The notes under the pieces: model-generated
What the model saw: only the letters and a program-made list of their open reading frames with translations
The model's database searches: none
Told to the model about the DNA's origin: nothing
Made by a program: the position numbers and the translations under genes
Virus record (IMG/VR): IMGVR_UViG_3300043436_005395
Span: 1 to 34,993 of that record
Strand: one strand, 5' to 3'
DNA from: a virus
DNA: 34,993 nucleotides
Shown: positions 1 through 34,993 of the stretch, piece after piece
Numbering within the stretch: position 1 is the first letter of the stretch
Layout: the number at the start of each line of letters is the position of its first letter

Positions 1-54
1 GAACCCCCACTAATAGATTCAAAATCTACGGTGCTACCATTACACCAATCCCCA
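1..54 (-). tRNA. tRNA-Gln(UUG), 3' end cut by window edge
   Basis: Read on the minus strand, the acceptor strand TGGGGAT starts at 54. It is followed by a D-arm with the usual AATGGTA loop and an anticodon arm GTAGA-TTTTGAA-TCTAT, which gives anticodon UUG. The T-arm begins but is cut by the window boundary. Confidence 0.85.
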
Positions 55-62
55 ATTAAAAA

Positions 63-134
63 TACCCAAGGACGGGATCGAACCGCCGACAATCTCCGTG
101 TAAAGGAGCAACTCTACCACTGAGCTACTTGGGC
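63..134 (-). tRNA. tRNA-Val(UAC)
   Basis: The acceptor GCCCAAG pairs with CTTGGGT. The D-arm is canonical (AGCTC...GAGT) and the anticodon loop TTTACAC gives UAC. The T-arm GGCGGTTCGATCCCGTC is canonical. No CCA is encoded. The outermost anticodon-stem pair is a mismatch. Confidence 0.92.
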
Positions 135-141
135 TTTAAAG

Positions 142-228
142 CGGGTGCGGTAGGATTCGAACCCACGGAGGCTTTAAGACCCCTCTAGTTTTCAAGACTA
201 GCGCAATCGGCCACTCTGCCACACACCC
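142..228 (-). tRNA. tRNA-Ser(UGA)
   Basis: The acceptor GGGTGTG pairs with CGCACCC. The anticodon arm CTAGT-CTTGAAA-ACTAG is perfectly paired and gives UGA. A long class II variable arm and a canonical T-arm follow. The length is 87 nt and the discriminator is G, as is typical of tRNA-Ser. Confidence 0.95.
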
Positions 229-241
229 ATAAAAAAGACAT

Positions 242-343
242 TAAACATGGCAGGAATCGAACCCGCGTCCTCAGAGCCTCTCTCTTTTGCGGTGTAGCTT
301 ACCATCATAGAGAAGATGTGATCTACCACTGAACTACATGTTT
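242..343 (-). tRNA. Non-canonical tRNA-like gene with expanded anticodon/variable region
   Basis: The ends are tRNA-like: acceptor AAACATG pairs with CATGTTT, the D-arm is GTTC-AGTGGTA-GATC, and the T-arm GCGGGTTCGATTCCTGC is well paired. The middle is about 25 nt too long. Two folds exclude each other: a 4-bp stem CATC/GATG with an 8-nt loop TTCTCTAT, or a 7-bp stem CTTCTCT/AGAGAGG closing a 23-nt loop. The first would be an Arg/Glu-like tRNA with an abnormal loop. The second would suit a short insertion in the anticodon loop. The isotype cannot be assigned and the gene may be degenerate. Confidence 0.5.
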
Positions 344-349
344 AAATGG

Positions 350-435
350 TCTAGGTGGTGGGATTCGAACCCACGATTCCGAATACGGCCTCCTGATCCC
401 AAATCAGGTACTCCACCAAGCTGAGCTAATACCAG
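350..435 (-). tRNA. tRNA-Pro(UGG), atypical
   Basis: The anticodon arm CCTGA-TTTGGGA-TCAGG is perfect and gives UGG. The T-arm GTGGGTTCGAATCCCAC is perfect. The variable region is about 17 nt and contains a small CCG/CGG hairpin, which is unusual for tRNA-Pro. The presumed acceptor CTGGTAT/CACCTAG has three mismatches, so function is doubtful or needs editing or repair. Confidence 0.7.
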
Positions 436-440
436 AGAAA

Positions 441-770
441 TTGGTGGGTTCCAGATTCGTAGCGACCATCTTAGGCTACGTTCCTAAGTGCATGTCGATC
501 CTTCCCCCATTTAAATGGCTCGGTTGTTCTAGAATTTCACTAGCGCTGTATCATAACCTTGATACTGTGGAGACTCTCCTGCCGAAATGAGAGACAGCTG
601 TTCATTGAAAACTTTGCCATACTACCGAAACTCACAGAGGATGGATATCTTCAAAGCCACTTGACATTACCATCGTGCGTCGGATTACGTTGTGTATATT
701 GCTTTATGGCAAGTAAAACGTCAACACAATCGCTCATATACGTGACCTTGCCGCATATGGCATGACAAAA
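441..770 (-). ncRNA. Orphan structured region inside the tRNA array, candidate non-coding RNA
   Basis: There is no credible gene in these 330 nt, but several hairpins are visible on the minus strand. An H-type pseudoknot lies at 458-488. A 6-bp hairpin pairs 548-553 with 560-565. A 5-bp hairpin pairs 574-578 with 589-593. A TTGC/GCAA hairpin (699-702/709-712) sits inside a TTGTG/CACAA stem (690-694/725-729). A GATGG/CCATC pairing (670-674/640-644) encloses a TCAA/TTGA hairpin. The stretch GGGGGAAGGATCGACATG (493-510) recalls the 5' end of tmRNA, but no tag reading frame or 3' half is evident. Large ornate RNAs such as GOLLD and ROOL are known next to phage tRNAs; membership of any known family is not shown here. 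Confidence 0.45.
458..488 (-). ncRNA. H-type RNA pseudoknot
   Basis: On the minus strand, stem 1 is CTTAGG/CCTAAG (483-488 with 470-475) and stem 2 is CGTAG/CTACG (476-480 with 458-462). Loop 1 is AA, there is no spacer between the stems, and loop 3 is the 7-nt ATGGTCG. Both stems are perfect and the loop lengths fit H-type geometry. Possible roles are part of a tmRNA-like or other structured RNA. Confidence 0.5.
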
Positions 771-774
771 AAAG

Positions 775-845
775 TGCGGGATGAGAGAATCGAACTCTCG
801 ACTTCAGCTTGGAAGGCTATTATTTTACCATTAAACTAATCCCGC
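775..845 (-). tRNA. tRNA-Gly(UCC)
   Basis: The acceptor GCGGGAT pairs perfectly with ATCCCGC. The D-arm has the AATGGTA loop. The anticodon loop CTTCCAA gives UCC. The T-arm GAGAGTTCGATTCTCTC is perfect. The discriminator is A and no CCA is encoded. Confidence 0.92.
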
Positions 846-851
846 GAAAAG

Positions 852-880
852 TAGGTCGTAAGGGAATCGAACCCCTATTG
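852..880 (-). pseudogene. tRNA 3'-half remnant
   Basis: On the minus strand a T-arm AGGGG-TTCGATT-CCCTT is followed by the acceptor 3' strand ACGACCT and a discriminator A. The sequence 5' of it is a T-run and then the HNH endonuclease region. No matching 5' half (AGGTCGT plus D-arm) was found nearby. It is probably a tRNA broken when the neighbouring endonuclease gene arrived; a split tRNA is less likely. Confidence 0.55.
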
Positions 881-924
881 ATTTTTTTTTGAACGATGTT
901 GTATTCATTCGTGTAAATACTAAC

Positions 925-1446
925 ATGAAATGCTTACATTGTCAAGAAGAAACTAAAAATCCAAAATTTTGCTGCCGTACTTGTGCAGCGATATATAATA
1001 ATAAAAAAAGTCCAAAAAGAAAATTAACTAGATTATGTTCATGTTTAGACTGCAAAAGCATAGTAAGAAACTATAGATCTTCTCGATGCGAGACTCACTA
1101 TCAAGAGTATTTAAAATGTAAAAAAGATTCTATACTAGAGACTACAATAGGAGAGTATAGAGACAGAAACAAATTGCTTCATAGTTCATCAACTCATGCA
1201 CACATAAGAGGTTTAGCGAGAAGCTGGTTCAAAGAGTTGACGAAAAAACCATGTGCTGCTTGTGGTTATAATAAGCATGTTGAACTGTGCCATATTAAAG
1301 CGATGGCTTCTTTTACAGAAGATAGCTTAATTAAGGAAGTGAATAACAAAGACAATATCGTTCAATTATGTCCAAATTGCCATTGGGAATTTGACAATGG
1401 CTTATTGAGCAGGCAGCAGGGATGGCAGGACTCGAACCTGCATTGA
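925..1446 (+). CDS. HNH homing endonuclease with zinc-binding N-terminus
   Basis: About 173 aa from the ATG at 925. An in-frame TTG at 889 would add 12 residues but falls in the T-run beside the broken tRNA. The N-terminus has several CxxC pairs (CLHC, CRTC, CLDC), as expected for zinc fingers. The C-terminal part has CAACGYN, then ELCHI and LCPNCHWEFDNG, the pattern of a zinc-bound HNH fold. It lies on the plus strand inside a minus-strand tRNA array, and its last codons run into the T-arm of the tRNA-Arg-like gene. Position and family suggest a free-standing mobile endonuclease. No Shine-Dalgarno sequence or promoter is obvious. Confidence 0.8.
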   Translation: MKCLHCQEETKNPKFCCRTCAAIYNNKKSPKRKLTRLCSCLDCKSIVRNYRSSRCETHYQEYLKCKKDSILETTIGEYRDRNKLLHSSSTHAHIRGLARSWFKELTKKPCAACGYNKHVELCHIKAMASFTEDSLIKEVNNKDNIVQLCPNCHWEFDNGLLSRQQGWQDSNLH

Positions 1447-1491
1447 TCCTTTACGGTGCCACGCATTAGAAGTGCGTTCCGATACATCCCC
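1417..1491 (-). tRNA. tRNA-Arg(UCU)-like RNA lacking a D-stem
   Basis: The acceptor GGGGATG pairs with CATCCCT and the T-arm GCAGG-TTCGAGT-CCTGC is perfect. The anticodon arm ACGCA-CTTCTAA-TGCGT is perfect and gives UCU. Only seven nucleotides (TATCGGA) separate the acceptor from the anticodon stem, so no D-arm is possible. The variable region is 19 nt. Total length is a normal 75 nt. It may be a D-armless tRNA, a rearranged pseudogene, or a tRNA-like domain of another RNA; tmRNA also has a reduced D-arm. Confidence 0.6.
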
Positions 1492-1498
1492 GTTTGAA

Positions 1499-1549
1499 AA
1501 TACTCGGTCTTTTCTTTTACATCAGGCGACCGAAACCCTGATGCGTATT
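1499..1549 (-). ncRNA. H-type pseudoknot with A-rich loop, closed by an outer stem
   Basis: On the minus strand stem 1 is CATCAGG/CCTGATG (7 bp, 1537-1543 with 1520-1526). Stem 2 is CGGTC/GACCG (5 bp, 1528-1532 with 1505-1509). Loop 1 is GTTT, the spacer is G, and loop 3 is TAAAAGAAAA. An outer stem AATAC/GTATT closes the whole element. It lies between tRNA-Phe and the D-armless tRNA-like RNA. A-rich third loops are typical of stable pseudoknots in which the loop contacts stem 1. Function unknown. Confidence 0.6.
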
Positions 1550-1566
1550 CGGGTCTTTCCCAAATA

Positions 1567-1641
1567 TGGTCCTCTCTGTCGCGCCCGAATCGACTTATTC
1601 TGTTCTTCAGACAGACGCTTCACCGTTAAAGCTTAGAGAGG
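1567..1641 (-). tRNA. tRNA-Phe(GAA) with encoded CCA
   Basis: The acceptor CCTCTCT pairs perfectly with AGAGAGG, followed by A and an encoded CCA. The D-stem is GCTT/AAGC. The anticodon arm TCTGT-CTGAAGA-ACAGA gives GAA. The T-arm GTCGA-TTCGGGC-GCGAC has one mismatch. Position 8 is A rather than the usual U. It is the only tRNA here where an encoded CCA is clear. Confidence 0.8.
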
Positions 1642-1649
1642 ATAAAAAG

Positions 1650-1733
1650 TGTGTCAGGTCTGATTCGAACAGACTAAGCCCGAAGGCAATAGGGTTACAG
1701 CCTACCCCGACCCTCCAACGTCGGCGCTGACAC
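1650..1733 (-). tRNA. tRNA-Tyr(GUA)
   Basis: The acceptor GTGTCAG pairs with CTGACAC and the D-stem is CCGA/TCGG. The anticodon arm GTAGG-CTGTAAC-CCTAT gives GUA. A class II variable arm (GCC-TTC-GGGC) and a perfect T-arm GTCTG-TTCGAAT-CAGAC follow. Confidence 0.92.
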
Positions 1734-1738
1734 AATAT

Positions 1739-1807
1739 ATAACACACAGGGATTTACACCCTGATTCCCACCTGCGTATGGTGGAGTCCTAATTAGACGA
1801 TGTATTA
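1739..1807 (-). tRNA. tRNA-Arg(ACG), short and divergent
   Basis: The acceptor TAATACA pairs with TGTGTTA. The anticodon arm CCACC-ATACGCA-GGTGG gives ACG. The T-stem CAGGG/CCCTG is perfect, but the loop is TGTAAAT in place of the usual TTCRANN. The D-stem has 3 bp. At 69 nt it is short and may be a degenerating second copy of the neighbouring Arg(ACG). Confidence 0.7.
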
Positions 1808-1812
1808 TAAAG

Positions 1813-1884
1813 TGGGTTGTTAGGGAATCGAACCCCAATCTTCTAGTTCGTAGCCAGATGTCCTATCCGTTGAACGAACAACCC
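1813..1884 (-). tRNA. tRNA-Arg(ACG)
   Basis: The acceptor GGGTTGT pairs with ACAACCC and the D-arm is GTTC-AACGGATA-GGAC. The anticodon arm TCTGG-CTACGAA-CTAGA gives ACG. The T-arm TGGGG-TTCGATT-CCCTA is perfect and the discriminator is A. Decoding all CGN codons would need an A34 deaminase such as host TadA. Confidence 0.92.
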
Positions 1885-1891
1885 AAAAAGG

Positions 1892-1966
1892 TGGCGGGGG
1901 TGGGATTTGAACCCACGACCTAGAGCTTATGAAACTCCCGAGCTAACCAGTCTGCTCTACCCCGCT
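1892..1966 (-). tRNA. tRNA-Met(CAU), initiator-like
   Basis: The anticodon loop TTCATAA gives CAU. The body (GCGGGGTAGAGCAG, TTAGCTCG, GGTCG, TTCAAATCCC) resembles bacterial initiator tRNA. The first acceptor position is an A-C mismatch, in keeping with the unpaired 1-72 position of formylatable initiators. The anticodon stem GGAGT/GCTCT lacks the three consecutive G-C pairs of canonical initiators, so an elongator role is not excluded. Confidence 0.8.
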
Positions 1967-1975
1967 ATTAAATTT

Positions 1976-2521
1976 TTAAAATTCTCTGAGTTTTTTCATT
2001 GAATCAGCAATCTTTTTCTTAGTTTCTTCTGAACGAGTCCTACCCTTTAAAGATTCAGCAATCTTCTTTTTGGTTTCTTCTGAACGAATCTTTCCTTTCA
2101 TTGATTCAGAAATCTTTTTCTTATTTTCTGGTAAATGCCTAGATCCTGATTGGATCTGAGATAGCTTCTCTCTGGTTGATTGCAACACCTCAACAGATCT
2201 TAGTTTATCGATTGTTTCTTTTGTGTGCTTTTTACCTTTAAAATGAGGACCACCTTCACCTCCGATACCAAGGTTGTACGTATCACTACGAGATACGAAA
2301 TCTTCAGTGATGAGCGCTTTTTCCATAAGATTCATTTCACATTCATTATCAAAGTCGAATAGTACTTCTTTCGTAAAGTTTTCTCTGCCATACTTTTTTA
2401 TGGCATCTATGATTGCTTTACCAGAGCCAAAGTAAGTATCGTTTGGATTTGTTGTCTGATGTTTACCTATATAAACCTTTTCATTAAGGTTATTCGTAAT
2501 CTTGTAAATTGTGTATCTCAT
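1976..2521 (-). CDS. GIY-YIG homing endonuclease with NUMOD3 repeats
   Basis: 181 aa. The N-terminal GIY-YIG nuclease domain (about 1-90) shows TIYKITN and VYIGKH, with the downstream KYGRENF and E-rich helix of the family. The C-terminal half is Lys/Glu-rich with HTKETIDKL and three KKKI-repeat units, the NUMOD3 DNA-binding repeats of Seg-type phage endonucleases. Such enzymes nick or cut a DNA target and promote their own spread; host-gene function is not expected. It lies between tRNA-Met and a tRNA-like fragment (2559-2590), which may mark its insertion point. The start ATG at 2521 has no clear Shine-Dalgarno sequence. Confidence 0.88.
   Translation of the reverse strand: MRYTIYKITNNLNEKVYIGKHQTTNPNDTYFGSGKAIIDAIKKYGRENFTKEVLFDFDNECEMNLMEKALITEDFVSRSDTYNLGIGGEGGPHFKGKKHTKETIDKLRSVEVLQSTREKLSQIQSGSRHLPENKKKISESMKGKIRSEETKKKIAESLKGRTRSEETKKKIADSMKKLREF
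1979..2122 (-). repeat. 51-bp in-frame tandem repeat (NUMOD3 units)
   Basis: Two full 17-residue units and one partial unit are seen at the C-terminus of the GIY-YIG protein. Each starts KKKI and ends RSEET, and the last breaks off after KKL. The DNA is similar enough between copies to look like recent duplication. Confidence 0.75.
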
Positions 2522-2558
2522 ATACTTATTTAGTGTGAAGGTATATATTTCAAAGACT

Positions 2559-2590
2559 GCCGACTAACCATCTTGTCCTAACCGCTATTA
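2559..2590 (-). pseudogene. tRNA D-arm-like remnant
   Basis: On the minus strand AGCGGTTAGGACA repeats the D-arm of the neighbouring tRNA-Glu (AACGGTTAGGACA). No acceptor stem or T-arm belongs to it. It directly precedes the GIY-YIG gene, so it may be a tRNA fragment left by insertion or unequal recombination. Confidence 0.35.
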
Positions 2591-2593
2591 AAA

Positions 2594-2665
2594 TACTCCC
2601 ACGGAGAATCGAACTCCGATTTGTTGGTTGAAAACCAAATGTCCTAACCGTTAGACGATGAGAGC
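2594..2665 (-). tRNA. tRNA-Glu(UUC)
   Basis: The acceptor GCTCTCA pairs with TGGGAGT through G-U and G-C pairs. The D-arm GTCT-AACGGTTA-GGAC is typical of tRNA-Glu. The anticodon arm TTTGG-TTTTCAA-CCAAC gives UUC. The T-arm CGGAG-TTCGATT-CTCCG is perfect. Confidence 0.93.
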
Positions 2666-2691
2666 GTTGTTGAAATTGAAATGTAAAAGAA

Positions 2692-2792
2692 CTGTTTGAA
2701 CAACTGCGCTTTCGAGTTGCTATCAGTCAGTGGCGGCTCGCCGTCGCTGATGATGTAGTAACAATACTACACGCTAACCGATTTGTCAAACA
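2692..2792 (-). other. tRNA-like or structured leader at the start of the tRNA operon
   Basis: A 7-bp stem TGTTTGA/TCAAACA (2786-2792 with 2693-2699) closes a region. Inside it are a TGTAGT/ACTACA hairpin, a compound ATCAG...GGCG-AGC-CGCC...CTGAT hairpin, and a T-arm-like CAACT/AGTTG hairpin. This could be a degenerate tRNA with a long variable arm. The same stretch holds a good sigma-70-type promoter, so the simpler reading is promoter plus structured leader of the tRNA transcript. Confidence 0.35.
2761..2789 (-). promoter_or_regulatory. Sigma-70-type promoter for the tRNA array, with dyad over the -10
   Basis: The -35 TTGACA (2784-2789) and -10 TATTGT (2761-2766) are separated by 17 bp. 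A perfect dyad GTAGTA-TTGT-TACTAC covers the -10 and could be an operator. It lies just upstream of tRNA-Glu and downstream of the operon terminator, where a tRNA promoter is needed. Confidence 0.55.
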
Positions 2793-2913
2793 CTCTTTTG
2801 CAATTTCTCAGATTTTTTCTCCAAGCCTTGCAGCTTCAACCTCGGCCAATCTAACACGCCGTACTCTTGGGCGTTTCAGGCACTCCCTCGTCATGAGCCA
2901 TCGTTTTGTATTT

Positions 2914-2945
2914 AAAACAAAAAAAACCCAGCTTTTGGCTGGGTT
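2914..2945 (-). terminator. Rho-independent terminator of the 9.6-3.0 kb operon
   Basis: On the minus strand an 8-bp stem AACCCAGC/GCTGGGTT with a 5-nt loop (2925-2945) is followed by an uninterrupted T-run and then GTTTT. It lies about 100 bp past the UGM stop codon and separates the protein operon from the tRNA array. Confidence 0.9.
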
Positions 2946-3052
2946 GAAAAAAGAAAAAACATTTAAAACCCAAAAAACAATCAACAAACCAACCAAATAA
3001 ACGGATTAGCTTGTCGGAATGAATTTGACGAATATTTTCCCATCAAAATATC

Positions 3053-4072
3053 TTACACATTTTTATCGACATCGTCAATAAAAAAATTATTTATTTTTAA
3101 AATAGCTTGTTTCACAACCATCCACATATCCAAGTATGTATAAGTAGCCAATCTTCCAATGAATAATACTCGATCTTCTTTCTCTGCTAATTTTTTATAT
3201 TGACTATACATTGACATTCCATCTCCGAACGGAATTGGGTAATAAGGTATGTCGCTTGGTCCGCAATCAACTGGATACTCTTTGGTTATCACCGTTTGCC
3301 CGCTGTGATTTGGAGAGAAATAACTATGATCGTATTGACGAGTATTAGCTGCACTTGAATTATTTTCGTTTTGAATAAAGTAAGGCATTTTTTTGTTTGT
3401 TATTTTATGCTCGAACTCTAAAGATCTATACGGCAAGCGCCCAAAACAAAAATCATAGTATTCATCTATTTTGCCAGTAAAAATAATAAAATCACAAGGA
3501 CTTTCTTTCCATTCGTTACTGGAACAGTTTAATCTCACATCAATGCCTTCCAGCATTTTATTAAACATATGGGTATACCCCAACTTTGGAACGCACTGAT
3601 ACTTTTGCCCCTCAAACCAAGTTGGGTCTTCGCAGTCTTTAGTTTTGGGAATGCGATTGGTAATTGATTTTGGTATTTTATCGAAACTAACGCCCCATTG
3701 TTTTTCAGAATAATCTCGGAAAATATAATTCTGAATTTCTTCCGCAGAGAAAGTTTTGCCGATAGCTTTGAAACATGTCTTATCGCTATAAGGCAATGGT
3801 ATTTTCCCAACCACGGTATTACCAATAGGTTGCAACTTAAAATCAATCCATTCTGTAAACTGACTCAAAAACGAAAAAACCTCTTCGTCGTCTGTGTGGA
3901 AAATATGAGGTCCATAATTATGAGTTAAAGTTCCGCAAAAATTAGAATCATAGCAATTACCCCCGACATGAGAGCGAGATTCAAAAATAGTTACATCAAA
4001 CCCTTTTTGCTTCAAAATAAAAGCAGAAACAGCACCAGATAAACCGCAGCCAATTATGTTAATTTTTTTCAT
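3053..4072 (-). CDS. glf: UDP-galactopyranose mutase
   Basis: 339 aa. It converts UDP-galactopyranose to UDP-galactofuranose, using reduced FAD. The N-terminus has the Rossmann FAD motif GCGLSGA (Gly8, Gly10, Gly13) and the family segment VGGNCYD near residue 38. Further family motifs are HNYGPHIFHT, FRDYSEKQWG, YPIPFGDGM and, near the C-terminus, FIGRLATYTYLDM. It is a little shorter than cellular enzymes (about 370-390 aa) but the main regions are present. Its start overlaps the upstream glycosyltransferase stop by 14 nt, so the two are probably made together. It supplies a galactofuranose donor for a neighbouring transferase (inference). Confidence 0.93.
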   Translation of the reverse strand: MKKINIIGCGLSGAVSAFILKQKGFDVTIFESRSHVGGNCYDSNFCGTLTHNYGPHIFHTDDEEVFSFLSQFTEWIDFKLQPIGNTVVGKIPLPYSDKTCFKAIGKTFSAEEIQNYIFRDYSEKQWGVSFDKIPKSITNRIPKTKDCEDPTWFEGQKYQCVPKLGYTHMFNKMLEGIDVRLNCSSNEWKESPCDFIIFTGKIDEYYDFCFGRLPYRSLEFEHKITNKKMPYFIQNENNSSAANTRQYDHSYFSPNHSGQTVITKEYPVDCGPSDIPYYPIPFGDGMSMYSQYKKLAEKEDRVLFIGRLATYTYLDMWMVVKQAILKINNFFIDDVDKNV

Positions 4073-4748
4073 TTAAAAGCTCGAAAGATCTATGATATAC
4101 CAACGATTCTTGATAAACGATATCTGAATATCTGTCCACCAAAGAATCTAAATCTTCATGCATTGATTTGATCAATTCATAAACAAAATCAACCTTACCA
4201 ACAAAACAATTATCAACTTCTATACAATGATTACTAATCCGATCATTTAAAAAAGATATTTTTTTATTTTTAAATTCAGAAATCATTTTTATAATATCTG
4301 AGGTCGAAACATCGAATCTGCTAAATAAATCTGGTCGTATCGATAAAACAGCGTCATACCTCTTTCCACTATCATGGATTTTTTTTATAATCATGTTCTG
4401 CCCCCAAAACATTCTCTTCCAACCAATCAACGGACATTGTGTCTTACAAATAAGACCTTCCAAGTTGCCGTTAAGATTGATTTTTGAATCATCATCGATA
4501 TACAAGTGCTTGATCTTTTTTTGATTGGAAGGATTAAAATAGCTGGTATATCTATACCTATTCACAAGAAATAGATTTTGAAATTCCAAATGTCTCCAGC
4601 TAGAACCCTTTCTAGCTTCAGAAATATTCCAAGTATGAATATGAATAGAAACATCGAATTCTTTGCCCAACAAAAGCAAGAACTTGTCTAATTGATCATC
4701 TTGAAATGAATCTCTAACATGACCACGAATCATTACTGCCAGTTTCAT
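4059..4748 (-). CDS. Putative glycosyltransferase next to UGM
   Basis: 229 aa. The N-terminus MKLAVMIRGHVRDSF followed by DVSIHIHTWN resembles a group of viral and bacterial capsule/LPS-type transferases with an IHTWN signature. The middle part has WGQNMII and YDAVLSIRPDLF, which resembles the nucleotide-sugar/DxD region of such enzymes. It overlaps UGM by 14 nt and starts with an ATGA overlap with the upstream lipoprotein gene. Context suggests a galactofuranosyltransferase, but neither acceptor nor donor can be read from the sequence. Confidence 0.6.
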   Translation of the reverse strand: MKLAVMIRGHVRDSFQDDQLDKFLLLLGKEFDVSIHIHTWNISEARKGSSWRHLEFQNLFLVNRYRYTSYFNPSNQKKIKHLYIDDDSKINLNGNLEGLICKTQCPLIGWKRMFWGQNMIIKKIHDSGKRYDAVLSIRPDLFSRFDVSTSDIIKMISEFKNKKISFLNDRISNHCIEVDNCFVGKVDFVYELIKSMHEDLDSLVDRYSDIVYQESLVYHRSFELLNEKN

Positions 4749-4984
4749 TTAAAATAAGTTTCCCTTTCTAATTTTCTAAAACGAGCATCGGAATGCCAGA
4801 TTTCATCATTTTGTGGAGCATAAACACCATCAATTGTTTGAATCTTTTGATCTTTCTGAAGCCTTAGAGTAGAAGGTTGATAGATGTTCAAGCTCTGATT
4901 TTTCTCGGGAGAGTTCCAAACGCAAGAGGTCTGCACGATCAGCAGAGTTGCTATCACCGCGAGAACGGAGTTTCTCAATCTCAT
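4745..4984 (-). CDS. Small lipoprotein, possible outer-membrane spanin (Rz1-like)
   Basis: The start chosen at 4984 gives MRLRNSVLAVIATLLIVQTSC, a basic n-region, hydrophobic core and Cys, i.e. a lipoprotein signal with a slightly unusual lipobox (Gln at -3). An earlier ATG at 5029 would lengthen the n-region by 15 residues. The mature part is short and hydrophilic and ends with IWHSDARFRKLERE. Most of the gene lies out of frame inside the coding sequence of the 89-aa coiled-coil protein, the arrangement of Rz/Rz1 spanin pairs. The stop overlaps the next start (ATGA). The spanin role is inferred from architecture only. Confidence 0.55.
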   Translation of the reverse strand: MRLRNSVLAVIATLLIVQTSCVWNSPEKNQSLNIYQPSTLRLQKDQKIQTIDGVYAPQNDEIWHSDARFRKLERETYFK

Positions 4985-5099
4985 CGATGATTTCGTTTTG
5001 TCGTTTTTTAGATTTTTCGCGGATGTCATAGTAAAATAATTTGTTTTTTAAAGACAGGAATAATTCTAGTGATTTAATTAAGGATTGAAGTGCGCCCAT
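4830..5099 (-). CDS. Coiled-coil protein overlapping the lipoprotein gene (possible Rz-like partner)
   Basis: 89 aa. A short moderately hydrophobic N-terminus (residues 1-20) is followed by a charged, heptad-rich helix with KSKKRQNEIIDEIEKLRS and LRLELSREKSELEHL. There is no strong transmembrane segment, which weakens an inner-membrane spanin assignment. The downstream lipoprotein gene begins inside it in another frame. It follows the HNH gene by 6 nt. An alternative is an unrelated structural coiled-coil protein. Confidence 0.5.
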   Translation of the reverse strand: MGALQSLIKSLELFLSLKNKLFYYDIREKSKKRQNEIIDEIEKLRSRGDSNSADRADLLRLELSREKSELEHLSTFYSKASERSKDSNN

Positions 5100-5105
5100 A
5101 ATCTT

Positions 5106-5678
5106 TTATAAAAAAGACTGCCATTCTTTTCTAATTTTATTTTTGTTTAAGATTAGAGAAGAGATTGCAGGAATCAATGGAGCAGCAGGAACTTCACCAT
5201 GAACATTAAACCAAGGAGTTTTTGATCCTTTGCGAGAATTGCATGGACGACACGCTAAAACTCTATTCGAGTGATCATCAGTGCCGCCTTTACTGCGAGG
5301 ATGAACGTGATCAATAGTCAAGTCTGAAACGGGATATCTATTCAAGCAATACTGGCACACATTGTCGTGCAGTCGAGCAAGTTCAACAAGAGATAACTTT
5401 TTCTTCTTGGGGCGGCTAAAAAATTTGGTAGAAACAACCATGATAGTTGGAATCCTCCACAAACTTTTTGCGCTGCGCAAGCAAGGTTGATCTTCATAAA
5501 AAGAAGCTAATGTATTCCAAGTATCAAAGCTGTGGAATAGTTGGCTGTCTTGGTCTAACGAAACTACATTGTTTTTAATTAAATGCGTAAACGCTGCTCT
5601 GGCAGTAATCGTATTGATTGGTTGCCAAGCATTGTTAAGCAACAATGTAGTTTTACTGTCTGGACTAACAATGTTCAT
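5106..5678 (-). CDS. HNH endonuclease (McrA-like)
   Basis: 190 aa. The HNH domain lies near 105-155: CQYC, then LTIDHVHPRSKGG with the catalytic His, then N and CRPCNSRKG. The two CxxC pairs form the structural zinc site. The N-terminus (LLLNNAWQPINTI) matches phage and bacterial HNH proteins of the McrA group. The start overlaps the Mom-like gene stop (ATGA). Pairing with a DNA-modifying enzyme suggests cutting of unmodified DNA, or a role in packaging or exclusion; homing is less likely because the gene is embedded in an operon. Confidence 0.82.
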   Translation of the reverse strand: MNIVSPDSKTTLLLNNAWQPINTITARAAFTHLIKNNVVSLDQDSQLFHSFDTWNTLASFYEDQPCLRSAKSLWRIPTIMVVSTKFFSRPKKKKLSLVELARLHDNVCQYCLNRYPVSDLTIDHVHPRSKGGTDDHSNRVLACRPCNSRKGSKTPWFNVHGEVPAAPLIPAISSLILNKNKIRKEWQSFL

Positions 5679-6358
5679 GATTTATGGTATAATGAATAAT
5701 ATTCAGCGCAAGACAAATCTCCACTATTATAAGTTGTTTTTTCAGACTTTGGATACTCACCGATTACTTTATAAGAAAGAGACTCGCGCATTTTTTTCTT
5801 TTGAAGCTTTGATCCTTTAAAAAAGAAATAACGATGCTTGGGAGACGGTTTGATTTTACTGATTTTATTTTGTTTAGCCCAATTAGAGATTTCAGTAACG
5901 CCAAACTTGTCGCGAATTGTCATTGGGTGAGTCGGCTTTCCGTCAATCAAATAAAGAGAATCATGAGATACTGTAGAGCCTGTGTATAGCCAATTGGTGG
6001 ATTGATACACGATACCGCTATGACCATGAGCGGAGTCGGCATAGCTGATCAACGCGCATTGCTTTTCTTTGAGCATCTTCATTGAAGAACTAATTAAAAA
6101 AGATGCAGCATTTTTATGCCCCGAATCAATAACCAATCGAGTCAATTCATACAGCTTAAAGTCTCGATTTTTAAAAGCGTGTTTTTGAATTGCTGGAGAA
6201 GGTTGGCCGAAGCAGCAAACACCGATCAGTACGTCATCTTTATACAGTCCGAAACCGTCCCAAAAAATACCGAGAGTGCGAGAATAATGTTTGTGAGATA
6301 CTATGATTTCACAGGTTTTTTTATCTACCCGCCTGACTTCCATTTTAGAATCATTCAT
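5675..6358 (-). CDS. Mom-like DNA modification protein
   Basis: 227 aa. The family diagnostic stretch is ISYADSAHGHSGIVYQSTNW at about 104-123, then LYTG; ELTRLVIDSG and GVCCFGQPS lie upstream. These resemble the GNAT-fold proteins related to phage Mu Mom, which modify adenine in DNA and so block restriction. The C-terminal Lys/Tyr-rich part (KHRYFFFKGSKLQKKKM) is also typical of that group. It starts 8 nt inside the end of the GT14-like gene and its stop overlaps the HNH start. The exact modified base cannot be deduced. Confidence 0.68.
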   Translation of the reverse strand: MNDSKMEVRRVDKKTCEIIVSHKHYSRTLGIFWDGFGLYKDDVLIGVCCFGQPSPAIQKHAFKNRDFKLYELTRLVIDSGHKNAASFLISSSMKMLKEKQCALISYADSAHGHSGIVYQSTNWLYTGSTVSHDSLYLIDGKPTHPMTIRDKFGVTEISNWAKQNKISKIKPSPKHRYFFFKGSKLQKKKMRESLSYKVIGEYPKSEKTTYNSGDLSCAEYYSLYHKS

Positions 6359-7160
6359 TAGAGAAAATATAGTCGTTGTCGATAATGGTGAGAGGATGAA
6401 CTTTCCTAATAAAGAGATTACTCGTATTTCTCAAAGAGTCAATAATTCTATGATTAATTTTTTCATAGGATTTTGGCTCCGCTTTAGCTCCATAAGCAAT
6501 TAGTTTTTTAGAACTATTCAACTTCCAGTTAAAATGACAGTTAGACTTTATTTGAAATTCCAAACCAAAATGATTTGCTACAAGAGGAAAATACATTTCA
6601 TCAGCAAATGAAACTTTATCAGTACTAAACCATTTGCGCAAATTGCTTTCTTTAGAAAGAAAGAAAGAGGCGTCACTTCTTCGGCAGATAAACCATTGAG
6701 ATACAAACAAAGCATTTTTAATTTTAAAAGGCGAATATTTAATACGAACTGGATTTTGTATAAGTTCAAATCTTTTGGGAGTAAGATGCTTTTCTGCAAC
6801 ACACTCAGCAAATGACATTGTATCAAAATCGTTCTTGATTAAATTACAAGTAGTCTCTATATCGTAGAGAGGGCAGTGAGAATCGCTGATTAAAACAAAA
6901 TATTCATTATCTGGATCTTTTAAAGCTTCAGCCATTAAATTTATAGAAGCCTTAACCAATGAGTAATGTCCCCATTCTGTCTCTGTTATCCTGTTTTTCG
7001 GAATACAAAAATCAGAAAAATAATGATTAGGAGGAAGATCATATTTATTGTGAATATATAGATTGTATATATCTTTTAACGCAGGATCAAAAAACCTACT
7101 CATCGTTTCGTTTTTGATGAAAGATGAGTAGGTTAATGCTAGAAACGCGACCTTCGACAT
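6351..7160 (-). CDS. Core-2/I-branching-type glycosyltransferase (GT14-like)
   Basis: 269 aa. Family features are FVLISDSHCPLYDIE in the first half, ALFVSQWFICRRSDASFF, and FADEMYFPLV with the acidic residues of the catalytic region. GT14 enzymes add GlcNAc or xylose from UDP-sugars; bacterial and phage members act on surface polysaccharide or protein glycans. No signal peptide or membrane segment is seen, so it is probably cytosolic. It starts by a TAATG overlap with the preceding small gene. A good candidate for a glycan branching step in this cluster. Confidence 0.72.
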   Translation of the reverse strand: MSKVAFLALTYSSFIKNETMSRFFDPALKDIYNLYIHNKYDLPPNHYFSDFCIPKNRITETEWGHYSLVKASINLMAEALKDPDNEYFVLISDSHCPLYDIETTCNLIKNDFDTMSFAECVAEKHLTPKRFELIQNPVRIKYSPFKIKNALFVSQWFICRRSDASFFLSKESNLRKWFSTDKVSFADEMYFPLVANHFGLEFQIKSNCHFNWKLNSSKKLIAYGAKAEPKSYEKINHRIIDSLRNTSNLFIRKVHPLTIIDNDYIFSNE

Positions 7161-7447
7161 TACCCCAAATTAATTTTAATAGAAATTGAAGAGAAATCTT
7201 TGCAACGAGAAATAATTTCTTCTGTAGAAAGCTGACCGACTATACTTTTCAATTCAGAAACCGCTGTGCAAAAATCAACGAAAGAGCTATCTTGAATTAA
7301 AATTTGTTTTGTAGTGTGATCAAAAATGCCAGAATCAAAAACTTCATAGCGATTCTCTGAATCAATACAAGCTTCAATAGGATCGCGCAAAGTATTGCCT
7401 ACTACATAACGAAATAAATCATTTGAATCTACTTTAATAATAGTCAC
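7160..7447 (-). CDS. Small acidic protein of unknown function
   Basis: 95 aa, GTG start overlapping the previous stop (GTGA). No domain is recognised. It is rich in Ile, Ser and Asp, with no transmembrane segment or signal. The stop TAA shares its last base with the start of the GT14-like gene, so it is translated within the operon. The tight coupling supports it as a real gene. Confidence 0.65.
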   Translation of the reverse strand: MTIIKVDSNDLFRYVVGNTLRDPIEACIDSENRYEVFDSGIFDHTTKQILIQDSSFVDFCTAVSELKSIVGQLSTEEIISRCKDFSSISIKINLG

Positions 7448-7644
7448 TTTCCGCGCAGATCGAAAATGATTTTTTCAGAAGATTCCGAAATTCCATTGAA
7501 TGAAACTTCAGTGACATACCCATTGACTCGACGAGCGCAATCAATAGCCCAATTACTAGCACCCTGCAATAGAGAGCTATAAGACTGCTGAACATTTCCC
7601 TTGCTGTCAAAGGCATAATACTTGATTTCCTTAGTATTTTTCAT
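7444..7644 (-). CDS. Small protein of unknown function, first gene after an internal promoter
   Basis: 66 aa (MKNTKEIKYYAFDSKGNVQQ...). It may fold as a small beta-rich domain; no known motif is seen. A TTGACA-N17-TAAGCT promoter lies 50-80 nt upstream and the next gene is coupled through GTGA. A competing frame at 7434-7616 is a shadow. Confidence 0.65.
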   Translation of the reverse strand: MKNTKEIKYYAFDSKGNVQQSYSSLLQGASNWAIDCARRVNGYVTEVSFNGISESSEKIIFDLRGK

Positions 7645-7697
7645 TCTTTGTTTTTTCTGTGTTTGTCTTTGTTTGTCTGTGTTTCTTACTGAATAGA

Positions 7698-7726
7698 AGC
7701 TTACCTGATGAAAGTGGATTTGTCAA
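7698..7726 (-). promoter_or_regulatory. Sigma-70-type promoter
   Basis: The -35 TTGACA (7721-7726) and -10 TAAGCT (7698-7703) have 17-bp spacing. It overlaps the last codons of the 86-aa gene and reads into the 66-aa gene and the GT14/Mom/HNH genes behind it. Confidence 0.55.
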
Positions 7727-7983
7727 GCAGATTTCTCAGAATTTTCATTGGAATAAAATTCAAAAGCCATTTGGCCAACATTCGTATTGTCCGTGATAAA
7801 GCCTTCGATTAAAATTGAATTCTCATTCACAATAAATGTTTTCTTGGGTTCAAAAATGTATTTAATTTCACCGTTCATCAGTTGATACATTCCATCTCCA
7901 ACTGGAGAGATATTAAATGTAACATTCTGTCCCATAGGGAAATCAGGGAAAACTGGATTAGTTGCTGCGATTTTAATATTCAT
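7723..7983 (-). CDS. Small beta-rich protein of unknown function
   Basis: 86 aa. It begins MNIKIAATNPVFPDFPMGQN and alternates hydrophobic and polar residues, suggesting a small beta-sandwich. No signal peptide or known motif is seen. Its ATG directly follows the sulfotransferase stop (TAA-ATG). After its stop there is a 78-nt gap, the largest in this operon, where the internal promoter lies. Confidence 0.65.
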   Translation of the reverse strand: MNIKIAATNPVFPDFPMGQNVTFNISPVGDGMYQLMNGEIKYIFEPKKTFIVNENSILIEGFITDNTNVGQMAFEFYSNENSEKSA

Positions 7984-8649
7984 TTAAAATGTGTAGTTGA
8001 ATTTTTGTATATCTTCATTATAAAGGGAAGACACTAGATTTTTAGTATAATTATCGTAATATTTTTGGTATTTATCGTGATCTGAAGAGTTTATGTGCGG
8101 CAATTCTGTAGATATATGAGAAGCATTTATTTCGAGAATCATTGAACGAAAGTCTTCTGCAAGATTTTCGAACCTAAGTATTTTTTGAACTTCAAAAGCT
8201 CCAGAGATCCATAGGTGCTGCTGCTGAATTGGGAAAAAGTATAAATCATTTTGATTCTTTCTCTCTTCGCAAATCAAACAAAACTCTTTGAAAGAAGGCG
8301 GCGACTGTAGATTAAATAATCGCCATAGTTCATTTTGCAAAACAAAAGAATACATGGAAACGAAACGATCCCAAGGATTTCTTACCACTGCAAAAGAAAA
8401 ATAGTTGTTAACGTTGACTGGAATTAGTTGTTTAATTTCAGATGGCTTAGCATGGGTCGTGTCAAAAAAATTACGATATAGAGGATTGCTCGCATTTGCG
8501 CGAAATAATGATTCATGTTTTTTGATTAGATTGAAATCTCCTAAATGCTTGTAAATAGAAGAACTAGCGTTTTTAGGAATACGCACAAAGATAAGATGCA
8601 ACACCCATTTTTGGTTTTGCGTAGGGAAAAACGCTAATTCAGGAATCAC
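7984..8649 (-). CDS. Carbohydrate sulfotransferase-like protein
   Basis: 221 aa, GTG start overlapping the upstream stop (GTGA). The 5'-phosphosulfate loop is seen as FVRIPKNASSSI near residue 22, and the 3'-phosphate site as VVRNPWDRFVSMYSF near 88. Both belong to the Sulfotransfer_2 family, which moves sulfate from PAPS to sugars. A late YFFPIQQQHLW segment also matches carbohydrate sulfotransferases. No membrane anchor is present, unlike the Golgi enzymes. PAPS would come from the host. Together with UGM and the transferases, it points to a sulfated glycan product (inference). Confidence 0.82.
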   Translation of the reverse strand: MIPELAFFPTQNQKWVLHLIFVRIPKNASSSIYKHLGDFNLIKKHESLFRANASNPLYRNFFDTTHAKPSEIKQLIPVNVNNYFSFAVVRNPWDRFVSMYSFVLQNELWRLFNLQSPPSFKEFCLICEERKNQNDLYFFPIQQQHLWISGAFEVQKILRFENLAEDFRSMILEINASHISTELPHINSSDHDKYQKYYDNYTKNLVSSLYNEDIQKFNYTF

Positions 8650-9164
8650 TTCTTTAAAAGTGCATGTTTGATGTTTGTCAAAATGTCAGTCATCTTGATG
8701 AGTGACACGATATCTTGTCGTCCACGACGTTGATACGCTGTGTAAAGAGGCATCTTAACATCCACGTTCAGCTTTGTGAGGTCACAGAGGCGCTCACAGA
8801 GCCTCGTCAACAGTTTTCGATCAACGATAACGAAATCGTTTTCTCGTTCGAAAGCGACGGCATCTGCGCCTCCGTAAAGCCAACCGCGAGATCCTCGCAC
8901 ATTCTTAAATTCCACCCATACCAAATCATCGTTAACACTCGAATCCGCACGCTTGACTTTCTTTCGAGATTTAACCTCCACAGAAAACTTCAATTGATCA
9001 TGAGTATGAGTAACATGGAAATCGATGTGATTGAACTCATCTTGGCGAGATGCCACAACTACTTCCATACCGTTTTTTTTAGCAGCGCTAACGAAACTGT
9101 TTTCGGCGTTTTCCCCAAGAGCGAATGAAGCACCATCTTTGTCGTATTTATTTCTATAAGCCAT
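8646..9164 (-). CDS. PD-(D/E)XK nuclease-like protein
   Basis: About 172 aa from the ATG at 9164 (TAATG overlap with the upstream stop); an earlier in-frame ATG at 9176 is possible. The core HIDFHV ... FSVEVKSRKK gives the D ... ExK catalytic pattern of the restriction-endonuclease fold. The rest (FVIVDRKLLTRLCERL) fits alternating strand and helix. It may be a phage DNA repair or recombination nuclease. Base composition is more GC-rich than its neighbours, which suggests separate acquisition. A TTGACA-containing promoter candidate lies just upstream. Confidence 0.55.
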   Translation of the reverse strand: MAYRNKYDKDGASFALGENAENSFVSAAKKNGMEVVVASRQDEFNHIDFHVTHTHDQLKFSVEVKSRKKVKRADSSVNDDLVWVEFKNVRGSRGWLYGGADAVAFERENDFVIVDRKLLTRLCERLCDLTKLNVDVKMPLYTAYQRRGRQDIVSLIKMTDILTNIKHALLKK

Positions 9165-9598
9165 TATGTATTCCATAATACGCAGATTTTGTGATTGTCA
9201 AGCTTTATTTTCGCTGTTTCGTCTCTTCGCTGAATCATTTTGATCAAATGCTGCCGTTTATGCTTTCGCTGTATTTCGGAAAAATAATTCTTGACTTGAG
9301 GATTTATTTGGTGGAAAAATAATCTAAATTTCTTAAATTCCCCAATCACCTCAAAAGGAGAACCAAACAAGAATTCAATTGTTGCTGTTTCATTTTCTAC
9401 GGACAAAGCAATAAAAAAGTTTGCGCTAGTATAAATCACAGAATGCGCGAATAAATGATGAATATACTCTTTGATTTTGATCACAGACAAGTTTCTCGAC
9501 GGCAAGCAGCAAAAATCATAAGGCTTTGATTTCAAAAAAAAGTTTATTATTTTTGTTTCTAAAACATTGTCAAGCTGTTTTATTAGTGTAAAGTTCAT
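9164..9598 (-). CDS. Protein of unknown function, first gene of the operon
   Basis: 144 aa. It starts MNFTLIKQLDNVLETKI. The middle has HHLFAHSVIYTSANFFIALS and a Phe-rich strand pattern. The C-terminal third is basic (KHKRQHLIKMIQRRDETAKI). The fold could be of the small acyltransferase type seen in phages, but no catalytic motif is clear. It lies divergently from the tail gene at 9632 with a 33-bp gap. Confidence 0.6.
   Translation of the reverse strand: MNFTLIKQLDNVLETKIINFFLKSKPYDFCCLPSRNLSVIKIKEYIHHLFAHSVIYTSANFFIALSVENETATIEFLFGSPFEVIGEFKKFRLFFHQINPQVKNYFSEIQRKHKRQHLIKMIQRRDETAKIKLDNHKICVLWNT
9175..9201 (-). promoter_or_regulatory. Possible promoter before the PD-(D/E)XK gene
   Basis: The -35 TTGACA (9196-9201) precedes -10 TATTAT (9175-9180) with a short 15-bp spacer; TTATGG at 17 bp is an alternative. 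A start of transcription here would fall near 9168, favouring the ATG at 9164 as translation start. Confidence 0.35.
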
Positions 9599-9609
9599 GT
9601 CTATTATGT

Positions 9610-9617
9610 ATTATAAT
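9610..9617. promoter_or_regulatory. Shared divergent -10 element ATTATAAT
   Basis: The palindrome ATTATAAT presents TATAAT on both strands, in the 33-bp gap between divergent genes. No good -35 exists at 17 bp for the plus strand. The following leader (AAATAACTTATG) resembles that of the gene at 26524, so this may be a phage late promoter type. Confidence 0.4.
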
Positions 9618-9631
9618 GTGTAAAATAACTT

Positions 9632-12022
9632 ATGGGACAAGGACAGGATAAAATTGCAAGTAGTTTAATAGATTTACAGCCTACGGCTATAGTAGAACTA
9701 TTTCAATTATATTTCAACCCAGTTGATAAACCAAATGACTTCATGCCTTTTCATGGCGGTGCCATTTTCCAAAATTCTATTACATGGCAAACCAAAGAAT
9801 ACATTCCAATTCCAGTCGAATCTGAAGGATTCGAAGTAACAGCTAATGGTCAGTTGCCAAGACCAAAAATTAGAATATCGAATAAAGATTATAAAATGAC
9901 TCAGCTACTGCTGAATAATAATGATTTTCAATTCGCTAAGTTGATAAGAAAAAGAACTTTTGTAAAATATCTAGATGATGTAAACTTCGATGGAGGAAAT
10001 CCTTGGGGACAAGCAGATTCTTCTGCTGAATTAAGCAATGATACATTTGTCATTGGCCAAAAAACTGCCGAAAATAAAGTCTTCGTCGAATTTGAATTAA
10101 CGTCTCCACTTGATTTGGAGAATTTTGAAGTTAATGCTAGATTGTTGATGTCGAGATATTGCTCTTGGTATTATAGAGGAAATGGATGCAATTACGCTGG
10201 ACCTCCATTAGAAACAGAATACGGGCAGGAAATTCAAATGAATTCGAAGTCGCGAAATAACTGGGCAAATTTATCATCTTCGTCTTTTTCTGGGGAATGG
10301 ATAACTGGGCGTGTTTATGAAAGTGGAGATCCTGTTTATTTGGAAAATAGAAAAATAATAATTAATCCAGTTTTACAAAATCAAAATAATGAAAATGTTC
10401 CTGAATATGCTAAAATTTGGTATGTAGCACAAACGGGTCACACATCAACATCATCCACACAGCCAGACAATAATGAAACTTATTGGACAAGAGACGGTTG
10501 CAATAAAAAACTAAACGGATGCAAGAAAAGATTCCAACCATCTGAAATTCAAGTACTTCCTTCCAACAGTTATTCTGTATCGGGTTACTTTATCGATCTG
10601 TCTCATAAGCAACTATATAATAGCAACAACATTTCTTCTCAAGCTTCTATAACTGGATCGAGCGTTATATCTGGATCTGCATTTAGAAACATTGCTGATG
10701 GATTAACTGGCGATGCTGGTGGTCAAAAAAAGACATTGGATACAGGGTTAGCATGGATCAGCACTGGAACTGCCGATCCTTGGATACAACTCGAATGGAA
10801 TTCGCCAAAAATCATCAATCGTATTGATATTTACGATAGGTATTCCACCTCTGTTGATTTTAATACAGCTAATATTAAATTATTTAGTGGTGCCACCCAA
10901 TTGACTAATGCGAATCTTACTATCAATAATAACGGTTCAAGAACTACAACTGGATTCACAAACCAAACAGTTACTAGAATATTAATCAGTGGAAGCGGTT
11001 CAGACACTAATGCTGGTTTAGCAGAAGTGGCTGTATTTGAGCCTTCTGGATTAGGCTTATACAATGATTCTTTTAAGACCAGCGGAATATACGCTTCAGA
11101 AGATTTACACATGGCTACTTGGGTTCAGTTTCCAAGTGGTGTTTCAAGATCAGATCAACTGCTGAATATTTTCCATAATGTAAAACCAAACAATCAATAC
11201 AGCGGAATTAATCTTTACGTCAGCGGAAATGATAATCTTGTATTAAACTTCGCAACTGTTTTGGTGAGCGGAACTGTTCCACAATATATTGTCACTCCGA
11301 GAACTATTACAATGCCTTGGGATGCGACTTCTCTAAAAGCTTTGCATTTAGAAATTTATGGCGGCAAAACTAACGGAACATCTATTACCAATTTCCCAAA
11401 TGGAGAAATAAAATTATCCGATGAAGACAATCTTGAATCTCGATATACTTTAGCGGTGCGTAACACAGGTGAAAAAATATCTGGAGAGTTCTTCTTATTT
11501 AAGAATCCAAGTTTCACAGGTGGTATGACTGATTTGTTTTTTGCAGTTAATAATTGGCAATTTTCAACTGGCGATGTTGCTACTCCAGTTCCTAATAATT
11601 CCAACATAACTTCCAACATTCAATTAACAAGTAATTTAAAACTTGGATCGACTGCTATATGGACTGGCAAAAGTGGTATTGATTATCGAAAGAAGTTTTT
11701 CAATCGTGATACGATAAATATCTGGAATGAAGACAAAGAAAAAACAAGCCCAAGAAATTATGATGAACTCACTGGAGATAATCGTATTTTAAAAACTGGA
11801 TTGTTTGCTTGGTGGGATATGAATTTAACAGACACTCCTACTTACAGAGTAGAAGCATCTAATAACGCTGCTCAAATTATTTATTTAAGCGGCGAATACG
11901 TCAACTCAATTGAAAGTTACGATCAAAACGCATTTATTTCAAAAGAAGCTTACATACCACAAACACCAAAAAATTACCTGCCATTTGGCGGATTCCCTGG
12001 AACAGATAGATATGGAAGATAA
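9632..12022 (+). CDS. Minor tail protein L homolog fused to carbohydrate-binding-like domains
   Basis: 796 aa, against about 230 for lambda gpL. Residues 1-300 match the gpL fold and its cysteine-bound cluster: SRYCSWYYRGNGCNYAG (Cys about 176 and 186) and DGCNKKLNGCKKRF (Cys about 290 and 298). The pairs are separated by an insertion. About 337-470 looks like an F5/8-type C (discoidin) domain, with WIQLEWNSPKIINRIDIYDR and ILISGSGS. About 475-690 is a beta-rich laminin-G/LamG-like region. gpL acts at the tail tip beneath the J hub. The added domains may bind host surface sugars. First gene of the tail-tip operon. Confidence 0.82.
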   Translation: MGQGQDKIASSLIDLQPTAIVELFQLYFNPVDKPNDFMPFHGGAIFQNSITWQTKEYIPIPVESEGFEVTANGQLPRPKIRISNKDYKMTQLLLNNNDFQFAKLIRKRTFVKYLDDVNFDGGNPWGQADSSAELSNDTFVIGQKTAENKVFVEFELTSPLDLENFEVNARLLMSRYCSWYYRGNGCNYAGPPLETEYGQEIQMNSKSRNNWANLSSSSFSGEWITGRVYESGDPVYLENRKIIINPVLQNQNNENVPEYAKIWYVAQTGHTSTSSTQPDNNETYWTRDGCNKKLNGCKKRFQPSEIQVLPSNSYSVSGYFIDLSHKQLYNSNNISSQASITGSSVISGSAFRNIADGLTGDAGGQKKTLDTGLAWISTGTADPWIQLEWNSPKIINRIDIYDRYSTSVDFNTANIKLFSGATQLTNANLTINNNGSRTTTGFTNQTVTRILISGSGSDTNAGLAEVAVFEPSGLGLYNDSFKTSGIYASEDLHMATWVQFPSGVSRSDQLLNIFHNVKPNNQYSGINLYVSGNDNLVLNFATVLVSGTVPQYIVTPRTITMPWDATSLKALHLEIYGGKTNGTSITNFPNGEIKLSDEDNLESRYTLAVRNTGEKISGEFFLFKNPSFTGGMTDLFFAVNNWQFSTGDVATPVPNNSNITSNIQLTSNLKLGSTAIWTGKSGIDYRKKFFNRDTINIWNEDKEKTSPRNYDELTGDNRILKTGLFAWWDMNLTDTPTYRVEASNNAAQIIYLSGEYVNSIESYDQNAFISKEAYIPQTPKNYLPFGGFPGTDRYGR

Positions 12023-12422
12023 AATCTTAAATAAGTCCTTTATGATTGTCAAACATTTTTTGACAAATCATTCGAATAGAAATTTATCCAATGAAATTTG
12101 TGGATTTATTGGCTATGACGAAAAAACCAAATGTTATGTAGCTACCATTGAAAAAAACCAAGCCCAAGATCCTAAATCTTTTTTTTCAATCAATCCCGCG
12201 AGTTATTTAAAGTTTAAATCTGAATATTCTTTGATGGGTGTTTTTCATAGTCATGTTGTTGGCGATGAGTCTCCTTCTGAGTTTGATATCAAGATGTCTG
12301 AATCTTGTTGCTTAAGTTTTATCATATATTCTATCAATACGAATAAATTTCATATTTATGAACCTAAAAATCAAGATTATGATGTAAAGATACTAGAAAG
12401 GATTAAGGGCAAACTTAAATGA
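12012..12422 (+). CDS. Tail tip protein K homolog, JAMM peptidase domain only
   Basis: 136 aa from the ATG at 12012, which overlaps the L stop by 11 nt; an earlier in-frame ATG at 11910 lies deep in L and is unlikely. The JAMM zinc site is complete: Glu28 in NEICGF, then His79, His81, Ser89 and Asp92 in FHSHVVGDESPSEFD. Lambda gpK joins a JAMM/MPN domain to an NlpC/P60 domain; here NlpC/P60 is absent, so any peptidoglycan-cutting activity must be elsewhere. It is followed by gpI with a 4-nt ATGA overlap. Confidence 0.82.
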   Translation: MEDKILNKSFMIVKHFLTNHSNRNLSNEICGFIGYDEKTKCYVATIEKNQAQDPKSFFSINPASYLKFKSEYSLMGVFHSHVVGDESPSEFDIKMSESCCLSFIIYSINTNKFHIYEPKNQDYDVKILERIKGKLK

Positions 12423-13111
12423 CTATTATCAATTTACATGGTATATTAGCGCGTGAATTCGGCAAGGAATTTACGATGCATATCGAAAAACCAAAGCAAG
12501 CGATTGAGGCTATCGATGCTAACAAACCATTGTTTAAAAAGCGCATTTTGGAATTGTCACAACAAGGAATACACTACAGTATTCTTGTGGATGGAGAAAA
12601 CATAGCTCATCCAGAACAGTTGGAAATAAAAAAAGCAATCACTGTGGTGGATTTAACTCCTGTTATTTGTGGGCAAGGATTCACGGCATTGATTACAACA
12701 ATCGCAGGAGCTTTAACTGGAGGCGCTGGCGCTGTTGGTGCCGCTCTTGTTACTGGATCAGTGGCGGCTGGGTTTACTGCCACTGCTTTGACTTCATTCA
12801 TTGGTGGAGCATTAAACATGATTGCTGTCACCCTTATTCAGCAAGCTTTAGCTCCATCGCAAAAACCACAACGCACAGAAGCTCGCATCAGCGGAGCAAA
12901 AGAATCATTTTTAATTAGTTCAAAAGGAAACTTAGCGGAGCAAGGTGTTCCTGTTCCAGTTGGTTATGGAAGATTAAGAATTGGTACTTCAATCGTCCAA
13001 AGTACAGTTAAATCGTATCCTCAAAGACAAAGAATATCGAACGCTTTATTTGGCAAAAATCAACCAACTGATACAGATCTAGCTCTACAAGAGCAAAATA
13101 CAATAACATGA
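12419..13111 (+). CDS. Tail assembly protein I homolog
   Basis: 230 aa. An N-terminal beta-grasp-like domain (about 1-80, with INLHGILAREFG and ILVDGENI) is followed by a Gly/Ala-rich hydrophobic stretch at about 95-145 (GALTGGAGAVGAALVTG). A short conserved tail has NLAEQGVPVPVGYGRLRIGT. This order is that of lambda gpI, which is needed for tail-tip assembly. It overlaps K and J by 4 nt at each end. Confidence 0.85.
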   Translation: MTIINLHGILAREFGKEFTMHIEKPKQAIEAIDANKPLFKKRILELSQQGIHYSILVDGENIAHPEQLEIKKAITVVDLTPVICGQGFTALITTIAGALTGGAGAVGAALVTGSVAAGFTATALTSFIGGALNMIAVTLIQQALAPSQKPQRTEARISGAKESFLISSKGNLAEQGVPVPVGYGRLRIGTSIVQSTVKSYPQRQRISNALFGKNQPTDTDLALQEQNTIT

Positions 13112-16100
13112 AGCATTTAATTAAGAAGAATTTATTTCAAGGCGGTGGCAAAAGTAAGCCAAAGCCAACTCCCGCTATTCTCAAGCCACCCAAGCTTGAT
13201 AATTATGAAATATTAAACTCTTACAGCGTTGCTGAGATTGTTGATTTGATTTCTGATGGACCAATCGAAGGACTTGTCAATCAAAATGGTCAGACCCTTG
13301 GAAAACAAGCTAGTATTCTGCAAGGTGTTTATTTAGACAATACACCTATCCAGCAAACTTCTGTATATTTCCCGATTAATGCTAGTGACGTTATCGGAAG
13401 TCTTGAAATTTCAAGCTCATTAAATGTATTGGGAGATATATACTATAGTGATAATTCTTATAAAACTTATTTTCATAAGCCTTTTGTAGTTTTAAATGGA
13501 CTAAATCTTACAACAAAAATACCTGAGAGAAGATTATTAGCAACTCAAACTAAACAAGGCGTAGCTAATGCTAAAGATGAGTATTATTCTCCAATAGTAG
13601 ACGATATATTAGTGGATGGTATTTCTAAAAATGGATGGGAATTAAAAGGTAACACTAAAAATGTTAAGCCTATTTCTGGCCCTATTTATTTTGAAAATTC
13701 TGCATCAAAATTAGAAGTCCATTATATTGATCCAAATCAAAGTTTATTCGCCAGCGATACTTTATTGCCAAAAACTTTATTGTCAAAACTAGAAACTTCT
13801 CTTAAAGAACTTTCAGGCGATTCACCTGATCAAGAGAAGTTCTTTAATAATCAAGTATTGAAAAAAATTCAAGAGTTGAAAGGAAAAGCGAGCAAAGAAA
13901 AATTCAACTGGAATTCAAAAAACACTGTATATATCGTAGTTGAAATTGCGGATAAAAACAATCCAAAAGAATTAAATGACGGTGCAGTAGCAACGAAATC
14001 TATCTTTGATAGTAAAGGTGTTTTTAAAACAGTTTCTTTTGAACTCGAAAACTTTAGTAGAAATATACCTCAAAATCAAATCTACAAACTACTTGTTCCT
14101 ACAGTTGATACTGATAATCAATATACAAATAAAGTTTATGGATGTTTAGTGATTGCAATACCAACAACATATAGATCCACAAAAGGTAATGTCCAAAATT
14201 TTGGAGCAAATAGTTCAGTGAATTCATACGATTATTATTATAATCGCCAATTCATCAGTGATTTATCTGGATTCATTACTGAAAATACTAAATTAATATT
14301 CAAGATAGGCGAAGAATCTTCTTATCAAAACAAAGCAGCAAAATATAATTTCTTAAATATATCATGTGAGTTAAAAAATGGACAAGAGTATCAAGATCCA
14401 TTAGAGTATTTCAAAAATATTTATGTTGATCACGATTATACAACTCCATTGAGTGGTCCATTTATAGCTGGATATGAAACTAGACGAATTGATGGTAATT
14501 GGAAAACCAATGGTTTTGGCCCACAAAATCCTAAATTGAATCTGTCTTTGAATGAACAAGAAGGTTCCAATGACTTAAGAGCAGCAACAGTTGGGAATGC
14601 GCAACAAAGCTATTCCGAATGGAATAATGATAATGAATATGATGAAGATGCTATAGCAATCACTCATACAATTGAAAATCCTGAAGTTTCTTCTGTATTT
14701 TTTACTTTAGCTATCAGCAATTTAAGCGATACTGTTGCAAAAAGTACTAGTGATCAACGAGAGCTTGGCGATAAAGTTCCTGCTATTGTAGAAATTGAAG
14801 TCGAATGGGGTAAGATATCCAATGGGGAAATATCTAATGCTAAGACTAAAAAATATGCTGTTATAGCAATGGTTGAAGGGCAAATGTTGATTGATTTTGG
14901 ATCTCCAGATTTAGAATCAATAGAAAATGATTATTTTAAAGCCGTTAGAGATGTTTCAAACATATCAAAATCAACTTTCGATCAAGCTGTATTGTCAAAA
15001 CCTTTTATACTTCCAAAGTTAACTAATCAAGAAAATCCATCATCTGTTAAGAGATATATAAAAGTCAAAAAGCTTTCTACAGAAACTAACTCCGTCTTGC
15101 TTAAAAAAGAAATTGCGCTGTATAAAGTTACAGAAATTATTGAACAAAATCTTTCATATCCATTTTCCGCAATCGCTGGAATTAAAATCGATGCAAGAAC
15201 ATTTGGTTCAGTTCCAGAAAGAACTTATGATTGTAGATTAAAGCTGGTTAATGTTCCAATGAATTATTATCCATTATCTGCCGATAGATCTGACAATAGA
15301 TACATTAAATCTGCTTCTCAATACACTTCTCCAAACTTAGTTTATGATGGAGACTGGGATGGACAATTTAAAATGGAATGGACAGACAATCCAGCGTGGA
15401 TTATTTATGATCTTTTAACTAGCAAAAGATATGGATTAGGTGCTTATATTGATGAAAGCCAAATCAATAAATGGGAGCTTTATAAAATTGGAAGATTCTG
15501 TGATGCAGTTGATTCAAATGGTTATTTCCAAGGAGTATCGGATGGTATCGGAGGATTGGAGCCAAGATATTCGTGCAATATTCTATTCAAAGATCAAACT
15601 AAAATATTTGATGCAATCAATATCGTAGCAAGCTTATTTAGAGGTAGCGTTTTCTTTAGCAACTCAGAAATTCACTTTTTGGATGATAGACCAAAAGAAC
15701 CAATAGCTTTATTCACAAACTCAAACGTAAAAGACGGAGTATTTAATTACATTAATAATCGTAGGGATTTGCAATTTAATACTGTTGAAGTTGTTTATTT
15801 AGATCGCTTTGACAACTATCAAACCAAAATTGAATACGTTCAAGACGAAGCTGATATCAGAAAGAGAGGAGTATTCAAAACGGACATAAACACGCTTGGA
15901 GTGACCTCTAGAGCGATGGCACGACGCATAGGACAGCACTTGATCTATCAGACTATCAAAGAGAATCAGAGCATAGAATTTTCTGCTGGACTCGATTCTT
16001 TGCTGTGCCGACCTGGCGATTTAGTAATCGTAGAAGATGAAATGAAAACCATGTCCACTAACTATGGACGTATTCTAGAAAAAAACATTGCGGAAAAAAC

Positions 16101-17331
16101 TTTAAGAATTGATAATTTCTACGACAGTGGATCATTTACTGGAAGAGTAACTGTTTATACACCAACTGGATATACTACTAATGAAGAGCTAAATGATATA
16201 GCTATATTAAACAGAAATAGAGTTCCGTATTTTGATGTCTTGACTGGATTGATTGAACCTTCTGATGATGTCTTGACTGGTCGTTATTATTTCTCTGGTT
16301 ATGTCGGTGGATATCCTACTGGATATCCAAACATAGGAAATCCATTTCCTACTCAATTTCCTCTGTATACTGGTTCTGGATATTCTGGTCATAGTTTATT
16401 CTGTTATTATAATACTGGGTATACTGGGTTTGTTTTCGCAACAGGATTACCATATCAAGACAACGATACATTCGATAAAGTTATAACCAACACTGGAATA
16501 TCTGATATAACATATTTTGATACTGGTGTTGATTCTACTGGATTCCGTTATAGCAGCGCTTCTTCAACCAAAAGAACTGCTCCATCAGGAAATGTTGCAG
16601 ATAGAATTGATGTTCCATTTGATAGTTATCATGGAATTTTAGAAAGCGAAATAAATACTATAAACAATCCTCAGATAACGACATTCAATGTAACTGGTCA
16701 CGATAGTAATTACGCTTATGGAAGTGAATTATTTCTAGATCAAAACGATATAAATATAAATCTATTACAGTTCGTTGGAGAAGGAAGTGTATATCGTATT
16801 GAAAGAAAAAATGCGTCTGATCAAATTTATAAAATAATAAGCATTAGAGAACAGAATCAAAACGAATACAGTGTCTCAGCTTCGAAGTATGATACTGGCA
16901 AATTTCAAGAAATTGAAAATCACATTACATCAGACTTCTTGCCGCAAACATACGCTAATTCAGTTGCTCAAGCAGCAATCGGAATTAATAAATTAGCCGC
17001 ACCAGTTATTACACTGTTTAATACTGGGACATTTGGAACTACCTTTAGTTTAACTGGCACATGGTCAGGAGTTGCGAATGCGACTGGATATACTGCTCAA
17101 ATCATAAATAATGACAGCTCTGATACATACAGACAAACTTCTTCATCTCTCAACTTCGGAGTGACTGGATTGATTTATGGAGGACGTTGGCTATTAAATG
17201 TTCAAGCATTGGGTAATAATACTACATATACATCATCTGATATCGCTACATCTGGAAAACTAATTTTAAATACTCCAATACCATCAACTCCATATGATAG
17301 AGCGTTTATCACCAACTTTAATGTAAAATAA
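13108..17331 (+). CDS. Central tail tip protein J homolog (host specificity)
   Basis: 1407 aa, longer than lambda J (1132). The start has YSVAEIVDLISDGPIEGLVN, typical of J. The hub core near 760 has DNPAWIIYDLLTSKRYGLGA, then RSVERTY-type strands and the conserved ARRIGQHLIYQTIKENQSIEF and LLCRPGDLVIVEDE. Two large insertions are seen: about 170-480, and a Tyr/Thr/Gly-rich stretch near 1050-1150 (YTGSGYSGHSLF, YNTGYTGFVF). The last 110 residues look like a fibronectin III domain. J forms the tip that meets the receptor. The stop is 1 nt before the next start. Confidence 0.9.
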   Translation: MKHLIKKNLFQGGGKSKPKPTPAILKPPKLDNYEILNSYSVAEIVDLISDGPIEGLVNQNGQTLGKQASILQGVYLDNTPIQQTSVYFPINASDVIGSLEISSSLNVLGDIYYSDNSYKTYFHKPFVVLNGLNLTTKIPERRLLATQTKQGVANAKDEYYSPIVDDILVDGISKNGWELKGNTKNVKPISGPIYFENSASKLEVHYIDPNQSLFASDTLLPKTLLSKLETSLKELSGDSPDQEKFFNNQVLKKIQELKGKASKEKFNWNSKNTVYIVVEIADKNNPKELNDGAVATKSIFDSKGVFKTVSFELENFSRNIPQNQIYKLLVPTVDTDNQYTNKVYGCLVIAIPTTYRSTKGNVQNFGANSSVNSYDYYYNRQFISDLSGFITENTKLIFKIGEESSYQNKAAKYNFLNISCELKNGQEYQDPLEYFKNIYVDHDYTTPLSGPFIAGYETRRIDGNWKTNGFGPQNPKLNLSLNEQEGSNDLRAATVGNAQQSYSEWNNDNEYDEDAIAITHTIENPEVSSVFFTLAISNLSDTVAKSTSDQRELGDKVPAIVEIEVEWGKISNGEISNAKTKKYAVIAMVEGQMLIDFGSPDLESIENDYFKAVRDVSNISKSTFDQAVLSKPFILPKLTNQENPSSVKRYIKVKKLSTETNSVLLKKEIALYKVTEIIEQNLSYPFSAIAGIKIDARTFGSVPERTYDCRLKLVNVPMNYYPLSADRSDNRYIKSASQYTSPNLVYDGDWDGQFKMEWTDNPAWIIYDLLTSKRYGLGAYIDESQINKWELYKIGRFCDAVDSNGYFQGVSDGIGGLEPRYSCNILFKDQTKIFDAINIVASLFRGSVFFSNSEIHFLDDRPKEPIALFTNSNVKDGVFNYINNRRDLQFNTVEVVYLDRFDNYQTKIEYVQDEADIRKRGVFKTDINTLGVTSRAMARRIGQHLIYQTIKENQSIEFSAGLDSLLCRPGDLVIVEDEMKTMSTNYGRILEKNIAEKTLRIDNFYDSGSFTGRVTVYTPTGYTTNEELNDIAILNRNRVPYFDVLTGLIEPSDDVLTGRYYFSGYVGGYPTGYPNIGNPFPTQFPLYTGSGYSGHSLFCYYNTGYTGFVFATGLPYQDNDTFDKVITNTGISDITYFDTGVDSTGFRYSSASSTKRTAPSGNVADRIDVPFDSYHGILESEINTINNPQITTFNVTGHDSNYAYGSELFLDQNDININLLQFVGEGSVYRIERKNASDQIYKIISIREQNQNEYSVSASKYDTGKFQEIENHITSDFLPQTYANSVAQAAIGINKLAAPVITLFNTGTFGTTFSLTGTWSGVANATGYTAQIINNDSSDTYRQTSSSLNFGVTGLIYGGRWLLNVQALGNNTTYTSSDIATSGKLILNTPIPSTPYDRAFITNFNVK

Positions 17332-17332
17332 T

Positions 17333-18451
17333 ATGTTTGAATTCGACACACAATTTTTAGTAAACACTGGTTCATTGGGAACTGTTTATACGGGAAGTGG
17401 AGTACATTTAAATCGAGATGTAACTTTTTCTTTCACGCTAGTTGATTTGCAACAAAATGTAATTCAAACAGACTATGACTTAATTAAAAACCCATTGGTT
17501 TCGACAGTCGCATTTGATATTTTAAATAAATCAGGTCAAACAGTATTTGCTAATTATAAATCTGGAACTACCAGTAGAAGCTTAACTTTGACAGAAATAG
17601 AAAATGCCAGCATATTTGGCGTGTATGAAAAAGATTTTGGAGTTAGAGCTAAAATAACCAACAACGCCAATAGCAATATATTCCAATCAGAGTTTTATGC
17701 ATATGGTAACTTACCAGAAATAAGCTCTTTTGAAGTAATTGACGGATCTCTAGTTTATCTATCCGAACCTGCTTTATACGATAAGATAACTGTAAATTTA
17801 AAGTTTGCAAATAATTTAAAATACGTAGATATTCAAAAATTCGATTTGTATGCTTCAACTGATAGCGGCATTAGTTTATACTCTGATCCGAATTTAAAAA
17901 GCTCAGACAATCCTAATTTCTTGTACACTCAAAGCGTTCAAGATATATCAGAAATCAATCAAATTGATATCAAACCAGTTGGTTTATATTATGATACTGA
18001 ATATTATTTTACAATAGTTCCCTACTCAACACTAGGTTCTGGATCAGCTATTTATTTTGGTCCAAATGTATTTACTAGAACTGCCGACAGTGATGTTCCA
18101 ACTATACTAGCAGCCAATCAATTAGAGTTGTACTTGGGAGACGAAATTGTTAATACGTCTTTGATTACTGGGCAAATTACTGGCGCAAATTCTAATCACT
18201 TGTTTGATCAAATCGAGAGCGGGGTTTACAACACTGTTCTTTACACTGTTCAAATTAGGGAGGGTTCAAACTACACATCCTCCGAATTGAAGCTTGTTAC
18301 CAACGGAAATTCTGGGGCTTTGTTAGAGTCCCCAATAACGAACTCTGGTCAACTGACTTATTCAGTTGACCAGATCGGTAGCTTTACTAATGTATATGTG
18401 TCGGGAGTTACTCCAACAGGTTACTATAAAATATACAAAGTATCAATGTGA
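17333..18451 (+). CDS. Fibronectin-like tail accessory protein
   Basis: 372 aa. Beta-rich throughout, with Ig/FNIII-like strand patterns (VTFSFTLVDLQQNVIQTDYD, YDTEYYFTIVPYSTLG). It follows J after 1 nt, where many phages carry the extra FNIII domains as part of J itself. It may be a detached C-terminal part of the tip or a small fibre. No enzyme motif. A perfect 13-bp inverted repeat lies in its 3' coding end. Confidence 0.65.
   Translation: MFEFDTQFLVNTGSLGTVYTGSGVHLNRDVTFSFTLVDLQQNVIQTDYDLIKNPLVSTVAFDILNKSGQTVFANYKSGTTSRSLTLTEIENASIFGVYEKDFGVRAKITNNANSNIFQSEFYAYGNLPEISSFEVIDGSLVYLSEPALYDKITVNLKFANNLKYVDIQKFDLYASTDSGISLYSDPNLKSSDNPNFLYTQSVQDISEINQIDIKPVGLYYDTEYYFTIVPYSTLGSGSAIYFGPNVFTRTADSDVPTILAANQLELYLGDEIVNTSLITGQITGANSNHLFDQIESGVYNTVLYTVQIREGSNYTSSELKLVTNGNSGALLESPITNSGQLTYSVDQIGSFTNVYVSGVTPTGYYKIYKVSM
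18344..18374 (+). repeat. Perfect 13-bp inverted repeat in the 3' end of the coding region
   Basis: TCTGGTCAACTGA (18344-18356) and TCAGTTGACCAGA (18362-18374) flank a 5-nt loop. No T-run follows on either strand, so it is not a standard terminator. It lies about 75 nt before the end of the tail-tip operon, at the junction with convergent genes. Confidence 0.8.
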
Positions 18452-18607
18452 TGAATTGAGCATTTCTGCCAATTGAATCATAAACAAAGGCTTGGCCAAT
18501 GCTGGAAGCTTTGAATACTTCTTCTTTGCGCGTCGATAATTTCTACGACTGACTGGATCATTTGGGGGAATGATTGATCTAATTTGTTTTGCTGCTTTTT
18601 GGTTCAT
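18443..18607 (-). CDS. Small basic protein of unknown function
   Basis: 54 aa: MNQKAAKQIRSIIPPNDPVS, then RRNYRRAKKKYSKLP and a short hydrophobic end. Very basic in the centre, so nucleic-acid or ribosome contact is possible. Its ATG overlaps the GNAT stop (ATGA), which supports it as a real, coupled gene. Its stop overlaps the convergent fibronectin-like gene by 9 nt. The family is not identified. Confidence 0.6.
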   Translation of the reverse strand: MNQKAAKQIRSIIPPNDPVSRRNYRRAKKKYSKLPALAKPLFMIQLAEMLNSSH

Positions 18608-19062
18608 AATTTTGATATATAAGTTTCAGAGTCTTTTAGGAATCCCATCTTTTCATAAAAAGATTTTGTTTTTGAATGCTTCGGATGCTTTACTACTGTG
18701 GACATAGATATGAATTCGAACTTTTGCTTTCGAGCGAATTCAACCGCTGTTTTAAATAATTTATAACCTACTTTTGGATTCTTGGAAAGCCATAGGAATT
18801 CAGAAAAAATCCTCTTGCCGAATTTAGCATTTTTATCGTTGTAGAAAATAATGCAGGAATCATAATGATGATTGTCTTCATGCCCCCAAACAAATAGATC
18901 CCAATTGAGTAATTGAGTATGCCCGAATGAGGCTTTGATTGTTTCTGCATTGTGCTTCAACAACTGATGACCAGAAGTAATATCTTCCTCGGAAAATAAA
19001 ACTTCTAAATCATCAATCATCCGACAAAAATCGTCAGGATTAGTTATCCTTTGAATGTTCAT
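18604..19062 (-). CDS. GNAT-family N-acetyltransferase
   Basis: 152 aa. The fold is visible: N-terminal helices, a central sheet with SCIIFYNDKNAKFGKRIFSEF, the cofactor region KVGYKLFKTAVEFARKQKF, then ISMSTVV and the typical end KSFYEKMGFLKDSETYISK. The pyrophosphate loop is degenerate. It overlaps the upstream gene by 23 nt. Substrate unknown; phage GNATs may modify proteins, sugars or nucleotides. Confidence 0.8.
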   Translation of the reverse strand: MNIQRITNPDDFCRMIDDLEVLFSEEDITSGHQLLKHNAETIKASFGHTQLLNWDLFVWGHEDNHHYDSCIIFYNDKNAKFGKRIFSEFLWLSKNPKVGYKLFKTAVEFARKQKFEFISMSTVVKHPKHSKTKSFYEKMGFLKDSETYISKL

Positions 19063-19879
19063 TTACGATTTTCAAGAGAACTCGCGCAGATTTAGCGGAG
19101 ACATCTTTGAACTGCTTCCATTCCTTAGCTTCTTGAAGAAGCTCTAGAACTGATGTGTTTTCGGTTTCCTGAGCCTTCTTCCAAAGGCTTCTTAGAAACA
19201 CTTTGAAGCTTTCAAAGTCTACGAGATTAAGCTTTTCGTGAACTGCTTTTTCAAGAGTTCCTTGAGCAGAGATTGGCAAAGCGTTGGAAATAGTAGTTTC
19301 AAGAGGCTCGCTAACTCGATTCTTAGACTTGTCCATTTCATCGGCTCCAACAATATGTACGTTTAGATAGTTCCTTACGCAACGAACGAATGCTCGATTA
19401 CATGCAATAGTTTCTAGGAACTTGAAGCAAAAATCATCAGTGTTGGCTGCTGTGGCATTAGCGTATTCCGAATAATCGATTTCCTCAAATGAGGATTCAT
19501 AATTACCCATCCAGTTGATGGTGCATTTAGCGACGACATAATCATCGCGAACGTTTCGCACATCATAGTCAACGCTATGAAATCCACGAAGCTTGGCTAG
19601 TTCTTTGATTCCTCCAAGCATGATAAGAAGCTGCTTGTCTTCCAATCCTTCAACTGACTGTGGCATGTCGAGCTTGCGAATTTCAAACCAATCCTTGTTA
19701 GGATACAAAAATTCTGGCTTGATCATTGCTCTCCAATTAACAGATCCGTCTTCATTGAAAATGTAATCTACTGAAGTCAAAAGGCCAAGCTTATCCCGAT
19801 GATACTTCTCCCAAGGCTTGAGCGTGACAACTTCTTCCACAGGCTCTGCCACTTCATTTTGCTCCGTTTGTTTTTTCAT
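19040..19879 (-). CDS. Possible single-strand annealing or recombination protein
   Basis: 279 aa, soluble. The central part has VNWRAMIKPEFLYP, LAKLRGFHSVDYDVRNVRDD, YVVAKCTINW, then ETIACNRAFVRCVRNYLNVH. This pattern of beta strands followed by an A.NRAFVR..RN helix recalls Rad52/RecT/ERF-like annealases, but the match is by eye only. The C-terminal third is helical and acidic. An internal TTGACA-N17-GACAAT promoter lies upstream. Reading frames are slightly more GC-rich than neighbours. Confidence 0.4.
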   Translation of the reverse strand: MKKQTEQNEVAEPVEEVVTLKPWEKYHRDKLGLLTSVDYIFNEDGSVNWRAMIKPEFLYPNKDWFEIRKLDMPQSVEGLEDKQLLIMLGGIKELAKLRGFHSVDYDVRNVRDDYVVAKCTINWMGNYESSFEEIDYSEYANATAANTDDFCFKFLETIACNRAFVRCVRNYLNVHIVGADEMDKSKNRVSEPLETTISNALPISAQGTLEKAVHEKLNLVDFESFKVFLRSLWKKAQETENTSVLELLQEAKEWKQFKDVSAKSARVLLKIVNEHSKDN

Positions 19880-21026
19880 ATATGTAGAAATGATGTAATT
19901 CTGCTAGTAAGTCTTCATTGTCTACTAAATTATTATTTTTGTCAAGCGAATTTCTTCCTTGCAAGAAATTATACTTGCAAGAGAACTGTTGGTTTTGTGA
20001 TAAAATGACTTTGGAAGAGTAAAAGAATAAATTAGAAAAGTCTACTTCATCACCAAGCATCTTTTTGCTTGCTTTAAAATACAAATGCACATTAAAATCA
20101 AAATACTTTTCTCGTAGTACAGGCAAATCTTCTTCGTTTTCAGTCAAAATACACACTTCAATTTTTAAGCTTTCTAAATCGCGCAAATGAGTTTCGCTGA
20201 TATTGCTGTCTTTGGTCAATAAATACGAAATCTTTTTAATTTTTTGAGCAAAGCGCTGACAGATCTGAGTGTTCAACTCGAATTGAGAAAAAATAGAAAA
20301 AGAATTCAAGTATTCGCACCACTTAAAGAAATATTCGGAATGACACCCAAAATCTGGACGCAAGAAAACATGCTTGTTTTTGATCTCTGGAATAGTAGAG
20401 TAAAAATCTGGAACAAGTTCAACGATTTGATTGTTATAGAAGTCTCCGATCAATTTTGTTTTCATGTGAATTTGATCGTTTATATTCAACTGATCAAATA
20501 TTAGTTTGGAGATTTCTTCTGGATTGATCTTATTGATTGTGTCGTTAGGATCTTGCGCACTCAAGCACGGCTTTACTTTCCACGGAGCTTTGATGTTGGC
20601 TTGGTTCTTGCTCCAATATCCTTTGGAAACAGATTCATAAACATTACCAAACAATGTCACCAGTGGAACATTAATGGAACTAGCGTAGTGAGAGTATACA
20701 TTATCAATACCAATGTGAAGCATAGACTTTGAGATGATGTATGCTATGTTTTTAAAATCCAAATCAAACAATTGCTGATCTGCTCCTTGAAGATTTAAAC
20801 TTTTTGACGATCCTATTTGAATGATTTTAATATCTTTTTGCCTCAAAGATTTTTTAACGATATCAATTACAATATCATAGTGCTTGTAGGTTTTGGATGG
20901 TATCTGACTGTCTACACAAATAGTAATGTACTTTTCATGCACAATTGGCCAAAAATGATTACTGATAACTGGCTTGGAAATTTTAACTCCCAAATTTTTA
21001 GAATATTCTTCGATTAAGTGGCTCAT
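19854..21026 (-). CDS. Heptosyltransferase-like GT9, C-terminal part (split gene)
   Basis: 390 aa. It begins MSHLIEEYSKNLGV, which is the inter-domain linker of GT9 enzymes rather than a normal N-terminus. The nucleotide-sugar half follows: YITICVDSQIPSKTYKHY, IKIIQIGS, and the signature MLHIGIDNVYSHYASSINVP with VTLFGN. About residues 180-390 form an extra region of unknown fold. The missing N-terminal Rossmann half is at the end of the preceding gene, with a 4-nt ATGA overlap. GT9 enzymes transfer heptose or similar sugars in LPS-type synthesis. Confidence 0.75.
   Translation of the reverse strand: MSHLIEEYSKNLGVKISKPVISNHFWPIVHEKYITICVDSQIPSKTYKHYDIVIDIVKKSLRQKDIKIIQIGSSKSLNLQGADQQLFDLDFKNIAYIISKSMLHIGIDNVYSHYASSINVPLVTLFGNVYESVSKGYWSKNQANIKAPWKVKPCLSAQDPNDTINKINPEEISKLIFDQLNINDQIHMKTKLIGDFYNNQIVELVPDFYSTIPEIKNKHVFLRPDFGCHSEYFFKWCEYLNSFSIFSQFELNTQICQRFAQKIKKISYLLTKDSNISETHLRDLESLKIEVCILTENEEDLPVLREKYFDFNVHLYFKASKKMLGDEVDFSNLFFYSSKVILSQNQQFSCKYNFLQGRNSLDKNNNLVDNEDLLAELHHFYIYEKTNGAK
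19917..19945 (-). promoter_or_regulatory. Sigma-70-type promoter inside the GT9 gene
   Basis: The -35 TTGACA (19940-19945) and -10 GACAAT (19917-19922) have 17-bp spacing. It could drive the annealase-like, GNAT and small basic genes independently of the glycosyltransferases. Confidence 0.45.
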
Positions 21027-22906
21027 TGCAATGCGAGTTGAATTTTATCTTTTCCGTTGTGAACGTATGTTACGAATTTTTGAGTAGTAGTGTTTGGGAA
21101 GAAAGCCAAATCAAAATAACCTGCATGATCGCCAGCACCTTCCAAAACAAACGGATTGTCGATTGATGGAGAGTATGAAATGCATTTATGAATGTATGGA
21201 TTGTCTTCTATGTATTGATAATACTGAGGTTTGGTAATGATGTAAATATTATGGCGCGGATATTGTTTCTTCAAGTTTTCCATAAGAGCGTTGATCAACA
21301 ATACATCTGTTTCTGAATCTGGAATCACAACGGCAATTCTTTGACCTTTATCATCTTTATCTAACACATCTTCGAAATCAATTGTCTTTGCATTTTTAGA
21401 CTGAATAGTGTTTTTGAAATGATTGATCAATGCGCTTTTGTCGGCTCCTTTACTGAAAACTTCAATCCACTTAATAAATATAGAACTATTCTTATCGATA
21501 ATTTCGTTGTTAAAACCTCGATAACAATCAATGATAAAGTCTTCAATTGGAAGCTCCAGATTAAATTGATAGTCAGCGTTTGATTTTACTTGATCAAATA
21601 CTCCATCGTAATCAATACTAGGCATAGAATCAATAATGTCTTCCAGTTGCTTACCGATAGTTTCAATCGAGCATGTATCGATAACAAATTGTCGAGCTTT
21701 AAGTCCCAGTGAAAATCTTTCGATACTAGGCATTTCATGCACCATTTTTAATTTAGATGCAATGCTGTCAGAGCATGTCGAAGCTTTAATAAACTGCGTA
21801 CCTGGTTCTCTATACTCATGCCAATCCAAAGCAAAACCTCCGCTTTCTTCTGTGCAGTAATCTTCGCCGCATGAATAATTAGTAACTAACGTTATTAGTT
21901 CCGCGAGCTTTGCTTCTTGGATGGGTATTTCTTGACCACCGCTAGTGAAAGGGTGACAATACACGTCCATAAGATTATAGATTTCGTTAAGTTGCTTTTC
22001 GTTAACTCCATGATTGATGTTGGTTGTATTTACTGAATTTTTGTTTCCGCAAAATCTGCAATTTAGTTCTTGAGAAGTATACGATTTAATTTCATACTGC
22101 TTGCATTTATTGCAGAAATAAGTAGTTAATATGTCAGAAGGATTGATGCCCTTCTCTTTTAAAAGAGATGGAATATCCCAACCTTCCGACCAATGAGTAT
22201 GTAATAACAGTTTAGCATTTGGGGTGGATTGTTTGAACTTCTTGAAACCTTCCAGCATATTCGGAACACTTTTTCTCAATTGATTTCTGAATACAAAACC
22301 AACAATGAATTCATCTCGCAAACCAAACCTTTGACGCAATGATGCTCGCTGTTCATCACTCATTCTATAAAACTGATTAGCGTCCAAGCTTCCTCGCAAC
22401 GTTTTTACGTGATCATATCCAAGTTTATTCATTGCTTTTTCAGCAAATGAAGCCCAAACATAATAATGTTTTATTTTTGGAGCAGCGTCGATTGCAGCTT
22501 GCAAAATTGGAAGACTATCCAATGTAGTCCAAATCATGGAGTTTATTTTCTTCCACCACGGCTTTTCAAAAAAATCATTAAACGCCCAAATATCTTCAAT
22601 ACCAATATACACATCAGGCTTAAATTCCTTGATCGCATTGTCGATCATATAAGCGCCGTATGCGGCTGCTCGCTGCGCATTAGGATCTGTGATGGCAGAC
22701 ATCGCTTGAGGCTCTGGAAGTGATCCTACGCACTTCCACGGCAAAGTCTTTAGCTCTTGATCATTCCAGTGCCGACCATTCGCTAATTCAATGATATTAT
22801 ACTTGCCAGTTTTAAACAGATAACGAAGAATGTTCTTTTTATTTTTGCCAAAGCCAGTAAAAGCTTTGCAAAAGTTACTGTGGATCATTACTGTTTTTTT
22901 ATTCAT
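21023..22906 (-). CDS. GT4-type glycosyltransferase with zinc ribbon, fused to GT9 N-terminal half
   Basis: About 627 aa from the ATG at 22906 (ATGAATAA overlap with the ssDNA-binding gene); an ATG at 22945 is also in frame. The first 400 residues are a GT4 enzyme: FCKAFTGFGKNKKN, FIVGFVFRNQLRKSVPNMLE, LLLHTHWSEGWDI, and the donor site MDVYCHPFTSGGQEIPIQEA. A CNKC...CRFC zinc ribbon (about 265-285) interrupts the C-terminal Rossmann domain. The last 100 residues (RIAVVIPDSETDVLLINALM, YPRHNIYIIT, NPYIHKCISY) are the N-terminal domain of a GT9 enzyme that continues in the next gene. Confidence 0.8.
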   Translation of the reverse strand: MNKKTVMIHSNFCKAFTGFGKNKKNILRYLFKTGKYNIIELANGRHWNDQELKTLPWKCVGSLPEPQAMSAITDPNAQRAAAYGAYMIDNAIKEFKPDVYIGIEDIWAFNDFFEKPWWKKINSMIWTTLDSLPILQAAIDAAPKIKHYYVWASFAEKAMNKLGYDHVKTLRGSLDANQFYRMSDEQRASLRQRFGLRDEFIVGFVFRNQLRKSVPNMLEGFKKFKQSTPNAKLLLHTHWSEGWDIPSLLKEKGINPSDILTTYFCNKCKQYEIKSYTSQELNCRFCGNKNSVNTTNINHGVNEKQLNEIYNLMDVYCHPFTSGGQEIPIQEAKLAELITLVTNYSCGEDYCTEESGGFALDWHEYREPGTQFIKASTCSDSIASKLKMVHEMPSIERFSLGLKARQFVIDTCSIETIGKQLEDIIDSMPSIDYDGVFDQVKSNADYQFNLELPIEDFIIDCYRGFNNEIIDKNSSIFIKWIEVFSKGADKSALINHFKNTIQSKNAKTIDFEDVLDKDDKGQRIAVVIPDSETDVLLINALMENLKKQYPRHNIYIITKPQYYQYIEDNPYIHKCISYSPSIDNPFVLEGAGDHAGYFDLAFFPNTTTQKFVTYVHNGKDKIQLALQ

Positions 22907-23381
22907 GCGATCTATTACCGAGGTTATTTGAACAACGTGCATCAAAAACTCTATTCAAAACATATCTGAAAAACTCTCTGATCGCACAAGCTTCACCAAG
23001 CTCAATACCAATACCGAACTTCAAAGCAGAGTTTTTGGTGATTGAGAGCGAGAATGCTTTTGCACCGTTTTGCTTTACATATGGTTTGAATTGAATGGAG
23101 GTTTTATTGTCGTCGTATGTATGAAATGCGTTATAATCAGTGTTGTTTTCAATTGCTAAAATCAACCCTCCAAGCTCAAACTCATTAAGTTTAACGATGA
23201 TAGTCTTTTCTGGATTTTTAGCGTTTTCAGAAAACGATCCATTTTTAGTCTTTTCATTCCAAGAGTGCTGCATAACAGCATTCATGTAGACGCACGGTTC
23301 TTTGTTCTTGCCTGTTTGTCCTAGATTAAAAGAAAATGCACATCCAGAGTTGCGAGAATTTGGCTTATATAAAGCGATCAT
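22899..23381 (-). CDS. PC4/whirly-like ssDNA-binding protein
   Basis: 160 aa. It starts MIALYKPNSRNSGCAFSFNL and contains strands VYMNAVMQHSWN, KTIIVKLNEFELGGLILAIE and SIQFKPYV, then KFGIGIELGEACAIREFFRY. A beta sheet ending in one long helix is the PC4/whirly layout, known in some phages as replication or recombination ssDNA-binding proteins. The assignment is by pattern and needs a structure comparison. It is transcribed divergently from the gene at 23469. Confidence 0.5.
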   Translation of the reverse strand: MIALYKPNSRNSGCAFSFNLGQTGKNKEPCVYMNAVMQHSWNEKTKNGSFSENAKNPEKTIIVKLNEFELGGLILAIENNTDYNAFHTYDDNKTSIQFKPYVKQNGAKAFSLSITKNSALKFGIGIELGEACAIREFFRYVLNRVFDARCSNNLGNRSHE

Positions 23382-23468
23382 ATTGCTGTATGATAATTAA
23401 AATCAATGAGCGTTCCATTAAATTTAAGGGATTTTTATCAATTTTCTTTTATTATATATTAAACAAAC
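23382..23468. promoter_or_regulatory. Divergent intergenic region
   Basis: 87 bp, strongly AT-rich. On the plus strand TATATT ends 12-13 nt before the ATG at 23469. On the minus strand TATCAT lies close to the start of the ssDNA-binding gene. No convincing -35 boxes are seen. Confidence 0.35.
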
Positions 23469-24107
23469 ATGCCTTATTTAAATCATTCTATTCCCACCAT
23501 AACTTGTTTAATTAGAGACGAGTTTCTATTCAATCACGAAAAAGGATTCGGCTCATACACTTCATGCGATGTGCATTCTGTAGCGTCTATTGAAAAACGA
23601 GTTCCTTTGTTCGAAGCTTTTTTAACCAACGGAGTTAATTGGACTCGAAGACCAATCACTGCGTTTTGCTGGAAACCTTGCGATCCAGTTCCGCTGGAAG
23701 AAGCTATGTATTGGGATTGTTTCAGTCCTTACGTTGATGTGCAAGTTCGCGCTAGAATGAAAGGATTACGCGGTCAATTGATCAATTTCCAAGGTCAAAA
23801 GAAATGGGGTGAGTATATGTTTACTTTGGATTGGGGCTGGGAAAACAAAAGCATTCTAGACACCAACTTTTCGGAAACGCCTGAACATAAATGCGCTCAT
23901 GTATTTAAGATGGACAACGGCAACTTTTATGCATACCCAAACAATCGAATTGTGTGGCATGATGATGCTTGGGTTGATACTCCAATTGATAAAAATCCAG
24001 GTTATAAAATCGATTTGACTGTTTACAGCGTCGAAAATAAAAGAAAACAATACACTGACGACAGCTACATAACCGAATTCACCAATGACCCCAAAACAAA
24101 AAATTAA
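23469..24107 (+). CDS. Conserved-looking Trp/Cys-rich protein, function unknown
   Basis: 212 aa. Rich in Trp and aromatic residues, with single Cys residues (TCLIRDE, CWKPCDPVP, YWDCFSPYVDVQVRARMKGL). Strands such as VDVQVRARMKGLRGQLINF and GEYMFTLDWGWEN suggest a beta-rich fold. No signal, membrane segment or known motif. It overlaps the SET-domain gene by 23 nt, so the two are co-translated. It may be a virion protein or a SET partner; neither is shown. Confidence 0.65.
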   Translation: MPYLNHSIPTITCLIRDEFLFNHEKGFGSYTSCDVHSVASIEKRVPLFEAFLTNGVNWTRRPITAFCWKPCDPVPLEEAMYWDCFSPYVDVQVRARMKGLRGQLINFQGQKKWGEYMFTLDWGWENKSILDTNFSETPEHKCAHVFKMDNGNFYAYPNNRIVWHDDAWVDTPIDKNPGYKIDLTVYSVENKRKQYTDDSYITEFTNDPKTKN

Positions 24108-24492
24108 AAAAGAAATACTGCACGATATAGTTGTGAAACTTGCTCCCAGCAAAATATCAAACGCAGGAGTTGGAGTTTTTGCTTTAACGCCGATTGAAAA
24201 AGGCGAAATCGTATTTCGTCCAGACAAAAATGAATTTATTGAATGGGAAGCATTGAAGGGTATCGAATCGAATATTTTTGCACACATCAAAAGTGTTTGC
24301 AATCATAATGATTATGGTTTTTGGATGGACTGTTCTATCAATAAAATAGGTGCTGCTTACTATGTCAATCATTCCAATGCGCCAAATTTACATCATAATT
24401 TGGAACCAGATGTCTTTACAGCAATCAAGAATATCCAAATCGGGGAAGAATTAACCTGTGAATATTTACCAAAAGAGATTGATTGGGTGTAA
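24085..24492 (+). CDS. SET-domain protein (putative lysine methyltransferase)
   Basis: 135 aa, single domain. The S-adenosylmethionine and pseudoknot motifs of SET are clear: AGVGVFALTPIEKGEIVF near 27-44, YYVNHSNAPNLHHN near 91 (the NHSxxPN motif), and GEELTCEYLP near 121. The post-SET cysteines are missing, as in compact viral SET proteins. The catalytic Tyr of the ExxxxYG-like end is present in TCEYLP. The substrate is unknown; it lies between structural genes, so a virion or host protein is possible. Confidence 0.85.
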   Translation: MTPKQKIKKEILHDIVVKLAPSKISNAGVGVFALTPIEKGEIVFRPDKNEFIEWEALKGIESNIFAHIKSVCNHNDYGFWMDCSINKIGAAYYVNHSNAPNLHHNLEPDVFTAIKNIQIGEELTCEYLPKEIDWV

Positions 24493-24501
24493 TAAAAAGT
24501 A

Positions 24502-24837
24502 ATGAGTGCGGCTTATACAGGTATAACTATAGAGCAAAGGTCTTGTTATAATTTAACATTAAATTTAACAAGAAACAATAGCGTCTATGATTTATCTGGT
24601 GTTAATTTAACAGGGCAAATTCGTCGAGATTTTGATAATGCATTACAAGCAGTTTTCAAAACCGAGATTCTTAGTATACCGAGTGGAATAGCTAAAATAA
24701 GTTTAAGCGGAAGTGAAACTGCCGCAATTGATTTAGCTCCATGTCATTGGGATTTATTTGCTGACAAAGAAAATGAATGTCCAGATAAGCTTCTTTATGG
24801 ACCCGTTTACTTAGTTAAAAATATTACCAGCCCATGA
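24502..24837 (+). CDS. Small tail/baseplate-type protein
   Basis: 111 aa. One beta-sandwich-like domain: YNLTLNLTRNNSVYDLSGVN, LTGQIRRDFDNALQAVFKTE, then CHWDLFADKEN. The layout resembles the N-terminal attachment domain of BppU-like upper baseplate proteins. It overlaps the large fibre gene by 4 nt (ATGA), so it could connect that fibre to the tail. Confidence 0.55.
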   Translation: MSAAYTGITIEQRSCYNLTLNLTRNNSVYDLSGVNLTGQIRRDFDNALQAVFKTEILSIPSGIAKISLSGSETAAIDLAPCHWDLFADKENECPDKLLYGPVYLVKNITSP

Positions 24838-26471
24838 GCGACGAAATCATCATTAATATTACGCCTGATCCTTCTATTAATATATCGGCAATCGATAGCA
24901 ATGAGGAAATTGCTTTAAGCGGGATTACCTTAAATCAAGGATTAATTAATCATTCTGTTACTCACCAAAAAAACGGAAGCGATGAATTGCTGCATAATTT
25001 GCTGGGAGGTTTAAACGGAGGTCAATCTGGTGAATATTACCACATGACCCAAAACGAACACGCCAACAATGTGTATCGTTATGATTTACCCGTTTACCAA
25101 ACAGGAGATCAAATCATAAGTGGCACCAAATCTTTTGCGGATAATCTTGGATTGGGAGTTATTGCGCCAACAGCAAAACTCGATATTCTTGATACAACAT
25201 TAGCTGGCAGCGGATCATTATCTGGCAGTGCTTTAAACATTGCACAAACATGGAATACAACTGGTACACCAACAGCCATTAAGTTGAATGTGACCGACAC
25301 CGCCAGCAACGCGGCATCGCTGCTGGCGGATTTTCAGGTGGGCGGGGTGAGCAGATTCCGAGTCACCAAAAATGGATTTGAGTTCAGAGCAGCTACCATT
25401 TTCGCTGGTATTGGCAGTGATGGAACTGGCAGAATTTTGCTTAACCCTAGCACGACAGGAGGAGTAAGAGTTTCAGGCGATCTGCAAATTGGGTTGAGCG
25501 ACACCGTCCTTGCTCGCGACGGAGCCGCCAACACCCTAGCCCAGCGCAACGGCACCAACGCTCAGACCTTCCGCCTCTACAACACATTCACCAACACTTC
25601 GAACTACGAGCGTGGGTTTCTTCGTTGGAATTCAAATGTGTTGCAGATTGGAACGGAAGCGGCGGGGTCAGGAAGCGCTAGAAACTTGGAGTTACAGCAG
25701 GGCGGAGTATCCATACTTGAGCTGACGAGTTCCGCTCTGCTTCCAGTGGGAACAAGCCGCACCGTAAACTTGGGTAGCGGAGCAACTAGACAGTTTAAAA
25801 CAATATCAACGGAGTCTATTGTCTTTGGTGGTAATTTAGATTCTATAATTGCCTCTGGTAGTTCTGGCTACTTGGACATAAAATCCAATTACCAAGGAAC
25901 TAGAATAATGACTGCTACGGCAGGAGTTGCTGCAATGACAGTCTTGTTGACAGGTAATGTGGGTATTGGAACTTCATCCCCAACATCGAAATTAGAAATT
26001 GCAGCTGCTGATGGTACACATATTGAACTTTCAGACACACTTGGTAATCCACATGGCACAATAACAGCAGGGTCATCTAAATTAACTTTAGGTTCTTTTA
26101 ATAATGGTGTTGTGTACAGTGGTGGTGGAAACTTCGGCATTGGCACGACAAGTCCTGCCGTCAAGCTCGATGTCGTCGGCAGCATTAGAGTCTCTTCTGG
26201 AGAAGCATATAAAAGTGCTGGCGACCTCTATCTGGACGCGGCAAACAACGCATCCACCTATTTTCGCGACGGATCGACTGTCAACGCGGTCATCACAAAT
26301 ACAGGCAACGTCGGCATCGGCACCACCAGCCCTGCCAGCAAACTAACCATCACGGATGGGGATGCTGAAATTACCAACAGCGCCAATGGCGTGATCCTCA
26401 AATCCCCAAACGGCACCCGCTATCGTATAACAGTAAATGATAGCGGAGTCTTAACAACCACCGCTGTTTAA
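24834..26471 (+). CDS. Tail fibre with GIGT repeat units
   Basis: 545 aa. N-terminus ITPDPSINISAIDSNEEI, then VYQTGDQIISGTKSFADN, then repeats of the form GNVGIGT-SP-SKL-I (for example GNVGIGTSSPTSKLEI and GNVGIGTTSPASKLTI). These are typical beta-helical shaft units of phage fibres. It ends VNDSGVLTTTAV without an S74 endosialidase-type chaperone domain. Base composition is mosaic: about 25260-25800 and 26150-26420 are far more GC-rich than the rest. Host range is the likely role. Confidence 0.8.
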   Translation: MSDEIIINITPDPSINISAIDSNEEIALSGITLNQGLINHSVTHQKNGSDELLHNLLGGLNGGQSGEYYHMTQNEHANNVYRYDLPVYQTGDQIISGTKSFADNLGLGVIAPTAKLDILDTTLAGSGSLSGSALNIAQTWNTTGTPTAIKLNVTDTASNAASLLADFQVGGVSRFRVTKNGFEFRAATIFAGIGSDGTGRILLNPSTTGGVRVSGDLQIGLSDTVLARDGAANTLAQRNGTNAQTFRLYNTFTNTSNYERGFLRWNSNVLQIGTEAAGSGSARNLELQQGGVSILELTSSALLPVGTSRTVNLGSGATRQFKTISTESIVFGGNLDSIIASGSSGYLDIKSNYQGTRIMTATAGVAAMTVLLTGNVGIGTSSPTSKLEIAAADGTHIELSDTLGNPHGTITAGSSKLTLGSFNNGVVYSGGGNFGIGTTSPAVKLDVVGSIRVSSGEAYKSAGDLYLDAANNASTYFRDGSTVNAVITNTGNVGIGTTSPASKLTITDGDAEITNSANGVILKSPNGTRYRITVNDSGVLTTTAV

Positions 26472-26508
26472 TTAAAAAATCTTGTTTTAAGAATGCTGAA
26501 AAAACAAT

Positions 26509-26514
26509 TATAAT
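26509..26514 (+). promoter_or_regulatory. Possible late-type -10 box
   Basis: TATAAT is followed by ACAAATAACATG, with the start codon 10 nt after the box. The -35 region is poor. Similar to the ATTATAAT element before 9632. Confidence 0.35.
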
Positions 26515-26523
26515 ACAAATAAC

Positions 26524-26697
26524 ATGAAAGAACAAGACCAACTACTCGAAAACACAGATCCAGAAATCACAACCATTTCTTTAAACGAAAACGAAAAACA
26601 AGTACTTATCCAACTCATTGATTTAGCTGTAAAAGCATCAGGTTTAAATTCAGCCGAAGCAGCTTTGCATTTAGTAAAGAAAATCACCAAGCAATAA
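26524..26697 (+). CDS. Small helical protein of unknown function
   Basis: 57 aa: MKEQDQLLENTDPEITTISL, then NENEKQVLIQLIDLAVKASG and LNSAEAALHLVKKITKQ. Predicted as two amphipathic helices with an acidic N-terminus. It is preceded by a TATAAT box and ends 4 nt before the next gene, between fibre genes on the same strand. It may be an assembly helper, but nothing identifies it. Confidence 0.6.
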   Translation: MKEQDQLLENTDPEITTISLNENEKQVLIQLIDLAVKASGLNSAEAALHLVKKITKQ

Positions 26698-26701
26698 ACA
26701 T

Positions 26702-27073
26702 ATGCCCATCCCCAATCCAAATCCAGTAATTACACCGCCGATTCCCGCTCAAGATTTTGAAGATCTGTGGTTGTATAATATTTCAATTCACTCTCCTTCG
26801 GTATCGTCGGGACTTATTTCTGTTGAAACGTTGCCATACAATAGTGAAGCGCAACAAATTGGACCTTCTAAATACATGGTTCCGATTTATACCGATCAAT
26901 TATGGAAAGCTGTATCTGAAGTTCCAGAAGTAGCCGCTGCAATGAATGCTATTTTTGCCGCAATTGAACCTTTGAGAGCATGGTGCGAATTACAAAACAC
27001 TCCAAGCGAAACTTCTACCGAGGTTTCCAGCATTCAAGGCGCAGAAACCCCTGTTGAAGAAATCACTCCATAA
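26702..27073 (+). CDS. Small structural-type protein, function unknown
   Basis: 123 aa. Pro-rich start MPIPNPNPVITPPIPAQDFE, then LWLYNISIHSPS and a helical middle with SEVPEVAAAMNAIFAAIEPL. It ends in a Ser/Thr/Glu tail. No known motif. Part of the fibre gene run. Confidence 0.6.
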   Translation: MPIPNPNPVITPPIPAQDFEDLWLYNISIHSPSVSSGLISVETLPYNSEAQQIGPSKYMVPIYTDQLWKAVSEVPEVAAAMNAIFAAIEPLRAWCELQNTPSETSTEVSSIQGAETPVEEITP

Positions 27074-27095
27074 ACTTAATCGTTCATAATTTTTT

Positions 27096-27389
27096 ATGGT
27101 TAATCCCGCAGTAAACTCAGCTTTATACTCGCTTAATTCCTTAACTGGAATTGAGTTGGTAAAGCAATTAATACTCACGGAAAGACCATTGGTAAATGGA
27201 ATTCCTGTTTTATTATCGGGGGAAGGCAGTGGCGGTCCAACGCCCACTCCATCATTGGAAAATGTTGTTTTTCAAACAGGAGATCAAAATATCTCAGGAA
27301 TCAAGAACTTTGCGTCTAATCCTCAGTTTGATGGTGTAAATCTTTCTACTGAATCATATTCAATTGCCATGGCAATTGCTCTTGGATAA
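27096..27389 (+). CDS. Small fibre-associated protein
   Basis: 97 aa. The C-terminal half VFQTGDQNISGIKNFASNPQ repeats a motif of the 545-aa fibre (VYQTGDQIISGTKSFADN), so the two share an ancestral fibre segment. The N-terminus is helical (LNSLTGIELVKQLILTERPL). Possibly a truncated fibre or a fibre-tip adaptor. Confidence 0.6.
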   Translation: MVNPAVNSALYSLNSLTGIELVKQLILTERPLVNGIPVLLSGEGSGGPTPTPSLENVVFQTGDQNISGIKNFASNPQFDGVNLSTESYSIAMAIALG

Positions 27390-27401
27390 CATACAATCAT
27401 A

Positions 27402-27887
27402 GTGAAAAAATTAATACAAAACTATAGCTTTGATGCATTAAGCCAAACTGTGACACTAAATGATTATACATTAGTTAATTTAGAAGGTTTGCTTTTGATT
27501 ACTAATGTTACAGATAATCAAATTATTTACAATTTTGCAAATCCAAACTTAGGAGCGTTTGTTACTGACAATGTTATCACATTAACATACGACACTACTT
27601 CAATGGATAATAATGACATTATCCAAATATACTATGATGACGGCGCAAATCCAGCTTCAGAAGATACTTTGCAGTCGTTGGAAGATATGATGGACTATTT
27701 AAAAATGATAGTTCAGAACACTAAAGTTTTATCAACGCAAGATTCGCTGCAAAGACAAAGAGTAGCAGTTGAAACTATGCCAACAATAAATGCCACCACA
27801 TCATCATCTTATAGTGAATTAACAGTACGCCAAGAATCATCAAGATTAGAATTCGCACAGGGAATCAGAAACAATTTAGTATTTTAA
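27402..27887 (+). CDS. Tail/fibre-associated protein, function unknown
   Basis: 161 aa, GTG start. The first 75 residues are beta-rich (LLLITNVTDNQIIYNFANPN, NDIIQIYYDDG). A helical segment follows (LQSLEDMMDYLKMIVQN), then a Ser/Thr-rich end. The layout suits a trimeric fibre adaptor with a short coiled coil. It directly precedes the 800-aa protein. Confidence 0.6.
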   Translation: MKKLIQNYSFDALSQTVTLNDYTLVNLEGLLLITNVTDNQIIYNFANPNLGAFVTDNVITLTYDTTSMDNNDIIQIYYDDGANPASEDTLQSLEDMMDYLKMIVQNTKVLSTQDSLQRQRVAVETMPTINATTSSSYSELTVRQESSRLEFAQGIRNNLVF

Positions 27888-27891
27888 AATT

Positions 27892-30294
27892 ATGTCAGTC
27901 ACAAGCAAACTAAAAAAAGGCGTAGATCTTCCAATGTGGGAATGGCTAAGACCATTGCCAATTGCAACTGCCGCAACTGGACCATGCACTTTTGCCACAG
28001 GGGGAAAGCCTTATGGTAGATATATTTATTATCTTCCACCAACTACTAACGCAGGACTTCGTTATGATATGTATACTGATGGGTGGACTACAATTACAAC
28101 GCCTCCTCAATCGCAAGCTGTTGTTGCATGCACTCGATACAATGATTATCATGGATACAGCGGTAGAATTATATTAGTTGAAAGTTCTACAACATTTGAA
28201 GCGGCTGTACCAAAGGGGAACAAATGTGTTGGTAAAACAGTAAGAATCGTATCAGGAACTGGCGCTGGGCAGACAAGAATAATCACAGCTGTTTCAGATC
28301 CTAATGTCGCAGAAACAATGAACGTATCGTCAGGTTCAACGATAGCAATTACAGATGCTAGTAAATCATTTACAATCAATCAATACCGTGATTATGGAAT
28401 GCGAATCGTGACCAATTCATCCACTGATTTTAGAAAAATCATTCATAACACTACTACAGAAATATTATTAGCTGATAATAGGTTCTCATCTGTAGGATTA
28501 CCGTGGGCATACTCACCGCTTCCATTTACAACTTCTTCAACTGACGGCACCGAAACAAGAGTACAGATAGAATCATATACAGTAACAATTGATTCGCCGT
28601 GGACTGTAACACCTAACAATACAAGCGTTTTTGTTATTCAAAGCGGAATGCTTTGGAATATAAATGGTGCTAATGCTAGATTCAGTCTTCAAAGTTATGA
28701 TGTTTTAAATGATAACTGGTATCAAAACAACAGTATTTTAGGCGGAATGTTGAATGGTACATTGGGTACAGATGTTGCTATTGAAACATTAAATGAATCT
28801 GCTGTAGGTGTTTTACTCACAAGAACTGTAAGCAGCGGAGCGGCTAAAACAGTTACTCTTTCTGGTGCTACAATTACACCAAATCAATATTCGAATTACA
28901 TTATTCGCATAGTATCAGGAACTGGTATCGGTCAAGATCGATTGATTGTGAGTCATGATGCATCTAATATTTTTACCGTCAATAGATCTTGGGCTATTAA
29001 TCCTGATAATACAAGCGTTGTCGAAATAGTCGCTGATAACAATAAATTATATATGACGGGAAATGCAGGCGCTGCAATGTTCGAATACGATTCTCTGAAT
29101 GATGTGTGGGCTGATAGAAGAATTTTAGAAGTCGGATGCCCGACTAACTTATGCGCTGTATGGGCTGGTTTCAAGCGACCAATTGGAATTACAAGTATAA
29201 CTAGAGTAACAACCACCGCAACTGTAACCACAGCAAATGCTCATGGACTAAAAACGGGCGATATTGTTACTATTTATGGAGCCACTGATTCCTTATATAA
29301 TGCTGTGAATGCTACGATTACTGTTACTGGACAAACTACATTCACATACACAATGGGAGGTACACCAGCTGCTTCTCCAGCTGTAGCTTCATTTCCTCAA
29401 TCACCTACCGTACTAGTCGATCCTAGCAAGTCGTGGACTGTTAATGAACATGTGGGAAAAATAGTTTCCTTCACCACAACGGCATTTACTCAAGTGGCTG
29501 GGTTGATTACAAACTATTACCATAGAATAATCACAGCCAACACAGCAACAACCATTACATTTGCATCTGGAACCGCTCCCACAGCAAATACAACAGTGTA
29601 TATGATTACTGATATGAGATTGCACGGAGGTTTAGGAGCATCACAATTAACGGGAACTCCTTCTCCTTCGGCAACCGTTGTAACTCTCGCTAATCCTCTA
29701 GATGGAGGCACTATGCCAGTCAATAAATACTCTGGTTTAAGAGCGGTTGTGATTGATGGAGCTAACTGGGGTGAAGTGGGTATAGCATCCAACACATCCA
29801 CTGCTCTTACATTCACAGGCGCTGGTTTAGCATTCACACCAACTACAACCGCATTTGTCACAATATTAGGCGTTACAACTACTGGCGCTGGTTGTACACT
29901 AGAGTATTTATTCAATACATCAGAAAAGCAAAAAGGGAAATACATGTTTGCTACAAGAGGTGGGGCAACCAATTATATGTATCTGTATGACATTACTACC
30001 AACACATGGGAAGTCTTAAATCAAAAGCCGAATTCTGAAACTTTCACATCAGGAACCATAACGGCATACGATGGTGATGATCGTATTTATATTCAAAGAG
30101 ATATAACGGGAAGAGTATTGTATTATGATTTCTCAGACAATAATTTATACTCATACAATAATATTCCATATTCAATGTCCACAGCAACACTTGGTAATAA
30201 AATGAGCATTCTAAAAACCGAAGACGGTTTGAAGTTCTTGTATATTCCTAGACATACAGGTACAGAATTTTGGAGAAGCTTATTGTGGATTTAA
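27892..30294 (+). CDS. Large beta-structured adhesin or fibre protein
   Basis: 800 aa. Rich in Thr, Ser, Gly and Ile, with internal repeats. VRIVSGTGAGQTRIITAV and IRIVSGTGIGQDRLIVSH recur, each followed by a segment like NPDNTSVVEI. Further segments (YRYIYYLPPTTN-like starts, LYDITTNTWEVL and YDSLNDVW) resemble kelch or beta-propeller blades. No catalytic motif is clear. It lies among fibre genes and is likely an exposed virion component that binds or shields. Start ATG after an AT-rich leader with no Shine-Dalgarno sequence. Confidence 0.7.
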   Translation: MSVTSKLKKGVDLPMWEWLRPLPIATAATGPCTFATGGKPYGRYIYYLPPTTNAGLRYDMYTDGWTTITTPPQSQAVVACTRYNDYHGYSGRIILVESSTTFEAAVPKGNKCVGKTVRIVSGTGAGQTRIITAVSDPNVAETMNVSSGSTIAITDASKSFTINQYRDYGMRIVTNSSTDFRKIIHNTTTEILLADNRFSSVGLPWAYSPLPFTTSSTDGTETRVQIESYTVTIDSPWTVTPNNTSVFVIQSGMLWNINGANARFSLQSYDVLNDNWYQNNSILGGMLNGTLGTDVAIETLNESAVGVLLTRTVSSGAAKTVTLSGATITPNQYSNYIIRIVSGTGIGQDRLIVSHDASNIFTVNRSWAINPDNTSVVEIVADNNKLYMTGNAGAAMFEYDSLNDVWADRRILEVGCPTNLCAVWAGFKRPIGITSITRVTTTATVTTANAHGLKTGDIVTIYGATDSLYNAVNATITVTGQTTFTYTMGGTPAASPAVASFPQSPTVLVDPSKSWTVNEHVGKIVSFTTTAFTQVAGLITNYYHRIITANTATTITFASGTAPTANTTVYMITDMRLHGGLGASQLTGTPSPSATVVTLANPLDGGTMPVNKYSGLRAVVIDGANWGEVGIASNTSTALTFTGAGLAFTPTTTAFVTILGVTTTGAGCTLEYLFNTSEKQKGKYMFATRGGATNYMYLYDITTNTWEVLNQKPNSETFTSGTITAYDGDDRIYIQRDITGRVLYYDFSDNNLYSYNNIPYSMSTATLGNKMSILKTEDGLKFLYIPRHTGTEFWRSLLWI

Positions 30295-30329
30295 TTTCGC
30301 AGCCTTAAAAAATCAAATAAATAATAAGT

Positions 30330-30593
30330 ATGCCACACACATCACCAGAAGCCAGTTTGATTAAAGCCGTAGGAGGCTTCGGCTCTATTTTTGTAACTGG
30401 GACTCAAGCTTATACAGGTAATTTCCATGCCATACAAGCTACAGAAGACTGTTTGTTTTCTCAAATTCAATCATCGAATATGGAAAATGTTAGCGGTTGG
30501 CTTGCGAAAACTTTATATGCTGGTGTTGTTTTAGAATCGGATTTTACCACAGTTCAGTTGTCTTCTGGCGCTGCTGTTTTATATAAACACTAA
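30330..30593 (+). CDS. Small virion-type protein, function unknown
   Basis: 87 aa. Beta-rich with SLIKAVGGFGSIFVTGTQAY and TEDCLFSQIQSS; ends GAAVLYKH. The size and pattern are those of small tail-fibre-associated proteins. It ends 6 nt before the next fibre gene. Confidence 0.6.
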   Translation: MPHTSPEASLIKAVGGFGSIFVTGTQAYTGNFHAIQATEDCLFSQIQSSNMENVSGWLAKTLYAGVVLESDFTTVQLSSGAAVLYKH

Positions 30594-30599
30594 AAAATC

Positions 30600-31535
30600 A
30601 TGATCAGTATAGGAGGTTCAATTGTAGGTTATCCACGAAGCGTTGCGGATGTAAAATTTGTTTCATATACAAATGGATCTGTCGGAATTGGCACCAATAG
30701 TCCTTCTGAGAAACTGGACGTTATAGGCAATATTAAAGCCAGCGGAACTCTCTCCATCACGGGAGGAGCAACAATTCAAGGTCTTACCGTTGGTCGTGGA
30801 AGTGGAGCCGTTGCTACAAATGTAGCTCTTGGTAACGAAGCCATGTTCTCAAACACAACAGGCGCTGAAAACACAGTTATTGGTTATAGAGCATTAAGAA
30901 ACAATTCTGCTGGAAGCTATAATGTAGCATTGGGTATTCAAGCAATGCAAGATAGTACGGCGAGCAGCACGATGGCAATTGGTAGATTAACTCTGCAAAT
31001 TGCTACAGGCAATGAAAACGTCGGAGTTGGCAGCTTAGTTCTATACAGCACGACTTCTGGATATGGTAATATTGGAATTGGAACTGGCTCTGCATTTTAC
31101 AACACTACTGGATATAATAATACATGTATTGGAACAAGGGCTGGTCAAAATTTAACAACAGGACATAGTAATATTTTTATTGGAGCTAATAATTATGGAA
31201 CAGCTGGTGCTACTCAACAGTTAAATATAGGAAATATTTTGTTTGGTTCTTTAGCTAGTGGAAACATTGGAATTGGAACAAGCACGCTGACTCATAAGTT
31301 AAATGTATCTGGAACCATTTATTCGACTGCTGGTATAACAACTAGTGGAAGTGTTGTGTCAGGCGGCCCAATCATCTTCCCTAATTATTCAGCTTCCGTT
31401 CTGCCAGATGCATCAACAAGCCAAGGCGGCATGATTTTCGTTAGTGATGAAATTGATGGACCAACAATGGCATTTTCGGATGGAGTCAACTGGCTCAGAG
31501 TTCGCGATAATGCAGTAATCACTGCCGCAGTTTAA
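30600..31535 (+). CDS. Tail fibre with GIGT and Hep/Hag-like repeats
   Basis: 311 aa. It begins with a GIGT unit (GSVGIGTNSPSEKLDVIG). The middle has Hep/Hag-like repeats (NVALGNEAMFSNTTGAENTV, NVALGIQAMQDST, NTCIGTRAG), then another unit (GNIGIGTSTLTHKLNVSG). It ends with a head-like segment MAFSDGVNWLRV and ITAAV. The C-terminal end resembles that of the 545-aa fibre. Probably a second, shorter fibre or a tip for the same fibre. Confidence 0.75.
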   Translation: MISIGGSIVGYPRSVADVKFVSYTNGSVGIGTNSPSEKLDVIGNIKASGTLSITGGATIQGLTVGRGSGAVATNVALGNEAMFSNTTGAENTVIGYRALRNNSAGSYNVALGIQAMQDSTASSTMAIGRLTLQIATGNENVGVGSLVLYSTTSGYGNIGIGTGSAFYNTTGYNNTCIGTRAGQNLTTGHSNIFIGANNYGTAGATQQLNIGNILFGSLASGNIGIGTSTLTHKLNVSGTIYSTAGITTSGSVVSGGPIIFPNYSASVLPDASTSQGGMIFVSDEIDGPTMAFSDGVNWLRVRDNAVITAAV

Positions 31536-31537
31536 TA

Positions 31538-32608
31538 TTAATTTGGCAATCCGACAATTGGCTCCAATAAACACTGATAAATAAATTCTTTATGTTTTTC
31601 AACTGCTGAAATCATAAAGAAGCTGGAAATGTTTTTCGAGAATAAATCAATACAATCTAAAATCTTCATTGGTCGCGATGAAGAAAATACATAAACTTCT
31701 TTTAAGTAAGTAATTAATATTTCTAAAAATATTTTTCGGATCATTATGTGGCGACACGATTGATATGCCATCCATTCTTTAGCAATATTATTGTTTTTGT
31801 TTTGCTCGATAAACAAGTGAACTATATGCTTTTCGATGTCAGCGTTCAAGCCAGAATGAATAATCAAAGAAGCTAAATCAAGATACGGACTACCGTGATA
31901 GCAATCACCAAAATCAATAAATTTGAAACTATCGTTTTTAAATAAAATATTTGACGCTTTTAAATTTCCGTGACAAACCCACTTGTTTTTAACGATCTTG
32001 GGAGAGCATAAATAAAGTAGTTCATTTTCCACCGAGTTGATTGTTTCTTTTATCACATCTAAATTACTGTGCAACGATATTGCTTCAAGACTATCTTCTG
32101 GAAAAGAATTGAGATTTACAGTTTTCAAAAACGAATTTAAATAATCGTTAAAGCAGTCTGTTGCAACATGATTGTTTTGTATTGCCTGCCAATCAAGCAA
32201 GAATTGTTCTATGTTTTGAACTATATTGGAAATCCCAAGAGATTTTACATCTTCTGCATTTTCAAAAGAGGTGATTGAATAGTGAATAGTATCACCAAAA
32301 TACAACTTACCACAAGCAATTGCTTTGGGGCTAATATCGTTTGGGAGCAGGGTTAAAATATCAAACTCTTTTTTAATACCAAGATTGTTTGAATCAAAGC
32401 TATATTTAACGCAGAAACTTTCTTTTTCACCGACTACTTTGTAAGTATCGTAATTATAATTAGAATTTACGAATGAAATACAAGGATTACTGATTTCCAA
32501 GTTGGCGTGCTTGAGAATTTCATGAATAATTTCTTCACTGCCCTCGAATACATCCTCGCCAATTTCAAATAAATACGGGCGATTTTTATAAATAGAGTCG
32601 AAAATCAT
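31538..32608 (-). CDS. APH/choline-kinase-like phosphotransferase
   Basis: 356 aa. The kinase catalytic loop is HGNLKASNILF near residue 211 (Leu-Lys in place of the usual Asp after HG). The metal site is FIDFGD near 231, followed by the family motif GSPYLDLASLI. This is the aminoglycoside-phosphotransferase/choline-kinase fold; substrates are often small alcohols or sugars. The usual catalytic Asp position in the HxD motif is Asn here (HGN), so activity is uncertain. It is convergent with the last fibre gene, leaving 2 nt. A glycan or choline role is inference. Confidence 0.75.
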   Translation of the reverse strand: MIFDSIYKNRPYLFEIGEDVFEGSEEIIHEILKHANLEISNPCISFVNSNYNYDTYKVVGEKESFCVKYSFDSNNLGIKKEFDILTLLPNDISPKAIACGKLYFGDTIHYSITSFENAEDVKSLGISNIVQNIEQFLLDWQAIQNNHVATDCFNDYLNSFLKTVNLNSFPEDSLEAISLHSNLDVIKETINSVENELLYLCSPKIVKNKWVCHGNLKASNILFKNDSFKFIDFGDCYHGSPYLDLASLIIHSGLNADIEKHIVHLFIEQNKNNNIAKEWMAYQSCRHIMIRKIFLEILITYLKEVYVFSSSRPMKILDCIDLFSKNISSFFMISAVEKHKEFIYQCLLEPIVGLPN

Positions 32609-32620
32609 ATTTAATGATAC

Positions 32621-32647
32621 AAAAAAACCCCAGTCTTTCGACTGGGG
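32621..32647 (-). terminator. Rho-independent terminator
   Basis: On the minus strand, the stem CCCCAGTC/GACTGGGG with loop GAAA is followed by a T7 run. It lies between the 72-aa gene and the kinase gene and ends the short transcript from the promoter at 32895-32923. Confidence 0.92.
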
Positions 32648-32667
32648 TCGTGGATTATTTTGTTTTA

Positions 32668-32886
32668 TTAGGCAACCTGAACTTGCCCCATCTTAAATCG
32701 AGCAAGACTCGACTTGTTTAGGCGACGATGAAGGAATCGATTTCGGTCATAAATTACCACAGTCTTTGGAGTATCATAAGCAAACTGGGCATTGTAAATA
32801 ATTCCAGTCTTTGTTTCGAGGCTAAAGAAACGACCCTTGCTGTTTTGCATTGCACTAACGATTTGGTTTTCAGTCTTGTTATTCAT
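32668..32886 (-). CDS. Small basic protein of unknown function
   Basis: 72 aa. MNNKTENQIVSAMQNSKGRF, then FSLETKTGIIYNAQF and a basic C-terminus with RNRFLHRRLNKSSLARFKMG. The pattern of short strands and basic residues suggests nucleic-acid or ribosome contact. It has its own sigma-70-type promoter and terminator, so it is expressed as a separate unit, perhaps early. Confidence 0.75.
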   Translation of the reverse strand: MNNKTENQIVSAMQNSKGRFFSLETKTGIIYNAQFAYDTPKTVVIYDRNRFLHRRLNKSSLARFKMGQVQVA

Positions 32887-32894
32887 ACGAGATC

Positions 32895-32923
32895 ATATTA
32901 GCAGATGTTCAGCTTGCCGTCAA
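32895..32923 (-). promoter_or_regulatory. Sigma-70-type promoter for the 72-aa gene
   Basis: The -35 TTGACG (32918-32923) and -10 TAATAT (32895-32900) have exact 17-bp spacing. It lies in the 3' end of the Clp gene and reads directly into the 72-aa gene. Confidence 0.65.
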
Positions 32924-34993
32924 GCATTTTTACAGTGAGATCTAGATTTTCTGGATTGTTCATAATGAATTTCGCCAGTGGAACCTCAATGCTTTTGCGA
33001 ATGATTTTTTTAATATCGCGAGCATGATCTTCCGATTTAGAATCAATAAAATCTTTGACATCCAAAGAAAAACTGGCGCTGATTTTTTGCTTTTTTAATG
33101 TGTTGCGAACTTCATTCAATCCAGACTCAAAAACCTTGGCAATAGATTCTTCTGTAAGGCTATTAAAAATAACGAGTTCATCGATTCGGGAAATCAATTC
33201 TGGCGGCAAAAGCTTCTTTACTGAGTTTTTGTAAGCGTCATTTTTATTGATTTTTTGAGGAGCAAAGCCCAATTGACAATTTGTTTCGACAGAAGATCCA
33301 ATGTTGCTCGTCAAGACAACAACACATCTGGAAAAATCTATGCGACGATTAAGATTGTCCTTCAAGCAGCCTTCATCAAGAATTTGAAGCAACAAATTTA
33401 ATACATCTGGGTTGCACTTTTCAGCTTCATCAAAAAGGATAAGGCTGTTGGGATTCTTTCGCACGAATTCAGTCAACAGCCCGCCATCTTCAAATCCAAC
33501 ATAGCCCGCGCTTGTTCCAATGAGACGAGAAATAGATGACTTCTCCTGATACTCGCTCATATTGATTTGCAAAAAGCTTTTGTCGTTTCCATAAAACTCA
33601 GATGCAATTTGCTTAGCAGTGTATGTTTTGCCTACGCTGGTTGGTCCCACAAAAAAGAAACTCGCGATAGGCTTATCTGTGCTGCGTAATCCAGCTTTGG
33701 CGCACGCTAATACATCATAGATTTGCGATATGTTTTTTGCTTGGCCATAAATTTTGGAGTTAATATTCAATTCAAAAGAATTAAACTTCTTGTTATCCAA
33801 CTCTCGGATAGTCTCAATTTCGACTCCAACTCTATCAGCGACTACTGTATAAATGTCATCTGGCGTGATTGAGCATTCTTGATTATTGTTTCGAATCTTA
33901 GCTTTCGCAGAAGATTGATCGATAATATCAAACACTTTATCTGGAAATCTTTGATGAGGAAGATACTTATCACACAAACGAATAGCTAAATGAGCAGATG
34001 CAATATCAAATTTAACACCATGATATAGTTCATAACTGCTCAAGGCAGTTTCAACCATAGAGGTAACGTGTTCGATGCTAGGCTCTTCTACATAAATAGG
34101 ATAAAAACGACGAGACAATGCGGCATCCTTTTCAAAATGTTTTTTATACTCTGTGGATGTTGTAGCTCCAATGCACTTTATTTCGCCGCGAGCGAGTGCT
34201 GGTTTAATCATATTGGCAAAATCTTGAGATCCTTCCTTGCCTCCAGCGCCAATGATTGTGTGGATTTCATCTATAAAAAGAATCGCATCATCGATTTCTT
34301 TTAACTCAGAAAGCAATTTGCTAAAACGAGCTTCGAATTGTCCACGATACTTAGTTCCCGCAACCAAAGCAGCAAGATCTAGAGAGTAAACTTTCTTCTT
34401 TGAAAGAGGTCCATGATAATCAGGATCTTCTACCATTTGAGCAAGACCTTCGACAATAGTAGTTTTGCCAGTTCCAGCTTCACCAACTAAAATACAATTA
34501 CTTTTAAGCTTACGACATAGAATTTCTTCCATCAGATCGATTTCCTTTTCTCTTCCAGAGATCTGTGGAAAGGTTGGCAACTTGACTTGATCATTTACCA
34601 ATACGCAGTATTTCTCGATATGACTAGAGCTAATTCCTCCATCTTCCTCTTCATCTTCGTCTTCGTCAAAATCATCCAAAGCTAAATTATTATCTCCGAA
34701 ATCAGCGTTGGGATTCTCACCTGCAATCAAAGCCAAAATCGATAGCTTTAAATGCTCAGTGTCAATATCATTAGACAATAAAATATCGCAAAACTTGGCG
34801 TTGTTTTCTAGAATGCAATAAATGATATGATCAGTTCCGATATAAGCATGATCATATTTTTTACAGATATCGCGACACGCAGCGAGAACATCTTCAGTTT
34901 TAGGAGAGATTCGAATATCTGCTTTCTTTCCAATGAACAAACTTGGATTTGTTTGAGCAAATTTATCGATGATCTTGTCTAGTTTTGGAAGAG
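32898..34993 (-). CDS. Clp-type AAA+ ATPase, 5' end beyond the window
   Basis: At least 697 aa; the frame is open to the window edge, with 17 more codons upstream of the TTG at 34940, so the true start is outside. An N-terminal Clp repeat domain (DHAYIGTDHIIYCIL) is followed by an acidic linker. AAA module 1 has GEAGTGKTT and AILFIDEIHT. AAA module 2 has GPTSVGKTYTAK, LILFDEAEK and sensor-type VVLTSNIGS. No ClpB-style long middle domain is present. The absence of a clear IGF/IGL loop leaves ClpP pairing open. It may remodel phage or host proteins during infection. Confidence 0.9.
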   Translation of the reverse strand, partial: LPKLDKIIDKFAQTNPSLFIGKKADIRISPKTEDVLAACRDICKKYDHAYIGTDHIIYCILENNAKFCDILLSNDIDTEHLKLSILALIAGENPNADFGDNNLALDDFDEDEDEEEDGGISSSHIEKYCVLVNDQVKLPTFPQISGREKEIDLMEEILCRKLKSNCILVGEAGTGKTTIVEGLAQMVEDPDYHGPLSKKKVYSLDLAALVAGTKYRGQFEARFSKLLSELKEIDDAILFIDEIHTIIGAGGKEGSQDFANMIKPALARGEIKCIGATTSTEYKKHFEKDAALSRRFYPIYVEEPSIEHVTSMVETALSSYELYHGVKFDIASAHLAIRLCDKYLPHQRFPDKVFDIIDQSSAKAKIRNNNQECSITPDDIYTVVADRVGVEIETIRELDNKKFNSFELNINSKIYGQAKNISQIYDVLACAKAGLRSTDKPIASFFFVGPTSVGKTYTAKQIASEFYGNDKSFLQINMSEYQEKSSISRLIGTSAGYVGFEDGGLLTEFVRKNPNSLILFDEAEKCNPDVLNLLLQILDEGCLKDNLNRRIDFSRCVVVLTSNIGSSVETNCQLGFAPQKINKNDAYKNSVKKLLPPELISRIDELVIFNSLTEESIAKVFESGLNEVRNTLKKQKISASFSLDVKDFIDSKSEDHARDIKKIIRKSIEVPLAKFIMNNPENLDLTVKMLDGKLNIC

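Follow-up and report, generated by a model that had tools for sequence, protein, structure and literature searches.

We conclude with moderate confidence that two adjoining genes in the genome of an uncultured tailed phage form a cassette for making and attaching galactofuranose (Galf), with the virion as its likeliest acceptor. The cassette pairs a UDP-galactopyranose mutase (UGM) with gtX, which is probably a galactofuranosyltransferase, and it sits at the end of an operon of 13 minus-strand genes that also encodes a sulfotransferase and a second glycosyltransferase. The window, that is, the whole stretch of DNA analysed here, is a 34,993-base IMG/VR virus fragment. Its relevant features are given below, with the operon genes in the order in which they are read.

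9632..17331, plus strand: divergent lambda-like tail-tip module (PHROG matches up to E=3.9e-109)
9164..9598, minus strand: first operon gene, an ORF compared across relatives
8646..9176, minus strand: PD-(D/E)XK-type nuclease, by synteny the constant partner of the sulfotransferase
7984..8649, minus strand: PAPS-dependent carbohydrate-type sulfotransferase (Sulfotransfer_2, PF03567 E=4.2e-16)
7723..7983, minus strand: small conserved protein directly downstream of the sulfotransferase
7444..7644, minus strand: small conserved protein, from comparison across relatives
7160..7447, minus strand: small conserved protein of 95 aa (cluster 11), which occurs near UGM in T4-like contigs too
6351..7160, minus strand: core-2/I-branching-type glycosyltransferase (GT14, "Branch"; PF02485 E=2.7e-20)
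5675..6358, minus strand: Mom-like DNA modification protein (PF25680 E=3.3e-35; phrog_1384 E=1.7e-48)
5106..5678, minus strand: HNH endonuclease (PF01844 E=4.2e-14)
4830..5099, minus strand: Rz-like coiled-coil protein, a tentative spanin partner (ORF, comparison across relatives)
4745..5029, minus strand: tentative Rz1-like small lipoprotein (hydrophobic N-terminus plus Cys, out-of-frame overlap, kept in relatives)
4059..4748, minus strand: gtX, from a phage family not yet characterised; putative galactofuranosyltransferase (AlphaFold model, UGM linkage)
3053..4072, minus strand: UDP-galactopyranose mutase (UGM, glf; PF03275 E=1.9e-52)
3062..4742, minus strand: extent of the gtX-UGM insertion, from alignment to relatives with an empty site
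19854-21026: GT9 (E=1.6e-6)
21023-22945: GT4-like gene, below the Pfam cut-off

The operon runs from 9598 to 3053, and its genes mostly abut or overlap by up to 14 nt (gtX/UGM, 14 nt; Mom/Branch, 8 nt; Rz1-like/gtX, HNH/Mom, and sulfotransferase/nuclease, 4 nt each). The spanin-like pair shares 200 nt, and a gap of 78 nt lies between 7723 and 7644. An earlier note, made from the sequence alone, had reported a UGM, at least two transferases, and a PAPS-type sulfotransferase translated from overlapping frames at 3053-8649. The intact minus-strand ORFs are indeed there and their frames overlap or abut; UGM, Branch, and the sulfotransferase have domain matches, and besides Branch the other putative transferase is gtX, whose model is GT-A-like. 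The GT9 and GT4 genes that the note placed nearby both exist but belong to other transcription units at a distance of more than 10 kb, and its sugar-kinase-like gene (31538-32608) is an APH-type phosphotransferase. Mom, the HNH protein, the nuclease, and the spanin-like pair were absent from it.

A second IMG/VR contig (L001) matches the first 9,700 window bases at 100% identity, and therefore an assembly error in the operon region is unlikely. The operon is transcribed divergently from the tail-tip module, which encodes a minor tail protein, a JAB protein, a tail assembly protein, and the central fibre J, and a tRNA cluster lies beyond its other end. Between these two landmarks it forms a mosaic island, a patchwork of separately acquired modules, and judging from its neighbouring genes it is probably expressed late. 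The tmRNA is of the standard RF00023 type and the relatives of J are diverse; neither yields a host assignment. A blastn search of window positions 3000-10000 against the phage collection returned no match, and tblastn searches of the 95-aa protein, Branch, and gtX against the cultured phages in it were likewise negative.

The GLF domain of the window UGM scored 178 bits against a family cut-off of 26.3. When the protein was aligned to Escherichia coli UGM (1i8t), R170, R278, R340, Y346, and D348 were conserved, which we take to be catalytic or active-site residues of the family, and residues 8 to 13 (GCGLSG) form the FAD-binding GxGxxG motif. Family and residues together suggest that this enzyme would make UDP-galactofuranose. 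An "ADDT" Pfam match inside UGM was weak (E=0.14) and was taken as noise. The subfamily to which the window UGM belongs is common in uncultured phages, with 119 confirmed stretches.

Pfam and PHROG searches with gtX gave no match, a PDB sequence search with its profile gave no real match, and a scan of its alignment over bacterial and archaeal genomes recovered no relative. An AlphaFold model built from an alignment of 19 sequences (pLDDT 88) weakly matched PDB structures with GT-A and nucleotidyltransferase folds (best E=1.1e-3, TM 0.4-0.5) and, in a Foldseek comparison with BFVD, matched viral proteins that are DUF7796 members or annotated glycosyltransferases (E down to 8e-8). UGM directly adjoins gtX, in either gene order, in all 38 viral loci found by a search with gtX, a count in which UGM is partial in two loci, cut off by the contig end, and which distant homologues without UGM could escape, as the search patterns were derived from UGM-linked sequences. 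The modelled fold and the strict UGM linkage make it probable that gtX represents an uncharacterised phage family of galactofuranosyltransferases paired with UGM.

Within the operon, gtX-UGM is a clean 1.68-kb insertion. The site is empty in four relatives (L082, L083, L084, and L091), which align on both flanks and carry 18 to 26 nt in place of window positions 4742-3062; three of these contigs are >90% identical to the window in the operon region. UGM was not found in the records (30 to 112 kb) of ten relatives. Because of the empty sites and the missing UGM, we regard the Galf genes as a separate insertion and the sulfotransferase as part of an older unit. In the UGM tree, the other gtX-linked UGMs form one clade (100/97) that excludes the window UGM, which sits on a long branch, and forcing it into that clade was mildly rejected (AU p=0.03). 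The tree suggests that the gtX-UGM pairing was probably formed, or reassembled, more than once, which is the pattern expected of a donor-maker and its transferase. The part of the earlier proposal that invoked a Galf-adding module is thus well supported, but the single sulfated-Galf pathway that it envisaged was not established here. Co-inheritance of all four glycan genes was rejected on the strength of the empty sites and the relatives in which UGM is missing.

The sulfotransferase matched the PHROG annotation "galactose-3-O-sulfotransferase" (E=9e-23) and keeps both PAPS motifs (5'-PSB, RIPKNASSS; 3'-PB, FAVVRNPWDRFVSMY), which are conserved in its homologues. In the adjacent nuclease, E25, H50-x-D52, and [E/D]-x-K69 are invariant in 17 homologues; a PDB sequence search with its profile gave no real match. 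Among relatives gathered with these two proteins as bait, the nuclease is present in about 50 viral loci, some of which share one contig, and the sulfotransferase overlaps or abuts it in about 40 of them. Nearly all of the closer loci adjoin the tail-tip module. From this distribution, the nuclease and sulfotransferase appear to be the old core of the operon.

The slot downstream of the sulfotransferase is occupied in two ways. It holds Mom with or without Branch in 10 loci (some with a Mom remnant only) and a 307-aa GT-B protein in 25 others, and the two alternatives never occur together. The model of the GT-B protein had T4 beta-glucosyltransferase as its best PDB match (1bgt, E=2.3e-8, TM 0.63), with T4 alpha-glucosyltransferase close behind; a PDB sequence search with the profile of this BGT-like protein gave no real match. 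The BGT-like protein occurs only in distant relatives, and no DNA glycosyltransferase was found in the window operon. Branch scores well above its Pfam cut-off, and the Mom family domain (PF25680) scored 122 bits against a cut-off of 27.1. Mom would be a separate DNA-protection function that shares the operon transcript. The Mom and BGT-like genes that accompany the sulfotransferase are a sign of DNA chemistry in the operon, an observation that runs against a virion target.

Related combinations recur in T4-like phages. In one group of T4-like contigs, a tail fibre gene is followed by UGM, one or two gtX copies, and then neck protein genes, and gtX, UGM, and Branch stand in a row in four T4-like loci (L174, L175, L176, and L187). 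In a separate T4-like group (within L028-L068), the tail-fibre genes are followed by tightly packed frames that encode UGM together with one or two sulfotransferases and often a GT2 protein (e.g., L051 8065-10984). A single clade of sulfotransferase-linked UGMs was rejected (p=9e-37), and the T4-like sulfotransferase-GT2-UGM arrangement uses a different UGM lineage. No sulfotransferase was found in the gtX-UGM T4-like records that were checked, and sulfation therefore does not seem integral to the Galf module. The survey of gene co-occurrence proposed in the earlier note thus had a divided outcome. Within the window's own lineage the genes for the most part do not travel together, with UGM and gtX missing in close relatives and Branch and Mom coming and going, but elsewhere gtX-UGM, gtX-UGM-Branch, and a T4-like succession of two sulfotransferases, GT2, and UGM do recur.

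All three targets considered in the earlier note (virion, host envelope, and DNA) are possible, and the virion is the one that we favour. In the sequence of events that we propose, gtX-UGM would have been inserted downstream of the spanin-like genes of an operon with an old nuclease-sulfotransferase core. UGM would convert host UDP-galactopyranose to UDP-galactofuranose, and the GT-A-like gtX would transfer Galf from UDP-Galf to an acceptor, most likely the virion and especially its tail-tip or fibre proteins. A further sugar may come from Branch, and the sulfotransferase, drawing on host PAPS, may act on the Galf product or on another substrate. We favour virion decoration because these genes adjoin tail-fibre, tail-tip, and lysis-type genes in several unrelated arrangements and because the cassette, which has no flippase, polymerase, ligase, lipid-carrier transferase, or export genes, brings no means of lipid-carrier assembly or export. 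A fibre-gene neighbourhood is also compatible with a host-envelope target.

A less probable reading, which we nevertheless rank first among the alternatives, is that no pathway joins the operon genes beyond gtX-UGM, the remaining ones being independent morons that each have a role of their own and share only a promoter. In keeping with this reading, nuclease-sulfotransferase, Mom, Branch, and UGM-gtX are each distributed differently within one lineage, but the recurrence elsewhere of gtX-UGM-Branch and sulfotransferase-GT-UGM suggests that Branch and sulfotransferases can share the pathway of UGM. This reading overlaps with virion decoration, which leaves the substrates of Branch and the sulfotransferase open.

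Somewhat more doubtful is remodelling of the host envelope, in which UGM, gtX, Branch, and the sulfotransferase would alter host LPS or EPS during infection and so keep rival phages from adsorbing, or progeny from adsorbing to debris. Sugar and glycosyltransferase clusters of jumbo cyanophages have been read in this way (PMC7824862), the host cell wall was the annotated target of the UGM in Agrobacterium phage Atu_ph04 (PMC6630229), and Branch and UGM are patchy among relatives. Against it stands the missing assembly machinery of the cassette, and the operon shared with lysis-type genes and the adjoining tail genes in unrelated phages suggest late expression, when an envelope change would be of little use.

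We consider it improbable that the joint product of UGM, gtX, Branch, and the sulfotransferase is a sulfated, Galf-containing virion glycan and that these genes are one of several convergent phage systems, a reading under which siphophages and T4-like phages alike pair sulfotransferases with glycosyltransferases beside tail-fibre genes. Least probable of all is hypermodification of phage DNA by the sulfotransferase and sugar enzymes together with Mom or the BGT-like enzyme, which would fit the Mom gene, the alternation of Mom and BGT-like proteins, and the nuclease that adjoins the sulfotransferase throughout the window's lineage, but not the carbohydrate-sulfotransferase affiliation of Sulfotransfer_2, the position of gtX and Branch outside the known DNA glycosyltransferase families, or the T4-like UGM and sulfotransferase units that adjoin fibre genes without Mom.

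Parts of this operon have precedents. Phage-borne glf genes have been annotated in cultured phages, including Atu_ph04 (PMC6630229), and T4-like Aeromonas phages, IME13, and Atu_ph04 (phrog_9677) encode the same enzyme family; the window UGM is only ~34% identical to that of the closest isolates and is paired here with gtX. The "capsular polysaccharide modification" clusters described in cyanophages and jumbo phages by Iyer et al. in 2021 (PMC7824862) likewise combine sugar-nucleotide enzymes with several glycosyltransferases and are sporadic and polymorphic between relatives. Unlike those clusters, the window has a small donor-plus-transferase unit within an operon that includes Mom, nucleases, and lysis-type genes, and the words sulfotransferase and galactopyranose do not appear in the main text of that paper. 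PAPS-type sulfotransferases are also encoded by Stenotrophomonas phage DLP6, OM43 phage MAGs, and members of phrog_3347; in the siphophage lineage of the window the gene is fixed beside the PD-(D/E)XK-type nuclease, and elsewhere it stands in tandem with GT2-UGM. The T4 beta-glucosyltransferase and Mom systems are echoed by Mom in the window operon and by the BGT-like fold that fills its slot in distant relatives, but, unlike in those systems, nothing places the products of UGM, gtX, or the sulfotransferase on DNA. In our literature search, which was incomplete in coverage, neither gtX nor any of these gene combinations was found described.

Overall, gtX is a candidate family of phage galactofuranosyltransferases, defined by its strict linkage to UGM. 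Phage sulfotransferases, whose function has been stated to be unclear (PMC10580990), repeatedly adjoin glycosyltransferases and tail genes. If virions prove to be without Galf or sulfate, these genes would indicate modification of the host surface or of DNA; if virions carry either, the added chemistry may serve to mask or retarget phage tails.

The Mom-like DNA modification gene within the operon varies among relatives of the window. Only a remnant of this gene is left in the close relatives (L082 to L084), and a gene resembling the T4 beta-glucosyltransferase gene takes its place in distant relatives.

window 5675-6358, Mom-like DNA modification gene within the operon
L130:11435-12355, GT-B protein of 307 aa in a viral locus, with a fold resembling T4 beta-glucosyltransferase

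The gene for the 307-aa protein, which has about 25 homologues, is flanked by the sulfotransferase on one side and by lysis-type genes on the other, and its product is possibly a DNA glycosyltransferase.

A small protein of 95 to 98 aa is common to the window's siphophage lineage and T4-like phages, with UGM or a lysis amidase encoded nearby.

window 7160-7447, first example
L051:11919-12215, second example, in a T4-like contig

Elsewhere in the window are auxiliary and other genes.

window 23469-24107, "ferredoxin"-type auxiliary gene (PHROG match)
window 24085-24492, SET-domain-like protein predicted from its sequence
window 32898-34991, ClpA/B-like ATPase predicted from its sequence

The window's own tRNA cluster forms its left end, and the two genes among the tRNA genes, which vary from relative to relative, probably encode homing-type endonucleases, judging from their sequences.

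window 1976-2521, putative homing-type endonuclease
window 889-1446, putative homing-type endonuclease
L001:18974-19352, phage-encoded tmRNA (RF00023)
L082:18868-19246, phage-encoded tmRNA (RF00023)
L001:16777-16972, group I intron inside the tRNA cluster

Both tmRNA genes adjoin arrays of about 20 tRNA genes. Because tRNA-Leu(UAA) is uninterrupted in the matching area of L082 and was not called in L001 (a contig that includes the window's first 9,700 bases at 100% identity), the intron may split this tRNA.
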